Assembly: GCA_030834695.1 (NCBI GenBank)
Contig: JAUQXK010000038.1
Span: 1-64,000, forward strand
From: Desulfobacterales bacterium
GTDB taxonomy: Bacteria; Desulfobacterota; Desulfobacteria; Desulfobacterales; SpSt-501
Length of the DNA stretch: 64,000 nucleotides
Reading direction: 5' to 3'
Numbering within the stretch: the stretch's first letter is position 1; the number at the start of each line of letters is the position of its first letter. Under the pieces are notes generated by a model. That model was not told the DNA's origin and did no database searches. It saw nothing but the letters and a program-made list of their open reading frames with translations. The position numbers were made by a program, and so were the translations under genes. Shown here in pieces: positions 1 through 64,000 of this stretch.

Positions 1-1
1 C

Positions 2-298
2 ATGCTTACGGGGAATAACGATTTGATTGGAGTCGAGACAGTCAGCATCGGCTCCATTACCGAATGCACCGCGATGCCAAGGGAAATATTCAAGAGTGCC
101 ATCCTGGCTAATGCTGTTTCAGTCATTCTCTGTCACAACCATCCATCCGGCGATCTCAAACCAAGCAAAGAGGATGTCAGCATCACCAAAAGACTGATCG
201 AGGCAGGTGAACTCTTAAGGATAAAAGTCCTGGATCATCTGATCGTCACACATAAAGGGTTCTACAGCTTACGGGATTGTCAGAAATTCCCAGATTGA
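2..298 (+). CDS. radC: RadC family JAB/MPN domain protein (5' partial)
   Basis: The fragment carries the RadC C-terminal metalloprotease-like JAB domain. The signature CHNHPSGD is at residues 44-51 of the visible part, followed by the SxxD segment (SKEDVSITKRL). The gene starts before the window, so the N-terminal helix-hairpin-helix region is not visible. RadC-type proteins are common passengers of integrated elements and genomic islands; their biochemical role is unsettled. The gene ends 13 bp before the next start, so it probably forms an operon with the two genes that follow. Confidence 0.9.
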   Translation: MLTGNNDLIGVETVSIGSITECTAMPREIFKSAILANAVSVILCHNHPSGDLKPSKEDVSITKRLIEAGELLRIKVLDHLIVTHKGFYSLRDCQKFPD

Positions 299-311
299 AA
301 GGAGGCTACCT

Positions 312-875
312 ATGCCGTTTGAAATGATTCATTTCCGTGATTCCGACAAGATTATTCGCAGAAAGAAACTGGCCGGGGATGTTAAGGCAACGCTCGAATA
401 CGTCCATGATGCCCTTCAAGGGACCATTCAACGAGGGGAGCTGATGAGACAGGCGCTCGCCGAAATGGGGTGGAGGGAAAACGGCTCCTTGAGCATACTG
501 GACGGCCGCCGTTACCAATTCAAGGGATTCAAAAAGGGCATCGCTTTGGAGGGTAGTTTTGCATCCTTCGAATATCTGCTGACCGGATTGGCCCGGCTCC
601 AGGTGGGATTCGACAAAAAGCAGATCGACGCCGGAATCCTTATGCTGACCAGTGCCCGCAGCGAGAAATCATCCCTTGGAACCAGTCGTGATCTTGCCGT
701 TGCCGAGGTCGAGGCATTCTATCCGACAATTTCTATGCCGGTGGCCATCGCAGTATTTGATCTGGGGCCGCCGATGATTTCCGATGGGGAGGAGGAGGGA
801 GGTGACGAGAATGGCCCACCCGTTCATGCCGATGAGGGCGGGGAGGAAATTCCGGAAATCGAACAGGGAGCGTGA
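312..875 (+). CDS. Conserved hypothetical protein, possibly nuclease-fold
   Basis: This 187-residue protein has a strong Shine-Dalgarno (AAAGGAGG) just before ATG. The middle (about residues 85-150) reads as an alternation of strands and helices with a D-x-G-I core followed by a run ending in PVAIAVFDLG. That arrangement is vaguely like BglII-type restriction endonuclease relatives carried by mobile elements, but I cannot confirm the family. The last 35 residues are acidic and low in complexity (many Glu, Gly and Asp). It sits between radC and a DUF932 gene, a common trio of accessory islands. Confidence 0.6.
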   Translation: MPFEMIHFRDSDKIIRRKKLAGDVKATLEYVHDALQGTIQRGELMRQALAEMGWRENGSLSILDGRRYQFKGFKKGIALEGSFASFEYLLTGLARLQVGFDKKQIDAGILMLTSARSEKSSLGTSRDLAVAEVEAFYPTISMPVAIAVFDLGPPMISDGEEEGGDENGPPVHADEGGEEIPEIEQGA

Positions 876-1074
876 AGATTCCGACTTTAGTGTTACGGAT
901 TCCAACTATTCTGCCCGGTTTGAATCTTCTGCTGCCGATCCCCGCCGTATAACCAGACCACTTCCAGCATTAAGTGCCAAGATCAGCACTGAAAAGATTT
1001 CCAATCAACTGTGACCGTATATGTCACGCCAATCCATTATGATCAAACCATGATCCCCGGAAAAGGAGGACTCT

Positions 1075-2007
1075 ATGCCTACGAATATGACCACGCTCGG
1101 TGAGGTTTCCGACCGGGTCGATGCCCTGAACAAGGATTGCCACGATGCCCTGGTTGACGTTCACGAGATTTCTTTCCTATCCCATGAACGAATGAAAATA
1201 GGGTATAATGAGCACACCCTTCGGCCTGTTGCCCAGAGATCGATTGCATGGCGCTTGGGGATTCCCTACAACTATCTGGCGAAGTGCCCCCAGGAGCTCC
1301 AGGCAGAGCAGATGAACCACTGGATCAAGCACGAGAAACGAGAAAAGCTGTTTATCAGATTTGATGGGCAAGAGGAGATAAGGGCAATATTTACGACGAG
1401 ATACAAACCGGTCGACAACTTTGAGGTCCTGGCTCGCCTGGATGAAATGGGATACACGCCTGATACCAAAGTCCAATGCTCCTTGGATGGCGAGTTCATG
1501 CTATTGTCGATACCGGACGGTCGCAGGCAGTTCAAAATCAATGGGGATAAGATGACCCCAGGCATCTCCATCTCGAATTCGGAGGTGGGTCTGGCCTCTC
1601 TGTCCGTGTCAGCGTTTTGCTTAAGAATTATCTGCACAAACGGAATGGTTTCCAAAACTGAAATCTCCGCTTCCTACAGACATGTCAGCACAAAGATTCT
1701 TACCGAGCTGCCCCAGGTATTCGAGAAGGTGGGAGCCGGGTTAAACAGGCATAAGGATCGCCTGAAGCTGTCCCTGGAGAGTCCTGTTGCCGATCCTCTT
1801 GCCACCATCGAGCGCTTTAATCGGCAGTTTGCCCTTGGGGAGCGGGAAAAAGACGCTGTAGCGTGGGGGTGGTCTCAAGAGTCAGGCGAAACCATGTTCA
1901 ATGTGGTCAACACTTATACCAGGGCGGCGGCGATGGAGGGGTTGCCGGCGGAGAGTAGTTTTCGCTTGCAGAGAGTAGGGGGAGAGGTGTTGGGGATGCT
2001 CCATTGA
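1075..2007 (+). CDS. DUF932 domain protein
   Basis: This 310-residue protein matches the DUF932 (phage/plasmid-like) family over its whole length. Recognisable parts are the region RSIAWRLGIPYNYLAKCP near residue 60, the RFDGQEEIRAIFTTRYKPVDN segment and the ISNSEVG...CTNGM core at about 165-195. Members sit in plasmids, ICEs and prophages beside RadC and are of unknown function. The start is fixed by AAAAGGAGG eight bases before ATG. A hairpin terminator follows directly, closing the radC-hypothetical-DUF932 group. Confidence 0.85.
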   Translation: MPTNMTTLGEVSDRVDALNKDCHDALVDVHEISFLSHERMKIGYNEHTLRPVAQRSIAWRLGIPYNYLAKCPQELQAEQMNHWIKHEKREKLFIRFDGQEEIRAIFTTRYKPVDNFEVLARLDEMGYTPDTKVQCSLDGEFMLLSIPDGRRQFKINGDKMTPGISISNSEVGLASLSVSAFCLRIICTNGMVSKTEISASYRHVSTKILTELPQVFEKVGAGLNRHKDRLKLSLESPVADPLATIERFNRQFALGEREKDAVAWGWSQESGETMFNVVNTYTRAAAMEGLPAESSFRLQRVGGEVLGMLH

Positions 2008-2016
2008 AAAAGAAAG

Positions 2017-2050
2017 TGCCCCTTCGAGCTGGGAGGGGCATTCTCATTTA
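2017..2050 (+). terminator. Rho-independent-like terminator after DUF932 gene
   Basis: A 7-bp perfect stem (TGCCCCT/AGGGGCA) starts ten bases after the DUF932 stop. A T-rich stretch follows, with one T-run slightly displaced from the stem, so efficiency is uncertain. Confidence 0.6.
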
Positions 2051-2228
2051 GTTTTTCAAAAAAATTTCAGCACATATGTCGTTATGGCCAGCTAACTATC
2101 CTTAAACACTCTCGATATTATTGCTAATGGTCCCGGATTTTTCATAAGGATCTTGTTGTGTTAAGCGGTGCGTGATAGACTTTCAAAAATGCAAGCAAAT
2201 CCAGCGGACTGCAGAAGGGGCTTGGTTA

Positions 2229-3850
2229 ATGAAGATCATCGACAATATCAACGCGTTACTTGGCGATGACCTAAAGGCCTCCCTGAATTCGAAAGATAAG
2301 CTGAAAATAGCTGCCTCATGTTTTTCAATCTATGCATATGAGGCCCTCAAATCAGAGCTTTCGAAGGTTGAGTCGCTTGAGTTCATCTTCACAGCACCCA
2401 CCTTTGTCCCCAATGAAGTGACAGACAAACTCCAAAAGGAACACAGGGAATTTTTCATTCCAAAGATGGACCGGGAGCGAAGCCTTTATGGTTCAGAATT
2501 TGAGATACAACTCAGAAACAAGCTCACTCAAAGAGCTATAGCACGTGAATGCGCGGAATGGATGCAACGAAAAGCAACCTTCCGTTCCAATAAGACCAAA
2601 GCACCGATGCAGCAGTTTGCCTGTGTCCAGCAGGGGCAACAGGAAATTGCCTATATGCCGCTACACGGATTCACGGCAGTGGATCTTGGATATCAGCGCG
2701 GCGATGCCGTTTCAAATATTGTCAATCGGTTTGACGAGCCCGCCTTCACGACCACCTATCTTCAGCTCTTTGAACACATCTGGAATGACCCGGAGAAGCT
2801 GGAGGACGTAACGGCGGTCATCTGTGGTCATATAGCATCGGTTTATCAAGAGAATTCACCAGAGCGAATTTATTTTTTGATGCTGTACAACATTTTTAGT
2901 GAGTTCCTGACCACCAATCTGCTGAAGCGTCTTGAGAGCTCCGTCGAGGCATTCAGGCTGACTCTCGGCAGCTTGCATGAAAATAATGTCCAGATGTTGT
3001 CGCGAATCCAGGCATTCAGACAGTCGGGTGGCGGAACCGTCACAGACTGGACCGAGCGGCTTGAAACTCTGGAGGCCGAGGACGACGAGCTGCCGATACT
3101 TGGCGAGGATGAGATCGGCGGCAAGGTAAAGATCAGTCTCGCTGATATGGATCTGCCCTCGTGGGAAAACGACCTGTCCGGAGACCTTGCAATTATTGAT
3201 GCATTGCTGACTTCGATGGACAAAATTAAAGCCGAGGACGACGCCAAGCTGCAACATCTCCAGAAGCTTATTTTGGATAAGATTGATAACCCCATCAATG
3301 ATGGCAACAAAAAGATACTCCTATTCACTGCATTCGCGGATACCGCCAACTATCTCTACAATAACCTGGCAGAGCTTCTAAAAACCAAAGGGCTGCATAC
3401 CGGCAAAGTAACCGGCAAGGACGCTCCCAAGTCTACGCTGAAAAAAGGATACGATTTTCAGTCGCTGCTGACTTTATTTTCACCGATCGCCAAGGAAAAA
3501 GCGTTGGTGCTCCCAGATGAGCCCGGCGAGATTGATCTGCTCATCGGCACCGACTGTATTTCCGAAGGCCAGAACCTTCAGGATTGTGACTATCTGGTCA
3601 ACTACGATATCCACTGGAACCTATCACTGAGGTCTGCCGTCTGTTCAATTCACAAACGGATGAAGGTCGCAACATGAAACCATATTCCGACCTGCTCAGC
3701 GCCTCCATCCGCTCTATGATCGACGTGAAGGAGGAGAAGGACCTTGACAGCCTATTTTCGGGCGGTAAAACAACAGCGCTGCTCAACACAATTTCAGGTC
3801 TTGACGACTTTGAGCTCGTCGCCTTTCTTGTCATTCAGGAGGAAGGATGA
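2229..3850 (+). pseudogene. Defence-type SNF2/PLD helicase, twice internally deleted
   Basis: From ATG 2229 the product begins as the N-terminal phospholipase-D-like part of large SNF2-type helicases linked to restriction systems (MKIIDN..., about 190 residues). After IYFLMLYNIFSEFL it jumps straight to the linker LTTNLLKRLESS, so the Walker A/DEAD ATPase half (normally several hundred residues) is absent although the frame stays open. Helicase C motifs KILLFTAFADTANYLY and IGTDCISEGQNLQ follow, up to NYDIHWN. A second deletion there removes motif VI (QRxGRxxR) and shifts the frame: the ORF ends at 3677. The true C-terminus continues in another frame (VCRLFN...RNMKPYSDLL...[13 protein letters not shown]) to 3850, where it still overlaps the next start as ATGA. 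The gene is inactive as a motor. Confidence 0.85.
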
Positions 3851-4401
3851 CAACAACGCTTTTTGAATACCCCAGAAACGCCGCTTTTGGTCGAGTGTTA
3901 CCGAAAAGCAAAATTTATGAGCATGAGAGCCCCAGTTCGGCGATTAAAGAGCTTTTCATTAGGCAGGTGGAGCAGATCGCTTGGCAATATAAGCTTGCGC
4001 CGGAAACCATCAATATCAAAGGGACACCTTCTGTACCGGAAATTCAGGTTTTCAGCGTTGCCCTTAAAAATGGAGAACTCAAGACCGGGGTATTACGCTG
4101 CATTGATCAGGCAATTCCTTTTCCGATCATCTTTGAGCTTCGGTTCGACGGCAAGGTAAAACCCATTGCCTCCTTTAAGCGACCGAGTGAGGTGGATTCC
4201 GCGAAGTGGGTCGTCAGCGAATATTTTGATGGAGATTGGGTGTCTGGCGATACGCCTCGGAAACCCCTCCCGATAGTTTTTGACCTCGATGCGCTCTATG
4301 GGCACTTGCTAACGCCTTTGATGCCATATCCGGCTCGATCGGCCGAAAGCTTGCAGATGCGAGTGGAACGGATGGCGCTCATTCGGCAAGGTTTGACATG
4401 A
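3847..4401 (+). CDS. DUF4391 domain protein
   Basis: This 184-residue protein matches DUF4391, with its diagnostic segment [13 protein letters not shown] near residue 82-94 and the [11 protein letters not shown] motif near 45. DUF4391 genes are usually sandwiched between a PLD/SNF2 helicase and type III Mod/Res genes; the function is unknown. The start overlaps the helicase tail by ATGA and its own stop overlaps the next start by ATGA, so translational coupling of the original operon is preserved. Length looks complete. The Mod methyltransferase gene expected next to it is missing. Confidence 0.85.
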
Positions 4402-4877
4402 AACTGAAGTTCAAAGTCCAGCCCTATCAGACCACTGCAGTTGAGTCCGTAGTCGACTGCTTTGCCGGGCAGGTGAACATTTCAAACACCGCCTATCGCA
4501 TAGACCCGGGAATTAATAAGCACATGTCAGGCCAATATCAGCCAGAACTATTGGAACAAACCGGCTTTAGAAATGTTGATATACAACTAACCGATGCGCA
4601 GTTGATAGATAACATACAAGCTGTACAGCGGCCAGAGAATGCCGGATATCAGCGAAATCAGACAGCTGATCTGGTTGAAATTCTCATCGAGCTCATCAAA
4701 TCAAACCCCGATTCCGGAGAGGATGTCCTCATCAGCGGGTTCGGGAAATTTTGCGTTAAAAAGAAGCGAAAGAGGCGAGGATGGTATCCGGCCATGGGGG
4801 GAAGGACGACTTGCGAGGGTCGGGAAGGCGTTTCAGAATTTAGCGTCAATTTTCAGCCAGTCTGTCAAATAACATGA
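4398..4877 (+). pseudogene. Type III restriction subunit (Res) N-terminus fused to IHF-alpha remnant
   Basis: Residues 1 to about 75 ([25 protein letters not shown]..., [23 protein letters not shown]) are the N-terminus of a type III restriction endonuclease subunit. The DEAD-box motor is absent. From about residue 85 the reading frame becomes the C-terminal half of an integration host factor alpha subunit ([35 protein letters not shown]). The last 30 residues no longer match IHF because of further decay. The chimera most likely arose by a deletion joining two unrelated genes and is not expected to be functional. Confidence 0.8.
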
Positions 4878-4890
4878 AGAAACTGACCGA

Positions 4891-4919
4891 TTGACTAAAA
4901 AAGAGACTACTGCTATCAT
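4891..4919 (+). promoter_or_regulatory. Predicted sigma-70 promoter of the ParB-like operon
   Basis: TTGACT at 4891-4896 and TATCAT at 4914-4919 are spaced by 17 bases. It lies about 120 bases before the chosen start of the ParB-like gene and just after the decayed Res/IHF fragment, a reasonable place for an independent promoter. Confidence 0.45.
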
Positions 4920-5036
4920 CAAAAGTTGATTTGCTCTTTAAAATCCAGGTTTAGGGACCACTACAAAAGTCCATTGTCTACTGTTTTCTCCGGTTTTGGG
5001 AGCCCTTTAGAATGCACAGATGATGGAGCACAATAT

Positions 5037-6383
5037 ATGACAGAACAGACGATTAAGCCGATCGCATTGGAGAACTTGATTGTTGACATTTTCAACCCAC
5101 GGTACCTTCCACAGCCAAGTCAGCGAGACGCCCTTGCTACCATCGCCCACGGTCAAGGCCAAAAGCTTGCCAACCTTGCTGATGATATAGTGGAAAAGGG
5201 GCTCAACCCGAGTGAATTACCCCTTGTTGCTCCCGCCGATCAAAAAGACATGTATGTCGTCCTTGAAGGGAACCGGCGCATTGCGGCTCTCAAGCTGATT
5301 GCTTCTCCACAGCTATTGGCATCTATCGGATTGCCGAAGAGACTCAACGAGCGATTTAGAGCCTTACACAGGGACGCTCAAGGGAATCTTCCGACCGAAA
5401 TCAATTGCGCTGTGCTTGCGCGTGAAGACGCAAATCATTGGATTCAGCTGAAACACACTGGTGAAAATGAAGGGGTAGGGATTGTCACTTGGGATGGCCG
5501 CGCACGTCAGCGATTCCGGGGGTCTTCGCCTGCACTTCAAGCCATTGAGCTGGTGGAAAAAAGCGACTATCTCGATGAAGAGACGAAGAAGAATTTGCAG
5601 AAGATCTATATTACAAACGTCGAACGTTTATTGGGCACACCGGAAGCTCGTAAAGCTCTTGGCGTTGATGTAAAAAAGAATCAGCTCGTCATCGTCGGGC
5701 TTGAAGAAGAGGCTTTAGGGCGCTTAGCCATTGTAATAGGCGAAATCGCTAATAAGCGGATCAAAGTTTCGGACCTTGATTCTAAAGATCAACGTGTAAC
5801 ATACGCTCAGCGGGTTGCTGCCATGCCGCTTCCGGCGCTCCAATCTGCAACCAACAAAGGCGGTTCAGCAGGGGCATGTGGTATTAAGCCTGGATCAAGC
5901 AGACGAATCAATCCTGATCGAAAGACGCTGATACCTCGCGCTTTTAAACTGACCATTACTCATCCCCGCCTCAACCGAATCTATCACGAGCTTCAGAAGA
6001 TTAGCGTAGATAGTTATGTAAATTGCTGCTCAGTAATGCTCCGTGTTTTCATGGAAATGAGCGTAGGGCACTATGCCCAAAGTAATAAATTGCCGCTGGA
6101 GGTTCAACCTAAAGCCAAAGCTGGAAAGCCAGCTCCCAAGGCAAGAGAAATGACGCTGCGTGAAAAAATTGCTTTCATCACCAAGCATATGGCCGACAAC
6201 GGAATTTGTAGCAAGGATCAACTTCGAGGGATACGCTCGCTTATTGCAAATCGGGAGCATGTATTGTCAGTCGATAGCTTAAACGCCTACGTTCACAACA
6301 AAGATTACAGCCCAACAGCGACTGATTTGAAGGCAAATTGGGACAGCATTCAACCGTTCGTACAAGGTCTCTGGGCCATATAG
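5037..6383 (+). CDS. ParB N-terminal-like domain protein
   Basis: This 448-residue protein starts at ATG 5037, chosen over an upstream in-frame ATG at 4926 because GGAG precedes it at normal spacing and homology-like sequence begins here. Residues 5-95 form a ParB/sulfiredoxin-like domain, with the nucleotide-binding type motif VVLEGNRRIAALKL at about 74-87. The rest is helical without a recognised HTH. Such ParB-like proteins occur in DNA-modification and defence loci as CTP/ATP-handling or nicking partners. The next gene, an adenine methyltransferase, starts 12 bp downstream, so the two are an operon. Function is inferred only from domain and context. Confidence 0.75.
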   Translation: MTEQTIKPIALENLIVDIFNPRYLPQPSQRDALATIAHGQGQKLANLADDIVEKGLNPSELPLVAPADQKDMYVVLEGNRRIAALKLIASPQLLASIGLPKRLNERFRALHRDAQGNLPTEINCAVLAREDANHWIQLKHTGENEGVGIVTWDGRARQRFRGSSPALQAIELVEKSDYLDEETKKNLQKIYITNVERLLGTPEARKALGVDVKKNQLVIVGLEEEALGRLAIVIGEIANKRIKVSDLDSKDQRVTYAQRVAAMPLPALQSATNKGGSAGACGIKPGSSRRINPDRKTLIPRAFKLTITHPRLNRIYHELQKISVDSYVNCCSVMLRVFMEMSVGHYAQSNKLPLEVQPKAKAGKPAPKAREMTLREKIAFITKHMADNGICSKDQLRGIRSLIANREHVLSVDSLNAYVHNKDYSPTATDLKANWDSIQPFVQGLWAI

Positions 6384-6395
6384 AGAACAGAGACG

Positions 6396-7331
6396 ATGGC
6401 CTATCCACCAAACCATAGTTTTTCCAGCCCCCTTAGATATCCCGGAGGCAAGGGCGCCCTCGCTAACTTTGTCAAGCTGATACTTACCCAAAATGCGCTG
6501 CTTGATGGGGAATACGTAGAAGTATACGCTGGCGGCGCAAGTATTGCGTGGTCACTTTTATTTGAAGAGTACGTACAACGGGTTCATGTAAACGATCTAA
6601 ACCTGACATTGATGGCCTTCTGGCGATCTGTCTTAGAAGACACAGACGCATTTTGCCGATTAATTCAAGACACACCAGTGACGATGAGTGAGTGGTATCG
6701 ACAACATGGCATACAGCAGAAGCCCACAGATTATTCGCCACTCGAAGTGGGGTTTAGTACTTTCTTTCTTAATCGGACCAACCGCTCCGGCATCCTGAAG
6801 GGGGGAGTCATAGGCGGAAAAGATCAAACAGGGCCATGGAAGATTGACGCTCGCTTCAACAAAAAGGATTTGGTCCGACGTGTCCAACGCATTGGCCGTT
6901 ATACAAATCGGATCAGAATCTACAACCTTGATGCTGTTCACTTCATTGAAACGATACTGCCTGAATTGCCACTAAAGACCCTCGTGTATCTTGACCCTCC
7001 TTACTTCAAAAAAGGCCAAGACCTATACGAGAACCATTATGGGAAAAGAGACCATGCGATAATTGCTGACCTCGTTTCTAATCATATTGTCCAACCATGG
7101 ATCGTATCCTACGACGCCGCCCCGGAGATATTGAAACTGTACAAGGACCACGGATGCATTCGTTACAGCATCAACTACAGCACGCAAGATCGATATTCAG
7201 GCTCTGAGGTCATGTTTTTCAATAAAGGTCTTAATGTTCCAGAAGCCGAGAACCCCATATCGATTAAGTTGCCCACCTTTAGCAATACACCCAAACGATT
7301 CGGTGTCACCTACGCCTCAGTACCGAAGTGA
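6396..7331 (+). CDS. D12-class DNA adenine-N6 methyltransferase (Dam-like)
   Basis: This 311-residue protein has the class order of Dam/D12 enzymes. Motif X is PLRYPGGKG at residues 12-20, the SAM-binding motif I is YVEVYAGGAS at 40-49, and the catalytic motif IV is DPPY at 200-203. The target-recognition region lies between about 95 and 180. It should methylate adenine in a specific double-stranded site that cannot be read from the sequence. It sits between the ParB-like gene (12 bp upstream) and an AbiGi/DUF2971-like gene (59 bp downstream). All motifs look intact, unlike the ruined restriction operon just upstream. Confidence 0.9.
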   Translation: MAYPPNHSFSSPLRYPGGKGALANFVKLILTQNALLDGEYVEVYAGGASIAWSLLFEEYVQRVHVNDLNLTLMAFWRSVLEDTDAFCRLIQDTPVTMSEWYRQHGIQQKPTDYSPLEVGFSTFFLNRTNRSGILKGGVIGGKDQTGPWKIDARFNKKDLVRRVQRIGRYTNRIRIYNLDAVHFIETILPELPLKTLVYLDPPYFKKGQDLYENHYGKRDHAIIADLVSNHIVQPWIVSYDAAPEILKLYKDHGCIRYSINYSTQDRYSGSEVMFFNKGLNVPEAENPISIKLPTFSNTPKRFGVTYASVPK

Positions 7332-7390
7332 AAGAGGGAGGAGGAGCATAAGGAACTGGCAATGGGCATTTCCCCGATAGGCGGACAGCA

Positions 7391-8098
7391 ATGGACATAC
7401 GGCAGTTACTTTCGCGCAGAACAGATCTTAGTACTTTCGTAGTGCATCTTACCCGTTCAGGTGATGGCGAGACCGGCCATGATCGATTGGTGAGTATCTT
7501 GGCTTCCGGGAGAATCGAGGCCCGAACGCCGTATGGACAGGCCCTGAGTAGGATTGGTGACGATGCAGAGGGACGAGAATCACAGAAGGTCGTCTGTTTC
7601 ACCGAAACACCGCTGGAACATCTTCATCTATTGGTGCAGCCTATTGAAAACCGACAATTCGAGTTTTCGAAATATGGTCTGGCATTCACGAAGAAAGTCT
7701 CTAGGCAGTCCGGCGCCAACCCGATCTGGTACATCGACATAACGCCGGGGCATGACTGGCTTACAGTCCCGCTAAACAGACTTGTGGAGACTGCCATTGC
7801 TGCCGGGAATTTTGCTGCCTCAGACCTTGCCAAAATCACTCCTTTCATCGAGCAGATGGGCACTCATCCAGAGGGTAACTACCGAAAGGAGTTTTGGTGG
7901 GAGAGAGAGTGGCGCTGTGGGGGAAACTTCCAACTGACCAATCGTTTCATTGGTCTTTGTCCAGAGGATGATATTAATGAGTTCTCCGGTCTTTCAACAG
8001 ATCTCGGATACCATGCGGTATGGCTTGACCCAATTTGGGGTCTTGAGGAGATTATAGGCAGACTGGCCGGGTTCCAAGAAAACGAAATAAGGGTTTAG
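7391..8098 (+). CDS. AbiGi/DUF2971-like protein, putative abortive-infection component
   Basis: This 235-residue soluble protein contains the run LTRSGDGETGHDRLVSILASGRIEA, then QKVVCFTETPLEHL, then FSKYGLAFTKK, then a G-x-N-P-I-W-Y-I strand. That order (a conserved L/I-IL-x-G-I start, a 'CFTE' strand, a 'YG' strand and 'P-x-x-Y') is typical of the DUF2971/AbiGi group found in phage-resistance loci. That group has been compared with ADP-ribosyltransferase-like folds. I did not verify the family. No signal peptide or membrane segment is visible. It is the last gene of the ParB-like/methyltransferase cluster. Confidence 0.6.
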   Translation: MDIRQLLSRRTDLSTFVVHLTRSGDGETGHDRLVSILASGRIEARTPYGQALSRIGDDAEGRESQKVVCFTETPLEHLHLLVQPIENRQFEFSKYGLAFTKKVSRQSGANPIWYIDITPGHDWLTVPLNRLVETAIAAGNFAASDLAKITPFIEQMGTHPEGNYRKEFWWEREWRCGGNFQLTNRFIGLCPEDDINEFSGLSTDLGYHAVWLDPIWGLEEIIGRLAGFQENEIRV

Positions 8099-8301
8099 CA
8101 ACAAGAGATTCAGCCTCTTGCCGGCAGGCTCTCTTGATTTGATCCACAATTAGTATACATTTTGCCTCAAAAGCATCAAATCGGTACCAGCTGAACGCTA
8201 AGTGAATTAATTTGGTTAACTGAGGGCACAATATGTCGCGGTCGACTCTGCCCCACGGCACCATAAATAAAGGGATGAAAAAGATAACCAGTCTCCTTGT
8301 T

Positions 8302-8661
8302 TCACCAGTTGCCGTCTCGAACTTCCCGAACGATCTTCAATATGGCGTGATCGGGCATACGCTTTAAATCCCGAATGAGCTGGGCGAACAGCTGGGGGCG
8401 CCTCCTGATGATCTCCTGAACGTCCTGGGATATCTTGCCGCTCAGCCCCAGCAGCACGTCAGGGTCCTCATTCAGATACTCCGCCAGCAGTCGGATTTTT
8501 TCCTCGGTCAAATAGGCGCTGGTCTCCCCGCGCTCGATTTTGCTGAGATAGGACGGTTCAACGCCGATATGGCCAGCTACCTTGCGCAAGGTGTAACGGC
8601 GGTCAGTTTCCCTGAGCGCCTCTCGTTTTTCACGGATATATTTACCAAGAGCGTTAATCAT
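8302..8661 (-). CDS. XRE family transcriptional regulator
   Basis: This 119-residue protein starts at MINALGKYIREKREAL. An upstream in-frame extension exists but would read through the palindrome and has no ribosome site. A Cro/C1-type helix-turn-helix occupies about residues 8-65 (YTLRKVAGHIGVEPSYLSKIERGE). The C-terminal half (PDVLLGLSGKI..VQEIIRRRPQLFAQLIRDLK) is typical of small XRE repressors in accessory DNA. The gene points away from the methyltransferase cluster. A 24-bp palindrome touches its start codon, so autorepression is likely. Its targets are unknown. Confidence 0.88.
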   Translation of the reverse strand: MINALGKYIREKREALRETDRRYTLRKVAGHIGVEPSYLSKIERGETSAYLTEEKIRLLAEYLNEDPDVLLGLSGKISQDVQEIIRRRPQLFAQLIRDLKRMPDHAILKIVREVRDGNW

Positions 8662-8685
8662 ATTGTGTAGTATACAATACACAAT
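8662..8685. promoter_or_regulatory. Palindromic operator at XRE start
   Basis: ATTGTGTA at 8662-8669 and its exact inverse TACACAAT at 8678-8685 flank an 8-base centre that contains the self-complementary GTATAC. The palindrome abuts the XRE start codon on the minus strand. It is the obvious candidate binding site for that regulator. Confidence 0.7.
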
Positions 8686-8912
8686 AAGGCAAGTCAAGCG
8701 GGAATTTTGGAGGGGGAGGGGAGGAGCCGGAAGATCAGGAGGGGGCAAAAATGGGCCGCCCTCACTGCGTGAAAAACTGCGTGAAAAACGAAAAACTTTC
8801 CCTGGTTTTTGCCATTTTTTCCTGGCAAATTACCGCAAATATTCACGCAGTAAGATTTTGAAATGGTTATATATATCTGAAAAAATTACAAAATTAAAAA
8901 AATGTTGTGAGC

Positions 8913-8956
8913 CTTTCACGTCGGCAACACCGGTTCAAATCCGGTTGGGGACGCCA
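8913..8956 (+). repeat. Attachment site: tRNA-Glu(TTC) 3'-half, left copy
   Basis: These 44 bases reproduce the 3' half of a tRNA-Glu gene: anticodon loop CTTTCAC (anticodon TTC), T-arm ACCGG-TTCAAAT-CCGGT, acceptor strand, discriminator G and encoded CCA. No 5' half precedes it, so it is not a working tRNA. An identical 44-base copy lies at 36326-36369 in the same orientation. Integration into the anticodon loop of a tRNA gene leaves exactly this kind of 3' fragment, so I read it as an att site of an integrated element. Confidence 0.85.
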
Positions 8957-8966
8957 CCAATAAAAA

Positions 8967-9004
8967 CAAGGGCTTAGATAAATTTCTAAGCCCTTGATTT
9001 TTTT
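8967..9004 (+). terminator. Terminator behind tRNA-Glu remnant
   Basis: An 11-bp perfect stem (CAAGGGCTTAG/CTAAGCCCTTG) with an 8-base loop is followed by A and seven T. It lies ten bases after the CCA of the tRNA fragment and is probably the original tRNA-Glu terminator carried along with the att copy. Confidence 0.85.
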
Positions 9005-9158
9005 CGGCCGAAGTCGATTCCCACCCAGTTTCCCACCTCCGGCCCTGGTTTGCCCTTGTTTTTGGCCTTTATTTACGCCAAACTTTATCTGGGAAAATGT
9101 AGGGAGAGGGCGCAAGCTCTGAGGTTTTTAGAAATGCATAACAAATGGAGGGCGGGAG

Positions 9159-9959
9159 ATGAAAGTTTTTATTAGCTGGTCTGGTGATAAAAGCAAGGCC
9201 GCAGCGGAGGCCTTACGAGATTGGTTACCTCTTGTTATTCAGTCCGTAATTCCTTGGATGTCCAGGAAAGATATTGCAGCCGGAGCTAGTTGGAATAAAG
9301 CGCTTGCAAAAGAACTCGGAGAAACAAAGTATGGAATTATTTGTTTAACAAAGATGAACTTAAATGAACCTTGGATTAATTTTGAAACCGGTGCAATTTC
9401 AAAAACCATAAACGATGATGCATTCGTTTGCCCTTATCTCATTGATTTGGAGCCTGGTCAGATACCACCTGGACCCTTAGTGCAATTCCAGGCCAAAAAA
9501 GCGGATCAGGATCAAACGTTTGAATTGCTGCAGGGAATAAACAACGCAATGCCTGAAAAGGAAAAAAAAGTTCCTGAGATTAATTTGGAACGGCTTTTTT
9601 CTAAATTATGGCCCGACCTAAAGCAGAAGCTCGATGAGTTGCCGCAAGATGAAGGAGGTGAAGCTCCACTACGACAAACGGAAGATATGGTTGCGGAAAT
9701 ACTTGAAATTGTGCGCGAAATTAATAGGCCGAGAGGCCTTTTTTCCCAGCTCTCTTCAGATTTTCAATATACCCTTCCAGCAACTGTTTCATTAAAGTCA
9801 CCAGGCCTATCAGGCGCACTAGATGATATTCGAGTAGTTTTATCTTCTACTGCAAGTCCAAGTCCAAGCGAAAGTGTAAGCCCAAGTGCAAGCACAAGCC
9901 CTAGCGTAAGCGTAAAACAGGTCAAGACTAAAGCGCCTCAAGATCCTGAAGCAAAGTAA
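9159..9959 (+). CDS. TIR domain protein with Ser/Pro-rich tail
   Basis: This 266-residue protein has GGAGGGCGGGAG before its ATG. Residues 1-150 form a bacterial TIR domain: MKVFISWSGDKSK start, IPWMSRKDIAAG, GIICLTKMNLNEPWINFETGAISK with the putative catalytic Glu at position 76. Such domains in antiphage systems cleave or cyclise NAD. The C-terminal 40 residues are an unusual Ser/Pro/Thr/Val run made by imperfect six-base repeats (about 9850-9915), which may be a linker truncated before a lost effector or sensor domain. It is the first gene inside the tRNA-Glu island, so a defence role is likely but inferred. Confidence 0.85.
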   Translation: MKVFISWSGDKSKAAAEALRDWLPLVIQSVIPWMSRKDIAAGASWNKALAKELGETKYGIICLTKMNLNEPWINFETGAISKTINDDAFVCPYLIDLEPGQIPPGPLVQFQAKKADQDQTFELLQGINNAMPEKEKKVPEINLERLFSKLWPDLKQKLDELPQDEGGEAPLRQTEDMVAEILEIVREINRPRGLFSQLSSDFQYTLPATVSLKSPGLSGALDDIRVVLSSTASPSPSESVSPSASTSPSVSVKQVKTKAPQDPEAK

Positions 9960-9963
9960 TGCG

Positions 9964-10003
9964 CCCTCGCCACAAGCCCCACATTCAACGATCTCAGCCC
10001 GGC
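9964..10003 (+). repeat. Short repeat after stop codon, copy 1
   Basis: This segment shares about 30 of 38 bases with 14482-14521, including the exact core CAACGATCTC. Each copy begins within ten bases downstream of a stop codon (the TIR gene here, the GIY-YIG gene there). Function is unknown. Confidence 0.55.
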
Positions 10004-10040
10004 GAATGGTGTGGCATGGGCTGAAAACGGCCTTTCCCTG

Positions 10041-10135
10041 GCAGCTTGCCCTCTTATAGTTTCAAACGCATTTGTGTCTCTTAGCGGATGGTGATAACAT
10101 CCGACTAATCACCGAAGCGACAACTCTCTGATATC
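10041..10135 (+). repeat. Dispersed hairpin repeat, copy A
   Basis: It shares with 12358-12440 a long stretch reading GTTTCAnACnCATTTGTG, then CTTAGCGGATGGTGATA, an ATCCG hairpin arm and AATCACC. The terminal hairpin part (ATCCGaC..aTCACC) also occurs in the longer copies at 18165, 24269 and 39938. The palindromic core CGGATGgtgataaCATCCG can fold. Confidence 0.7.
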
Positions 10136-10354
10136 GTTTCGGTTCCTCGGCTCGATTTGATTTCTCCGTTTGGCCAAGGCATATTTCAAACTGAAAATGG
10201 TTCTTTTGAAAGTGCACCTGACCTGATTGTAAAAAAGATTTAAACAGTGCGATATTGAGATTACCTGTAAAAATATCTGTGAGGTTATCATGGTTGTTCA
10301 CAGCGAACCCAATTTTTCGGAAGAGCCTTTGAATTTTTGATCGGAGAGACCAAA

Positions 10355-10843
10355 ATGAAGACACGATCGGTTTTTTCCCTTTTTTTAGTTCTGTTTCTTT
10401 TTTCATCTTGTGTTTCTTCTCCAATATCAAGATCAGTTCGGCTCTATGATATGGAAAAGGGCGTCACGATAGAAGCAGTTATAAAGGACGCTCGGCAAGT
10501 ACATGGGCAAATAACAGCTAAGAATCAAATCACAGGAGAAGTTTTTATAGGTGAGTATAATTCGATAAGAGATGATATAGCGCGAAGAACGAGCGGATTA
10601 GGAGGTTCCTTTGGTTCTGGATATGGATCAGTTGGCCCCTACTCATTTTCACAATCTGGATATGCTTGGGCAACAGCAATAGGCTTCTCTTTTGAGGAAA
10701 ACAACAGGATATACGGCGCAGCTACTATGGTTGGAAATAAAAATACGATTATCGAGGCGGTTTATTCAGTAGATAGGCAGTCGCTACACGGATACGGTGT
10801 CGCACGTGATAATCTTGGAGCGCATTATAAGTTGCATTTCTAG
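10355..10843 (+). CDS. Putative lipoprotein, unknown function
   Basis: This 162-residue protein starts at MKTRSVFSLFLVLFLF, chosen because GGAGAG precedes this ATG at 10355 rather than the in-frame one at 10337. A classic lipoprotein signal ends in the lipobox FSSC (Cys near residue 20), so it should be lipidated and face the periplasm. The mature part has a beta-rich, Gly/Ser-rich stretch (SGLGGSFGSGYGSVG) and no recognised domain. It has no close operon partner: the nearest genes are the TIR and channel-like proteins, each separated by more than 150 bp. Confidence 0.65.
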   Translation: MKTRSVFSLFLVLFLFSSCVSSPISRSVRLYDMEKGVTIEAVIKDARQVHGQITAKNQITGEVFIGEYNSIRDDIARRTSGLGGSFGSGYGSVGPYSFSQSGYAWATAIGFSFEENNRIYGAATMVGNKNTIIEAVYSVDRQSLHGYGVARDNLGAHYKLHF

Positions 10844-10996
10844 GTAGACCATGCGACATTTCAGCATTTTTTTTGTTTTATTATATTTCAGTTTTTGATT
10901 TTTAATTTTTGTAATTTTTCGGAAAATCGCCTATCTATTTAATGTTAGATTTAAATTTTTGGTTGTAGGCTTTTACTTTCAAAAAAATGCCTTATT

Positions 10997-11746
10997 ATGA
11001 ATGAAAAATTGAAAAACTGTATAAATCAGATTAATTGCCTCTATAAATCTTATTTCAAAGATAGGCCATTCGTAACGCGTTTATCCTTTCTTTTGCTTAC
11101 CTATGGAGACCTACTTTCGATCAAATCACCAATTAATGGTTTAGACTATATATATCGTTTCCGGAACAACAATACAACGTTAGATGAAGATTTAAAACAA
11201 GCAAACAAATTAGATTTTTTTATATTTTTAATTTTTATTTTATGGATCGTAATAGTTTCTGTACCATTAAAATGGAACTTTGCTGCGCTTCAATGGTTTG
11301 CTTGGATATTTGGTTCTTATCGACTCTGGGATATTTTAAATCAAAGATTTAGAAGTATCTTTATCGATCCATTCTTTTTCAGTAAAGATCCGAACAAAAA
11401 TTTCGAACAAAATAAAACAGGTCATCTAATTGATTCTTTCCGTTCTCTCCTTTTTGCTTTTCTTAACTATTTGGAAATCGTACTAATTTTCGCAACATTC
11501 TACAAGAATATGTCATGTGGATCCTTTAATGTCAACCTATCTGGATTCGATTCATTTTATTTTAGCATAGTTACTATCACTACACTCGGGTATGGTGATA
11601 TCCATCCAGCTATAGAAACCATATGGCCTAAAATATTGATAACAATAGAGCTACTTATAGGGCTGACTTTCATTATTCTAATAATTGCTGCGGTTGTAGA
11701 AAAAATCACAAAATTTTATGGAAGCGAAAAACTACGAAAAAAGTAG
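10997..11746 (+). CDS. K+ channel-like two-helix pore protein
   Basis: This 249-residue, very AT-rich gene encodes an N-terminal soluble region, hydrophobic segments at about 73-100 and 148-168, then the pore loop SIVTITTLGYGDIHP. The canonical selectivity filter TTLGYGD is at residues 195-201, followed by a last helix at about 209-233. The domain belongs to the ion-channel-2 family and predicts potassium selectivity. No RCK/TrkA domain follows, so gating is unknown. The base composition differs strongly from neighbours, suggesting recent transfer. Membrane channel genes of this kind also occur as effectors in defence islands, but nothing here proves that role. Confidence 0.8.
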   Translation: MNEKLKNCINQINCLYKSYFKDRPFVTRLSFLLLTYGDLLSIKSPINGLDYIYRFRNNNTTLDEDLKQANKLDFFIFLIFILWIVIVSVPLKWNFAALQWFAWIFGSYRLWDILNQRFRSIFIDPFFFSKDPNKNFEQNKTGHLIDSFRSLLFAFLNYLEIVLIFATFYKNMSCGSFNVNLSGFDSFYFSIVTITTLGYGDIHPAIETIWPKILITIELLIGLTFIILIIAAVVEKITKFYGSEKLRKK

Positions 11747-12011
11747 CTATCAATAACTATCTGTATTAGGCATTTTTTCTTATTGGAATCAGAGTTTTCT
11801 ACAAATGATTATCATCATATGTATAAACTCGCAGAGCCCAGAGCCTCTCGAAAATTACTACTTGTGCCTGTGGTAATCATATCACCAGGAAATCAGTATA
11901 TGAAAAAATATTTGTTTGTGACAGCTTATTCACATCCACCACTCGCCGGGTCTGCGTTCCTTCACGATAACGCCCATATTGCCTTCCTTACCCTGTCCTC
12001 CTTTTCTCCGA

Positions 12012-12047
12012 CCGAGCGGCTCTCCCCGACCGCTCGGCTTTATTTGT
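12012..12047 (+). terminator. Rho-independent terminator
   Basis: A perfect 8-bp GC stem CCGAGCGG/CCGCTCGG with a 10-base loop is followed by C and TTTATTTGT. It lies about 265 bases after the channel gene and points rightward. Confidence 0.75.
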
Positions 12048-12219
12048 CCTAAAGTTTTCTCCGGACTGCCGATAATGGAACAAGGGGGGGCGGCGATTGG
12101 AACCTTTCACGAGACGAACTCGTTGACCATAACCCATAAGCCTTAGTGACTGACGCTTTAATCTCTAACCCATTCGCCGCTCCCCAGCAACCATCAACCC
12201 GCAGCCCGATCACCACTTG

Positions 12220-12327
12220 GTGAAGAAACCCATCCCACTCCACGACTTTTCACTTGCTGCAATAATCGGTGCCATGATCGTTGTTGGCGCCGTGGCCGCC
12301 TTCGTTGTGAATCTGCTTTTCGATTAG
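12220..12327 (+). CDS. Possible 35-residue single-pass membrane peptide
   Basis: A GTG-initiated frame encodes KKPIPLHDFS followed by a strongly hydrophobic helix (LAAIIGAMIVVGAVAAFVV) and NLLFD. The pattern of short polar head plus one transmembrane helix is not random-looking. There is no good ribosome site and the frame is open upstream to about 12166 without ATG, so it may instead be the C-terminal stump of a longer lost gene. Confidence 0.3.
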   Translation: MKKPIPLHDFSLAAIIGAMIVVGAVAAFVVNLLFD

Positions 12328-12357
12328 CCCCGGCAATCCTATAGCATCCGGTGGCCG

Positions 12358-12452
12358 TTGCTTGCCTATGGTTTCAGACTCATTTGTGTCTCTTAGCGGA
12401 TGGTGATATCATCCGGCAAATCACCAAAATGCAAAATCTGTGATACTATCAA
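12358..12452 (+). repeat. Dispersed hairpin repeat, copy B
   Basis: Closest relative of copy A (10041). It contains CGGATGgtgatatCATCCG as a near-perfect inverted repeat and a second possible pairing between GGTGAT and ATCACC. It lies about 110 bases upstream of the gene at 12561. Confidence 0.7.
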
Positions 12453-12560
12453 TTCCCACGGTTTTTTAACCGTTTCGAATGCAAGAGCGTTGAAATTCCC
12501 ACTATCTAACGGAGTTCATCGGAAAATATTGAATAACTTGTTAGCTACAAGAAGAGAAAC

Positions 12561-13139
12561 ATGAAGCTGATGGATGAAGCGCTTCAATCGCATTCTTGCG
12601 TAATAAGCGTCATGGGGGCTCACGCAAATGAAGGCATCGAGATAATCTTCGGCAGAAAGATGCAGGATATAGATAGGACTGGCACGACGTACTGGTTGAT
12701 GAGGTCCCCAAAGGCACGTCCCCCAGAAGTTCAGGACATCTGCAAAACGAATACATCTTACGTAATCTTCATTGAACCTGCGTCCAAGGGGGGGGTGCGC
12801 CCAACCACGACAGAGGATGCCGCATCTCAGTTTTCGCCAGACAGGAGATCATGGAAGGCGCTGCCTTCCGGAATTGGCCCTGTCACCGGGAAACTTGATA
12901 CAGCCGCCACCGCACTCGTATTAGACAGGCTGGAGACGGTTCCATCAGGGACGATCGACCTTTGGGCATACGGAGAGGCAGCAGGTTCGAGGACGCCACT
13001 CAAATTCATTCTTGGGTGTTCGACGGTGTGTGCAGTGAAAAATGATATGTCGTCTCATCCAGAACGAATGAAATCTAGGTACAGATCGGTTGTTGCTGTG
13101 GCCCGACTTGTAAGTCCATTTTGTGTGTGGTTGAAATGA
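12561..13139 (+). CDS. Hypothetical protein, cassette-like gene
   Basis: This 192-residue soluble protein shows no family I recognise. The first half reads as an alpha/beta domain (CVISVMGAHANEGIEIIFGRKM..., TSYVIFIEPAS) and a second block is around GKLDTAATALVLDRLE and TIDLWAYGEA. The gene starts 15 bases after a GTTAGCT heptamer (12540-12546) and stops three bases before CGCTAAC (13142-13148). That framing resembles an integron gene cassette, though no full attC structure could be drawn. The ribosome site is GAAGAG. It is probably a real gene acquired as a unit. Confidence 0.55.
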   Translation: MKLMDEALQSHSCVISVMGAHANEGIEIIFGRKMQDIDRTGTTYWLMRSPKARPPEVQDICKTNTSYVIFIEPASKGGVRPTTTEDAASQFSPDRRSWKALPSGIGPVTGKLDTAATALVLDRLETVPSGTIDLWAYGEAAGSRTPLKFILGCSTVCAVKNDMSSHPERMKSRYRSVVAVARLVSPFCVWLK

Positions 13140-13279
13140 ATCGCTAACCAGGCGTTGTAGCTGGCCGTCACGCTTGCATTTAGCCCTATCGTGACCATAG
13201 GGAATCATGGGCGAAGGTGAGGGCGGGTGGCAAACGCGCCGCTTACCTCAAATCCGTTAGGCCGATACCAGAAGAGCAC

Positions 13280-13630
13280 ATGAACCGTTGGGGCATACCT
13301 GACTGGCTCGAAGAGGAAGTGAGGGATCGAGATAAGGTTTGCGTCTATTGTGGCATCCAGATGATCGAGCAGACGCCTCTCCCTGGGCATCGAAAGACTC
13401 TTGCAACATGGGAACACATTATCAACGACGAAAGTATCGTCACCCGTGAGAATATAGCCCGATGTTGTGTTGCGTGCAATTCAAGCAAAGGAACAAAGAA
13501 TCTCGCTGATTGGCTGCAAACGAATTATTGTAAGAGGCGAGGAATTAACAAAAACACAGTTGCGCAAGTAGTGAAAGAGGTATTGCGATTCCAAGACAAC
13601 CTTGATGTTAAACCCTCGGAGGGACTATGA
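13280..13630 (+). CDS. HNH endonuclease
   Basis: From ATG 13280 (AAGAG precedes it; an in-frame start at 13217 is possible) the product is 116 residues long. It contains a zinc-finger-like HNH fold: CVYCG near residue 20, then TWEHIINDESIVTRENIARCCVACNSSKG, with the first catalytic His in TWEH and the second CxxC. The tail NLADWLQTNYC is typical of small stand-alone HNH nucleases. Its stop overlaps the start of a GIY-YIG gene by ATGA, so the two nucleases are translated together. DNA cleavage is expected; specificity is unknown. Confidence 0.85.
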   Translation: MNRWGIPDWLEEEVRDRDKVCVYCGIQMIEQTPLPGHRKTLATWEHIINDESIVTRENIARCCVACNSSKGTKNLADWLQTNYCKRRGINKNTVAQVVKEVLRFQDNLDVKPSEGL

Positions 13631-14475
13631 CATCAGCCACCATCAAGCTCTTCATCCCAAAGGGGGACGCTAAGAGTTTGCGAACAGCCGAAATCTCAAA
13701 TTGGACTGGGAAGGCTGTAGCCGCTCCTCGTACTGAACTTGATGAACTATTATCGCGTGAGGAGCTTGAAAAAGCCGGAATATACATACTTACAGGTAGT
13801 GACCCGACGACCAATGCCCCTCGTGCATACATTGGCGAGGCCGAGGTCATACGCGAACGGTTGAAGCAACATAAGTCAAAGGAATTTTGGGTTTCGGCTA
13901 TCGTCTTTGTAAGCAAGGACGAAAATTTAACAAAGGCCCATGTTAGATATCTTGAAAGTCGTCTTCTTGCTGAAGCGGCAAAGGTCAATAGATTTACGCT
14001 TGAACAAAATCAGTCGTCCGGCTCAAAGTTGCCCGAATCAGATCGTGAAGACATGGAGGTCTTTCTCTCGCGCATTCGCCAGCTTCTTCCCGTTCTCGGT
14101 TCCGATATCCTCTCTCCGATTTCCCAACCAGATACAACAGGCCAGCGTGGAGGTGTGCTTCATTGCCGTATGAAAGGGGCCGATGGACGAGGTCAGCGCA
14201 CCCCAAATGGTTTTGTGGTGTTTAGCGGCTCCACAGCTGTATTGGAAGAACGTCCATCTATGGAGAAGTATCCATATGTATTGGCTCAACGCAAACAACT
14301 AATTGCCGAAGGGGTACTAATTGAGAGGGAAGGTTTTTTGGTCTTCACAAAAGATACCGAGTTCTCCAGTCCTTCAGCAGCGGCGGCTGTCATACACGGT
14401 GGTAGCGCAAATGGACTCATCGCATGGAAAACTGAAGGTGGCAAATCACTCAAGCAACTCGACGAGCAAACCTAA
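13627..14475 (+). CDS. GIY-YIG nuclease with C-terminal DUF4357
   Basis: This 282-residue protein has a GIY-YIG fold at about residues 48-125: GIYILTG, PRAYIGEAEVIRERLKQH, and LTKAHVRYLESRLL containing the catalytic Glu. A C-terminal DUF4357 domain (residues about 165-275) shows PNGFVVFSGSTA and LIAEGVL. This architecture occurs in restriction/defence neighbourhoods and selfish elements. Translation is coupled to the HNH gene by the ATGA overlap. A short repeat shared with the TIR gene follows seven bases after the stop. Just beyond, the sequence changes to an inverted prophage block. Confidence 0.88.
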   Translation: MTSATIKLFIPKGDAKSLRTAEISNWTGKAVAAPRTELDELLSREELEKAGIYILTGSDPTTNAPRAYIGEAEVIRERLKQHKSKEFWVSAIVFVSKDENLTKAHVRYLESRLLAEAAKVNRFTLEQNQSSGSKLPESDREDMEVFLSRIRQLLPVLGSDILSPISQPDTTGQRGGVLHCRMKGADGRGQRTPNGFVVFSGSTAVLEERPSMEKYPYVLAQRKQLIAEGVLIEREGFLVFTKDTEFSSPSAAAAVIHGGSANGLIAWKTEGGKSLKQLDEQT

Positions 14476-14728
14476 AAAATACCCTCATTACAAGCCCAAG
14501 ACTCAACGATCTCCGGCCGGCCGGAAATAGCCACAGCAGCCCTCGAAGGATGCCGGGAAGCTTCCGCCGGATCGCCTCACGGCCAAGGGTCGGGAAGGTT
14601 TCAGCATGGAAGGCCGGCTGCTGCTGTTCGTCATTTTGCTGCTTCGGTCGTTGCAGCTCCCTCGGTGCGTTCCATACGCCCAGCGCTTCGCGGTTTGCGC
14701 CCAGGATGGTTTTCTTTTCTTCGAGCAT
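14450..14728 (-). CDS. Small prophage protein, 3' end fused to island DNA
   Basis: It starts at MLEEKKTILGANREAL with AAGGAG seven bases upstream. The first 72 residues (to about LLWLFPAGR) look like a normal charged phage protein. The remaining 20 residues are coded by the antisense of the GIY-YIG 3' end and are probably a junction artefact, so the native C-terminus is likely lost. It is the last member of the minus-strand block 17180-14450. Confidence 0.5.
   Translation of the reverse strand: MLEEKKTILGANREALGVWNAPRELQRPKQQNDEQQQPAFHAETFPTLGREAIRRKLPGILRGLLWLFPAGRRSLSLGLVMRVFFRFARRVA
14482..14521 (+). repeat. Short repeat after stop codon, copy 2
   Basis: Partner of 9964-10003, with the exact core CAACGATCTC. 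It starts seven bases downstream of the GIY-YIG stop and marks the border between the nuclease pair and the inverted prophage fragment. Confidence 0.55.
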
Positions 14729-14783
14729 GTCAAAACTCCTTGGTAAGCCGGATGCAGCCGCAGCCACACCCGGCGTTCAGGTT

Positions 14784-15188
14784 TTACCAGCCGGGAAGGC
14801 TCATCCGGCTGCGCTTGATGTATTCCGCTCTTGCTTGCATGAGTTCCCGGCGCAAGATGCTTTGTGCTTCGCTCTCAATCCGTCGCCGCATGTCCCCGGT
14901 GATGACGTTGCCGGACTTTTTCAATTCGTCAACCTTCGTCTGAACCTGCTTCGATGCCCGTTGCACAGCCTCAATCATGGTCTTGCTGCTGCCCAGCTCG
15001 CGCCCGATGCCCACTTCAGTGGAAAGCATGTCAAGATCGCGTTGGTCAAGAAACCCGTGAAACTTTCCGATGTCCGCCCCGATGGCCTTCATATCAAGCC
15101 CCGCGTGGTCGTGGTCTCGATCCTGAAACGCCTTGCCGTCTTCGCCCATGTGTGAATAATTAACTTCTACCGTTGTGTTTTCTGCCAT
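14784..15188 (-). CDS. Hypothetical coiled-coil phage protein
   Basis: This 134-residue hydrophilic protein has AAAAGGAG before its ATG. It is mostly helical, with a heptad-like region at residues 60-125 (SSKTMIEAVQRASKQVQTKVDELKK and RRRIESEAQSILRREL), suggesting a scaffold or head-tail accessory protein. No family is recognised. It lies between the small protein at 14728 and the 262-residue protein, all in terminase orientation with gaps of about 50 bp. Confidence 0.65.
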   Translation of the reverse strand: MAENTTVEVNYSHMGEDGKAFQDRDHDHAGLDMKAIGADIGKFHGFLDQRDLDMLSTEVGIGRELGSSKTMIEAVQRASKQVQTKVDELKKSGNVITGDMRRRIESEAQSILRRELMQARAEYIKRSRMSLPGW

Positions 15189-15240
15189 TGCTTACTTCTC
15201 CTTTTGATGCGGCCCGCGTCAATGCAGGCCGGTTGTGGAA

Positions 15241-16029
15241 TTAATCATCATCTTTCAGAATCTTCCAGGGGTCATATCCGCCTTCCCCCATGAATTTATC
15301 CATGAATCTATCGGGACTCCACTTGCTGTTTTTATAGTGGCCCTCGTTGTTTAAAATGTCCCACGGACTCCATTCTCGCGGTTTCTCCTGGTACCCGGGT
15401 TCATCAGTAGGCCAGCCGTATAGCGCAACCAGCAGATAGAGCACAGCAGCTTCTGCCGGGAAATCTTCGTCGGAAAGATCGGGGGCCATCTTGGGCAGGC
15501 CGTCGAGCAATTTCTCGAAACCGGCGCCCTCACGATAAATCACCCGTTTACTTCTCATCAGGTCTTTGAGAATGCTGGCGTGAGCTGCAATGTGGCCTTC
15601 TTTGTCTGTGTATGGCGGGCGGTTGATGGACAAGCGTTCCTGCACATGCCGGCTTGAGTTGAATGCTCGGATCGTATCGTCTTCAACCGGCGTAACGCGT
15701 GCGTAGATGTCTTCCACATCATACTTCACCGCCTGTGCCTGAACCTGGCGCAAAAGCTCCATGCCGTCCGTGAACAAAGCAAACTCGATAAGGAATAATT
15801 TGCGCGGGGCGTTGCTCGGCGGAATCTTGCAGAACTCAGCGGCCAGCACCACACAGCCGGGCTTTTCCTTCGGGAACACGAAACACAGCCGCGGGCGGTA
15901 GATTAAAATCTTTTCTTCCCGGTTCATTGCCTTAACGCCATTTTTCGCAAATTCAAACAGTCTGGGATAGTCGGCCTTCGGGTCCTCTGGTCGCCGGACT
16001 CTCTTTACTTCGAAATTTTCTTCTTGCAT
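15241..16029 (-). CDS. Hypothetical phage protein
   Basis: This 262-residue protein has a strong AAAAGGAG site. It is acidic and aromatic-rich, with a motif-like start (KVRRPEDPKADYPRLFEFAKNG) and a C-terminus rich in Trp, Asp and Lys (REWSPWDILNNEG, DPWKILKDDD). No signal peptide or membrane helix is seen and no family is recognised. It follows the terminase remnant by 20 bp on the same strand, which suggests a packaging or head function. Confidence 0.65.
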   Translation of the reverse strand: MQEENFEVKRVRRPEDPKADYPRLFEFAKNGVKAMNREEKILIYRPRLCFVFPKEKPGCVVLAAEFCKIPPSNAPRKLFLIEFALFTDGMELLRQVQAQAVKYDVEDIYARVTPVEDDTIRAFNSSRHVQERLSINRPPYTDKEGHIAAHASILKDLMRSKRVIYREGAGFEKLLDGLPKMAPDLSDEDFPAEAAVLYLLVALYGWPTDEPGYQEKPREWSPWDILNNEGHYKNSKWSPDRFMDKFMGEGGYDPWKILKDDD

Positions 16030-16049
16030 GTTAATTACTCCTTTTTTTG

Positions 16050-17180
16050 TCAGAGGGTTTCAAACGGAATACCTTCAAAGAATCCTTGGCCGGCCTTTTC
16101 CAATGCCATGGCCGCATAATTAAATGAATGCCGGAAATGGTCCGCGCCAAGCTTCACATAGACATAGCGCTTGCTGCCGGTTTCTTCGTCTTCCTCAAGT
16201 TTTTTGGCCGTGTTGTGCAGGTGTTTAGCGAACTCGCGCACCACGTCACACTCCTTCGGAAGTAAAATGTTTCGGTCCTGAATCAGCTTACCGCTGGCAT
16301 CAAGTGATTCCGTGCGGTTCACCAGAACCGTCAAGTTCTTTTCGTTCCATTGCGGTGCGCCCTTCTGGTGCTCGTTGTAGAAATTCAGGAACACGCGGCC
16401 GGCGTGCCTCTCAGCGAATGCCCTTGCGTTGCGCTGCTCGGGTAGGGCATCGACCACCGCCCGGCCCACGGTGAAGCGCTTCATCAGGCCGTCAAGGTCT
16501 TCCCAATCCTTATAAACGCCTAAGTGCACAACATCGCCGGCCCGGTCGTAATGCGGTTTCAGAATGGTGACGTGCAAATCACTTCCCTGGTCAACGCCCA
16601 TGCAACAGACTTCGCCGCAACTCGAAGCGATACCGGCATCGCCGCACAGGGCGAGCACTTCTTCAACGGATAGCCGGTTCTCGGCTTCAACGTAGGCAAG
16701 CCCTAGACACAGATTGTAAAAGTTTGATAGCGTGCGTGCGGTCCTGAACTTCCGCAACAGCTCGGCCGGGTCAACATATGCGCTGTGAAGCTGTGAATGC
16801 TGGTATCCTCTGCGGTCCGCGCCCGGCTTCTTGGCAACCCACTGGCCTTTCGAAATGTCCAACTCTCGGTTACAACCGACACACGCCCGGTAGGTGCGCC
16901 CTTTTCTTTCGTGCAGGCATCCGGGGAACTCATCCACCAGATTGCACCAGCGGCCGCAGCCGTCGCACTTGAGCAACCAGAACCGCTGGTCGGTCTCCTG
17001 AAACGCCCGGTCAATTCCGAAGTCCGGTAGGCTTGGGTTTGATAGCATGAGCACTTCCTTGAACTCGGAATGCGCCATGCGCTCCTGCGCCATTTCAACC
17101 GCGCTTTGGTCCTTAGCCTCATCCAGTTCTTCAAGTACTACTATATCTACCGGGACCGATTTCAGGCCAACACGGCTACC
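16050..17180 (-). pseudogene. Phage terminase large subunit, 5'-truncated
   Basis: The frame is open from 17180 and reads GSRVGLKSVPVDIVVLEELDEA, the Walker B region of GpA-type large terminases, then MLSNPSLPDFGI. A zinc-like CDGCGRWC / ACVGCNREL pair and a nuclease domain with MGVDQGSD and AVVDALPEQ follow. The first ATG (17093) falls after Walker B, and the Walker A half of the ATPase is missing. The 5' end is cut exactly where a plus-strand TOPRIM fragment starts, so this is a deletion or recombination scar. The packaging motor cannot be functional. Confidence 0.85.
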
Positions 17181-17965
17181 CTATTCTGACGCAGCTCGCG
17201 AAGACCCGGCGTGCTATCTTTGTCGAAGGCAAAGACTTCCAGGTTTTCTCTCGATTTGCACGAAAACTCGGGTTAGACGGCGTTGCTAATCGTTCCGACT
17301 TCGCGGTGATACCAGTCCAAGGCTTCAATCCCGGAAAAGTCCACGATATTATTCACGGGATGGAAACCACCCTCGGAGCAAAGGTAATTACATTGGCAGT
17401 CTTCGACCGGGACTATAGGTCGGAGGATGAGTGCAAGACTGAACTTGCTATGCTTCGAGAAAGCTGCTGGTCGGCACACATCCATTCGCGCAAGGAGCTT
17501 GAAAATTTCCTCCTCGTTGCTCAACCGCTGAGGCGCGCTATTGACCGACGCATAGCTGAGAGAAACCGCCGGGCAGGGACAGCTACTTGCTTTGACGATA
17601 ACATTGGCGAACTCATATCCTCCCTTACGGAATCAATGCGACACCGTGTCGAAGCACGGTATCTTGCTCGACGGCGCCAGTTCGAGCGATCTTGTCGGAA
17701 CAGGCGAGATGACTCTACAATCGAGGAGCAGCTGCTTGCAGAATTCGATGCCGTGTGGACTAACGCGGAGAAACGCTTATTAATCGTGCCTGGTAAGGAG
17801 ACCCTTTCAACCCTCAACGCACACCTTCAGGACAAGTACCGAGTGACTGTGTCAATCTCATTAGTTGTGGATTCATTCTGGAAGGACGAAGTGCCCGAGG
17901 AGATGAGAGAATTGTTGAGCAGTTTTGACGAATTCAGACAAATCGTCGTGGATGAATGCGTGTAA
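17181..17965 (+). pseudogene. TOPRIM-domain C-terminus of an AAA/OLD-like ATPase, 5'-truncated
   Basis: The frame enters as ILTQLAKTRRAIFVEGKDFQVFSRFARKLG, with the TOPRIM Glu in FVEG. It continues to ITLAVFDRDYRSEDEC, the DxD element, and IHSRKELENFLL. This is the second half of predicted ATP-dependent nucleases with an ABC-type ATPase N-terminus. That ATPase half is absent, and the fragment abuts the truncated terminase in opposite orientation. The last 130 residues are helical. No start codon with a ribosome site is seen before 17306, so expression is doubtful. Confidence 0.75.
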
Positions 17966-18164
17966 TAAGTCGGATTGAAAGCTCCTTCGATAAGGCATCC
18001 TTAACCGGTGGCCCTACCGAAGGAGTGCATCCCTATCATTGAGAATATCACCGTAAACTTTCTAAGTAATCTGCCATACTGACAACGAAAGGCACCCTAT
18101 CAGACTTCTGAAAACGTGAGGTTGAGAGGCGGTACCACGGGCCTCGCCATTCCAATGGGGTTCG

Positions 18165-18300
18165 GTTTGGATTTGACACCAACAGCCCATCCGAGTTAAA
18201 AATAAGATATGCGGAATAAATCTGTAATGATTTTGCGTTGTTGGATAACTGAAAGATCATCCGACAATTCACCAAAGTGCAAAATCGGTGATACTTCCCA
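18165..18300 (+). repeat. Promoter-plus-hairpin dispersed repeat, copy C
   Basis: Shares with 24269-24400 and the inverted 39938-40074: TTTGACA (18172-18178), an A-rich TTAAAAATAA box about 17-18 bases on, ATGCGGAAtaAATCTG, GTTGGAT and an inverse arm ATCATCCGAC, then TCACC...GGTGA. Homology to copy D extends a further 90 bases upstream (to about 18070). The 640-bp gap 17966-18605 otherwise holds no gene I can support. Confidence 0.75.
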
Positions 18301-18605
18301 ATGCTGATGTTTGAAATTTTGTACCCATTGACCTTTTGGTACATGATCCGATAAAGAGGTGTTGCAATATATCGCCGTCCCAATATAAAAACAAAAAGTG
18401 ATATCTTTTCTTGATTTGGTTTAGCTGCCTTGCGTGGAATTAAACACAAAAAATGTAATATGGAGCATGCGCCGCCGCTGAACCGCCGTGTTAGGTTTCA
18501 GAAATTACACTCGCTCCGATAGCAGCAGTGATGACAATCTCGCAGACCCGGCAATAGATAACCACCCTATAATCATTGTTTGGCGCTTCGAAGGAGGTTT
18601 AGCCG

Positions 18606-19298
18606 ATGACGATAAGTTCTATTCCTATAGTGCCACTCGCTTACGTTGTTGGCCTTCTTCTTGGAACAGTGCTTATTTTAAGCTCAATCTACATCTTCGT
18701 CAAGCACCGTGTATTTGGCCTTGGCGGTACAGTTCTAGTCGCGTTTGGCTCAATGTTGTTGGGCTTATCCGTTTGGACATCGTTTGAGTTCTCTGTAGAC
18801 CCAGAGGGAAAAGTCACTGCTCGTTATACGCAAGACTTAGGTGCAAAAGCGGCTGATTTCAACGCGAAGGTCGAGCAGCTACGCCTTAAAATTGGTGAGT
18901 TAACGCAGGACATTTCAGCACTAAAGAGCGTGAATCCATCTGCGAAAATCTCTCCAGAAGTTGCTTATGAACGTGAAACGCGAAGGCAAATTTTTGCGCA
19001 GAACTCAAATTACTCCGTTCTCGTCTTTTATAAGTCTGAGCAGCAAGTTAAAGGTTCCGCTCTCGCCGACGTTTTGTTGGCTGCTGGGTTCAGGTCGTCA
19101 GCTACTCCCACTGATTTAAAGGAAGCGATTAAGCAGTTCAAGCCAAACCAAGCATGGGTGATATATACGCCCCAAGGAAAAGAGAAGTTATCGGACGTAG
19201 AGAAAATCCTCATGGCTTCTGTGCCAGGAATGCAGATCATTGTTGAACCAAAGCCAAGTGATCTGCGGCGCGGGGACATACAAATCCTCTTGTTTTAA
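18606..19298 (+). CDS. Membrane-anchored coiled-coil protein
   Basis: This 230-residue protein has AAGGAGG eight bases before ATG. Two transmembrane helices lie at about residues 8-31 and 37-60, followed by a coiled coil at about 80-112 (FNAKVEQLRLKIGELTQDISALK). The soluble C-terminal domain of about 100 residues has an alternating strand/helix pattern (YSVLVFYKSEQQV..., QAWVIYTPQGKEKL, GMQIIVEPKPSD). The family is not recognised. The gene is bracketed by GTTAGGT (18490) and ATTAGGT (19325), which again hints at cassette-style acquisition. Role unknown. Confidence 0.6.
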   Translation: MTISSIPIVPLAYVVGLLLGTVLILSSIYIFVKHRVFGLGGTVLVAFGSMLLGLSVWTSFEFSVDPEGKVTARYTQDLGAKAADFNAKVEQLRLKIGELTQDISALKSVNPSAKISPEVAYERETRRQIFAQNSNYSVLVFYKSEQQVKGSALADVLLAAGFRSSATPTDLKEAIKQFKPNQAWVIYTPQGKEKLSDVEKILMASVPGMQIIVEPKPSDLRRGDIQILLF

Positions 19299-19468
19299 CT
19301 ATTTATTGCAAATTAGCGCACAACATTAGGTTGAAGTGGATGCTAAACCAGTATATCGGACATATCACAGAGTAAGGCCACTTACGATATTATATTTACA
19401 CCGCATTTAAATTTCTTCGGGTTGTATTCCACGAAGTTTTCTTCGATAAAATCCCTAAAGAGGGAATA

Positions 19469-19489
19469 CCTCGCAGCTTGCTGCAGGGT
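19469..19489. repeat. REP-like palindrome
   Basis: CCTCGCAG-CTTG-CTGCAGGG forms an 8-bp imperfect hairpin inside the gene-free stretch 19299-19680. It resembles the short GC palindromes scattered through many deltaproteobacterial genomes. Nothing else is recognised in this stretch. Confidence 0.45.
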
Positions 19490-19680
19490 GATTTATTTCG
19501 CTTGCTATTTCAATACGGCCAAAGGTATATTTTAAAGGTGATTGTAGTTGCCTTCCAATTTTTTACGGGGTAAAAAATATTTTCACCATGGACAGCGGCT
19601 CGGACTCGCCCTGATTAACACGTTTACGAACTCAAATAGGGCGGGTATTATTTTCTTACTTACCGAAGGAGGGAATAAAA

Positions 19681-20736
19681 ATGAAAAACGACAGTTTTTT
19701 TCCTGAACTATCAAGAAGGCAATTCCTATCCATCACAAGGAACATGGCTATTGCCACGATTGCAGGGGGTATGCTGATGCCTGCAAGGCCACTTTGGGCT
19801 GCACCAGTCAAGGCAGTGTTAGGTGGTTTCGGAGCATCGGCCAATCCGCAACAATTCGGTAAAGCAACAGACTCCTTTCAAAAGGCTTTGGGTGCAAATG
19901 TGGAAGTTACATACGTTACCGTAAACTCGGGTGCACAAGTAGTAACTACAATTGCCGGTGGTAGCCTGGATCTATGCAACGCTGGCTCAATGCCAATTGT
20001 CGTCGGTTATGCCAATGGTGTAAAATTGAAAATAGTTTATATCCAGAAATATATTACTGACAGCGAATGCCTATGTGTGCGTAAGGGGAAGGGGATAAAC
20101 AAACTGGAGGACCTGCGGGGACGGAACATCGCCCTTCCGTTCAACACTTCGGTTCACTACGCTATGCTTGCTGCGCTCGAAACTGTTCATATGACAAACG
20201 CTGATGTAAAAATAATCGATATGAAACCAGATGCTATAGTAGCTGCATGGAAGAGGAAAGACATAGATGTCGCTTTTATTTGGATACCAATCCTGAACCA
20301 CCTCATAGATGACGGTGGCGAAATCATGATGACTACAGCTGACCTTCAGAAATATGGCGTACTGGCTTTTGACGGTATTGTTTGTAGAGACGAATTCAGT
20401 GCAAACCATCCAGATCTCGTCCTTGCCTATTTAAAAGAGTACGATAGAATCTGTAAACTCTATACAGAAAGCCCCGAAGAGGTCGTTAGCGTAACAAGCA
20501 AGTACGTTGGCATTACACCAGAACTCGCTATGGCAGTTGTGAAAGCCTTTCACCCTTTAACCCCTAAGGAAATGGCTACGAAAAAATGGATGGGACTACC
20601 CGGGGATAAGGATACTGGACTCCTGAAAACTCTAAGAAGTCAAGCAGAGTTTCTGAAGAATGCTGGTCAGTTGCCCAGAATGCCTGAAAGTTTCGAACCG
20701 GCAGTTGATGCCTCATTCCTCGCCAAAATGATCTAA
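19681..20736 (+). CDS. Taurine/sulfonate-type ABC transporter substrate-binding protein
   Basis: This 351-residue protein has GAAGGAGG before ATG. A twin-arginine export signal (LSRRQFLSI..., hydrophobic to about residue 38, AAP cleavage region) precedes an NMT1/TauA-like periplasmic fold. Recognisable parts are VTVNSGAQVVTTIAGGSLDLCNAGSMP, LRGRNIALPFNTSVHYAMLAAL and KRKDIDVAFIWIPIL. Family members capture taurine, alkanesulfonates or nitrate-like ligands; ligand identity cannot be settled here. A stem-loop separates it from the ATPase and permease genes, an arrangement that usually keeps binding-protein mRNA in excess. Confidence 0.85.
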   Translation: MKNDSFFPELSRRQFLSITRNMAIATIAGGMLMPARPLWAAPVKAVLGGFGASANPQQFGKATDSFQKALGANVEVTYVTVNSGAQVVTTIAGGSLDLCNAGSMPIVVGYANGVKLKIVYIQKYITDSECLCVRKGKGINKLEDLRGRNIALPFNTSVHYAMLAALETVHMTNADVKIIDMKPDAIVAAWKRKDIDVAFIWIPILNHLIDDGGEIMMTTADLQKYGVLAFDGIVCRDEFSANHPDLVLAYLKEYDRICKLYTESPEEVVSVTSKYVGITPELAMAVVKAFHPLTPKEMATKKWMGLPGDKDTGLLKTLRSQAEFLKNAGQLPRMPESFEPAVDASFLAKMI

Positions 20737-20743
20737 CTTGTTG

Positions 20744-20772
20744 GGGCCAGTGGCACGAAATGCTACTGGCCC
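20744..20772 (+). terminator. Stem-loop between binding-protein and ATPase genes
   Basis: GGGCCAGTgGCA pairs with TGCtACTGGCCC across a 5-base loop and TTCT follows. It begins eight bases after the stop. It is probably an attenuator or mRNA-stabilising hairpin rather than a full stop, because the next genes of the transporter follow within 30 bases. Confidence 0.65.
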
Positions 20773-20798
20773 TTCTATGTTAATTCGGGGCGCCAATA

Positions 20799-21626
20799 AT
20801 GATAATTGAACCAATTGATCTTTATTCAAGCGAACGCCGTGAAAATGCCAAAGTACGCGTCCAATCAGTCTCCAAGAGATTCGGTGAGGGTGAGGCCGAA
20901 ATTTCGGCTCTCGAACACGTCGATTTAGTTATACAAAAAAACGATTTTCTTAGTATTGTTGGCCCTTCCGGGTGCGGCAAAAGTACTCTTCTTAAAATTC
21001 TAGCCGGCTTTGAAAAACCGTCTGAGGGTGCAGTATTCATGGATAACAAACCTATATCCGGACCTAACGCCGAACGAGGTGTTGTTTTCCAGCAGGGCGC
21101 TTTATTTACATGGATGACTGTCCTCAATAATATCGCCTTTGGGCCTATGAGTTGCGGAAAACCAAGACATGAGTTACGTGATATTGCAAAACATTATATT
21201 GATTTGGTAGGTCTTGATGGGTTCGAAAATCGATACCCGTATGAGCTATCGGGAGGCATGCAACAACGCGTCGGAATCGCGAGAGCCCTTGCCAACGACC
21301 CCGAACTTCTTCTTATGGATGAACCATTTGCCGCCCTCGACCAACAAACGCGTGAGTTGCTTCAGGAGGAAATAAAGCGAATTTGGGAGAAAACACACAA
21401 AACCATTCTGTGGATTACGCATAGCATTGAAGAAGCACTATTTCTTTCTACTCATGTATTGGTTATGACAGCACGACCTGGCCGTGTTAAATCTAGTTTT
21501 ATAACCGGATTTTCCAATGCAAAAGATCATTTAGTAACTACCAGTTTGGAATTCACACAAGCGAAGCGGAAAATATTCGAACTGCTTCGTGAAGAAGCGA
21601 TCATCTCTGAAACTCAGAAAGATTAG
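20799..21626 (+). CDS. Taurine/nitrate-type ABC transporter ATP-binding protein
   Basis: This 275-residue ATPase has Walker A GPSGCGKST at residues 55-63, Q-loop VFQQGALFTWMTV, signature LSGGMQQRVGIARAL, Walker B LLLMDEPFAALD and the switch His in WITHSIEEAL. It belongs to the TauB/SsuB/NrtD subfamily that energises import with the adjacent permease. The first 17 residues precede the conserved core, so the start may be a little internal. Its stop lies four bases before the permease start. Confidence 0.92.
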   Translation: MIIEPIDLYSSERRENAKVRVQSVSKRFGEGEAEISALEHVDLVIQKNDFLSIVGPSGCGKSTLLKILAGFEKPSEGAVFMDNKPISGPNAERGVVFQQGALFTWMTVLNNIAFGPMSCGKPRHELRDIAKHYIDLVGLDGFENRYPYELSGGMQQRVGIARALANDPELLLMDEPFAALDQQTRELLQEEIKRIWEKTHKTILWITHSIEEALFLSTHVLVMTARPGRVKSSFITGFSNAKDHLVTTSLEFTQAKRKIFELLREEAIISETQKD

Positions 21627-21630
21627 ACAA

Positions 21631-22482
21631 ATGAACAATAATGATCTAACAGCACTAGAAAAATTGTTAACGCAAATTCCAGACAAATCCTGGCTGAGCG
21701 GTCACACGCGGCGCCAAGGGCTTTCTCTTCTATCATTCGCAGCTATATTACTTATATGGATCGGGCTTTCAGGTTCAGGCCTTTGGAAACCGATTGCAGA
21801 TCCACTTTTTCTGCCCTCTCCTTTTGCTGTTATAAAAACTTTCTTCAGGCTTTTAAATGAAGGATACCAGGGGACAAAGCTCTACCAACACTTCTTATTT
21901 AGTCTGTTTCGTTTCAGTGTCGCTTTCATTTTTTGCGTTGTGGTTGGATCGGCGGTAGGTTTAATGATGGGCATGAGTGAAGCAATACGGGCCTTGCTCG
22001 ATCCACCAATTGAGATTACGAGACCGATTCCAAAATTGGCAGTACTGCCACTGCTGATAATATGGTTTGGAATTGGAGAGTTGCCCAAGGTCGTTATTAT
22101 TGTTCTTACTCTATTCCCGATGATGTCGATCGCATCTATGCAAGCAGTGAAAAGCGTGAGTATAAGTAAGATTCAGGCCGCACAGTCTCTAGGCGCCAAC
22201 AAGCGCATCCTTTTTACCCGAGTCATATTGCCAGCTAGCTTGCCTGGAATCTTCACCAGTATTCGTGTGAGCTTAGGCGTTGGGGTCACAATGCTAGTTG
22301 CGGCTGAGATGATTGCCACAAGCAACGGAATTGCATGGATGTCTCTAAATGCAGCTGACTTTTTGCTCACAGACGTTGTACTTGTAGGGGTTTTAATCTT
22401 AGCAATTTTGGGTTACGGGTTAGAACAAATTGCTCGGATGATTGAAAAACGGGTGGTTCACTGGAGCGGCAAAGAAACATAA
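21631..22482 (+). CDS. Taurine/sulfonate-type ABC transporter permease
   Basis: This 283-residue inner-membrane protein starts at MNNNDLTALEK. An upstream in-frame ATG at 21589 lies inside the ATPase gene and is less likely. Six transmembrane segments and the cytoplasmic EAA loop are visible (ISKIQAAQSLGANKRILFTRVILPASLPGIFTSIR at about 180-215). The subfamily is TauC/SsuC. It completes the binding protein-ATPase-permease set, and the PLP decarboxylase that follows is probably in the same transcript. Confidence 0.9.
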   Translation: MNNNDLTALEKLLTQIPDKSWLSGHTRRQGLSLLSFAAILLIWIGLSGSGLWKPIADPLFLPSPFAVIKTFFRLLNEGYQGTKLYQHFLFSLFRFSVAFIFCVVVGSAVGLMMGMSEAIRALLDPPIEITRPIPKLAVLPLLIIWFGIGELPKVVIIVLTLFPMMSIASMQAVKSVSISKIQAAQSLGANKRILFTRVILPASLPGIFTSIRVSLGVGVTMLVAAEMIATSNGIAWMSLNAADFLLTDVVLVGVLILAILGYGLEQIARMIEKRVVHWSGKET

Positions 22483-22546
22483 AAGATGTCATAGCTATTA
22501 TACCAATAGATATAGCAACATAGATTACAGATTGAGGAGGAAATCG

Positions 22547-23788
22547 ATGGAGAGACTTTTTCACGAAAAGGGAATGAACTGGGAGGAAATAGAAAAGACA
22601 TTAAATTCTTATCGCAAGGACGACGTCGATTGGAAGCGTGGTCGGGTGCCATTATATGCCTTTTATGCAGACGATGATATATCGGAAATAGCTAAAAAAT
22701 CATACATGATGTTTTTTACAGAAAATTCTCTTGGCCACAAGGCTTTTCCTAGTGTCGCCAAGATTGAATCCGAAGTCATCCGTATGGTAGCCCAAATTCT
22801 TAATGGTGATTCCGGAGTTGTTGGTAATATGACCTCTGGCGGTACCGAAAGTATATTTATGGCAGTCAAAACGGCACGTGATTGGGCAAGAAAAATTCGT
22901 CCAGAGGTCACTGCCCCGGAATTGGTTTTGCCAAGAACCGCACACCCTGCCTTCAATAAGGCGGCACACTATTTATGCATAAAAGTGAAACGGGTAAGAG
23001 AATCATCTAATTTTCGCGCGGATATATCAGCGATGGAAGTGGCCATTAACGACAATACTATCATGATTGCTGGTTCGGCTCCGTCCTACCCTCATGGGGT
23101 CATCGATCCCATAGATGAAATAGCTAAATTGGCTTCAAAAAGAAACATTTGGTTCCATGTTGACGCATGCGTGGGCGGATGCTTGGCACCATTCGTTAAG
23201 AAGCTTGGGTATCCAGTTCCTGATTTTGATTTTTCCATTCCAGCTGTAACATCGATTTCCGCTGATCTCCACAAGTATGGATTCACCCCAAAACCAGCCT
23301 CTACAATTTTATATCGAAACGAAGACTATCAAAAATACCAAAGCTTTACTTTCGATGAGTGGCCGGGTGGGGTGTATAAAACTCAGACATTCCAAGGCAC
23401 GCGCCCAAGTGGCTCAGTCGCCGCAGCATGGGCTGTGATGAAGTATTTAGGTGAATCTGGATATCTAGAGATAGCAAATAAAATAATGAACATACGAAAG
23501 GCATTAATCTTCGGTATCAATGCAATACCTGGTCTAAAAATTTGGGGTGACCCGGATCTAAGTATTATTGGTTTTGGTTCAGATATAATTGATATTCATG
23601 CAGTAGGCGATAACATGGCCACAAAAGGATGGTTTGCTGCTCGCAACTTAGAGCCACCAGCTCTCAAACACATGTTGATGCCGGTACATGAGGTTATGAT
23701 TGATGACTATTTAAGGGACTTGAATGAGAGCGTTAATAAAGTACGTGGTGAAAAAGTTGTAGCCGAGAAACGTGAGGTAATATATTAG
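22547..23788 (+). CDS. PLP-dependent group II decarboxylase / sphingosine-phosphate-lyase-like enzyme
   Basis: This 413-residue fold-type I PLP enzyme starts at 22547 after GAGGAGG. Key residues are visible: GGTES for phosphate binding (98-102), His133 stacking on PLP in TAHPAF, Asp206 in VDACVGG and the Schiff-base Lys243 in SADLHKYGF. The closest groups are sphinganine-1-phosphate lyase-like and tyrosine/aspartate decarboxylase-like proteins. Placed 65 bp after a sulfonate-type importer, a plausible inferred role is decarboxylation or C-C cleavage of an imported amino sulfonate or amine. No membrane anchor is present, unlike eukaryotic lyases. Confidence 0.85.
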   Translation: MERLFHEKGMNWEEIEKTLNSYRKDDVDWKRGRVPLYAFYADDDISEIAKKSYMMFFTENSLGHKAFPSVAKIESEVIRMVAQILNGDSGVVGNMTSGGTESIFMAVKTARDWARKIRPEVTAPELVLPRTAHPAFNKAAHYLCIKVKRVRESSNFRADISAMEVAINDNTIMIAGSAPSYPHGVIDPIDEIAKLASKRNIWFHVDACVGGCLAPFVKKLGYPVPDFDFSIPAVTSISADLHKYGFTPKPASTILYRNEDYQKYQSFTFDEWPGGVYKTQTFQGTRPSGSVAAAWAVMKYLGESGYLEIANKIMNIRKALIFGINAIPGLKIWGDPDLSIIGFGSDIIDIHAVGDNMATKGWFAARNLEPPALKHMLMPVHEVMIDDYLRDLNESVNKVRGEKVVAEKREVIY

Positions 23789-23852
23789 CCTCCCCACTAA
23801 CCCCCATGCCCGGGGTAGGCTCCAATCTCGTTTAACTGCAAACATCACTGTC

Positions 23853-23957
23853 ATGGAGATTAAGAAGGGCAACTTTTTGTTCACTGATGGAAATGGGAAT
23901 GAGAAATTGGAGGGCGATAAGATCATTGAGCCCAAATTTGTAATTTCATTTAGATAA
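23853..23957 (+). CDS. Possible 34-residue protein or gene fragment
   Basis: ATG 23853 opens MEIKKGNFLFTDGNGN... ending VISFR. The codon pattern looks coding and the frame is open some 45 bases upstream, so this could be the 3' stump of a lost gene rather than a native small protein. No clear ribosome site is present. GC palindromes of the CCCGGCtctGCCGGG type follow directly. Confidence 0.3.
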   Translation: MEIKKGNFLFTDGNGNEKLEGDKIIEPKFVISFR

Positions 23958-24268
23958 ACCCCCGGCTCTGCCGGGCGACTCCCGAAGTTTGACAGTTTCG
24001 GGAAAGCAGTGAAGCCTCCCTGGGCGTGAACCGCTCAAATTCACGAATCTGTTGGTCAGGTAATCCCAAACAAATCTTTCTCCTGAAAAGTGTGGATATG
24101 ATCCTTACCCCAGCGAGCCATGATAGATTGCGCCTTCAGGATATATCCAACCAAAAATGATCATCCCCTTTAGGTGGTACTGACAGCGAAGGGAATCATA
24201 TCAGTTTTCTGAAACCGTGAGGTTGACAGGCAGTACCCCCGGCGAGGGTAGTCCAAATTCTCCAGATC

Positions 24269-24400
24269 GGATTTGACAAGAACTGATTGACGGTGGTAAA
24301 AATAGAATATACGAAGTTAATCTGTTATGATTTTAGTTTGTTGGATAGATGACAGATCATCCGACAAATCACCGAACGGCCATTTCTGAGATTGTTTCAG
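24269..24400 (+). repeat. Promoter-plus-hairpin dispersed repeat, copy D
   Basis: Carries TTTGACA (24272-24278), GGTAAAAATAG at promoter spacing, TTAATCTGTTATGATTTT, the inverted pair TTGTTGGAT / ATCCGACAA (one G-T pair), AATCACC and a GAGATTG end. Similarity to copy C starts at about 24177. Apart from this repeat and GC palindromes at about 23958, the gap 23958-24523 is empty. Confidence 0.75.
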
Positions 24401-24523
24401 CGAATCACAGTAGCCTGTTGCCCCCAGAACCCACCAGCGTCTGAACTAATCTGCAATTCTCTGAATCGATATTTTTGATCTTTTGGAATCCATGTCTTTA
24501 TGCAACAGAAGGTAATGATCCTT

Positions 24524-26386
24524 TCATTTTAACATTTTTGAATTTTTCCAAGACAGAAAACCAATAGAAAATATTGCCAAAATACCGACTATTTCTAAAT
24601 TCTTCGAAGGGAAAACCATCAAGATTGAAGCGATTAATAGGATAAACCGTGAGGGGATGTTCAGAATACCCGCTAAATATCCTACCTTGACAGCAGCAAG
24701 CGTTATTACGCCCAAAGATGTAACCGCAACGGCTATAAGAATCTCAAGCCAGCTCCCTGTCAGTAATAGGGCAGGTTGATACACAAAAGCGAACGGCACT
24801 AAAAACCCAGCTATACCGAGCAAAAATGCCTCGATTCCTGTCGACATTGGCTCTGATTGTGCCAAATTAGCGGCTGCAAAGGCTGTAACGGCATCGGGTG
24901 GGGTGATGTCGGACAACACTGCATAGTAGAAGACAAACAGGTGCGCGGACAATGCAGGAATACCAAACTTACTCAATGCAACCGCCCCAACGCTGGCGGC
25001 GATAATATAAGAGGCGGTGGTTGGTATTCCAGTCCCAAGGACGCTCACAATTGTAAATACCAAAAGCAAACAAAATAAAAGAGAGTCGCCTGAAGCCCTA
25101 ACGATCATTGTGCTGAAAGACATGGCAATGCCGGTTTGAGTAATAACAGCGACGGTCATCCCTGCACACGCAAGAACTGCTGCAATTAGTGCACCGTTAA
25201 CCATTGTCTCCATAACGGTTTTTAGAAGTTTTTTTGGAGTGATCCATGTCCTCCGGTCCAAAAAGCTTAACAAGAGAGTTATCCAAATGGTGTGAAAAGC
25301 AGATTTAGAGGGTGAGTAGCCATAGGCCATAAAACCAATAATTGATATGAAAGGCAAAATAAAGTACGCTTTGCGAATGACCTCACGACTGTTTGGTCTT
25401 TGTTCTTTTGTAAGGGGAATTATACCACGGCGTTTAGCAATAAAATGAACCATTGATAAAATTCCCAAGTAATAAAGGATCGCTGGAATCGCAGCAACTT
25501 TGATAATCGTGAGGTAAGGGACTCCAGTAATCTCAGCCATAATAAAGGCGCCTGCTCCCATAATTGGAGGCATGATCTGCCCGCCTACACCGGCGACCGA
25601 CTCAACCGCTGCCGATTCCTTTGGGCTATATCCACACTTCTTCATCAACGGAATTGTGAAAGAACCTGTTGCGTAAACGTTGGCAACAGTCGAGCCTGAA
25701 ACTGTTCCATAAAGTGCAGATGATATAACCGCCACTTTACCTGCACCTCCTGAAGCCCAACCTGCTAACCACACAGCCATTTTAACGAGAAAGTCACCAG
25801 CACCGGCGAGTGTCATTACGCCTGCGAATAAAATGTAAACAAAGAGCAGCTCAACGGAAAGCCCAGTGAGAAACCCAAAAAGTCCATCATCCGGGTTAAG
25901 ATACAAAATCTCGGCGGCACGTTCCAGGGAAAAAGCGTGGCTATATAACATTCCTGGCCAAAACTGGCAGGTCATCAAATAAGTTAATACAACAGATACG
26001 GTTAAGGCGAACCAACGAGATATGGAACGACGAACAGCTTCAATCGCAAGAAGGGCAAACACCCATCCCAATACTGCCTCTTCCCACCGAACAGCGCTCA
26101 CTGTAAAAAAACGCTTATCTAAGCGGTAGTGACTCAATATGACGTAAGCGCAGGCAGCTAAACTGATCCCGGCGGCGATGATGTCTAAAATGCTCGGACG
26201 ACTGCTGGGCGAACGTTTTGTGGCAGGGAATAGCAAAAATACCATTGGAACCAACATCAAAAGATGCAACCCACGAAAAATCCTGGGCGTAGGCCCTCCG
26301 AAACCCGCCCAATAGTAATGAAGCAAACACGAAAGGGCCGCTGAAAAAACTGAGAAGGCATACCAACCGCCTGAAAGTTCTCTCAT
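24524..26386 (-). CDS. TRAP transporter permease, fused 4TM/12TM (DctQM type)
   Basis: This 620-residue integral membrane protein is of the fused type that works with TAXI binding proteins. The small-subunit part (about residues 1-150, four helices) is followed by the large DctM-like part with the conserved stretch GTVSGSTVANVYATGSFTIPLMKKCGYSPKESAAVESVAGVGGQIMPPIMGAGAFIMAEITG. The C-terminal ISDITPP-like stretch (YYAVLSDITPPDAVTAFAAANLA) is also typical. Length matches the family. It follows the TAXI gene by about 75 bp on the same strand and uses a sodium or proton gradient for uptake of an organic acid or amino acid. Confidence 0.93.
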   Translation of the reverse strand: MRELSGGWYAFSVFSAALSCLLHYYWAGFGGPTPRIFRGLHLLMLVPMVFLLFPATKRSPSSRPSILDIIAAGISLAACAYVILSHYRLDKRFFTVSAVRWEEAVLGWVFALLAIEAVRRSISRWFALTVSVVLTYLMTCQFWPGMLYSHAFSLERAAEILYLNPDDGLFGFLTGLSVELLFVYILFAGVMTLAGAGDFLVKMAVWLAGWASGGAGKVAVISSALYGTVSGSTVANVYATGSFTIPLMKKCGYSPKESAAVESVAGVGGQIMPPIMGAGAFIMAEITGVPYLTIIKVAAIPAILYYLGILSMVHFIAKRRGIIPLTKEQRPNSREVIRKAYFILPFISIIGFMAYGYSPSKSAFHTIWITLLLSFLDRRTWITPKKLLKTVMETMVNGALIAAVLACAGMTVAVITQTGIAMSFSTMIVRASGDSLLFCLLLVFTIVSVLGTGIPTTASYIIAASVGAVALSKFGIPALSAHLFVFYYAVLSDITPPDAVTAFAAANLAQSEPMSTGIEAFLLGIAGFLVPFAFVYQPALLLTGSWLEILIAVAVTSLGVITLAAVKVGYLAGILNIPSRFILLIASILMVFPSKNLEIVGILAIFSIGFLSWKNSKMLK

Positions 26387-26461
26387 TCAAATAAGTCCAC
26401 CGAATTTTTTTATTAATAATGAGACTGCTTTCATGAAGATGGTTCGATGATTTTAAAACTA

Positions 26462-27454
26462 TTAATTGGCCCAGCCTTTTTCCTTATAGTATTTTAATGC
26501 ACCTGGATGGGGGGGTACGCCGGGTGATCCAAGCAGTCCATTTTTTGGCTCATACACTGTGAGGCTCGGATGGACTTTGTGTAATCGCTCAACATTTTCG
26601 TTTATTGCTTTAGCTAAACGGTATGCGACAGCATCTTGCATGTCTTTGTGAACCATTATCGCACTGCCGTTGCAACACACCTGTAACGTCTCTTTGCCAT
26701 TTTCCGCCTGCGGGTATGTTCCGGCCGGAATATCACAGGGTTCAAGTCCATATTGATCCAAGTGTTTTATGACCTTTTCAGAAAAAGGAATAATTCTTAA
26801 GCTCCGCCCAACAGCTGCCTCAGTTACTGCAGCAGCGGGGGCAGCATACCATGCCCAAACAAGGTCGATGTTGCGGTCTTTGAACTGGCTAACTTGGTAG
26901 GCGTAGTTGCCCCTTGCAATGTGGTAGCCTTTACCTGAAAGACCGTCAATGTTCGTCTTGTAAACCTCTAAAATCCGCTCGAGAACATAGATCTCAGAAG
27001 CACCAGGGTGAGACATGGCAATGCGTGGTTTGGATGAACCTCCAAAAACATCATCCATGGTCTTATAAGGTGTGTCAGTACCTGCGAAAAGATGTAAGTG
27101 GTTACGAATCATATAACCACAAGCAATCAGACGCAAACTCGAATGCTTTGTTTCGTAAGGGATCTGCCCATCGACTGCAGCCTTGTTCAAAAAAGGCAGC
27201 CCGAAAGCCATATCTACTTTTTTTTCATTGAGGGCTGTCGGGTTTTGAGCTCCACCACCCGGAAGGACTTTAATGATGAGTTCTGGGTCTGCTTCTTGAA
27301 TCACGGTGCTGATTCCTGCTGCAATCGTGTACCAGCCACCTCCAACCGTGCCAGCCATCCAGGTTAAGTTGGTTTGTTCAGCAAGTGTGCTGCCGCCGGG
27401 TATGCCCAAAAGTAAAATTAAAAAAAGAGGCAGAAGCTTAGTATTTTTTCTCAT
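26462..27454 (-). CDS. TAXI family TRAP transporter solute-binding protein
   Basis: This 330-residue protein starts at MRKNTKLLPLF, fixed by AAAGGAG seven bases upstream (an in-frame start 14 codons earlier lacks one). A Sec signal peptide ends near residue 25 (STLA-EQ). The fold shows the TAXI hallmarks WMAGTVGGGWYTIAAGISTVIQ, VLPGGGAQNPTALNEKKVDMAFG and HPGALKYYKEKGW at the end. It delivers the ligand to the fused permease downstream. With an enolase-superfamily gene upstream, the ligand may be a carboxylate or amino acid derivative. Confidence 0.92.
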   Translation of the reverse strand: MRKNTKLLPLFLILLLGIPGGSTLAEQTNLTWMAGTVGGGWYTIAAGISTVIQEADPELIIKVLPGGGAQNPTALNEKKVDMAFGLPFLNKAAVDGQIPYETKHSSLRLIACGYMIRNHLHLFAGTDTPYKTMDDVFGGSSKPRIAMSHPGASEIYVLERILEVYKTNIDGLSGKGYHIARGNYAYQVSQFKDRNIDLVWAWYAAPAAAVTEAAVGRSLRIIPFSEKVIKHLDQYGLEPCDIPAGTYPQAENGKETLQVCCNGSAIMVHKDMQDAVAYRLAKAINENVERLHKVHPSLTVYEPKNGLLGSPGVPPHPGALKYYKEKGWAN

Positions 27455-27518
27455 TTTAATTCTCCTTTCTAAGTTGAAGCATGGTTTGTTTTTCACGTCC
27501 TAAGAATATGGTCATCTT

Positions 27519-28652
27519 TTAGCAAGGGTTTTCCTTTCGCATGTATTTCTCAATTCGGCTTTCATCTACATGAACACCTAAACCCGGCCCTTCTGGTATA
27601 AATACGTTGCCATTTTCATACTTGATGGACTGATCACCGATGTCTCCAGTCAGGAGCAACGGTCCAAAGAGTTCACAGCCATAATCAAGGCAAGGGACAG
27701 CTGCAGCGAATTGCAAATACGCAGCCGTCCCGATGCAGGTTTCAATCATGCAGCCGATATAAGTTCCCAGACCCGCTGCTTGAATTAGGTTATAAAAGCT
27801 CAAGGCTCCCAGTAAGCCCCCCATCTTTGTCAGTTTGATCGAAAAAATATCGGCAGCCCTATTTTTGATTAGCTCCAGACCACTGGTCATGTCATTGAGG
27901 CTTTCATCGGCCATTATTGGCGTGCGGCTCCTTTTCCGCAATTCCCTCAAGCCTTCAATGTCCCACTTGGGTAGCGGTTGTTCGCAAAAATCTAATTCAA
28001 GTTTTTCCATTTCAAAAATTGCCCTCGTGGCTTTTGGGACGTCCCAACCTTGATTAACATCAACACGCAAACTTATCCCACCTCCAAGCTCATTTCGGAT
28101 AGTTTTGATCCGCTCAATGTCGGCATCCAATTTATCTGCGCCTGCTTTCGCTTTGAAAATGTTTATACCTCTTGCCATCATTTGTTTGGCCTCAGCAAGA
28201 TCTTGACTAAGACTTCCGCTTGCCAAAGACCAGCTTAGAGGAACTTTATCTCTGAATCGGCCGCCTAATAAAGCGTAAATAGGTTGTTGATAGTACTTTC
28301 CAAAGAAATCTAAAAGAGCGAATTCGACCGCAGCTTTTGCAAATGAGTTCCCCTTGACCCTTGAATTAATTCTATTCAGGATCACTTTATATTCGAGCAA
28401 ATTACTATTTTTGAGCAAAGGGGTGATGTATCTGTCGATAGTAACTTTAATGCTCTCTGCGCTCTCTTCTCCCCATGTCGGCCCCTGCAAGGTGGCAGCT
28501 TCGCCATAGCCGATTAATCCGGACGAACTAACCAACCGGACTAAAACAAAATTTACCTCTGCAATGCTCCCAAATGACATGACATGGGGTCTTTGAAGCG
28601 GGATGTCTAAAATTATAGTCTGGAGTTCCTTAAGGTATTCAGCTTGCACCAT
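27519..28652 (-). CDS. Enolase-superfamily (muconate-lactonizing/mandelate-racemase type) enzyme
   Basis: This 377-residue protein starts at MVQAEYLKEL after AAAGGAG. The catalytic set of the muconate cycloisomerase subgroup is complete: Lys167 and Lys169 (KAKAG), metal ligands Asp198, Glu224 and Asp249 (RVDVN, FCEQPL, MADES), and the general acid/base Lys273 (IKLTK). Members racemise, epimerise or cycloisomerise carboxylate substrates through an Mg2+-stabilised enolate. The gene leads the TAXI-TRAP pair, so it likely acts on the imported compound. The precise reaction cannot be read from sequence. Confidence 0.9.
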   Translation of the reverse strand: MVQAEYLKELQTIILDIPLQRPHVMSFGSIAEVNFVLVRLVSSSGLIGYGEAATLQGPTWGEESAESIKVTIDRYITPLLKNSNLLEYKVILNRINSRVKGNSFAKAAVEFALLDFFGKYYQQPIYALLGGRFRDKVPLSWSLASGSLSQDLAEAKQMMARGINIFKAKAGADKLDADIERIKTIRNELGGGISLRVDVNQGWDVPKATRAIFEMEKLELDFCEQPLPKWDIEGLRELRKRSRTPIMADESLNDMTSGLELIKNRAADIFSIKLTKMGGLLGALSFYNLIQAAGLGTYIGCMIETCIGTAAYLQFAAAVPCLDYGCELFGPLLLTGDIGDQSIKYENGNVFIPEGPGLGVHVDESRIEKYMRKENPC

Positions 28653-28843
28653 CCGTTCTCCTTTTACCGTCAATAAAAGAAGGTTGAATATGGCCGTGAA
28701 AAACGAATGACTGGTATGAATGTTTTTGAGCGCTCGACTTTTCAAACGATGTAAGGCCGAGTGAACGAAAAGATAGCCTTTTCTGCTATCATTGAACCTC
28801 AAGGGTGTCAATCTCATACCCATTGAAAAATTCGGACAGCCGG

Positions 28844-29508
28844 GTGCGCCACGATGCTGCACAGAAGATGGGGGTTTAGCCCCTCGAAGCCGACTTACAG
28901 GAGTAGGCTTTGCGTATTCCGAGGCAAGCCGGCTTCAAACCACCTCAAGCTGCAGTGGTCAAATCCATGGTGGTGAGCGTTGAGGAAAAGTCATGGCATA
29001 GGACTGTGGCAGGTGTGAATCAAGGAGATGAGCGCAAGCAAACCACGGATGAGGTGTCGAAACAGTAGAGGCGGTGCTAAAACCGAGAATCTAGGCTGGC
29101 CCCGGGATAAGCACGGCGGGAGCTTGTGTACTGGCCGTGCGGCATACGGCATAAAGGTGGCATAACCTTGGTTTAGGCTTTTGTGCGGAACATGGGAACC
29201 CGTCAGGTGATGGCAAGAGAAAACCAGATAAATGAGGACTACAAAGGGGGAAAGTATCGATGCACCGAACGGGGTGAATCATCCTGTAGTAGTGATGAAG
29301 GTCCTGAAAGGGGGCTGGAGCGAAGGGGATTGAACCAGGTTGCAGGCGGTGGCGGCCAACCAGGAGACTGGGAGGAGATGTTCTACTTCCTGCGTCGGCT
29401 TGGGACCGCAAGGTTCCAAGATCAAGGCTGGCAGGAGCCGTATGAATTGAGAGATTCACGTACGAATCTGTGGGGGACTGGAGGTGAAACTCATCCGGTC
29501 TACCCGAC
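28844..29508 (+). ncRNA. Group II intron, apparently ORF-less
   Basis: The 5' end GTGCGCC matches the GUGYG splice-site consensus. Domain V is recognisable at 29435-29468: it begins GAGCCGTATG, has an inner GAGA-type loop and closes with CGTACG. Domain VI follows at 29469-29508 with GACTGGA pairing to TCCGGTC around a bulged branch-point A, and ends TCTACCCGAC. The 400 bases downstream of the 5' end show features usual in domain I (GAGGTGTCGAAACAGTAGAG-like segments). Only about 665 bases separate the ends and no reverse transcriptase frame exists, so domain IV is empty. Mobility would need an enzyme in trans. Confidence 0.75.
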
Positions 29509-29694
29509 CGTCAAAATATCGCCTTTTTGAAAAAGTGAAGTATACAGCCTATTTGCACAAGGCGGTACCGCTGACCGAATATCATCGAATAGGAATCGCC
29601 GGAGATCCATCCGAACACCCACTGATCGCCTCTGGGTTCCAAAACTTCCTTCGTTGTTGCGCAGTCGCGATTATCGGGTCTGCTCCCTCTCGGG

Positions 29695-29844
29695 ATGCAT
29701 GCATTGGTGCCTCCGATGGTGCCGCCGCCTTTTCGGGAGGCGCCGAGCTGGAAGCTGATGCTGGCTTTCATCGTAGCGGCCATCATCTTCGAAACCTGGC
29801 TGTGGAGTCTGCATAGAGACGAACGCACAAGACTCAGTCAATGA
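29695..29844 (+). CDS. Possible 49-residue membrane peptide or gene stump
   Basis: ATG 29695 gives MHALVPPMVPPPFREAP followed by a convincing membrane helix (LMLAFIVAAIIFETWLWSL) and a charged tail HRDERTRLSQ. There is no good ribosome site. It overlaps the start of the 29778 repeat and may be a remnant of a larger membrane protein. Confidence 0.3.
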   Translation: MHALVPPMVPPPFREAPSWKLMLAFIVAAIIFETWLWSLHRDERTRLSQ

Positions 29845-29915
29845 AACGGCCAGGCGCTCCGCATAAAGCGGCTATCACGATAGCGACGCATCGGTTCGGC
29901 GGTACCGGGCGTGTA
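29778..29915 (+). repeat. Flanking repeat of catabolic operon, left copy
   Basis: Similar, in the same orientation, to 36062-36190: shared blocks include GGCTGTGGA, ACAAG, CCAGGCGCTC, ACGAT and CGGTTCGGC-GTAC. The two copies flank the seven-gene cluster 30023-35762. Confidence 0.55.
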
Positions 29916-29966
29916 GAAGGCTTCCACCTCCAAGTAGGTGCGCCCTGCCTGAGAGCAAAATGAAAT

Positions 29967-29987
29967 GGGCGGAAAAAGCTTCCGCCC
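29967..29987 (-). terminator. Terminator of the catabolic operon
   Basis: An 8-bp perfect stem GGGCGGAA/TTCCGCCC with a 5-base loop lies 36 bases after the symporter stop, followed on the minus strand by a moderately T-rich run (ATTTCATTTT). Confidence 0.65.
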
Positions 29988-30022
29988 ACTCTGTCTCCCT
30001 TTAACTCTAATCGATTGGATGA

Positions 30023-31438
30023 TTATGCTCTCTGCACCTCTGGCTCGACCGCTTTTGAGCTTAGGGAGCCAGCATAGGTGAGGAGGGCTGAGATTGGAAC
30101 GGCGAATAGCATTGCAGTCACCGCGGGCAATAGCCCTGAGCGGTCCAGTACGACGAAGCTGATGAACCCGCCGATCATGCCTAATAGGGCTCCTCTGCCG
30201 TTAGCCTTTTTCCAGTAGATTCCTAAGAGGACGGGGAACAGGAAGCAGGAGATTAGTCCCCCGGCTGTCATCGCTGTCATTATTGATATCAATGGCAGCG
30301 GATATAGGGCCACTATTGTTACTGTCGCGCCGATTATGCCCGCCAGGATTGTCCCCAGCCTCATGATGTGCTTTTCGCTCGCTTTGGGATTAATGAACCC
30401 TTTATAGATGTCGTTGGTTGCGGCTGCGGTGGCGGCGAATATGAGGCAGTCTGTTGTCGTCATCGTTGTCCCGAAAAGCACTGCCGCGAAAATGGCCTTG
30501 CCGGCGCGCGGCAAAAACTCGTCGATGACCCTCATCAGTGCCATGTCGGCATTTTTCAGACTCGGGTCCAGGATTGACGCGGTCAAGCCTAGCACGACTG
30601 CGGTGAAGCCTACGATTATGGCTGCCATGGCGGTGCCTGTCCCGAGGGACCTGCGGAGGCTTTTTGAGCTTTGCGTGCTCATGAACCTCATGACGGTCAT
30701 GGGGGCGACGCATCCCCATAAGGCCCAGGTCAACGCTATCCCCATTGTTGAGCTCAGCGGCATGCCTAGTTGCGCGATGGCGGGCTTGCTCTGGATTCCT
30801 GTAGCTATCAGTCCTCCGCTCGGCATGAAATAGAAGATGGCTGCGACGGCGATGACGAAGGTGCCGAGGCCGTCGAAGAGCCCTTCGGCGATGTTGGTGA
30901 TGCTGATGGCGTACATCGTGCCCAACATGATGTAGGCGATGCTCGTGAACCCGGCGATCAAGACAGCCGTCTCATAGGGGATGTCGACCAGCCAGCTGGC
31001 CAGGAGCGCGCAGGCCTTTATCTGGGGGATCACGTAAGCGCTCATGAAGATGAAGGTCAGGATGGAATATATCCCGTGCGGCCCCTTTCCGAACCTGTCC
31101 TTGAAGAAGTCGCCTAATGTGAACAGCTTTCTATCTCTCAGCGGCTTTGCGACGAGGTAGAGCGCGAGCGGGAATTGCAGCGTGAATGCTGCGGCAACCA
31201 TCGCCGCGAACGGCACTCCAAACTTATAGGTCAGGCCCACGATGCCTATGACAGAGCTGGCTGTGGCGACGTCGGCGAAAATCGCGAATGCGCCGGTGAT
31301 GGTTCCCATGAACCGGCCGGCTACCCAGAAGTTCTCTTCCGACTCTCTTGCTTTTTTTGCGTAAACGAGGCCTACTGCTACGCAGGCCCCTAAATAAAGC
31401 GCTATCGTTCCTATTTCCAGCATCCGGATGGATTCCAT
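30023..31438 (-). CDS. Sodium:solute symporter (SSS family)
   Basis: This 471-residue membrane protein has about 13 predicted helices. It shows the SSS-family sequence pattern: ENFWVAGRFMGTITGAFAIFADVATASSVIG near residues 33-65, FTLGDFFKDRFG near 108, and a conserved mid-region MLGTMYAISITNIAEGLFDGLG. Members co-transport Na+ with amino acids, pantothenate, acetate or proline. It is the last gene of the minus-strand operon 35762-30023, next to a two-helix small protein that is a usual companion of this subfamily. The cargo is presumably the substrate of the hydrolases upstream. Confidence 0.9.
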   Translation of the reverse strand: MESIRMLEIGTIALYLGACVAVGLVYAKKARESEENFWVAGRFMGTITGAFAIFADVATASSVIGIVGLTYKFGVPFAAMVAAAFTLQFPLALYLVAKPLRDRKLFTLGDFFKDRFGKGPHGIYSILTFIFMSAYVIPQIKACALLASWLVDIPYETAVLIAGFTSIAYIMLGTMYAISITNIAEGLFDGLGTFVIAVAAIFYFMPSGGLIATGIQSKPAIAQLGMPLSSTMGIALTWALWGCVAPMTVMRFMSTQSSKSLRRSLGTGTAMAAIIVGFTAVVLGLTASILDPSLKNADMALMRVIDEFLPRAGKAIFAAVLFGTTMTTTDCLIFAATAAATNDIYKGFINPKASEKHIMRLGTILAGIIGATVTIVALYPLPLISIMTAMTAGGLISCFLFPVLLGIYWKKANGRGALLGMIGGFISFVVLDRSGLLPAVTAMLFAVPISALLTYAGSLSSKAVEPEVQRA

Positions 31439-31483
31439 TAGCAGCCTCCTTCTTGCAGGGTATATCGCGGATTCAGGGTTGTC

Positions 31484-31678
31484 TTATTCCTTTTCGAAGA
31501 ACTCGCTCTTTTTGATGTAAATTAGTGCTTGAATAAGAAATAACGGGCATGCAAGAAGAAGGAGCCAAGTGCCCAGGTTCAGGCCGGAGATGATGATGCC
31601 CTTGGTTAAAGGATAAACTACCAAGGCCAGCAAGAGGTATGCTACAATCGATATGATCGCGTTTTTGACTCCGAGCAT
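31484..31678 (-). CDS. Small two-helix membrane protein, symporter partner
   Basis: This 64-residue protein has two transmembrane helices (about 9-28 and 34-53) and a charged C-terminal tail KKSEFFEKE. GGAGG-type ribosome sequence precedes the ATG. Proteins of this size and layout often sit directly upstream of SSS symporters, sometimes annotated as DUF3311-like, and are thought to be accessory subunits. I cannot confirm the family. Confidence 0.7.
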   Translation of the reverse strand: MLGVKNAIISIVAYLLLALVVYPLTKGIIISGLNLGTWLLLLACPLFLIQALIYIKKSEFFEKE

Positions 31679-31734
31679 GGTAGGGCCTCCTTTAAGTTGT
31701 AGTTAAAATCACCAGCTGTTTTTCTCCAAGGCGG

Positions 31735-32310
31735 CTATTTCTCTTCACAGGTGATCATCATCACGCATCTTTTGCCTCCCTCGCCTATGGTCGGCTCCGC
31801 CCATTCCAGCTTGATCGGGTGCGGGCTTGCGGTCCCATAGTCTCCGTAGCACATCAGTTCCTTGCAGAGCATCGCGACCTCTTCCTCGGTAGCGCCCGCC
31901 TGCTTGAAGGCCTCGACATGTGGGCAGGAGTAGAACTCTTTCGAGGCGACCTTATCGTTGAGTATCTTGTACTCTTGGTCCCATGCCAGCGTCCCGCCTT
32001 TGCTTGACAGCTTTTTCATGAAATCTTTCGGCGTCCGGATATCGCCCATCTTCTTGCCGTTGAATTCGCCCCACCGGAAGCAGGCTTCCTGGACGAGCTT
32101 GTCGGCGTCCAGTCCTTTCTCTTTCAGGACTTTCCAGACGAAATAGACGAAAAGCCCCCGCGATCCGACCAGCTTCTTGACTATTGCCTTGAAGTCCTTT
32201 ACGGGGACTGCCTCATCCAGTTTTAGCCCGTCCAGGTAGTCATTTATCTCTTTCTTGTCATCCGGATTTATCTGTCCGGAGACTGCCTTTTCCCTGTTGG
32301 TCTTTTCCAT
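31735..32310 (-). CDS. L-2-amino-thiazoline-4-carboxylate hydrolase-like protein
   Basis: This 191-residue protein starts at MEKTNREKAVSG after AAAGGAG. It resembles the ATC-hydrolase family: ACFRWGEFNG, DQEYKILNDKVASKEFYSCPHVEAFKQAG, ELMCYGDYGTASPHPIKLEWAEPTIGEGGKRCVMMI. The founding enzyme opens the thiazoline ring of ATC on the way to cysteine; many relatives have other, unknown substrates. Conserved Cys, His and Glu are visible. Together with the amidohydrolase, aminotransferase and cupin of the same operon it suggests degradation of a cyclic or N-substituted amino acid, which is inference. Confidence 0.7.
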   Translation of the reverse strand: MEKTNREKAVSGQINPDDKKEINDYLDGLKLDEAVPVKDFKAIVKKLVGSRGLFVYFVWKVLKEKGLDADKLVQEACFRWGEFNGKKMGDIRTPKDFMKKLSSKGGTLAWDQEYKILNDKVASKEFYSCPHVEAFKQAGATEEEVAMLCKELMCYGDYGTASPHPIKLEWAEPTIGEGGKRCVMMITCEEK

Positions 32311-32329
32311 CGGTTTCGCTCCTTTATGT

Positions 32330-33502
32330 TTAGATGATTGCGCCATTCTTGATAACTGTCTTGACTTTTCCGACCTGCTCCATGTCCTCTATCGGGTTCT
32401 TGTGCAGGATGACGATGTCAGCGTCTTTTCCGGCTTCGAGTGTTCCTTTCGCCTCGCTGATGCCTAACAGATCGGCAGCGTTCTTTGTCATGGATTTTAT
32501 GACTTGCATCGGCTTCATTCCGCAGGCCTGCATGCACTTGCATTCTTCCACCAGGTTCTCATGGGGATTGATAGGGCTTCCAGCGTCCGTGCCGAATGCT
32601 ATCGGGACGTTTTTCTTGACGCATTTTTTGAACCGGGGCATCTTCTCGTCCATTACCCATCTGGATGCCTTTATCATGTAGTCTGCGACGCCTTTCGCTT
32701 TTCCCTGCTCTGCCATCTGCCAGTAGGCGGCGAAAGTCGGGACGAGGTAGGTGCCTTTCTCGACCATCAGGTCCATTGCCTCTTCATTTATCAGCGTCGC
32801 GTGCTCTACCGAGCTGACTCCTGCCTTGACCGATTCCATTATGCCTTCGAGGCCGTGCGCATGGGCGGCGCTCTTCTTCCCTGCCCTTTTGGCGACATCA
32901 AAGCAGGCCTTCAGCTCTTCGAATGTCAATTCCTGGGCGCCTGGTATCTCGTCCGGTTTTCCGAGCCCTCCGGTGGCCATAACCTTGATGAAGTCTGCTC
33001 CGGAGTGGAGCTGTTTTCTAGCCCCGGCGATGCATTCGTCGGCTCCGTTCACCTCGTGTCCGGAGAAGTGGCCTCCAGTCATGAGCAGGGCCTGACCGCC
33101 GCAGATTATGTTGGGCCCTTTTACCAGTCCCTGTTTTATCGCGTTCCTGATGGCTACGACTTCGAAATGCTTGCTTCCCATATCCCGGATGGTCGTGATT
33201 CCGGCGTTCAGGATCTTTTGGGCTATGACAGCTCCCTGCAGTGTCAGGGTGTAGCTGTCTGTCTTGCCCATGTCGTTCATCGGGTGCGTGCTCGCGTTCA
33301 GGGACAGGTGGACGTGGCAGTTTATGAATCCGGGCAATACGAAGTTGCCCTTTGCTTCCAGGACAAGTTCGTCTTCGCCTGGGGATTTTTTGATTGACTT
33401 GTCTATGTCAATGATTTTCCCGTTTTCGGTCCTTATGTCGCCCTCGAATGGCTTCGAACCCGTGCCGTCTATGATTGTCGCGTTTTTTATTAAAATTTTC
33501 AT
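32330..33502 (-). CDS. Amidohydrolase (imidazolonepropionase/prolidase-like)
   Basis: This 390-residue metal-dependent hydrolase starts at MKILIKNATIIDGTG (GGAGCCGGAAGG upstream; the longer in-frame version overlaps the aminotransferase). The binuclear centre is visible: NCHVHLS at about 63-69, the carboxylated-Lys strand FIKVMATGG, SAAHAHG, VEHATLI and the last Asp in FGTDAGSP. Family members hydrolyse C-N bonds in cyclic or acylated amines such as imidazolonepropionate and Xaa-Pro dipeptides. It is separated by 19 bp from the ATC-hydrolase-like gene downstream. Confidence 0.88.
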   Translation of the reverse strand: MKILIKNATIIDGTGSKPFEGDIRTENGKIIDIDKSIKKSPGEDELVLEAKGNFVLPGFINCHVHLSLNASTHPMNDMGKTDSYTLTLQGAVIAQKILNAGITTIRDMGSKHFEVVAIRNAIKQGLVKGPNIICGGQALLMTGGHFSGHEVNGADECIAGARKQLHSGADFIKVMATGGLGKPDEIPGAQELTFEELKACFDVAKRAGKKSAAHAHGLEGIMESVKAGVSSVEHATLINEEAMDLMVEKGTYLVPTFAAYWQMAEQGKAKGVADYMIKASRWVMDEKMPRFKKCVKKNVPIAFGTDAGSPINPHENLVEECKCMQACGMKPMQVIKSMTKNAADLLGISEAKGTLEAGKDADIVILHKNPIEDMEQVGKVKTVIKNGAII

Positions 33503-33525
33503 CCTTCCGGCTCCTTTTTTCGTGG

Positions 33526-34686
33526 TTATAGGATTTTTTTCAGCCTGTTCATCGCTTCGGACAATCGGTCTACAGGGTGTGTGAGCGCGATGCGGAAATA
33601 CCCTTCTCCGTATCTTCCGTACATTGAGCCCGGTATCACCCATACCGAGATCTTATCCAGTACCTTGAAGCACCATTCTTTCGAGTCAGCCACTCCGGAT
33701 GGCAGCGGAGCCCAGATGTAGAATGTCCCTTTCGGCGCCTCCACCTCGATGCCGCAATCCTTCAGCCCTTGGACGACGACGTCCCGGCGCTCCCTGAACA
33801 TGAGGTTGCGTCGCTCCATGAATTCGTGGGAACCGGTCAGGGCCGCTATCGCCGCGACCTGCAATGGGTAGAAGATTCCCCGGTCCGAGTGGGACTTGAT
33901 TTTTGACAGGCCGCTGATGATTTCATGGTTCCCGATGACGAAGCCCGTCCTCCATCCGCAGGCGTTGAAAGCCTTGGATAATGAGTTGAACTCTATCCCT
34001 ATTTCCTTGGCTCCGTCCACCTGCAGGAAGGATGGCGCGCAATACCCGTCGAAGCATATCTCCGAGTAGGGGTTGTCGGAGATGACGGCAACTTCGTATT
34101 TGTGCGCCCAGTCCACAAGCCGGTAGTAGAAGTCCCCTGTGGCGTGCGCCGAGGTGGGGTTGTTGGGATAGTTCACCCATATCATGCGTGCCTTCCGGGC
34201 GGTCTCCGGCTTTATGGCTTCCAGGTCTGGGAGGAACCCGTTCTCCTTCAACAGTGGGACGGGTTCGATGATTCCGCCGGCTATCTTGACTCCGGCGACA
34301 TATGCCGGATAGCACGGGTCTGGCACGAGGGCGATGTCTCCCGGGTCAAGGAGACAGGTGTGGATGTGGAATAGGCCGTCGGCAGAGCCTAGAAGCGGGA
34401 GCACTTCTTTTTCCGGGTCGCTCTTTACCCCGTACTGTTTTTCGTACCATCCGGATATCGCTTTCTTTAGTGGCAGGGGGGAATAGAAGCTGGGGTAATG
34501 GTGGTTTTTGGGGTCGTAGCATGCGTCGGATAATGCTTTCCTGAACTGCTCTGGAGGCTCTACGTCCGGGTCTCCCAATCCGAGGTTTATCACGTCTTTT
34601 CCCTCGGACCTCATCCGCGTCAGTATCAGGTTCATCGCTGTTCCGAGGTAGCCTTCAAAAGTGTCTAATCGGCGTGCGAGCTTCAT
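33526..34686 (-). CDS. Class I/II PLP aminotransferase
   Basis: This 386-residue enzyme starts at MKLARRLDTFEGYL after GGGAGG. It has the aspartate-aminotransferase fold: LGLGDPDVEPP, SADGLFHIHTCLLDPGD, NYPNNPTSAHA (Asn binding PLP), ISDNPYSEI, and the PLP lysine in FNSLSKAFNACGWRTGF. It is most like LL-diaminopimelate/alanine-type transaminases. In the operon it could remove the amino group from the product released by the hydrolases. All catalytic landmarks and length are intact. Confidence 0.88.
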   Translation of the reverse strand: MKLARRLDTFEGYLGTAMNLILTRMRSEGKDVINLGLGDPDVEPPEQFRKALSDACYDPKNHHYPSFYSPLPLKKAISGWYEKQYGVKSDPEKEVLPLLGSADGLFHIHTCLLDPGDIALVPDPCYPAYVAGVKIAGGIIEPVPLLKENGFLPDLEAIKPETARKARMIWVNYPNNPTSAHATGDFYYRLVDWAHKYEVAVISDNPYSEICFDGYCAPSFLQVDGAKEIGIEFNSLSKAFNACGWRTGFVIGNHEIISGLSKIKSHSDRGIFYPLQVAAIAALTGSHEFMERRNLMFRERRDVVVQGLKDCGIEVEAPKGTFYIWAPLPSGVADSKEWCFKVLDKISVWVIPGSMYGRYGEGYFRIALTHPVDRLSEAMNRLKKIL

Positions 34687-34711
34687 CGGTTGGCCTCCCT
34701 CTCCCTGGTTT

Positions 34712-35122
34712 TTATAGGCTTTCATCTTTCTCGTATACGTTGCAGATGCAGCAGAGGAATGTGGACGGCTTGTCGCTGGTGTTTTTCATGCCGTGCGGCT
34801 CCATGCTCGGGATGTAGATTGATGTTCCCGGGCCGCATTTCTCCTTCCTCTTCAGGTCGTCGATTTTCGGGTCGAACTCCCAGCATTCGAATTCGCCGTC
34901 CAGGACATACATGGTCTGGTGGTAGAAGTGGTTGTGGATTGGGATGTAGCCTCCCGGCTGTATTGTGAAGAATCTCAGGCCGTACTCGGGATACCCGTGG
35001 CCGTCATCTCCGGATTTCGAGAGCCATCTCACGCTGGTCCCTACCACCTCCAGCTTTTTCCCCTTGTAAGGGAACTTGTCGATCTTTTTGTCCTCGCAGT
35101 TCTTCCATGAAATGACGTCCAT
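34712..35122 (-). CDS. Cupin domain protein
   Basis: This 136-residue single-domain cupin starts at MDVISWKN after GGAGAG. Cupin motif 1 is GGYIPIHNHFYHQTMYVLDGEFE (metal ligands His-x-His, His-Gln and a later Glu). Motif 2 is PGTSIYIPSMEPHGMKN. This metal-binding beta-barrel may be an isomerase, dioxygenase or sensor. Its place between the regulator and aminotransferase genes makes a catabolic or ligand-binding role likely. Confidence 0.85.
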   Translation of the reverse strand: MDVISWKNCEDKKIDKFPYKGKKLEVVGTSVRWLSKSGDDGHGYPEYGLRFFTIQPGGYIPIHNHFYHQTMYVLDGEFECWEFDPKIDDLKRKEKCGPGTSIYIPSMEPHGMKNTSDKPSTFLCCICNVYEKDESL

Positions 35123-35144
35123 CTCTTCTCTCCACACTTTTGAT

Positions 35145-35762
35145 TTATGATATCTTCATTATCCTGTCCAATGACGCCTTGATATGCGCCGATGTGGATG
35201 CGCGGAGGCTGAACTCGTCCTTGCTCTCGATAGCCTTGATTATCTCGATGGCTTCGGTGAAGAAAATCTCTTTCTTCGTGTCCTGGTGGCTGGCCAGCCA
35301 GAACCTTATGTAATGGCATAGGAGGTCTCCCAGCATCTGCGACAGTTGGCTGTTATGGGATTCCCTGTAGAGCAGGCAGTGGAACCTGTAGTCGAGCTGG
35401 AACATCTCTTTTTTGGTCGCCTCAGCGCTCAGATTCCTTATCTCCTCCTCGATTGTCTTCAGCTCCTTCAGGCCTTCCGAAGTGATGCGGTTCATCGCCC
35501 ATATATTGGCCTGCGTTTCAAGTACGGCGCGGATCTCCGTTATGTTCCTCATCCGGTTTAATGTCAGAGGGCTCACCGCGTAATGGGACCCTTGGCGGAC
35601 TACCCACTTCTCGGAATCCAGCCTGGTCAGCGCAAGTGTTACCGGGTTGCGGCTGACCCCGAACTCCTGGGCTATCTCTATCTGGTTAAGGATGCTTCCC
35701 GGCGCCAGGTCCAGCCAGATGATCTTATCCTTGAGAACTCTGTATATTTCCAAAGGGTCCAT
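35145..35762 (-). CDS. GntR family regulator, FCD domain
   Basis: This 205-residue protein starts at MDPLEIYRVLKDKI after TGAGG (an in-frame start 25 codons upstream is not needed by the domain). A winged helix-turn-helix occupies about 5-65 (NQIEIAQEFGVSRNPVTLALTRLDSEKWVV). An FCD ligand-binding domain follows, with the metal-type residues in FQLDYRFHCLLYRESHN and the final ASTSAHIKASLDRIM. It is the first gene of the catabolic operon and most likely represses it until the substrate or a metabolite binds. A TGCAT-rich, partly palindromic stretch at 35807-35836 is a candidate operator. Confidence 0.9.
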   Translation of the reverse strand: MDPLEIYRVLKDKIIWLDLAPGSILNQIEIAQEFGVSRNPVTLALTRLDSEKWVVRQGSHYAVSPLTLNRMRNITEIRAVLETQANIWAMNRITSEGLKELKTIEEEIRNLSAEATKKEMFQLDYRFHCLLYRESHNSQLSQMLGDLLCHYIRFWLASHQDTKKEIFFTEAIEIIKAIESKDEFSLRASTSAHIKASLDRIMKIS

Positions 35763-35806
35763 ATGGTAATTCCTCAATGAAGTTTGCGCTCGGTGTGCGC
35801 TCATGG

Positions 35807-35836
35807 TGCATGCATACTGCATAAGCATAGCGTGCA
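35807..35836. promoter_or_regulatory. Candidate GntR operator region
   Basis: This 30-base stretch begins and ends with TGCA and contains three TGCAT/GCAT-type words (TGCATGCATA, CTGCATAAGC). It lies about 45 bases upstream of the GntR start. The symmetry is imperfect, so this is a weak prediction. Confidence 0.3.
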
Positions 35837-36061
35837 AGTCAAGAAAAATATTTTAAGGCATGACATCCTTGCCTCTTGAGCCCCGCCACATCCCAAAAGC
35901 CACAGCATCCTGATTTGGTGCTATATACTTTCAATCACCTATATTTGTTAATTTTTTTATCTTTATCCAATATGATACTTTTTATATATGCTAATTTTTC
36001 TTGCTGACCGCTTGAGGACTGCGCAGCTAACCGACAAGGCCAGCGAACAGGAATACTTAAA

Positions 36062-36190
36062 GGCCATGGCTTTGACAGCCGGCTGTGGAAGATCTATAAG
36101 AAGGTTTGGACAAGCCTTAGCGAATGCATCCCCAGGCGCTCTGCATCTAACAGCACGATGACACCGTAGCGGTTCGGCAGTACAGCGGCA
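36062..36190 (+). repeat. Flanking repeat of catabolic operon, right copy
   Basis: Partner of 29778-29915 with blocks GGCCAT, GGCTGTGGA, ACAAG, CCAGGCGCTC, ACGAT and CGGTTCGGCAGTAC. Identity is patchy, so the duplication is old. The region 35837-36325 contains no gene I can support. Confidence 0.55.
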
Positions 36191-36325
36191 GTATAACCCC
36201 TGCAGAAACCGGTATTCTGCGGGTTATTTGGGTATGCCCAGGTACAATCGGCGGTTATGCCAACCTATTGTAACAATATGAAAATCGGGTGATATCCTGC
36301 TGTTAGCGCTTTCTTGTTGTACGGA

Positions 36326-36369
36326 CTTTCACGTCGGCAACACCGGTTCAAATCCGGTTGGGGACGCCA
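36326..36369 (+). repeat. Attachment site: tRNA-Glu(TTC) 3'-half, right copy
   Basis: Identical over 44 bases to 8913-8956 and in the same orientation; it starts at the anticodon loop and ends with the tRNA CCA. The five bases before it (ACGGA) cannot pair with the anticodon-stem 3' strand GTCGG, so no functional tRNA is formed. It marks the right end of the 27.4-kb island. Confidence 0.85.
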
Positions 36370-36401
36370 ATACTTTCAATAGGTTACTGTTTTTTGCCAA
36401 T

Positions 36402-36442
36402 GCCGCTTGGGGAGTAGACGGCTCCCCAGACGGCTTTTTTAT
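36402..36442 (+). terminator. Terminator downstream of right att site
   Basis: GCCG and TGGGGAG pair with CTCCCCA and CGGC, with a small mismatch between the two stem blocks, and six T follow. It points rightward. Confidence 0.7.
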
Positions 36443-36549
36443 TTCTGGAGACTCAGAACTGCGATCTTCTGGATATACGGCTTGAATTCCAGAACCTGGC
36501 CTCTCCTTCCGGAGAGTTCCTCCAAAGCGCCCCTTGCACGCACATACAT
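36439..36549 (-). CDS. Possible 36-residue protein
   Basis: TGAGGAG at good spacing precedes ATG 36549. The frame reads MYVRARGALEELSG, then RRGQVLEFKPYIQKIAVLSLQK, a coding-like, basic sequence. It may be a genuine small protein or a fragment of a larger one; no family is recognised. Confidence 0.3.
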   Translation of the reverse strand: MYVRARGALEELSGRRGQVLEFKPYIQKIAVLSLQK

Positions 36550-37499
36550 AATAGCTCCTCAGCCGGAGCAGGCGCTAAAGTATTTTGGCCGGTCAGGTGC
36601 GGAACGGCCAGGGTCGGGATGGTTGAGGTGGATAGCGTTGCCTGCAGCGAAGCTCCTTTGTTCCTGAGAGAATCGCTGGTTCGCTCCATGGACTGATCCC
36701 GCGGATAGGTTATTGCCACCTTTACCCTTCATCTTTGGCCCATGGCTCCAGCCTTGCACACAATTAGTTAGACATCTCGGGAGACATGGGCTATGAGAAA
36801 ATCTCAACCTGCCTGTAGCCCGAATTTGGTTTCGCGCTGTTCTCCTGCCCTTTCATGCTCAACTTGTCACAATGATCGAGCAGATAGTCGAGCTGTGGAA
36901 ACAAACACCCTATTGCAATTCGCAGAGCGAGCACACACAGGGGAGGGACCATGCCGTTTGTGATCCGGCTAACAGCGCTTAAGGAGTCCTACTAGTTGAG
37001 CGACGAGGCCAAGGCCTTCGGTCCGCTCAAGAAAACCTCGATCTACCCCGGAACTCAGGCCGCTCCGCAGGAACTTGTGGTCAACAACCTCCAGGGCGGT
37101 TTCACCGTCTTGGGCCGCACGATCCAGGGCGGGCGCATTTGATATGAAGACGGGGAGGGTGGAAAGCTGATAGAGCTTGTCTCCACTGGAGGGGATTTTG
37201 ACAACCGATGACAAACAGAACCCGACTGTAGCCAAACGGCACGGATCCGAGTCGCGGCGGGAGCAGTGGGGGCGATATCGGAAATTCAAGTCCGCACAAG
37301 GCCTCCAGGGCACGAAGAAACCGGTGAAGCATAAATAATCAAACGAAAGAGGGCGCATGAAACAGATCGAAGAGTTGATACGTTCGGCTTTGAAGTGGAT
37401 AAACACGAAGATCAAAAACGAGGTTTCGCTCTGGCGGAAATAGACCGCAAAGATCCTCTGAACGGCAACAGGGAAGCATCCCACTTTGGAAGGTGAGGC
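36550..37499. other. Gene-poor stretch with phage-like debris
   Basis: No full gene can be supported. Short frames with ribosome-like sequences occur, for example a 28-codon frame at 37358 (MKQIEELIRSALKW...), and the composition of 37000-37500 resembles small phage genes broken by stops. I regard the stretch as decayed mobile-element DNA. Confidence 0.5.
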
Positions 37500-37715
37500 A
37501 TGGGGCAACTCGAAGAGTTCGAGCGCATCGACCTGATCCGCGCCGACCTGAAACGACAGCGCGATCACCATGTTTGCCGGGTAGAAAGCATAAACCCAAA
37601 CTTATCGGGTAGACGATCCAGTGCACTGGAAATCTACCGAAAGCTCCGCCGACTGGAACGATTAATCGCTGCACACGACCGCCATATCGAGCGCTTGCGC
37701 GGCGTCCTGTCCTAA
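37500..37715 (+). CDS. Small charged helical protein
   Basis: This 71-residue protein has GGAAGGTGAGG before ATG. It is rich in Arg, Glu and Leu with heptad-like spacing (LEEFERIDLIRADLKRQRDHH... YRKLRRLERLIAAHDRHIERLR), so a short coiled coil is likely. It fits a small phage or plasmid accessory protein; no family is recognised. Confidence 0.4.
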   Translation: MGQLEEFERIDLIRADLKRQRDHHVCRVESINPNLSGRRSSALEIYRKLRRLERLIAAHDRHIERLRGVLS

Positions 37716-38353
37716 GAGTTGAGCACGCAAGCGGGCGCAGAAAATGAGGAGCCGGCTGCAATGCTACGGACCCCAGGTGGTCTACTGCAAGCGCAGGCTA
37801 AGGGAACCGGTCCTGTCATGACGGGCGAATGCTGGACTACAGCAGGCGAGGGATGGCATTTGAAACAGGTTTGGCGCCCGAAAAAGGCTTAGGTCAATCC
37901 CTTAAGTCCTTTTTTCATTGCTACAGAGTGAATAACTGCGCTAATTTTTTTAGAACTTTTAGAGGTTTTGCAGTTCCAACAACTTGAGGACATCTTTGGT
38001 ATCGGTATAGCTGCCTTCCTCGTTGCGATGGCTGTCTGCGAACCCACGCTGCGAGAATGGGGTCCATACCGTATTTTTTATTAATAGCCGACTTATTTGA
38101 GGGTTTAGCCATGAGGTTGGATGCAATGCATAGGGAAAGGCTAAAGCTTTGCGGGGCTTTTTCATCAAGCTTCCAAAGAAGACTTCAAACGGAATGATTT
38201 GAGAGATATAATTAGGATTATTGAGTTATAAAATCATTGTTATTAGCTGGTTAGCTCACTATACAACATCAAACTCGGGACAGAAGTGAATCCTGCGTAT
38301 ACCAACTTGCTCCCGACCAACATATCCTTTTATATCACCGGTAAGGTTTAATT
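37716..38353. other. No gene recognised
   Basis: AT-rich sequence in which only short, unconvincing frames appear. I see no repeat, tRNA or terminator that I would defend. Confidence 0.5.
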
Positions 38354-38434
38354 ATGAGTCAACCGAATTCAATCAGCCTTATAATTCTTGGGCGACTGGC
38401 CATATTGATTTTTTTGATTGCCTTCATATGTTAG
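38354..38434 (+). CDS. Possible 26-residue hydrophobic peptide
   Basis: ATG 38354 gives MSQPNSISLIILGRLAILIFLIAFIC, a polar head followed by one membrane helix with an internal Arg. GTAAGG lies upstream. Size and layout resemble bacterial single-pass microproteins, but no homology can be claimed. Confidence 0.3.
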   Translation: MSQPNSISLIILGRLAILIFLIAFIC

Positions 38435-38623
38435 CTTACCATCAGCATTCCCCCACTCTAAATTCTTCTCTCTGATCTATCTTAAGGCGGATGGTTCCCA
38501 CTTTTCCCGAACAATGGCTTGGGGGAGAGGATTCGGAGCGCTCGCATCTTGCTGAAACTATCTGCCACACACATGCGGGCACCATGTTGCACTTCACCGC
38601 TAAAACAATTGAGGATAAAGACT

Positions 38624-39802
38624 ATGGACATGAACATTAAGAAAGTCCGTATGAAAATGAGGGGTGGCAATGCCAGTTCGCCGAAAAATTTCAGCCGCAG
38701 AAAATTTCTTTCTGCCGCAGCGGCCGGGGCGGCGGCGTTGGGCTTTCCCATGGTTGTAAAGGCTCAAGGGCCGATTACGATGAAATTCCAGAGCACCTGG
38801 CCAACCAAAGACATTATGCATGAGTACTCTCTCGATTTCGCCAAGAAAGTGAACGACATGACCGGCGGGGACCTTAAGATCGAGGTGCTTCCAGCCGGTG
38901 CGGTGGTGCCTGCTTTCGGCCTTCTAGACGCGGTCTCCAAAGGCAACCTCGATGGCGGCCATGGCGTGCTAGTTTATCACTACGGCAAGCAGAACGCGCT
39001 GGCGCTGTGGGGGTCGAGCCCCGCCTTCGGCATGGATGCCAACATGCTGCTGGCTTGGCACAAGTACGGAGGCGGCAAGGAACTTCTATCAAAGATTTAC
39101 GCCTCTATTGGTGCGAACGTGGTTTCATTCCCCTACGGCCCGCATCCGACCCAGCCCTTGGGCTGGTTTAAGAAGCCCGTGGGTAAGGCGGAGGACCTCA
39201 AGGGTCTCAAGTTCCGCACCGTGGGGATTTCCATCGAAATGTTCACCGGCCTGGGTGCAGCGGTGAACGCGCTGCCCGGAGGTGAGATCGTGCCTGCCAT
39301 GGACCGTGGTCTCCTGGATGCAGCGGAATTCAACAACGCCACCTCCGACCGGTTGCTTGGCTTCCCCGACGTATCGAAAGTGTACATGCTGCAAAGCTAC
39401 CACCAGAACGCGGAGCAGTTCGAAATTCTGTTCAACAAGGGCAAGTTCGATGCGCTTCCGGCCAAGATGAAGGCCATCATCGAAAATGCCGTGGAAGCAG
39501 CCTCAGCAGACATGTCGTGGAAGGCGATCGACCAATATTCCAAGGACTACGTGGAACTGCAGGCCAAAGACAAGGTCAAAATGTACAAGACGCCGGACTC
39601 GGTGTTGCAAAAACAACTCGATGTCTTCGACGGGATCATGAAGAGGTATTCGGAGAAGAACCCCTTGTTTAAGGAGGTACTTGAATCGCAAATGGCGTTC
39701 GCCAAGCGAGCGGTAAGCTGGGATATGGATACTAATGTGAGTCGGCGCATGGCGTATAGCCATTACTTCGGTGCCAAGAAGACCCCGGAAAAGAAAAGCT
39801 GA
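38624..39802 (+). CDS. DctP-type TRAP transporter solute-binding protein
   Basis: This 392-residue protein starts at ATG 38624 after GAGG (the open frame extends upstream to 38519 without homology). A twin-arginine signal (NFSRRKFLSAAAAGAAALGFPMVVKAQ) directs folded export. The mature part has the DctP/YiaO fold: FQSTWPTKDIMHEYSLDFAKKVNDMTGGDLKIEVLPAGAVV, GLKFRTVGISIEMFTGLGAAV, and LDAAEFNNATSDRLLGFPDVSKVYMLQSYHQ. It is of the family binding 2-oxo or aromatic carboxylates. No TRAP permease genes are adjacent, so it is an orphan here and must rely on a distant partner. Confidence 0.92.
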   Translation: MDMNIKKVRMKMRGGNASSPKNFSRRKFLSAAAAGAAALGFPMVVKAQGPITMKFQSTWPTKDIMHEYSLDFAKKVNDMTGGDLKIEVLPAGAVVPAFGLLDAVSKGNLDGGHGVLVYHYGKQNALALWGSSPAFGMDANMLLAWHKYGGGKELLSKIYASIGANVVSFPYGPHPTQPLGWFKKPVGKAEDLKGLKFRTVGISIEMFTGLGAAVNALPGGEIVPAMDRGLLDAAEFNNATSDRLLGFPDVSKVYMLQSYHQNAEQFEILFNKGKFDALPAKMKAIIENAVEAASADMSWKAIDQYSKDYVELQAKDKVKMYKTPDSVLQKQLDVFDGIMKRYSEKNPLFKEVLESQMAFAKRAVSWDMDTNVSRRMAYSHYFGAKKTPEKKS

Positions 39803-39937
39803 AGAGTTTCTCTGCATTAGAGATCAGCCATCCGGGAGGCGATCGAACTCGGATGGCTGATTTGTGGATAAGACTTCTTAATCGACTGCAGTTTAGTTTA
39901 GGTTGGCAGCCTTTTTGGGCAATCAGGCTTGGAGGTA

Positions 39938-40074
39938 GGTTTGGACAATCTCAGAGAGGCCCTCTTGGCGATATGTCGGAGGATCTGTTAGCTATCCAAC
40001 AAACCAAAAGCATTGCAGATTAGTTCCGCATATCCAATTCTTACCTCCGTCGGCCCACCCATGTCAAACCCAAA
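39938..40074 (-). repeat. Promoter-plus-hairpin dispersed repeat, copy E (inverted)
   Basis: On the minus strand it reads TTTGGGTTTGACA, then GGTAAGAATTGGATATGCGG, CTAATCTGCAATGC, TTTGTTGGATAGCTAACAG, TCCGACATATCGCC and GAGATTG, matching copies C and D module by module. It lies directly upstream of, and points away from, the decayed tyrosine recombinase. Confidence 0.75.
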
Positions 40075-40090
40075 CTGAAGGAGGTACGCC

Positions 40091-40927
40091 ATGAAAGTAG
40101 CCTGTGCCGCAAAGATCTGGATGGATTATCACCGGTCGCATTCAATAAAAACACCTTACGATCCTATGAGTCAGTAATTACGCCCTTCTGCCGGGACCAT
40201 GGCAATCGGGAGCTGGCGGAACTCACGGTTGATCTGGTCCAGACCTTTCTGGAGAGCATCACCAACGGTCGTAAACCCCAAGCCCGGAAAATTCGCTTCG
40301 CCCATCTGACATCATTTTTCAATTTCATCCACAACAACCTGAGCCCAGATTTCCAGAACCCCTGCAATTCACCGATGCTACGGAAGCTGTTCCGCCCGAA
40401 AATCACCACCAACTGGAACATTATCGAAAAGGAAGCTGTCGATGAGACCATGTTCCGTTCGGCGAAAATCCGAAATCGTCTGATCCTGGAATTGATGGCA
40501 AGAGGGAGGTATGCGCATCGGTGAAGTGCTCAAGCTCACCGCCAGTGATCTCCGGGACCGGAAGTTGACGTTGCGAGAGCCTAAAAGTGGAAGAGAACAT
40601 GAGGTGGCGTTCATTCCTCAGAAGATTGCCGATCGCCTCCGGGAATATGCCGCCAATCGATGCAGGACCGGCGAGCATCGGATTTTTCCAATCCCCTATG
40701 GGACCGCCCGAAAGATGGTGGCCAAAGCTGGGATACTGGTCGGCGTTCCTCTCCGACCTCACGATTTGCGCCGATATGCTGCCACCTATGCATCCCGATC
40801 CGGCGTTCCAATTGAAATCGTCAGATAGGTGACCCTCCGGCATTCAAATTTCTCGACCACGCAGCGCTACCTTGGAAAAATTACCGACACCGAGGCCATG
40901 AGATGGATTGAAAATCTGTACGCCTAA
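40091..40927 (+). pseudogene. Short tyrosine recombinase/integrase, frameshifted
   Basis: AAGGAGG precedes ATG 40091. Reading across three frames gives MKVACAAKIWMDYHRSHS, then KNTLRSYESVITPFCRDHG...ELMARG, then MRIGEVLKLTASDLRD...RPHDLRRYAATYASRSG, and after an in-frame TAG near 40827 VTLRHSNFSTTQRYLGKITD. The catalytic Arg (RIGE), HxLRR, His (RHS) and Tyr (RYLG) can all be seen, so the gene is complete but ruined by a shift near 40146, another near 40505 and a stop. The intact length would be about 275 residues, typical of short stand-alone integrases. Confidence 0.85.
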
Positions 40928-40933
40928 AATGAA

Positions 40934-40966
40934 ACGGGGTGGTCCTGTTCTATGGCCGCCCCTTAT
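40934..40966 (+). terminator. Hairpin after recombinase remnant
   Basis: GGGGTGG pairs with CCGCCCC (one unpaired or wobble position) seven bases after the recombinase stop; TTATTG follows. It may be a terminator or element end. Confidence 0.45.
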
Positions 40967-41289
40967 TGACGGTGATTGAGGCCTTCTACCTCACGCTTTC
41001 AGAAATCTAATATCCTGCCCATGGCTGTCAGTACTATAGGACGGCGGTAACCAATTTTCGTTGGGTATAACCCCCGCGGCACAATCTTATCAGGCTTCTC
41101 CAGCCAAGATCATATCTACACTTTTTATGAATACGCTTTGTTTGAAATTAACTAACCAACACCATCAAAAACTAAAAAAATTCCGGAGGTTGGATATCGC
41201 CGATGTTCACATAATCAGTAAATGCGTAGTGAAAGCCTTCTGCCAAGATTGTATGTTAGGCTTTTTTCGGCGTCCGCAAACCGAGCGAC
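40967..41289. other. No gene recognised
   Basis: Intergenic DNA between the recombinase remnant and the converging M14 peptidase gene. Only short random frames are present. Confidence 0.5.
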
Positions 41290-44200
41290 TCAACACCGAA
41301 CGATAAGCTTGTTAAGGCCGTGTTCGCTGAGACAGACGGTCACCGTGCACCCCTCGCGACACGCACGCAGCACGACCTCCGCTATCCCTTTCTCTTGCGA
41401 TCTGATGTGGTGACAATCGGAACAGGACTCAAGGACAAAACCCTTGAAATCACCGAAGCAATCGAAAATCACCTCACGCACCTTTCCGGTAAGCTGTTCG
41501 GGTTCTTCAGGGTGGACTTCACCTGGCAGTCCAGGATCATCCGGCGATGCTGGAATCAGGGAGGGGTCGACTCCCAGTCCGGCGATCTGATCACCGAGCT
41601 GAGACAGATACCGAACGAAGACCGGGTGCCAGGTGTCCGTGACTGGAATCGCCTGGAACACGTAGCGAAGAACCGCGAGGTTGCGCACGAGCTTCCGAAG
41701 TAGAGGCTCACCCGATCCCACCACCACCCTGACCTCGAAGGCGCCCAGGACGCGCCGGCGCGACAGGTTTACCTTCGTCCTCTTGTTTTCACCGCGGACA
41801 TCCGCCCAGAAGGTCAGTCCGGTGTGATGCTGCACGTCAACGGAATACCGCTGCCCGTCTCGGACCGTTAGTGGAAGCTGCAGCGTCAGGAGGCCAGGTA
41901 TCGCATCCCGGATCTCGCCCGGAATCGGGATGTACGCGACGTCACCGACCGTAAATAAAACCGTGTTCGTATCCACCTTGGTAATGATCCGCGGTCCTGG
42001 GCGAAGGCTCTCGGCTAAGGCAATCACATCGTCCGCTTTCCACTCCGGCAGGTAAAGATTCGCGACCGTCTCGCGTGGCAGATCATTCCAGCGGAAAACG
42101 AGTTCGTCATAACGAGCCTGCTGATTCGACTTGGAAGCGACCGCTTTGAGCTGCGCTCCACGCGTCGACAGCGAAGGCTTCAACAGAAACGTGTGCTGTA
42201 CCCGGTGTGTCGACTCGATTCCGGGATTGTCGGATTCAAGAATCGCCAGGTTCCGCTGCGCGAGCCGGTCGCTCGATGACGGTGTAGCGCCGTTCGAGAT
42301 CGGATCGGCCGCGCCCGGCTGAAACCGAATTTCAGCAACCAGACACTGGTGAATTCCCCGCACGAGCTGCAGGATCGGAATTCGGTTCGTAAACGGACCA
42401 TCGTTTCCGGATGGAACGTTCACAGGAAACTGCGGCTCGGTCTGATTGAAGTCGAGCCAGCAGCCGAAATAGGTGTGCGCTTCAACTCCTCCTGCGTGGA
42501 CAAGCGTCTGCTTGTTCGTGTTGTCAGGCTGCGCTGTCATGCTCTGCGACGCCGTGTTGACCCGCCGCTCCGCGAAATACGGAATCGAAACGATCTGATT
42601 TCCGACGCCGCTGAAGAAATGGTTGATGCCGAGCAGGGGCGTCGTTCCTCCGGAGGTCCGGCGATAATTCTCCATCTGCGCACCCACGGCACTCGTGTAG
42701 CTCAGATCCGATACCATCGTATTGAACGTTCGGAAGAAGGCCCGCACATCGACTGCATCCTGCGAGTTCGCGCGATAGCGAACCTTGGCCAGCGCGAAAT
42801 TAAGAACGCGCACCCCGCCTACCGTGCGCGAAAGCTCGAGCTCATTCGTCGAAAGACTTTCGAAAGCAGGCGCATCCGCATTCCCATACCCGCGCAGCTC
42901 CGCAAGCAGCGCTTGTATGTAGTTGTACGGAGCGTCAGCGACAGCATTCGGATCTTGGAGTGTAATCGAACTCGATCCGTGCACCTTCTGGCCCGGCCGC
43001 AGTTGAAACACTCGCACATCGGTGCTCAGCCAGGTCACCGGCCCATCGAGCATATACGGGCTCGGCTGATTTACCAGATGCATGAGCGCGACATCCGTTA
43101 TGCCGCCAAAGGCCGCCTCTACAAAAATGTCGCGCTTCTCCGCCGTGAACGCCGACGTGCCGTTGAAGTGGACGCGGTAGGTGAACAGGATACGTTGCGG
43201 CGTCGCAGGAGCGCCGGCGTTCTCTAACACCACGCTTGTCTTGATGGCGGTCATCGTGGAGATCTGCGACCCGCCGATGGAGCTGAGGAATCGGATGGTT
43301 GGCTCGGCAGCGGGAAGACCCAGCTCGGCCGGTGAAAAACCGTCGTAGATGACGTAGAACGCCTCCTCGTAGTCGGCGATCGAATCGACTCCGTCCTTCG
43401 AAAAGGTGTCGCGATTGGTGACGATAAAGCTGTCGATGCCGATCGCCTCAAGGCCGAGGCCCATCAGACCGGAGGAGACATCCTTGATGATCTCCTGCAT
43501 TTCTGCCCACGCCGGTTGGAATTCGGTGCCCCACTCGACGGTGAAGGACAAGGCTTTCGACAGTCCGGGATTGGTGAAATGGCGGCTGTAGGCATAGTCC
43601 TGGTTTGTCCCCGACGTCGGATACAAGGAAAAGCTCGGCTTGGCTACGTAGTATTTCCCCCGCACCTCGCCGAGCGTGCGGGTAAACGCCTCGGACAACG
43701 CAATCAGGTTCGAGAGATCGCTGTCCGGAATATATTCATCGTAGTCGTCGCCAATGAGGCCGCGTTGGTGATTGAATGCTGGGTTGTGGAAGTTTCTTGT
43801 GGTATCGGCGACTTGCACCTCATCGTTGCCCCAGACGTAGAGGATGTCCTCCGAATAGCTGTGAACGTCGACATACCAGCGGATCCGCGTGTAGGTATCG
43901 AAGATGTGGTTGATGTTCTTGGTCTCGACCTCGCTGTGAGGGGTGTTCCCATGGTAAGTGTCTTGCCCCGGATCGGAGGACGCAACGTAAACATTGACGG
44001 CCGCGGGAGCGAATGCTGCATTGAAATCCCACAGAAAATCCTGGTTGCGGTTGATGTCCACTCCGATTTTCGACGCAACGCCCCCGCTGTTGGCCGGATT
44101 GCGATTCTTGCGCCACAGGGCCGCCGTCGTTTGCGAATAGTTGCGGCCGTCCGGGTTGACGCACGGAAAGATGATCACATTGATCCGCTCCATGAGCGCC

Positions 44201-44505
44201 TTGACTTCCGCGGCCGAAAAGTACTTGCCGCCATAACCCACGCCCGTTCCGCCGGCATAGGCGTCGCACAAATCGGTGGCGAGATTCACTAGGATCTCGC
44301 AGCTTCCCCATTCGCGCGCGTGTACTCCACCCGATAAGTAATACGCGTCGACCGTGTTCGCCGCCGCCACCCCCAGGCGGACGGCGTGGGTGACGCGGCC
44401 CTCAACTGTCGTGTGTGGAAGCGTGATCAGTTCACAAATCGTCGGATGAGCGGCGCCGAGTCCGATCAGGGCGGACTCCACCTCGGTGACATTCATGTAT
44501 GGCAT
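41290..44505 (-). CDS. Large M14 zinc carboxypeptidase with long C-terminal extension
   Basis: This 1071-residue protein begins with an M14 carboxypeptidase domain (about 1-350). Zn ligands are His62 and Glu65 (GGVHAREWG) and His215 (VDVHSYSED). The substrate-carboxylate site is Asn152-Arg153 and the general base is Glu325 (FTVEWGTEF). About 720 further residues form beta-rich modules without a recognised family, including a stretch of paired strands around 480-640 and a Cys-rich end (CREGC, CSDCHH). No Sec signal is visible at the start, unusual for M14 enzymes. The upstream 99-residue gene is only five bases away. Confidence 0.85.
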   Translation of the reverse strand: MPYMNVTEVESALIGLGAAHPTICELITLPHTTVEGRVTHAVRLGVAAANTVDAYYLSGGVHAREWGSCEILVNLATDLCDAYAGGTGVGYGGKYFSAAEVKALMERINVIIFPCVNPDGRNYSQTTAALWRKNRNPANSGGVASKIGVDINRNQDFLWDFNAAFAPAAVNVYVASSDPGQDTYHGNTPHSEVETKNINHIFDTYTRIRWYVDVHSYSEDILYVWGNDEVQVADTTRNFHNPAFNHQRGLIGDDYDEYIPDSDLSNLIALSEAFTRTLGEVRGKYYVAKPSFSLYPTSGTNQDYAYSRHFTNPGLSKALSFTVEWGTEFQPAWAEMQEIIKDVSSGLMGLGLEAIGIDSFIVTNRDTFSKDGVDSIADYEEAFYVIYDGFSPAELGLPAAEPTIRFLSSIGGSQISTMTAIKTSVVLENAGAPATPQRILFTYRVHFNGTSAFTAEKRDIFVEAAFGGITDVALMHLVNQPSPYMLDGPVTWLSTDVRVFQLRPGQKVHGSSSITLQDPNAVADAPYNYIQALLAELRGYGNADAPAFESLSTNELELSRTVGGVRVLNFALAKVRYRANSQDAVDVRAFFRTFNTMVSDLSYTSAVGAQMENYRRTSGGTTPLLGINHFFSGVGNQIVSIPYFAERRVNTASQSMTAQPDNTNKQTLVHAGGVEAHTYFGCWLDFNQTEPQFPVNVPSGNDGPFTNRIPILQLVRGIHQCLVAEIRFQPGAADPISNGATPSSSDRLAQRNLAILESDNPGIESTHRVQHTFLLKPSLSTRGAQLKAVASKSNQQARYDELVFRWNDLPRETVANLYLPEWKADDVIALAESLRPGPRIITKVDTNTVLFTVGDVAYIPIPGEIRDAIPGLLTLQLPLTVRDGQRYSVDVQHHTGLTFWADVRGENKRTKVNLSRRRVLGAFEVRVVVGSGEPLLRKLVRNLAVLRYVFQAIPVTDTWHPVFVRYLSQLGDQIAGLGVDPSLIPASPDDPGLPGEVHPEEPEQLTGKVREVIFDCFGDFKGFVLESCSDCHHIRSQEKGIAEVVLRACREGCTVTVCLSEHGLNKLIVRC

Positions 44506-44510
44506 CGTAG

Positions 44511-44810
44511 TTACCTCTTCTCGCCGATTCCGGTTGGTTTGACTTTTCCGCCCTCGAAGCGGTCGATCTTCGAAACCTCATTCTGACGCTGAGCCAATAC
44601 CTTCCCGTAGTTTGCGTCCTCTTCCTGTCGATAGCCAAGCGCCCTGACCCGCTTTGCTTCCTCAGGCGATGCATAGAGAACGATGCGGAATGAACCGTCG
44701 CTCTCGCGCCTCGGAGCGCCGCAATCGAGCGAGACCTGTGCTTTCGAAAGCACCTCGTTGAGTGCCTGCTGGTCGGGCAACCAGAGGGTGATCTTCACGA
44801 TGTCTTCCAT
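44511..44810 (-). CDS. Small protein upstream of M14 peptidase
   Basis: This 99-residue protein has GGGAGG before ATG. It shows a strand-helix-strand start (EDIVKITLWLPDQQALNEVLSKAQ), a segment FRIVLYASPEEAKRVRALGY that looks like a SPOR- or inhibitor_I9-like ferredoxin-type fold, and a charged tail. It is coupled with the M14 gene (five bases between them). It could be a chaperone-like propeptide or inhibitor of the signal-less peptidase; this is inference from context. Confidence 0.65.
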   Translation of the reverse strand: MEDIVKITLWLPDQQALNEVLSKAQVSLDCGAPRRESDGSFRIVLYASPEEAKRVRALGYRQEEDANYGKVLAQRQNEVSKIDRFEGGKVKPTGIGEKR

Positions 44811-45339
44811 AGCGCCTCCCTTGTCATCTCAATGATCGATTCCCAGCCCGCCAGGGTCACTGCTGACAGCAAGACTACGATACCTTGTTTCTGGATGGTC
44901 TTTAAACTTCAAATAATGAAAAAAAATGCGGCGTTCTGTTGAGTAGTCGCAACAGAATACTTTTTGCGCTTGAGTAGGAACCAGATCAGAATAGGAAGAA
45001 GAGAACTGCTGGCCGAGAGCCGAGTTTACTTTTACAATTTCCTATACCATTGCCGGCAATTGGGGTAAATACTGTCAATCATGTATATCTTGCTGGGATT
45101 TGCGGCAGGCGCTCATCGAACAAGCAAACCGTCGGGTAGCCCTCTATCGGTTTGGGACAAATCACGAATCGAGGAGGTTGGTGATACGTCGGATGTAACG
45201 AAGGCATTCAACAATCAATAATCATAAAAGATTAGTGCCGCATGTTCCTTTATTACCTCCGCTGCGCTATTTAAGTCAAAGTTTTTGTAAATGTTCACCG
45301 GGACGCTAGTGAAACTTACACGAGCCAGCCCAGATTGGG
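44811..45339. other. No gene recognised
   Basis: About 530 bases of low-coding-potential DNA between the M14 gene pair and the IS66 fragment. No hairpin terminator or repeat was found with confidence. Confidence 0.5.
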
Positions 45340-45770
45340 CGTTTGCTCTTTGAAATAGGCTTTAACGGACTCCACCAGGGGTGGGAAGGTCGGCTGGTTT
45401 CGCAGCCGGCAGGTCTGCCGGAAGGACAACCGCCGCTCTACCCAGCGATTGCCCTTCTCGCTCTGGGTGGCGTTGGAGCGTTTGCGCCACAGTACGGCAA
45501 AACGCAGCGCCCGCTCGGCGAGGTTTGGAAAGCCCACTGGCCTTGCGGATCAAATGCGCCAGGCACGCTTGCCGTTGATTGACCCAATTACGGTAAAGTC
45601 CCTAGTTGTCGCTGACCAGAATCCCTTGCCAGTTGTCAATCAACGCTTCAAACGCCTTCCGGGAACGGTTGGAATGCACGATGAAGAAGCTGGCCAAACA
45701 GTTGGTCATCGCCCACAGCCACTTGATGGCGCCGGCCTGCTGCCAGCTGGTCTCATCCAGATTATGAGCA
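45340..45770 (-). pseudogene. IS66-type transposase fragment
   Basis: The minus strand reads NLDETSWQQAGAIKWLWAMTNCLASFFIVHSNRSRKAFEALIDNWQGILVSDN, then a TAG where IS66 transposases have Tyr (DNYG). It continues GLYRNWVNQRQACLAHLIRKASGLS before a frame shift. This is the central DDE catalytic part (first Asp in LDET, second in SDN-G). N- and C-terminal parts and the insertion-sequence ends are missing. It directly abuts the Nudix gene. Confidence 0.85.
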
Positions 45771-45799
45771 ACGGTGGTTCATATCTTACTTCTAAGGTT

Positions 45800-46276
45800 T
45801 CAGGAATCGTCACGCGCTGGAAAATATTCCTGGAAGCAGTCGTATAATTTTGTGTATAGAGGTTTGCGAAAACCGGCAACGATATTTTCCAGTCTGCCAA
45901 AAGGCATCCATCGCCAGGAACTGGCCTCGCCGCCTCCTTTTACGTCTATCGTGTTCTCATCGCCCCTGTAGCGAAATAGAAACCAATATTGAACCTGGCC
46001 TCGTCCGGTTTTGGATTTTCTAAATTCAATCGGCAATTCATAGGCCAGAGGTTCTGGATGGGGTTGGATGAGTTCAAGATCGTTCTTCCTGATGCCGGTT
46101 TCTTCGAAAAGCTCACGGTATATTGCTTGAAGAGGCTCTTCGTCATGGTCGAGCCCACCTTGAGGCAACTGCCAGGATCCAGGGATTCCCTTTCGTTCAG
46201 TAGCGAAAACGAGCCCGGCTTCGTTGAGGATTACCGCGCCGGCTCCAACCCTATAATATTGCGCTGGCAACGTCAT
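45800..46276 (-). CDS. Nudix hydrolase, RppH-like
   Basis: This 158-residue protein has GAGGG before ATG. The Nudix box GGLDHDEEPLQAIYRELFEETGI (about residues 40-62) is perfect, with the metal-binding REx2E2xG core. The flanks (YRVGAGAVILNEAGLVFATERKGIPGSWQLPQGG at the start and WRWMPFGRLENIVAGFRKPLY near the end) match RppH/Ap4A pyrophosphohydrolases, which remove pyrophosphate from mRNA 5' ends or cleave dinucleoside polyphosphates. The intact length and motif suggest a working housekeeping gene at the edge of the scarred region. Confidence 0.9.
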   Translation of the reverse strand: MTLPAQYYRVGAGAVILNEAGLVFATERKGIPGSWQLPQGGLDHDEEPLQAIYRELFEETGIRKNDLELIQPHPEPLAYELPIEFRKSKTGRGQVQYWFLFRYRGDENTIDVKGGGEASSWRWMPFGRLENIVAGFRKPLYTKLYDCFQEYFPARDDS

Positions 46277-46634
46277 CAGTCCCTCTGCAGATTAACGATG
46301 TAAGAAATAGGGTTAAAATAATCGGCCTCGACCCAACCGAACGATTTCTCGCGGCGCTCGAAATGACGTATGGGCGGGCTTTTTACAGGATCATCATTAG
46401 CAGATTTAAAGATTCAAATAGGTTTCGTTGATTTTGTCAAAGTTTTTCTTGCTATCACCGGCCCGTTTCCGAATTTCTGGCAGTCACGCCAGCGAGCGGG
46501 CGAGGTTTTCTCCGGCTGTTTATCCACCCGGGCGCTAACGCTAATATGATAGCGGCGGCGGTGATTCTTTCGGGCGTCTTCATACAGGAAAAATGTCTAT
46601 TCGGTGGAAAATTCAGGTTGTATCTGGATTTTTT
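46277..46634. other. No gene recognised
   Basis: Intergenic region upstream of the Nudix gene and downstream of the Tat-peptide gene; both are on the minus strand, so it holds the Nudix promoter. A GCGGGCTTTTT stretch near 46375 is weakly terminator-like. Confidence 0.45.
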
Positions 46635-46874
46635 TTATAGCTTGTCCGCGTTGTTGAGGATATCCGATTGATAGACCTTTTCGGCCCGATCCGACGGGCT
46701 TACCTCTTCAACAGCCACCGATACCGAGCGCTCACTGAACTTTAAGATAGCCACTACATCCTTCAACTCTTCCTGCGCGGCGATGCCTGCAACTTTAAAA
46801 TTGCATACTGCAACCACACCCAGCGCTATGGCGCTATTCTTCAGAAACGTCCGACGCAAAAACTGTTGGCGCAA
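46635..46874 (-). CDS. Small twin-arginine signal protein (TTG start)
   Basis: The best start is TTG 46874: AAGGAGG lies nine bases upstream of it, whereas the longer frame would place that ribosome site inside the gene. The 79-residue product opens MRQQFLRRTFLKNSAIALGVVAVCNFKVAGIAAQ, a Tat export signal, followed by only about 45 residues (EELKDVVAILKF, VAVEEVSPSDRAEKVYQSD). Short Tat-signal proteins of this size accompany formate-dehydrogenase-type oxidoreductases, but no such gene is adjacent. It follows the AhpD-like gene by 30 bp. Confidence 0.55.
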   Translation of the reverse strand: MRQQFLRRTFLKNSAIALGVVAVCNFKVAGIAAQEELKDVVAILKFSERSVSVAVEEVSPSDRAEKVYQSDILNNADKL

Positions 46875-46904
46875 CCAATCGAGCCTCCTTGCTCGCAAGA
46901 GCCC

Positions 46905-47279
46905 TTATATTGCGGGAGGCAGGGTCCTTTTCTCTTTGAAATATTCCATCGCTCTCAAAACAAAGCGGGCGTAGGCTCCGGCTTGTCCACCCCCCATTTC
47001 AATGGCGACATCGATCGTCTCGTAAATTTCCTGGTCAGTAGCTCCGGACTGTTGGGCTTGGTCCAGGTGCCACTCCATGCATGGTTCGCACTTGGTGACG
47101 ATCGAGATGGAAAGCGCCATCAGTTCTTTTGCTTTCTTGGACAGCGCGCCATCCTTGAATGCTTTTTCCTCTAACTCAAGAAACGGCCTATACGTTTTCA
47201 CGTTGTTCAGGAATGTCAGGTGGAGTTTCTTTCTTTCCTCGGTGCTTTGGTCGATCTTCTGAAAGCTTAGGTCCTGCAT
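46905..47279 (-). CDS. Carboxymuconolactone decarboxylase / AhpD-like protein
   Basis: This 124-residue protein starts at MQDLSFQKIDQ after GGAGG (26 in-frame codons upstream lack support). It has the all-helical CMD fold with the redox motif CEPCMEWHLDQAQQSGA, a CxxC plus downstream His as in AhpD-type alkylhydroperoxidases, preceded by LSKKAKELMALSISIVTK. Likely a thiol-based peroxide or organic-radical reductase in the cytoplasm. It shares its strand with the small Tat protein downstream. Confidence 0.88.
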   Translation of the reverse strand: MQDLSFQKIDQSTEERKKLHLTFLNNVKTYRPFLELEEKAFKDGALSKKAKELMALSISIVTKCEPCMEWHLDQAQQSGATDQEIYETIDVAIEMGGGQAGAYARFVLRAMEYFKEKRTLPPAI

Positions 47280-47508
47280 ATCAACCCTCCGAATTGGTGT
47301 CGACAAACACGCGCAACCTATCATGGGATTCAATCGGGGTCCACCCCGATGGGACACCGCATATCCCTTCCTTTACCCGCCTCAACCGGCGCCCATATTT
47401 TTGGGCATCGGGGCTCGAGAGCCCGGCCGCACTCGGAAAACCTTTAGGGGTTCAATGACGATTTAGGCTGGGGGGCGAATCCCTCCGCGCGCCATAACAA
47501 AAGCATAG

Positions 47509-47542
47509 GGGCAACAGGCCAGACCGGTTGCCCGGCCTTTTT
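47509..47542 (+). terminator. GC hairpin with T-run
   Basis: GGGCAAC (47509-47515) pairs with GTTGCCC (47527-47533), and alternatively AGGCC with GGCCT, followed by TTTTTGATTTT. No gene ends nearby on the plus strand, so what it terminates is unclear. Confidence 0.5.
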
Positions 47543-47689
47543 GATTTTCAGCAGGTGTGATAAAAAGGGTGTATTGTAATGGCATGAATCGGGAATGCCA
47601 GAGTAGATTATATTGACAGCTTCTTTATGACGCCCATTGCCGATGGCCCTTCCAGGAAAAACCCAAAGACCCGAAATAGGAGAGCAAAG

Positions 47690-48004
47690 ATGAACGACAA
47701 AAGCACCGCATATCTGATCGGTCGAATCACGATCAAAGATCATGAAAAATGGGCGGAATATCGAAGCAAGGTCGGTGCCACCATTGCTCCATGGGGTGGC
47801 GAAATCATCTGCCGAGGCAAATGGGTGTCCACCCTGTGCGGCAAGCACGATCACGCTAACGCACTGGTAATGCGCTTTCCAGATTCGGGCGCCGTGAAAA
47901 AATGGTATGGTTCGGCCGCGTATCAGACGCTCATCCCCATTCGGGAGCAAGCGGCGGACATGATTTTAGAAATTTATGAGGCTGTTTCCTATCCGCAATC
48001 ATAA
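47690..48004 (+). CDS. DUF1330 domain protein
   Basis: This 104-residue protein starts at MNDKSTAYLIGRITIKD after AGGAG (the frame opens 21 codons earlier without a ribosome site). It has the ferredoxin-like dimeric alpha/beta-barrel pattern of DUF1330: YLIGRITIKDHEKWAEYRSKVGATIAPWGGEIICRG, HANALVMRFPDSGAVKKWYGSAAYQTLIPIREQAAD. Function of the family is unknown. Length is typical. Confidence 0.88.
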   Translation: MNDKSTAYLIGRITIKDHEKWAEYRSKVGATIAPWGGEIICRGKWVSTLCGKHDHANALVMRFPDSGAVKKWYGSAAYQTLIPIREQAADMILEIYEAVSYPQS

Positions 48005-48165
48005 CAATATCAAAGGCCTAAAACTGCATGTGCCCACCGTTCTCGAGCATTCTGAGCCGCTGACGTTTCACCGCCAGTTGGCAGCGGCTGGTGAATATCG
48101 AACAGGAGTTTACGATTCACCTGAGACGGCCATATCAACGGGAAAAGACATAGGCTAAATCACAC

Positions 48166-48909
48166 ATGATCGTACAAGAGATTTTCGCGAAGTCTGTCCT
48201 TTCCAAATCGCAAATCCAAGACTATGCCCTTAATCCATACGTGGGGTGCAGCCACTCCTGCCGCTACTGTTATGCTGCGTTCATGCGGAGGTTTACCGGT
48301 CACAGAGAAAAATGGGGCGAGTTCGTCGATATCAAAGTCAATGCTCCGGACCTGCTGGTTAGAGAAATCGAAAAGAAGCGGATGGGCAGGGTTTGGGTCA
48401 GCGGGGTCTGTGACCCCTATCAGGCGGCGGAAAAGAAGTACAGACTTACGGCTCGATGCCTGGAGGTTCTTTTGAGGCATCAATGGCCGGTGACCATTCA
48501 GACCAAGTCCTCCCTGGTACTGCGGGATATCGAGACCCTGGTGAAATTTGAAGATGCCGAAGTCGGCTTTTCCATAACGACCGCTGATGAAAGAATCCGG
48601 AAGCTCTTCGAACCTGGGGCTTCCCCGATCAAAGAAAGGATTTACGCCCTGGAGGTTCTTCATTCCAGAGGGATCAAAACTTTTGCCATGATCGCCCCCA
48701 TTCTTCCAAGGTCTGGCGGGTTGATAGAGCAACTTCCGGGAAAGGTCGATCATGTCCTGATAGACAGGCTCAATTATTCCTTCGCAAACCGGTTCTACGA
48801 GACAAACAATTTGAAATGGGCCAAGGAAAGCGCTTTTTTTATTCACAAGGCCGAGGAGTTGAAGGCGGGCTTTCACAGAAGGAACGTTCCCGTACGGGTG
48901 CTTTTTTAA
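48166..48909 (+). CDS. Radical SAM protein, SPL-like
   Basis: This 247-residue radical SAM enzyme has the [4Fe-4S] ligands in CSHSCRYC (Cys28, Cys32, Cys35), preceded by LNPYVGC as in the spore-photoproduct-lyase-like/Rv2578c group. It continues with VWVSGVCDPYQAAEKKYRLTARCLEVLLRHQ and IQTKSSLVLRDIE, all family landmarks, and a late FAMIAPILP strand. No SPASM domain is present. The cluster would reduce SAM to a 5'-deoxyadenosyl radical; the substrate is unknown. Stands alone. Confidence 0.88.
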   Translation: MIVQEIFAKSVLSKSQIQDYALNPYVGCSHSCRYCYAAFMRRFTGHREKWGEFVDIKVNAPDLLVREIEKKRMGRVWVSGVCDPYQAAEKKYRLTARCLEVLLRHQWPVTIQTKSSLVLRDIETLVKFEDAEVGFSITTADERIRKLFEPGASPIKERIYALEVLHSRGIKTFAMIAPILPRSGGLIEQLPGKVDHVLIDRLNYSFANRFYETNNLKWAKESAFFIHKAEELKAGFHRRNVPVRVLF

Positions 48910-49030
48910 GTCGTTTTGTGCCGTGGGGCCATAGGTGCAAGCGCTGGCCCCGGAAAAAAGGACAAGCGTTTAAGTGAAAACTCTGATCTACTGGACGCAG
49001 GGATCATGCGCCCCTCAAGGAGAGCAGGCC

Positions 49031-49380
49031 ATGAAAAGGGCCGGACGGAATCACGCGGCAACCTTCAAGGCCACGGTGGCGATAGCGGCTTTGCGCGGGG
49101 ATAAGACTCTCGCCGAGTTAGCCCAGCAGCATGATGTCCACCCGAATCAGATCGTACAGTGGAAGACCCAATTGCAAGAGCGCGCTACGGATCTGTTCGT
49201 AACGGCGACCGAGCGCAAGGCCGTAAGCGGTCCCAGCGTCAAGGACCTGCGCGTCAAGGTCGGCCAATCGGCAATGGAAAACGATTTTTTGGCCGGCGCG
49301 CTCGGTCGTATCGACGATGCGAGCGCCAAGCGATGATTGATCGGCAGCACCCGTTGCCGGTGGTAATGACCCGGCTATGA
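49031..49380 (+). pseudogene. IS3-family insertion sequence remnant (orfA plus orfB stub)
   Basis: From ATG 49031 (AAGGAG upstream) orfA encodes about 100 residues of the IS3/IS911 type. These are the HTH FKATVAIAALRGDKTLAELAQQHDVHPNQIVQWKTQL and the leucine-rich linker ending MENDFLAGALGRI (normally E-x-x-FL-x-x-L). It stops at 49336. OrfB begins at 49333 as MIDRQHPLPVV but ends after 15 codons, so the DDE catalytic part is deleted. No terminal inverted repeats were recognised. Confidence 0.85.
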
Positions 49381-49412
49381 ATCGATCATTCGGTTGAACG
49401 GAGGGTATTGTA

Positions 49413-49949
49413 ATGGATCGTGCTAAAATCGAATCGATCATCCGCGCGAACGGCTATGATGATTTCAAATGGATCTCTGGCAAGGAAGTGGTGGTTTCCC
49501 AGTGGCCGAGGTTCAAGTGTATGTACGGGTGCTCCAGCTACGGGAAGAAGGGCTCCTGCCCGCCGTCGGTTCCCTCGGTCGCCGAATGCCGGGAATTTTT
49601 CGGCGAATACGAACATGCTGCCGTCATCCACTTTCAGAAAAAGCTCAACCAGCCGGAAGACCGGAAAGAGTACAGCCGCAAAACCAACGCCAAGTTATTG
49701 AAACTCGAAAAAGCCGCCTTCCTGGCCGGGCATCAGAAGGCGTTTCTGTTGTTCATGGACGAATGCCGGATTTGCGAAGACTGCCCGGGCACGCGCAGCG
49801 AATGCAAAAACCTGCAGCTCTCCCGACCCTGCCCGGAGGGGCTGGGAGTGGATGTATTCGGGACCGTTCGAAAACTGGGATTTCCGATCGAGGTGCTGAC
49901 GGATTATGGGCAAACGATGAACCGGTATGCGTTTCTCATGGTGGAATGA
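49413..49949 (+). CDS. DUF2284 metal-binding protein
   Basis: This 178-residue cytoplasmic protein is rich in cysteine in paired motifs: RFKCMYGCSSYGKKGSCPP near 35-53 and DECRICEDCPGTRSECKN plus RPCPEGLGVDVFGT near 118-150. This is the pattern of DUF2284 (predicted iron-sulfur or metal-binding, frequent in methanogens and sulfate reducers). GGAGGG precedes the ATG. Function unknown; occurrence in anaerobes supports the organism assignment. The IS3 remnant lies directly upstream. Confidence 0.9.
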   Translation: MDRAKIESIIRANGYDDFKWISGKEVVVSQWPRFKCMYGCSSYGKKGSCPPSVPSVAECREFFGEYEHAAVIHFQKKLNQPEDRKEYSRKTNAKLLKLEKAAFLAGHQKAFLLFMDECRICEDCPGTRSECKNLQLSRPCPEGLGVDVFGTVRKLGFPIEVLTDYGQTMNRYAFLMVE

Positions 49950-50017
49950 AGGGGAGGCGATGAGAAGGAGCAGAGACTCTTTCAAACGGGAATGCACGGG
50001 AGAAAAGGCGGGGCGGA

Positions 50018-50275
50018 TTATTCGGATTCGAATTTTCCTCCGTCAGCTTCGGCATCCGGGTCTTTCAAAACAAAAACACACTCATCCAGATATTTTTTGA
50101 CCACCTCCCAGCCGCTGTTTTCCTCATCGTAAAGCCTTCTTGAAACAATGCCCACATCGACGGCATCGGGAGAATATTTCTTAACGCCATTTCTCAATGC
50201 CTTGTGGGCCGATGCAGACGAAGCAATCAGCAGAAGGGCGATCAGAAAAACCCAACGCCTCGCCAAGCTCAGCAT
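50018..50275 (-). CDS. Small secreted hypothetical protein
   Basis: It starts at MLSLARRWVFLIALLLIASSASA after AAGGAG. An obvious Sec signal peptide ends at about residue 23. The 60-residue mature part is acidic and charged (HKALRNGVKKYSPDAVDVGIVSRR...), with a single Cys. No family is recognised. It stands alone between DUF2284 and another exported small protein on the opposite strand. Confidence 0.65.
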   Translation of the reverse strand: MLSLARRWVFLIALLLIASSASAHKALRNGVKKYSPDAVDVGIVSRRLYDEENSGWEVVKKYLDECVFVLKDPDAEADGGKFESE

Positions 50276-50525
50276 TTCGTGCTCCTTTTTGGGTAAACCT
50301 GCAAATTGCGCGGCGATCTGGATTGGCCATGAAGATGCCCCGAGCATAGACGCGTTTGGTAATAATATAAGCGAGTTATTAAAGCAATGGGACGGGGAGG
50401 GGGTTCGGGCGGCGACTTGAGACCGATTCGGTTGAGTCTTTCAGGCAGGCTTGATGTTGAACACCCCCGGGCGTATCATTTGATCGAAATGCAATGAAAA
50501 AGCCATCGGCCGGGTGGGGGTGAAT

Positions 50526-50855
50526 ATGAAAGCAAGGAACGATCTGCTAGGACTTGTGATAATCGCTGCAATGACGTCATGCGCCGGTTCTGCATTGGCC
50601 TGGGATACCCGCTGGCAGTTCAAGCAGGCGGCCCCGGTCGTCCAATACGGATCAGGCCCAACGGACCTAGAGATGCGGAAAAAATTCGATTCCAACTCGA
50701 TGAACACGTTCAAGGGCACAATCGACGGCGGCAGCGGCTACACGGTCATGCGAAACCTGAACGGGGAAACCATGCGCGGAATCATCGATAGAGACGGATC
50801 CGGGCTCCTGCGCGACCAGAACGGTAAACTTTACCGAATCAATACCCGCTGGTAA
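50526..50855 (+). CDS. Small exported hypothetical protein
   Basis: Start MKARNDLLGL at 50526 is preferred over an in-frame codon at 50514 because GGGGGTG precedes it closely. A Sec signal peptide ends near residue 25 (GSALA-WD). The mature part of about 85 residues contains the repeated strand motif GTIDGGSGYTVMRNLNGETMRGIIDRDGSGLLRDQNGKLYRI, suggesting a small beta-sheet domain. No family is recognised. Confidence 0.65.
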   Translation: MKARNDLLGLVIIAAMTSCAGSALAWDTRWQFKQAAPVVQYGSGPTDLEMRKKFDSNSMNTFKGTIDGGSGYTVMRNLNGETMRGIIDRDGSGLLRDQNGKLYRINTRW

Positions 50856-50912
50856 TTTATTTGAACTCTGCGGGCAGCAGAAGGCTGCCAGGCGCTGACG
50901 GGGAGGAATGCC

Positions 50913-51428
50913 ATGGATGTATCGATCGCAATCCGGGGGAGGCGAAGCGTCCGGTCCTACAAGAGTCAGGAGGTTGAAAGCGATAAGATCGAGAAGGTCC
51001 TGGAGGCCGGCCGGCTTTCTCCTTCCGCCAACAACCGACAGGAATGGAAGTTCATCGTCGTTAAGAACGCAGAGACCAGAAAGAAGCTTGCCGCCGCAGC
51101 GATCAATCAATTCTTCATCGGCCAGGCGCCGGTGGTCCTCGTCGCCTGCGCCACCGAATCCAAGGCCGTGATGCTTTGCGGCCATCCGACCTATGCGGTG
51201 GACGTCTCTATCGCCTTTGCCTACATGCTGCTCCAAGCCCATGAACTCGGCCTGGGGACCTGCTGGATCGGGGCCTTCAGAGAGGACGAAGTGAAAGCGG
51301 TTCTCGGCGTGCCGAAGCATGTTCGGGTGGTAGCCCTGTCGCCGTTAGGCTACCCCGCCGTGGAGGCCTTGGCGCGAACCAGGAAGAGCCTTGACGAAGT
51401 TGCCTGCTACGAGGTCTATCATCACTAG
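50913..51428 (+). CDS. Nitroreductase family protein
   Basis: This 171-residue FMN-dependent protein has GGGGAGG before ATG. The N-terminal signature AIRGRRSVRSYKSQEV, the LSPSANNRQEWKFIVV strand, VDVSIAFAYMLLQAHELGLGTCWIGAF and VVALSPLGYPA are typical of short nitroreductases. It uses NAD(P)H to reduce nitro-, quinone- or flavin-type acceptors. No associated operon partner is visible. Confidence 0.92.
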   Translation: MDVSIAIRGRRSVRSYKSQEVESDKIEKVLEAGRLSPSANNRQEWKFIVVKNAETRKKLAAAAINQFFIGQAPVVLVACATESKAVMLCGHPTYAVDVSIAFAYMLLQAHELGLGTCWIGAFREDEVKAVLGVPKHVRVVALSPLGYPAVEALARTRKSLDEVACYEVYHH

Positions 51429-51439
51429 ACCGGCAGCGA

Positions 51440-51525
51440 AATACGCAAATACCGTCATGCCGGACTTGATCCGGCATCCATTACCGCTCTGGATTCCGGC
51501 TTTCGCCGGAATGACAAATCTTGGC
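51440..51525. repeat. REP-like palindrome pair
   Basis: Two hairpins in tandem: GCCGGA-cttga-TCCGGC at about 51460-51476 and TTCCGGC-ttt-CGCCGGAA with the common flanks CGTCATGCCGG and CCGGAATGACA. This layout is the widespread intergenic 'cgtcat...atgacg' repeat of many proteobacterial genomes. It lies directly downstream of the nitroreductase gene. Confidence 0.6.
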
Positions 51526-51720
51526 ATATTTAATTGACGAAGTAATAATTCGCTTCAACCCGGCAGGGGTTGAGACTCGTCTGCGGAACCCATCGGGCGT
51601 CCCAAACCGGCCCTAAAGAGAAAGCGGCGCGGCTTGTCTTCATTGCGGTCCCCATGGTAGATCACAAGAAAATTCAAGGCGGAAGCCCCGCCCGGATCAG
51701 GGTGAAAGCGGAGGTTGGTC

Positions 51721-52209
51721 ATGAATGAGTGCGGATTATTGAAGGGGAAAAGAATCCTGATCGTAGATGACGAAGTTGATGTTCTGGAGACTCTGGAAGA
51801 GCTTCTGGACGGATGCGAGATCAGGAAAGCCAACAGCTATACTGAGGCAAAGAGACTCTTTGAGACAGAGAAATTCGACATCGCGATCTTGGACATTATG
51901 GGAGTCCAAGGATATGAGCTGCTCGATCTGTCCAATCAGAAAAGGGTTACCGCCGTCATGCTGACGGCGCATGCGCTTGAGCCCGAAAGTGTTAAGCGTT
52001 CTTACAAAGAGGGCGCGGCGTCCTTTCTGCCCAAAGAAAAAATGACGGATATCAAACTGTATCTCTGCGATGTGTTGGAGGCGCAGCAAAAAGACCGAGA
52101 CCCCTGGTGGCGCTGGCTGGCGCGATTCTATACCTTCTGGAAAGAGGAATTGGGCAAGGACTGGCGGAAAATCGATCAGGAATTCTATGATAAGCTTAAA
52201 AAATTGTAG
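51721..52209 (+). CDS. Response regulator receiver protein, stand-alone
   Basis: It starts at MNECGLLKGKR after GGAGG. Residues 10-125 are a receiver domain with the acidic pair Asp16-Asp17, phosphoacceptor Asp58 (AILDIMG), Thr82 (LTAHA) and Lys105 (LPKEK), so it is phosphorylation-competent. The remaining 45 residues (DPWWRWLARFYTFWKEELGKDWRKIDQEF) are a Trp-rich helical tail, not a DNA-binding domain. No histidine kinase gene is nearby. Confidence 0.9.
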   Translation: MNECGLLKGKRILIVDDEVDVLETLEELLDGCEIRKANSYTEAKRLFETEKFDIAILDIMGVQGYELLDLSNQKRVTAVMLTAHALEPESVKRSYKEGAASFLPKEKMTDIKLYLCDVLEAQQKDRDPWWRWLARFYTFWKEELGKDWRKIDQEFYDKLKKL

Positions 52210-52451
52210 GGAACCGGGTCGCTTGAAAAGCGAAACGGTGCACGGAGAGGGGCTGGAAAAGGAAGGCGCTTCGCCGGGTCGGTCTGCTTCATATAATTTT
52301 CTCTCCTTGTGTTTCAAGTTGGAACGGGACCCCCCGCGGTCGCCCATTTTCGAATCGGTTCATGGCAATTGACAGTGCGCCGAAGGCGGTGCTAAGTTTT
52401 TCGCAAAACGGCAGGCAATTCTTATGACCGGAAACCAAGGAGAAAAAGCGT

Positions 52452-52946
52452 ATGCGCGACATCGATTTCATGGCGGTTTATGAACGCGTGATGAAGCAGA
52501 TCAAGGAGGGCGCATTCCTCACGGTCAGGGCCGGAGAGGCGCTCAACACCATGACCATCGGGTGGGCCGCGATCGGCATCGCCTGGAGAAAGCCTATCCT
52601 GATGGTGATGGTGCGGAACTCGCGGCACACTTTCGGCATCATCGAAAAGGCCGCCGACTTTACCGTCAGCGTGCCCGGCGGCGAGGCGAAAAAGGCGCTT
52701 GCGTTCTGTGGGACCAAGTCCGGACGGGACGTGGACAAGTTCAAGGAATGCGGGCTGAAGGCCGCGCCCGGCCGCCACGTCGCTTCTCCGATCATCGAGA
52801 TCCCGGGGATCCACATCGAGTGCCGCATCGTTTACAAGAACCCGATCGACCCGGCGCTTTTGACCCGCGATTATGACCCGCTCTATCCCGCGAAGGACTA
52901 TCACACTCTTTATTTCGGCGAGATTCAGGCATGCTACGAGGCCTAG
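52452..52946 (+). CDS. Flavin reductase domain protein
   Basis: This 164-residue protein is of the flavin reductase (FMN-binding split-barrel) family. It shows EGAFLTVRAGEALNTMTIGWAAIGIAWRKPILMVMVRNSRHTFGIIEKAADFTVSVP, GTKSGRDVDKFKECGL and PGIHIECRIVYK. AAGGAG precedes ATG. It may supply reduced flavin or act as an oxygen-protective reductase. It is 90 bp upstream of a zinc alcohol dehydrogenase on the same strand. Confidence 0.9.
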   Translation: MRDIDFMAVYERVMKQIKEGAFLTVRAGEALNTMTIGWAAIGIAWRKPILMVMVRNSRHTFGIIEKAADFTVSVPGGEAKKALAFCGTKSGRDVDKFKECGLKAAPGRHVASPIIEIPGIHIECRIVYKNPIDPALLTRDYDPLYPAKDYHTLYFGEIQACYEA

Positions 52947-53036
52947 CATGGCGGCGTGCGGCGGCCGAGACTCCGCGGCGCACCGGTTTGCTTGCCGGAG
53001 TGATAACGATCCTTTCGGTATTTCAGGGGGACGCGC

Positions 53037-54074
53037 ATGCGGGCATTGCGTAAGCTGAAGCGAGGAGAGGGAGAAGTCGAACTCGTTTCGGTCCCGGACC
53101 CTCAACCGGCCCGCGGCGAAGTGCGGGTGCGGGTTGAATGCGCCGGCATCTGCGGGACCGACATCCATATCCTGCACGATGCATACGGAAATCTTCAGCC
53201 GCCGGTGACGCTGGGGCATGAGTTTGCCGGTGTGGTCGCCGGGGTGGGCCCGGGAGTTCACGGCTGGAGCGACGGGGAGCGCGTCGCGGTCGAATCCCTC
53301 GCCGGTTCGTGCGGACGGTGCCGCTATTGTCAGGCGGGCGAAACCCAGTGCTGCCCGGAGCGCCGGGCGTTCGGGATATCCGCGGACGGGGCTTTCGCCG
53401 AATACGTGGCGGTGCGCGCGACGGCCCTGCACCGCCTGCCCGAAGGCGCCTCCTTCCAACAAGCCGCCATGGCGGAGCCGCTGTGCGTGGCCGTGCACGC
53501 CGTTCTGGAAAAAAGCAGCGTCCAACCGGAGGACACGGTCCTCGTCACCGGACCCGGAACGATCGGCCAGTTGGTCGCGCAGGTGGCGCGTTTATCGGGG
53601 GCTTCGGTCATCCTGGCGGGGACCTCAACGGACCGTGAACGTCTGGAACTGGCCACGGCGACCGGAACGGAGCATGCAATCTTCAGCGACCGCGAAGACC
53701 TCCCGGCTGCGGTCGGCCGCATTACGCGGGGGCGCGGCGCGGATGTGGCCTTCGAATGCGCCGGCGTCGGGGCGGCCGTTCGCAGCTGCCTGGCGGCGGT
53801 CCGCACGGGCGGCCAGGTGGTTCAGGTGGGCTTGGCGGGCCGCCCGCTCGAGATCGACTACGATCGGATCTGCCTCAAGGAGATCACCCTCTGCGGAAGC
53901 TTTACGCACAACCACCGGACCTGGCGAAAATCGGTCGCACTGCTGAGCGATCCGCGTCTGAAGCTCGACGCTCTGGTTTCCGGGGAGTTCCCGCTGGAGC
54001 AATGGCGCGCGGTCTTCGACCGATGCGAGCAGGCGCAGGGCCTGAAGTATCTGCTCAATCCCGCTTTGCGTTGA
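53037..54074 (+). CDS. Zinc-dependent medium-chain dehydrogenase
   Basis: This 345-residue MDR enzyme has the catalytic zinc ligands in CAGICGTDIH and GHEFAG, the structural zinc cysteines in SCGRCRYCQAGETQCC and a Rossmann motif VLVTGPGTIGQLVAQVA (about 170-186). It is similar to the sorbitol/threonine dehydrogenase branch acting on polyols or alcohols with NAD. The gene converges on the AOR gene (26 bp between stops), so alcohol to aldehyde to acid steps could be linked. A second, related but distinct enzyme begins at 63671. Confidence 0.9.
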   Translation: MRALRKLKRGEGEVELVSVPDPQPARGEVRVRVECAGICGTDIHILHDAYGNLQPPVTLGHEFAGVVAGVGPGVHGWSDGERVAVESLAGSCGRCRYCQAGETQCCPERRAFGISADGAFAEYVAVRATALHRLPEGASFQQAAMAEPLCVAVHAVLEKSSVQPEDTVLVTGPGTIGQLVAQVARLSGASVILAGTSTDRERLELATATGTEHAIFSDREDLPAAVGRITRGRGADVAFECAGVGAAVRSCLAAVRTGGQVVQVGLAGRPLEIDYDRICLKEITLCGSFTHNHRTWRKSVALLSDPRLKLDALVSGEFPLEQWRAVFDRCEQAQGLKYLLNPALR

Positions 54075-54099
54075 CCTTCCTCCCAAGCATCCAGCCTTT

Positions 54100-55932
54100 C
54101 TAAAGTCCCAGCCGCTGCAACGCCGCCGGCGTGGGGATTCCGTCTTCGCCCCATCCGCGGAGCTCGTAGTAATCGCTCAGCAGGCGGCCGAAAGGCGGCA
54201 GCTGGTTGGTGAGCTCCGCGCCGGTGCGGTTACGCGTCAGGAGGCGCGGCGGCAGAAAATCGTCCTTGCGGCTGATCCCCGCCCGCGTGTTGAACAGGCG
54301 TTTCAGGTTGAAGACGCGCTCGCCCACCTCCATCAACTCGGGGACCCCGACGTCGCGGCCGACGACCGCGGACAGCCAGCGGGTGACATCGCTGAGAGTC
54401 ACGGCCTTGCCGACCTGCGTGAACCGGCAGATGATGAGGCAGTCCAACGCCGTCTGCATGTTCTGCAGCTTGGCGGTGAACTCGGCCTTGCCGTCGATCT
54501 GGTAGGCGTCCTGGGGCTGATCGATGCCGATCTCGGGCGCGGTCAGGCTTAACTCATAGGGGTGGCTCCAACTGGCGTTGTGACAGGCCCCGCGGGCGGC
54601 GGTGGCGTAGTTCAGGGCATGGCTGAAGAAACGCCGGGGGTCGTGCGCCGACGGCTCGAGGCCTTTCACATGCACCACGAACTCCACGGCATTCCGGCCG
54701 AGGGCCTTGGCCATGCGATACGATCCCTCTCCCATCAACGCCCCGATGCCTTCGCGCCGGCCCATTTTTTCCACCAATGCGACTAACGCCGCGGCGTTGC
54801 CCCAGGTCGCATCGATCCCGTCCGTGTCGCTGCAGGTGAGCAATCCCTTCTCGAAGGCTTCCATGGTGAAAGCGATGGTGGCGCCCGTGGAAATAGTGTC
54901 CAGACCGTAGCGGTTGCAAAGGTCGTTGGCCTTGCAGATGGCGGCCAGGTCATCCACCAGGCACTCCCCGCCCAGGGTGCCGAGGCTCTCGTATTCGGGA
55001 CCGGCGCCGTCCAGCGGCCCATACGGGCCTTCGGCGATTTTAACGTGCCGGCCGCAGACGATGGGGCAGTTTAAGCAGGCTTTGCGGCCGGAGAGCACCG
55101 TGTCGTGCATGGCCACGCCAGTGATTTTTCCGACGCCGTCCCAGCGGCCCTGGGCCCAGTTCTTAAGAGGAAAGTTGCCGATTTTCTCATAGGTTCCGAT
55201 GCCGCCCGATGTACCGAACTTGCGGAAGGTTTCCGTGACGGTCTTGATGTGTTCCATCCGCTCCTTGACGCTGGCCTCCAGCCGAGCGGGATCGGCCAGC
55301 GGAATCTCGCGGGTGCCGAATGCCGCGATGGCTTTCAGGTTTTTGGAGCCCATTACGGCGCCCAGGCCGGTGCGGGCGGCCGTCCGCACCACGTGGCCGA
55401 TGTGGGGGATGCTCGCGATGGGGGCGAGCTTCTCGCCGGCCGGCCCGATCACGGCCACCGTTGCCTTAGCAGCCGTCCGTCCCTTGACCCAGGCCGCCGA
55501 TTCATAGGCGTCCAGTCCCCAGATGGGAGCTGCGTCACGGATTTCAGCGTGCTCGTCGTTGATCCAGAGGTAGACGGGCGCGTCGGCTCTGCCGACGACG
55601 ACCAGGCCGTCATAGCCGCACTTCTTGAAATGAACCGACCAGGACCCGCCCACGTTGCTTTCACCAAAAATACCGGTGAGCGGCGAGCGCGCCATAACGT
55701 GGTGGCGGCTGGTGGAAGGCACCCGGGTGCCGGTGAAGGGGCCGGTGAAGGCCGCCAGCATATTTGCCGGTCCGAGCGGGTCGGTGGAGGCGTCGGTTTC
55801 GTCGTAAAGAATGCGCGCCCCGATGCCGGCGCCGCCCAGGTAACGCTGCATCCATATCGAATCCGTTTCGCGCGTCTCGATGCGCCGGTGCGTCAGATCG
55901 ACGCGTAAATACCTTCCGAAATAGCCGTGCAT
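54100..55932 (-). CDS. Aldehyde:ferredoxin oxidoreductase, tungsten type
   Basis: It starts at MHGYFGRYLRVDLTHRR after AAAGGAG (seven upstream codons lack support). The 610-residue length is standard. Landmarks are the tungstopterin-binding N-terminus (YLGGAGIGARILYDE, GPFTGTRVPSTSRHHVMARSPLTG, ESNVGGSWSVHFKKCGYDGLVVVG), the [4Fe-4S] ligands in ACLNCPIVCGRH plus a late Cys (QTALDCLIICRF), and RTAARTGLGAVMGSKNLKAI. It oxidises aldehydes to acids with ferredoxin, or the reverse. A MoaD-like gene sits upstream on the same strand, as is usual for these enzymes. Confidence 0.93.
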   Translation of the reverse strand: MHGYFGRYLRVDLTHRRIETRETDSIWMQRYLGGAGIGARILYDETDASTDPLGPANMLAAFTGPFTGTRVPSTSRHHVMARSPLTGIFGESNVGGSWSVHFKKCGYDGLVVVGRADAPVYLWINDEHAEIRDAAPIWGLDAYESAAWVKGRTAAKATVAVIGPAGEKLAPIASIPHIGHVVRTAARTGLGAVMGSKNLKAIAAFGTREIPLADPARLEASVKERMEHIKTVTETFRKFGTSGGIGTYEKIGNFPLKNWAQGRWDGVGKITGVAMHDTVLSGRKACLNCPIVCGRHVKIAEGPYGPLDGAGPEYESLGTLGGECLVDDLAAICKANDLCNRYGLDTISTGATIAFTMEAFEKGLLTCSDTDGIDATWGNAAALVALVEKMGRREGIGALMGEGSYRMAKALGRNAVEFVVHVKGLEPSAHDPRRFFSHALNYATAARGACHNASWSHPYELSLTAPEIGIDQPQDAYQIDGKAEFTAKLQNMQTALDCLIICRFTQVGKAVTLSDVTRWLSAVVGRDVGVPELMEVGERVFNLKRLFNTRAGISRKDDFLPPRLLTRNRTGAELTNQLPPFGRLLSDYYELRGWGEDGIPTPAALQRLGL

Positions 55933-56009
55933 AGCCAATCTCCTTTCCAACACCTTGACATGGCTCTTAATCCAAAATAAAGCCTGAACCGATGGCGCCT
56001 TTCAGCAGT

Positions 56010-56276
56010 CTATCCGCCGGTGGCGGCCAACATGACTTTAATGATGTCCGAGTTCGCGACGGATTCTCCCAATCCGATCAGACGGCCGCCCCTGAAGAAG
56101 AGTGCGCGGGCCAGGATCGCGTCTTCGGATCGCGGACCACGGCCGGCGACGGCTTGCAGGACTTCGGCCGGCAGACGGGCAATTAGTTCCATGAGCAGGA
56201 CCGGCTCGGCGATTTCAACACGAAGGTCGCATCGGCCCAGGCTGCTGCTGAACGGCTCTGAAAATTCGAATATCAT
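56010..56276 (-). CDS. MoaD/ThiS-like sulfur carrier protein
   Basis: From ATG 56276 the product is 88 residues with a beta-grasp pattern and the diagnostic C-terminal Gly-Gly (IIKVMLAATGG), where sulfur is carried as thiocarboxylate. The loop NSDIIKVML is typical. The ribosome site (CAGG) is weak; a longer frame to 56393 exists but does not extend the fold. It is 77 bp upstream of the AOR gene and probably supplies a variant tungstopterin dithiolene sulfur. Confidence 0.8.
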   Translation of the reverse strand: MIFEFSEPFSSSLGRCDLRVEIAEPVLLMELIARLPAEVLQAVAGRGPRSEDAILARALFFRGGRLIGLGESVANSDIIKVMLAATGG

Positions 56277-56814
56277 GGCCGGACCTGAAACAATTCTATC
56301 GATGAGCGCAGAGGCGGTGCGCGGTCCAATCTTCGCGTTTGATCCTGCTGCGTTCCGCGTGCAGCAGGCGGGCGGCCTCATGCCGCTGCGCATTCAAAAA
56401 ATGAGCCACAAGCAGCATCGGGACGCGTTATGCGGCGGATGGCCCGCCGGAAAGCCGGCCGGTCGGCCGGCTGACCTTCGCGATAGCCGGGCCAATTCTC
56501 AACGTCTTTTCTTCAGTCGATTTTAACTTAAATCAGCCGGTTGCCGGCTCTGCCGCGGCGCGCTCGCCGTCATGATCGTTTCCGGGTTGTCCTAGGAATT
56601 TCTGTCATATCTCGTAAGTTTATTCCTTTGCGGTGATTCATGTTTAAGCATAAGGGATTCGTTCGATTTTAGAACATTTGTCCTAAATCGAAACACTCCT
56701 TCAGCCTTATTCCGAACGGGTTTATTCCCGGATTCAGCGGCACCCGGTGTTTAACTATATATTAAAATTGGTGATTCCAATATCCCCAAAAAGCCGGATC
56801 AAACTTCGGCGGCA
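56277..56814. other. Intergenic region between divergent operons
   Basis: This stretch separates the minus-strand MoaD-AOR pair from the plus-strand SDR-Liv operon and should contain the promoter of each. Except for GC-rich debris near 56440-56530 (repeated GCCGG words) I see no gene. Confidence 0.5.
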
Positions 56815-56830
56815 TGGCACTTGGATTGCA
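56815..56830 (+). promoter_or_regulatory. Sigma-54 promoter of the SDR-ADH-Liv operon
   Basis: TGGCAC at 56815-56820, a five-base spacer, then TTGCA at 56826-56830 matches the -24/-12 consensus (TGGCAC-N5-TTGC) exactly. It lies about 160 bases before the SDR start. Use of such a promoter would require an enhancer-binding activator, not seen in the window. Confidence 0.75.
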
Positions 56831-56991
56831 GAAGGAACCGCAATTGTCTCAGGCATATCTGCGCTCGGGTGGGGGTGATATCCTGCCTTTATTTTTTCGT
56901 CTTTTCCGATACTGGGCCGCACGGGTTCATCGCGGCCGCGTGAAAACCGACGAACGTCTTCCGCAATTGGACTCTTTAAGGAGCTGCGACA

Positions 56992-57765
56992 ATGGAGAAT
57001 GGTTTTAAACAATTTTCGCTGAAGGGCAAAGTCAGCCTGGTGACCGGCGGGGCGAGAGGCATCGGGTTGGGGATCGCCAGAGCCCTGGCCGGGGCCGGCG
57101 CGGACGTAATGATCGCATCCCGGACCGAAGCCCAATTGAAGGCGGCCGCCGCATCCATTTACGAAGCCTGCGGCCGCAACGTCGGCACGTTCTGCACGGA
57201 TGTCAGCGACCTGTCCGGCCATGCCGCCATGGTCGAAGCAACCCTGCAGCGGTTCGGCCGCATCGACGTCCTGGTGAACAATGCCGGGTCCAACATTCGC
57301 AAGCCCTTTCTGGAGGTCGACGAGGCGGACTACGACACGATCATGCAGATCCAGCTCAAATCGGTCTTCTTCCTGAGCCAGCGAGTGGCCAAGATCTTGA
57401 AGGCGGCTGGCGGCGGCAAACTGATCAACGTAAGCTCCCTCACCAGCCAAATCGGTGTCCCCAACATATCGATTTACGGAGCGGCGAAGGGCGGCGTGTT
57501 CTCTTTGACCAAAAGCCTGGCGCTGGAGCTGGCCCCCTATCACATCAATGTCAACGCCGTTGCGCCCGGCTACGTTCGGACCGCCATGACCGAGGCGGCC
57601 TTCAGCGATCCCAAGCGCCTGGAGTGGATGCTGTCGCGGATCCCGCTCGGTCGTTTCGGCCAGCCCGAGGACATCGCTAATGCGGTCTTGTATCTGGCCT
57701 CGCCGGCCGCTGACTATCTGACCGGCGAGGTGATTGTCATCGACGGGGGCTGGCTTTCGGCCTGA
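56992..57765 (+). CDS. SDR family oxidoreductase
   Basis: This 257-residue classical short-chain dehydrogenase has the cofactor motif TGGARGIG at 18-25, NNAG at 96-99, and the catalytic Ser near 149, Tyr162 and Lys166 (IYGAAKGG). The C-terminus DYLTGEVIVIDGGWLSA is standard. It resembles gluconate 5-dehydrogenase/FabG-like members, reducing or oxidising a ketone/alcohol with NAD(P). First gene of an operon led by a sigma-54 promoter; 36 bp upstream of the iron alcohol dehydrogenase. Confidence 0.92.
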   Translation: MENGFKQFSLKGKVSLVTGGARGIGLGIARALAGAGADVMIASRTEAQLKAAAASIYEACGRNVGTFCTDVSDLSGHAAMVEATLQRFGRIDVLVNNAGSNIRKPFLEVDEADYDTIMQIQLKSVFFLSQRVAKILKAAGGGKLINVSSLTSQIGVPNISIYGAAKGGVFSLTKSLALELAPYHINVNAVAPGYVRTAMTEAAFSDPKRLEWMLSRIPLGRFGQPEDIANAVLYLASPAADYLTGEVIVIDGGWLSA

Positions 57766-57801
57766 ACCCGAGCGATCGGCTCTTTTTATAGGAGGCATCT
57801 G

Positions 57802-58995
57802 ATGATTTCCTTTGACAACCCCGGATTGAGCACTCTCACCACGCCGCGGCAGGTCATGCTGGGGGACGGTGCGGCTGCCAAGCTGGCCGATCTCCTGAAA
57901 GGCTGGCAGGTTCAGCCCGGCCGGGTGCTGCTCGTGGCCGACCGCGAAGTCGCCAAGCTCGGCCTCATCGATGCCGTCAAAGGCCCGCTGGCGGCCGGCG
58001 GGTATGAAGCCGGCGTCTTCGATGCCATCGTCGGCGAGCCCCTGCTCGAGACCGCCGTCGAGCTGACCCGCTTTGCGCGCGAGCAGGCCTGCGGGGCGGT
58101 GATCGGCGTGGGCGGCGGCAGCGCCATGGACATGGCCAAGCTGGCCGCGGCCCTGGCCGCCAATTCCGGCGAGGTCAAGGACTACCTGGGCATTGTGACG
58201 TTCCCCCGGCCGCCGTTGCCGCTGGCCCTGGTGCCGACCACCGCCGGCACCGGCGCCGAGGCCACCAGCGTGTCCATGCTTTCCGTCGAAGGCCGCAAGG
58301 CCATCGTCTTGAGCCCGCAGCTCATTCCGCTCGCCGCGGTGCTGGACCCGGTCCTGACCCGCAGCCTGCCGCCCCGGGTGACGGCTGCCACCGGCCTGGA
58401 TGCGCTCAGTCACGCCTGCGAAGCCTACATGTCCGTCCGGGCGACCCCTTTCACCGACAGCTATGCCCTGACCGCCACCGGGATCATCGCCCGCTGGCTC
58501 AAGCCGGCTTACGACGACGGCACGAACATGGAGGCGCGCCGGGCCATGCTCTTCGCAGCCTACCTCGGCGGGGTCTGCCTGAATGCCGGCGTGGTGGTGG
58601 GGCACTCCGTGGCCTACACCATCGCCAACCGCACGCGCACGCCCCACGGCATCTCCTGCACCATGGCGCTGCCCTACACCATTCTTTTCAACCGCGCGGC
58701 CCGGCCCGAGCGGCTGAAGGCCCTGGCCGAGGTGGCGCTGCAGTCCCCGGCCGCCACGGCCGTGGATCTGGCGCTGTGGGTCGATGAGCTCAATGCGGTC
58801 CTGGGCATGCCCCGATCCCTCAACGAGATCGGCATTCCTGCGGCCGGCTTGGATGAAATGGTGGAGGAATGTCTCAAACGCTATCCGCGCCCCACCAATC
58901 CGGTCGAGTTGAACCGCGAGCGGCTCAAGCCGCTCTATGAAGCCATGCATGCGGGCGATGTCCGGGGGTTTGCCCGAACGTGCGGTAATGGTTGA
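57802..58995 (+). CDS. Iron-containing alcohol dehydrogenase
   Basis: This 397-residue group III alcohol dehydrogenase has a GGAGG site. The NAD-binding GVGGGSAMDMAKLAA and PTTAGTGAEATSVSML motifs are present. The metal site is visible as the Asp/His set of LDALSHACEAYM, the VVVGHSVAYTIANRTRTPHG stretch and its following helix. It converts an alcohol to an aldehyde (or the reverse). With the SDR and Liv-type transporter in one operon it likely handles the imported compound. Confidence 0.92.
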   Translation: MISFDNPGLSTLTTPRQVMLGDGAAAKLADLLKGWQVQPGRVLLVADREVAKLGLIDAVKGPLAAGGYEAGVFDAIVGEPLLETAVELTRFAREQACGAVIGVGGGSAMDMAKLAAALAANSGEVKDYLGIVTFPRPPLPLALVPTTAGTGAEATSVSMLSVEGRKAIVLSPQLIPLAAVLDPVLTRSLPPRVTAATGLDALSHACEAYMSVRATPFTDSYALTATGIIARWLKPAYDDGTNMEARRAMLFAAYLGGVCLNAGVVVGHSVAYTIANRTRTPHGISCTMALPYTILFNRAARPERLKALAEVALQSPAATAVDLALWVDELNAVLGMPRSLNEIGIPAAGLDEMVEECLKRYPRPTNPVELNRERLKPLYEAMHAGDVRGFARTCGNG

Positions 58996-59031
58996 AGCGT
59001 CGCAAGAACATTAACCCAAAGGAGGCATCTG

Positions 59032-60240
59032 ATGAAAAAACCGTCTTGGACCCTGTGGCTTGTGACCACCCTGCTGATGTTGACGATAGCCGGACCGGCC
59101 GCTGCTAAAGATCTGCAGATCGGGGCGTTGTACCCGCGCTCCGGCAGCCTGGCCCTGCTGGGCGAGGAGAGCTGGCGCGGCGCCGAGATCGCCCGTCTGG
59201 AGGCCAACAAGAAAGGCGGCGTCGGCGGAGACCAGGTCGTGTTCGTGAACGCCGACGGCCACGACGTCGCCGCGGCGCGCGCCGAAGCCGAGCGCCTGAT
59301 CGAGCAGAGCAAGGTCGGCCTCATCCTCGGCTCCTACGCCAGTTCCCGCAGCATGGCGGCCACGGAGGTCGCGGCCCGCAAGAACGCCGTGTACTTCGAA
59401 CTCGGCGCCATCGCCAACTCCATCACCGAGCGCGGCTACCAGACCGTTTACCGCACCTGCGCCACGGCTTTCAACTTCAGCAAATCCCAGTCCAAATTCA
59501 TCGCCGAATGGCTGGCCCCGCAGCTGAATAAAAAACCGTCGGAGGTGAAGGTCTCGATCGCGCACGAGGACTCCGATTACGGCACCTCGGTGGCGGACAG
59601 CTTCAAGAATGCTGCCAAGGAGTTCGGCATCCAGGTGGTCTCGGTGGAACCCTACGCAGCCAATACCTCGGATCTGTCGCCGGTCATCTTCCGTCTCAAG
59701 AAGGCCGCACCGGACATCGTCATCGCAGTCTCTTATGCCCAGGACGCCATCCTGCTCTCGCGCCAAGCCGCCGAGCTCAAGCTGGGCATCCCGCTCTTCG
59801 GCACGGGCGGCGGCCACAGCCTCAAGAGCTTCCAGGAGGCGCTCGGCGACAAGGTCGAAGGCGTGCTCAACGTCGATTTCACCCAGTACGAAGTGAGCAG
59901 CGCCTTCACCCCGGGCTTGAAGGAGTTCGTCGCCCTGTACAGGGAAACCTTCAAGGAAGATCCCAAGTCCGGCCACTCCCTGGCGAACTACATGGGCACC
60001 AAGGCGCTGTTTGACATCCTCGCCAAGACCAAGGGCAGCGTCGAAGCGGACGCGTTCCGCAAGGCCGCCTTGGCCATGGATGTCCCGGAGGGCGCCACCA
60101 GCACGGGCTGGGGGGTCAAGTTCGGCGAAAACGGCCAGAATCAGCGGGCCAATCCCTTCATCATGCAGTGGCGCAACGGCAAGCTGATGACCGTCTGGCC
60201 GAAGGCCGCCGCTCTCATGGACCCGGTGCTGCCCAAGTAG
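59032..60240 (+). CDS. Branched-chain amino acid-type ABC transporter substrate-binding protein
   Basis: This 402-residue protein begins with a Sec signal peptide cleaved near AAA-KD (residue about 24), followed by a type I periplasmic binding fold of the LivK/Peripla_BP_6 family (LQIGALYPRSGSLALLGEESWRGAEIARLEAN, GLILGSYASSRSMAATEVAARKNAVYFE, TSDLSPVIFRLKKAAPDIVIAVSYAQDAILLSRQ). AAAGGAGG precedes ATG. Ligands of this family range from leucine to aromatic acids and amides; specificity is not readable here. A strong hairpin separates it from the permease genes. Confidence 0.93.
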   Translation: MKKPSWTLWLVTTLLMLTIAGPAAAKDLQIGALYPRSGSLALLGEESWRGAEIARLEANKKGGVGGDQVVFVNADGHDVAAARAEAERLIEQSKVGLILGSYASSRSMAATEVAARKNAVYFELGAIANSITERGYQTVYRTCATAFNFSKSQSKFIAEWLAPQLNKKPSEVKVSIAHEDSDYGTSVADSFKNAAKEFGIQVVSVEPYAANTSDLSPVIFRLKKAAPDIVIAVSYAQDAILLSRQAAELKLGIPLFGTGGGHSLKSFQEALGDKVEGVLNVDFTQYEVSSAFTPGLKEFVALYRETFKEDPKSGHSLANYMGTKALFDILAKTKGSVEADAFRKAALAMDVPEGATSTGWGVKFGENGQNQRANPFIMQWRNGKLMTVWPKAAALMDPVLPK

Positions 60241-60258
60241 GCGCACCGTGACCATCCC

Positions 60259-60296
60259 GGCCGGGCGGCAGGGCTTCTTCGCGAGGCCGCCCGGCC
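60259..60296 (+). terminator. Strong GC hairpin between livK-like and livH-like genes
   Basis: An 11-bp perfect stem GGCCGGGCGGC/GCCGCCCGGCC without a T-run. Position right after the binding-protein gene suggests mRNA stabilisation or partial attenuation, giving excess binding protein. Confidence 0.7.
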
Positions 60297-60348
60297 ATTG
60301 TTCTATTTTCGTGCAACCGGCGGGGGACGCCAGGAGGCGGGGGCATCG

Positions 60349-61236
60349 ATGGAACTGATCATCCAGGTGCTGGTGTCCGGATTGCTGATCGGCGGCGTGT
60401 ACGCGTTGATCAGCGTCGGGCTGAACTTGATCTTCGGCGTGGTGCGCATCATCAACTTCGCCCACGGCGAAGTGTTGATGCTGGCCATGTACGCGGCCTT
60501 CTGGCTGAACAAGCTCTTCGGAATGGATCCCTATGTCTCAGCCCTGCTGGTTCTGCCGGCGCTGTTCCTGTTCGGGGTGCTGCTGCAGCGGGTGATCGTA
60601 CAGCCGATCCAAGAAGCCTCCGCCAACATGCAGATCTTCGCCACCGTGGCCCTTTCGCTGATCCTGCAGAACCTGGCGCTCATTTTCTGGAAGGGCGATT
60701 TCCGCACGGTTCAGACCTCTTACGCCATGTCCACGCTGGAGGTCATGAACATCATCATCAGCGTGCCGCGCCTGATCGCCTTTCTGGTGGCGCTGGCGTC
60801 CATCCTGCTGCTTTACGGCTTCCTGAAGCACACCTTCCTCGGCAAGGCTCTGCGCGCCATCGTCGAGGACAACACCGTGGCCCGCCTGATGGGCATCAAG
60901 GTGGATCGCCTCTATCTCCTGGCCTTCGGTTTGGGGGCGGCCTTCACCGCCTTGGGCGGCATCTTGCTGATTCCGTTTTCATCGGTTTACCCGATGGTGG
61001 GGGGGCCTTTCACCCTGATCGCCTTCATCGTGGTCGTACTGGGTGGCCTGGGCAGCATGAGCGGCACGTTCCTGGGAGGGCTGTTCATCGGCGTGGTGGA
61101 ATCCTTCGGCGGAACCTATGTCTCGCCGGCCTTGAAGGAGGCGATTTACTTCGGCATCTTCATCCTGGTCCTGCTGGTCAGGCCCCAGGGGCTCTTCGGC
61201 AAAGGCAAGGGCACAGAGGAGATCGGGCTAAAGTGA
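60349..61236 (+). CDS. Branched-chain-type ABC transporter permease (LivH)
   Basis: This 295-residue inner-membrane protein starts at MELIIQVLVSGLLIGGVYALISVGLNLIFG (the frame opens 17 codons earlier without a ribosome site). LivH landmarks are RIINFAHGEVLMLAMYAAFWL, ALRAIVEDNTVARLMGIKVDRLYLLAFGLGAAF and VLGGLGSMSGTFLGGLFIG. Its stop overlaps the GTG start of the second permease, so the two are translationally coupled. Confidence 0.92.
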   Translation: MELIIQVLVSGLLIGGVYALISVGLNLIFGVVRIINFAHGEVLMLAMYAAFWLNKLFGMDPYVSALLVLPALFLFGVLLQRVIVQPIQEASANMQIFATVALSLILQNLALIFWKGDFRTVQTSYAMSTLEVMNIIISVPRLIAFLVALASILLLYGFLKHTFLGKALRAIVEDNTVARLMGIKVDRLYLLAFGLGAAFTALGGILLIPFSSVYPMVGGPFTLIAFIVVVLGGLGSMSGTFLGGLFIGVVESFGGTYVSPALKEAIYFGIFILVLLVRPQGLFGKGKGTEEIGLK

Positions 61237-62228
61237 GTGCGAAACGTTTGCAGCTCTTGGGGGGCGTCCTGTTCGCGGCGATCATCGCGGTTCCGGCATT
61301 CGTCGAATCCCGCTTTATCCTTCACATGGTGACGCTGATCTTTTTTTACATTGCGATGACGTCGGCCTGGAACATTCCGGTATTCGGCGGCAAGATGTCG
61401 CTGGGCCATGCTGCATTCTTCGGCCTGGGCGGTTACACAGGCGCTATCCTCTATGTCAAGTTCGGCGTGTCGCCCTGGATCGGGGCGGCGGCGGGCGTGG
61501 CCGTGTCGCTGCTGGGCGGCGTGGTGATGACGTTGCCGTTGCTGCGCCTGCGCGGGCCGTTTTTCACCCTGGCCTCCATCGCCTTTGCGGAGGTCCTGCG
61601 TATGATCGCGATCGACTGGCGCAGCCTGACCAACGGTTCCGTCGGTTTGAATATCCCCTTCAAGCCCGGCTGGGCCAACCTGACCTTTCAGAGCGGCAAG
61701 CCGTTTTACTTCTTGTCCCTGATCCTGGCCGTCGCGGTGGTGTTCGTCGCCTACCGCCTGCGGCATTCCGCCCTCGGCTTTCATCTGCGCGCGTCGGCCT
61801 CCAACGACGAAGCGGCCCAGGCCCTCGGGGTTGATACCCGCCGGGCGCATTTCATCGCCCTGCTGTGGAGTTCGGGCTTGACCGGGCTGATCGGCGTTTT
61901 CTATGTCTTCTTCATCTATGTCGTGGAGCCGAGCACCATGTTCTCTCTCACGCTGTTCTCGCTGCAACCCGCACTGAACGGCATCATCGGCGGTATCGGG
62001 ACCATCTGGGGCCCGGTGATCGGCGCCATCGTCATGACCCCGTTCGGCGAGTACCTGCGGTTTTACCTGGGAACGATCCAGCAGGGTCTGAACTACGTGG
62101 TCTATGGCGTTGTTCTGATTCTTACCGTGAATTTCATCCCCGGCGGGATCGTTTCCCTGGTGCGCCCAAAGCGCTCGAACCGGTCCGATGGCTCCGGATC
62201 ATCTTCCGACACCAAGGAGGCACGCTGA
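61233..62228 (+). CDS. Branched-chain-type ABC transporter permease (LivM)
   Basis: This 331-residue partner permease starts at GTG 61233, overlapping the LivH-like stop by four bases. Typical stretches are [64 protein letters not shown], and [28 protein letters not shown]. The short Ser/Pro-rich tail ([14 protein letters not shown]) is cytoplasmic. It is immediately followed by two ATPase genes. Confidence 0.92.
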
Positions 62229-62229
62229 C

Positions 62230-62952
62230 ATGCCGCTTTTGCAGGTCAAAAACCTCACCAAACGCTTCGGTGGATTGAAAGCCGTCAATAACGTGAGTTT
62301 CGACATCCAGGCGGGCGAGATCGTCGGGCTGATCGGTCCCAACGGCGCCGGCAAGACGACCCTGTTCAATCTGATCTCCGGCATCCTTCACCCGGAGGAA
62401 GGCCACATCATCCTGGACGGACAGCCGCTCAATCAACTCTCGCCGCCCCGCCGCAGCCTGGCCGGACTGGGCCGCACCTTTCAGGTCGTGCGGCCCTTTG
62501 CCATGACCGTCCTGGAGAACGTGATGGTACCGCTGCTCGCGCGCGACCCCCATATGGACAAGGCCCGGGATTCGGCGATGCAGATGCTTGCACTGCTGCG
62601 GCTGGAGCATCTGGCGGACGCGCAGCCGGACAGCCTGACCCTGGCTCAACGCAAGCGGATCGAGGTGGCCCGCGCGCTCGCCACCCGCCCGAAGCTGCTC
62701 ATGCTGGACGAGGTATTGGCCGGCCTGAATCCGACCGAAATCAGCGAAAACCTGCCGATCATCCGTCAGGTGCACGAGCAGGGGGTGACCATCTTCATCA
62801 TCGAACACCTGATGGATGCGCTCATGGCGGTGTCCCAGCGGGTGCTGGTCATGGAACTGGGCGCGCTGATCGCCAGCGGCACCCCGCAGGAGGTCACCAG
62901 CAACGAATGTGTCATCAAGGCTTATCTCGGCGAGGAGACACCCACGTGCTGA
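62230..62952 (+). CDS. Branched-chain-type ABC transporter ATPase (LivG)
   Basis: This 240-residue ATPase starts at [15 protein letters not shown] after AAGGAGG. Walker A is GPNGAGKTT, the Q-loop region [20 protein letters not shown], Walker [19 protein letters not shown] and the switch His in [10 protein letters not shown]. The signature is [17 protein letters not shown], with DSLTL/LAQRK in place of the canonical LSGGQ, as in a subset of LivG proteins. Its 3' end overlaps the next GTG start by seven bases. Confidence 0.92.
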
Positions 62953-63650
62953 CCATCGAAACCATCAACTGCTTCTACGGCGATTTTCAGGCTCTGCGCG
63001 ACGTCTCCATGCACGTCCCCGAAGGCAAGATCGTATCCCTTCTGGGCCCTAACGCGGCCGGCAAGTCCACCACCCTGCGCAGCATCAGCGGCATCGTGCG
63101 GCACCGCGGCGGCCGCATCGTTTTCGACGGTCGGCCGATCGGATCGCGCAAGCCCGAAGACATCGTGGAGTTGGGGATCGCTCATGTGCCCGAAGGCCGC
63201 AAGCTTTTCAGCACGCTGACGGTGAAGGAAAACCTGGAAATGGGGGCTTACTCTCGGCGGGCCAAGCCCAAGGTGAAGGCGAACCTTGAAAAGGTGTTCG
63301 CGTTGTTTCCGGTGCTGTCCGAGCGCCGCAACCAGGTGGCCGGGTCGCTTTCAGGCGGCGAGCAGCAGATGTGCGCCATCGGCCGGGGCCTGATGGCCGA
63401 TCCGCGGCTGCTGATGATCGACGAGATGTCGCTCGGTCTCTCGCCGATCCTGGTCCAGCAGATGTTCGCGCTGGTCAAGACCATTGCCGCCTCGGGCGTC
63501 ACGATCCTCCTGGTGGAGCAGCAGGTGCACCACACCATGGCGATCGCCGACCTGGCCTTCATCATGGAAAAAGGCCACATCGTGCTGGCCGGCCCCACCC
63601 GCGAAATCGCGGGACACGCCCACGTGAAAAAAGCCTACCTGGGCATGTAG
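62946..63650 (+). CDS. Branched-chain-type ABC transporter ATPase (LivF)
   Basis: This 234-residue ATPase most likely starts at GTG 62946 ([24 protein letters not shown]), overlapping LivG. Walker A is GPNAAGKST, with Ala-Ala in place of the usual Gly-Ala. The signature SGGEQQMCAIGRGLMADPRLLMIDEMSLGLSP and switch His region follow, typical of LivF. It completes the five-gene importer. Confidence 0.92.
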   Translation: MLTIETINCFYGDFQALRDVSMHVPEGKIVSLLGPNAAGKSTTLRSISGIVRHRGGRIVFDGRPIGSRKPEDIVELGIAHVPEGRKLFSTLTVKENLEMGAYSRRAKPKVKANLEKVFALFPVLSERRNQVAGSLSGGEQQMCAIGRGLMADPRLLMIDEMSLGLSPILVQQMFALVKTIAASGVTILLVEQQVHHTMAIADLAFIMEKGHIVLAGPTREIAGHAHVKKAYLGM

Positions 63651-63670
63651 GCAAGAGGCGATCGGACCGG

Positions 63671-64000
63671 ATGAAAGCCTTCGTCAAATACGGCAAGAAC
63701 CCTTATGAGGCGGGACTTTGCGAAATCCCGGCGGCCGAGCCGGGCTCCGAGGATGTTCTCCTGCGCGTCGCCGGCTGCGGCATCTGCGGCAGCGACCTGC
63801 ACGCCTACCGCGCCAGCTACGGCTATGAATGGGTCCAGCCGCCGGTGACCCTCGGTCACGAGTTTGCGGGCACGATCGAAGCGGTGGGCTCCGCCGTGAG
63901 CGAATTCGGGGCGGGAGATGCGGTCGTCGTGATCGGGATCCAGGGTTGCGGTATCTGCCGGTACTGCCGCAGCGGGGACACCAACCGGTGCTACGACCGC
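63671..64000 (+). CDS. Zinc-dependent medium-chain dehydrogenase (3' partial)
   Basis: ATG 63671 begins MKAFVKYGKNPYEAGL; the 110 visible residues contain the catalytic zinc motifs CGICGSDLHAY and GHEFAG and structural cysteines CGICRYCRSGDTNRC. The gene continues beyond the window. It belongs to the same MDR class as the gene at 53037 and follows livF by 20 bp, so it is the sixth or later gene in the transcript and likely oxidises or reduces the imported alcohol-type substrate. Confidence 0.9.
   Translation, partial: MKAFVKYGKNPYEAGLCEIPAAEPGSEDVLLRVAGCGICGSDLHAYRASYGYEWVQPPVTLGHEFAGTIEAVGSAVSEFGAGDAVVVIGIQGCGICRYCRSGDTNRCYDR

Follow-up and report, generated by a model that had tools for sequence, protein, structure and literature searches.

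The locus at positions 30023-35762 of the window (the whole stretch of 64,000 nucleotides that was analysed, from a contig of a sulfate-reducer-type bacterium of the order Desulfobacterales) raises the question of whether its genes form a single functional unit and, if so, on what kind of compound that unit acts. It consists of seven co-directional, closely packed genes on the minus strand, each lying where the original prediction had placed it, in the order FCD-type GntR regulator, cupin, class I aminotransferase, COG1228-type amidohydrolase, PF14196 protein, small membrane protein and Na+/solute symporter. The genes and the two elements that flank them are as follows:

29963..29991, minus strand: intrinsic terminator at the operon end, with a 13-pair stem
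30023..31438, minus strand: sodium:solute symporter (SSS), 471 aa, PF00474 (SSF), 162 bits
31484..31678, minus strand: small membrane protein, 64 aa, probably two-helix, recognised by its reading frame, its ribosome site AAAGGAGG and its position
31735..32310, minus strand: PF14196 "ATC hydrolase" family protein (by Pfam), 191 aa, with a predicted V4R/TRAPP/H-NOX fold
32330..33502, minus strand: metal-dependent amidohydrolase, 390 aa, COG1228 dipeptidase/carboxypeptidase-like, PF01979 (Amidohydro_1)
33526..34686, minus strand: class I/II PLP aminotransferase, 386 aa, related to LL-diaminopimelate aminotransferases, PF00155 (Aminotran_1_2)
34712..35122, minus strand: single-domain cupin, 136 aa, PF07883 (Cupin_2)
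35145..35762, minus strand: GntR-family transcription factor with an FCD ligand-binding domain, 205 aa, PF00392 and PF07729
35807..35822, minus strand: candidate operator of GntR, ATGCAGTATGCATGCA, 16 bases, 44 bases upstream of the GntR start

Tight spacing, ribosome sites and common codon use had been taken to mean that the seven genes act as one regulon, and each of these observations was confirmed. Neighbouring genes are separated by about 19 to 56 bases, and AGGAGG or a similar Shine-Dalgarno-like sequence precedes all seven starts. The six larger genes have a GC3 of 0.68-0.77 (0.58 for the gene of the 64-aa protein), and in codon use each of the six is closest to the other operon genes when set against seven host genes on contigs C119 and C122 or against the TRAP/TAXI/MLE block of the same window. 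A strong terminator follows 30-60 bases past the symporter gene, the last of the operon. At the other end, the exact word ATGCAGTATGCATGCA occurs once in the 5.6 Mb source genome and once in the congener G002, where it lies upstream of the orthologous GntR gene (54% identical, at G002:C24). The reversed control pattern gave no match, and the longest word common to the two upstream regions after 150 dinucleotide shuffles was 11 bases, against the 16 observed; the word was not found at the GntR gene of G143. We consider ATGCAGTATGCATGCA a probable GntR operator at the regulator's own promoter and, judging from the sequence, the placement of operator and terminator around the operon is not due to chance. 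Together with the common codon use, these two elements support the view that the genes are one transcription unit.

The window is a mosaic in GC content (36-54% left of 30 kb, 52-55% across the operon, and 59-66% past 52 kb), and for this reason the seven genes were probably acquired as one unit. A TRAP-TAXI transporter and a muconate-cycloisomerase-family enzyme (TIGR02534, above cut-off), both of low GC3, are encoded at 24524-28655. This block was considered as a part of the operon and rejected, since its GC3 is 0.43-0.45 versus 0.68-0.77, a group II intron lies between, and the terminator closes the operon; it is a separate catabolic island. The intron pieces, on the plus strand at 28870-29508 (RF01999 at 28870-29014 and RF00029 at 29433-29508), together cover about 640 bases from first to last, and no intron-encoded protein lies between them. 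Elsewhere in the window, positions 1-10000 hold a mobile-element-like block that encodes DUF932, a TIR-domain protein and a D12 adenine methyltransferase, part of it possibly defence-related, and at 19681-23788 a PLP decarboxylase-like gene comes after NMT1-type ABC transporter genes, a further possible uptake-and-use island.

Of the enzymes, the amidohydrolase gives the clearest indication of chemistry. Its putative metal ligands H63, H65, K173, H214, H234 and D306 are all conserved and are invariant in the family alignment, so that the HxH, Lys, His, His, Asp metal site of COG1228 is complete. The closest curated model, that of Xaa-Pro dipeptidase (NF051886), scores 293 bits, under its equivalog cut-off of 500, and the solved relatives comprise Cc2672, the Sgx enzymes and ochratoxin hydrolases/ochratoxinase (phmmer E values of 1e-54 to 1e-64). 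Dipeptidases, arginine carboxypeptidases and ochratoxin hydrolases are the closest kin of the protein; substrates have been tabulated (PMC11342369). An amide bond to an amino acid is its most likely target, although COG1228 amidohydrolases are catalytically diverse. Relatives within the class share at most 39% identity with it. The aminotransferase scores 467 bits with the LL-diaminopimelate aminotransferase model TIGR03540 (equivalog cut-off, 593) and stays under the curated cut-offs of every model shown. Its clade, at 68-74% identity, comprises five loci, the window included, and at four of these the cupin gene lies directly upstream, the locus on contig C122 being without it.

The cupin has the invariant residues His63, His65, Gln69 and His110, and its structure model resembles TM1459 and RemF; relatives with 57-74% identity were found in 30 of the 251 class genomes, mostly without other operon genes. 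Both the helix-turn-helix and the FCD domain of the GntR protein were matched by Pfam, which makes it an FCD-type member, and orthologs with 54-55% identity are present at G143:C112 and G002:C24. The symporter is PanF-like, scoring far under the PanF curated cut-off, and no relatives of it at E<=1e-30 were found in four related genomes. The 64-aa protein has no Pfam match; another PF14196-SSS pair (L027) carries a DUF485 small membrane protein in the corresponding place, and the 64-aa protein is likely an accessory subunit of the symporter.

The PF14196 protein is the most ambiguous component. Its Pfam match is marginal (29.2 bits versus a gathering cut-off of 28.1). The structure predicted for it has an AF2 pLDDT of 93 and matches a TRAPP Bet3-type chain in Foldseek (E = 6e-4); with VIA-align, the predicted model gave a Z of 9.9 over 144 residues with an rmsd of 4.3 for the Bet3-type chain, and a Z of 8.1 for MopR. 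As the alignment profile found no match in the PDB, the V4R/TRAPP/H-NOX fold, predicted with high confidence, rests on this model. A kinship of HNOB, V4R and ATC hydrolase has been reported from sequence, and a purified Pseudomonas L-ATC hydrolase is cited as the namesake of PF14196 (Galperin et al. 2018, PMC5847659). Five residues, R51, C129, C149, D157 and C182, are invariant in 19 diverse PF14196 sequences and resemble a metal or active site. The window protein falls within a divergent clade marked by a CPH motif, His131 and one inserted residue. The zinc site of DmpR is formed by Cys151, Glu172, Cys177 and Cys185 (PMC7264223), and a zinc tetrad of this type was considered for the window protein. 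The arrangement E144-5-C149-8-D157 mimics its spacing, but a single predicted helix contains both C149 and D157, and in most relatives the spacing is 7. The fold also includes pure ligand-binding domains, and the protein may either hydrolyse its ligand or only bind it; the separate GntR gene that accompanies PF14196 both in the window and at L025 argues that it is not itself the regulator. The ring opening proposed in the original prediction finds no support beyond the family name, given the marginal Pfam score and the ligand-binding domains that share the predicted fold; that the operon includes a true ring-opening step is possible but appears rather doubtful to us.

The neighbourhoods of these genes were then surveyed in other genomes. 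Genes for PF14196 of this form are uncommon: at the limits used, and with the source genome counted, they were found in 3 of 389 class genomes and 3 of 395 phylum genomes. The clade of the window protein has four members (the window, L017/L025, L012 and L003/L013), each adjoining a transporter: respectively an SSS symporter, an SSS symporter in the order PF14196-GntR-SSS-AstE/AspA deacylase (the Bacillota-side locus L025), an NhaC-type antiporter and, as judged from the sequences, a His-type ABC transporter. At five loci, an LIV-type ABC operon has a gene from another PF14196 branch at its end, and in three of these cases a URO-D-family gene comes before it. The order LIV transporter, URO-D-family gene, PF14196, followed by a shikimate-kinase-like gene, is seen in three genomes (L053, L054 and L055), with a sugar-kinase-like gene inserted in it at L053, and suggests that methyl-transfer or decarboxylation chemistry is linked to PF14196. 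At L026, L030 and L031, no obvious transporter adjoins the PF14196 gene.

Compilation of the loci holding other parts of the set revealed that (i) contig C119 of the source genome has an M20 deacylase, a cupin that shares 65% identity with that of the window, an LIV transporter and a paralog of the PF14196 protein, an amidohydrolase (36-38% identity to the window's) and a Dpp transporter being divergent from these genes, (ii) G143 (L099) has a Dpp peptide ABC transporter, cupin, aminotransferase and GntR together, (iii) G005 (L054) has the order cupin-aminotransferase-LIV transporter-PF14196, and (iv) G002:C24 (L056) has GntR divergent from a decayed aminotransferase and an LIV-type ABC transporter, with a PF14196 gene at the end. 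Amide hydrolases of three unrelated folds thus stand beside the gene set (COG1228 amidohydrolase, M20 and AstE/AspA), all from families cleaving N-acyl or peptide bonds of amino acids. The GntR, cupin and aminotransferase genes are a real linked cassette and, since they travel together, the gene set is not a random pile-up. Independent occurrence of the families in relatives, which the original prediction had named as evidence against itself, was accordingly a divided result: relatives of the cupin and the amidohydrolase do occur without the rest, but GntR, cupin and aminotransferase are linked. The survey shows a modular system in which PF14196 is found with transporters of unrelated types and, at several loci, also with unrelated amide hydrolases; the full seven-gene set was found at no surveyed locus other than the window. 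Plasmid searches yielded one weak match for the cupin and none for the PF14196 protein, viral contigs gave no matches, and a single scan of genome contigs returned two relatives.

We propose, with a probability of roughly 0.6, that the operon is an inducible catabolic system for an N-blocked amino acid, be it an N-acyl, dipeptide-like or cyclic derivative. The direction of the pathway, the class of its substrate and the order of its steps are what we infer. Without substrate, the GntR/FCD protein would occupy ATGCAGTATGCATGCA and block its own promoter, from which a ligand would free it. The SSS symporter with its small subunit would import the small N-blocked compound, whether an N-acyl amino acid, a dipeptide-like molecule or a cyclic amide; the binuclear-metal amidohydrolase would split the C-N bond to give a free amino acid, and the aminotransferase would convert this to a 2-oxo acid that feeds energy metabolism. 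The PF14196 protein would act on or hold the imported ligand, perhaps turning a cyclic form into an open one. The cupin would be a small metal protein, perhaps isomerising an intermediate. Support for the import, C-N hydrolysis and transamination put forward at the outset comes from separate loci at which PF14196, the cupin or the aminotransferase is found with transporters and with amide hydrolases that have other folds. Counting against the catabolic reading are the single occurrence of the seven-gene set, the other contexts of most cupin relatives, the marginal PF14196 match, the catalytic diversity of COG1228 amidohydrolases, the absence from the seven genes of any enzyme for steps beyond the 2-oxo acid, and the failure to find the operator word near the GntR gene of G143.

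An alternative is plain scavenging of dipeptides or N-acyl amino acids, with no ring chemistry, in which the PF14196 protein would be a V4R-like ligand carrier or chaperone whose ATC hydrolase name misleads. We regard this as possible, though unlikely: it agrees with the match of the predicted fold to TRAPP Bet3 and to the phenol sensor domains of MopR, PoxR and DmpR, with the kinship of HNOB, V4R and ATC hydrolase (PMC5847659), and with the Dpp transporter and the M20 and COG1228 peptidase-like enzymes among the sister-locus neighbours, whereas a purified L-ATC hydrolase gave the family its name (PMC5847659) and the Cys, Asp and Arg residues are invariant across the 19 sequences, as would be expected of an active or metal site. 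The opposite direction, a biosynthetic or detoxification cluster with the cupin as cyclase and the aminotransferase working forward, could draw on the resemblance of the cupin model to the polyketide cyclase RemF, but the operon has an importer, an FCD-type regulator and a hydrolase, and neither carrier protein, ligase, synthetase nor exporter, and we think it highly improbable.

Two known routes were also weighed. Membership in PF14196 would suit the known route by which 2-amino-thiazoline-4-carboxylate becomes L-cysteine, or some direct variant of that route; an M20 carbamoylase and a recognisable racemase are, however, absent from the seven genes, the PF14196 protein falls in the divergent clade, and hardly any weight can be given to this identification. 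Catabolism of an ectoine-like compatible solute, in which an ectoine relative would undergo ring opening, deacylation and transamination, is very unlikely: the logic is the same, an Na+ symporter is present and the sister-locus deacylases resemble the DoeB2 and EutE/DoeB models, though far under cut-off, but the operon has no M24 ectoine hydrolase, DoeB or MocR-type EnuR, and scores do not reach the curated cut-offs.

Catabolism of an N-blocked amino acid, the reading that we prefer, allows a bolder and more speculative extension, to which we give a small chance: the PF14196 proteins of the window clade (CPH, His131) may be transporter-linked V4R-fold hydrolases opening cyclic amino-acid derivatives, working with interchangeable amide hydrolases and the GntR-cupin-aminotransferase cassette in an undescribed modular catabolic pathway of anaerobes. 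Should the V4R-fold proteins prove to be enzymes, a catalytic branch would be added to a fold known chiefly for sensing and trafficking. A testable substrate class is now available for PF14196, a family that takes its name from a single enzyme and has otherwise received little study, and likewise for the conserved cupin family of Desulfobacterales; the common operator and the paralogous loci in one genome make the pathway quickly decidable by experiment.

Comparison with known systems places each component. The amidohydrolase shares the TIM-barrel family and the full binuclear metal site of the COG1228 prolidases and carboxypeptidases (Cc2672, Sgx, ochratoxinase), but falls under the curated Xaa-Pro dipeptidase cut-off. 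With TM1459-type cupins, the operon cupin shares the fold and the His-based metal site, its Gln69 sitting about where, as we take it, TM1459 has His58; we know of no operon context of such cupins that matches the one here. The PF14196 protein resembles the V4R sensor domains of MopR, PoxR and DmpR and TRAPP Bet3 in predicted fold (Z of about 8-10), but differs from them in its sequence (about 10% identity), in its own invariant Cys/Asp pattern and in having no attached DNA-binding or AAA+ domain. By Pfam score, a PF14196 protein is common to the operon and the Pseudomonas L-ATC hydrolase pathway, in contrast to the racemase and M20 carbamoylase, which the operon lacks, and to the amidohydrolase, aminotransferase, cupin and symporter, which are not in that route; the PF14196 clades diverge as well. 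Ectoine/hydroxyectoine catabolism (EutD/DoeA, EutE/DoeB and EnuR) likewise combines import, C-N hydrolysis, transamination and a GntR-superfamily regulator, but the operon relies on other hydrolytic enzyme families and on an FCD rather than a MocR-type regulator. In the open papers, which were searched by family name only, this combination and its exact substrate are, as far as searched, undescribed; all enzyme types in the operon are already known, and any novelty would lie in their combination.
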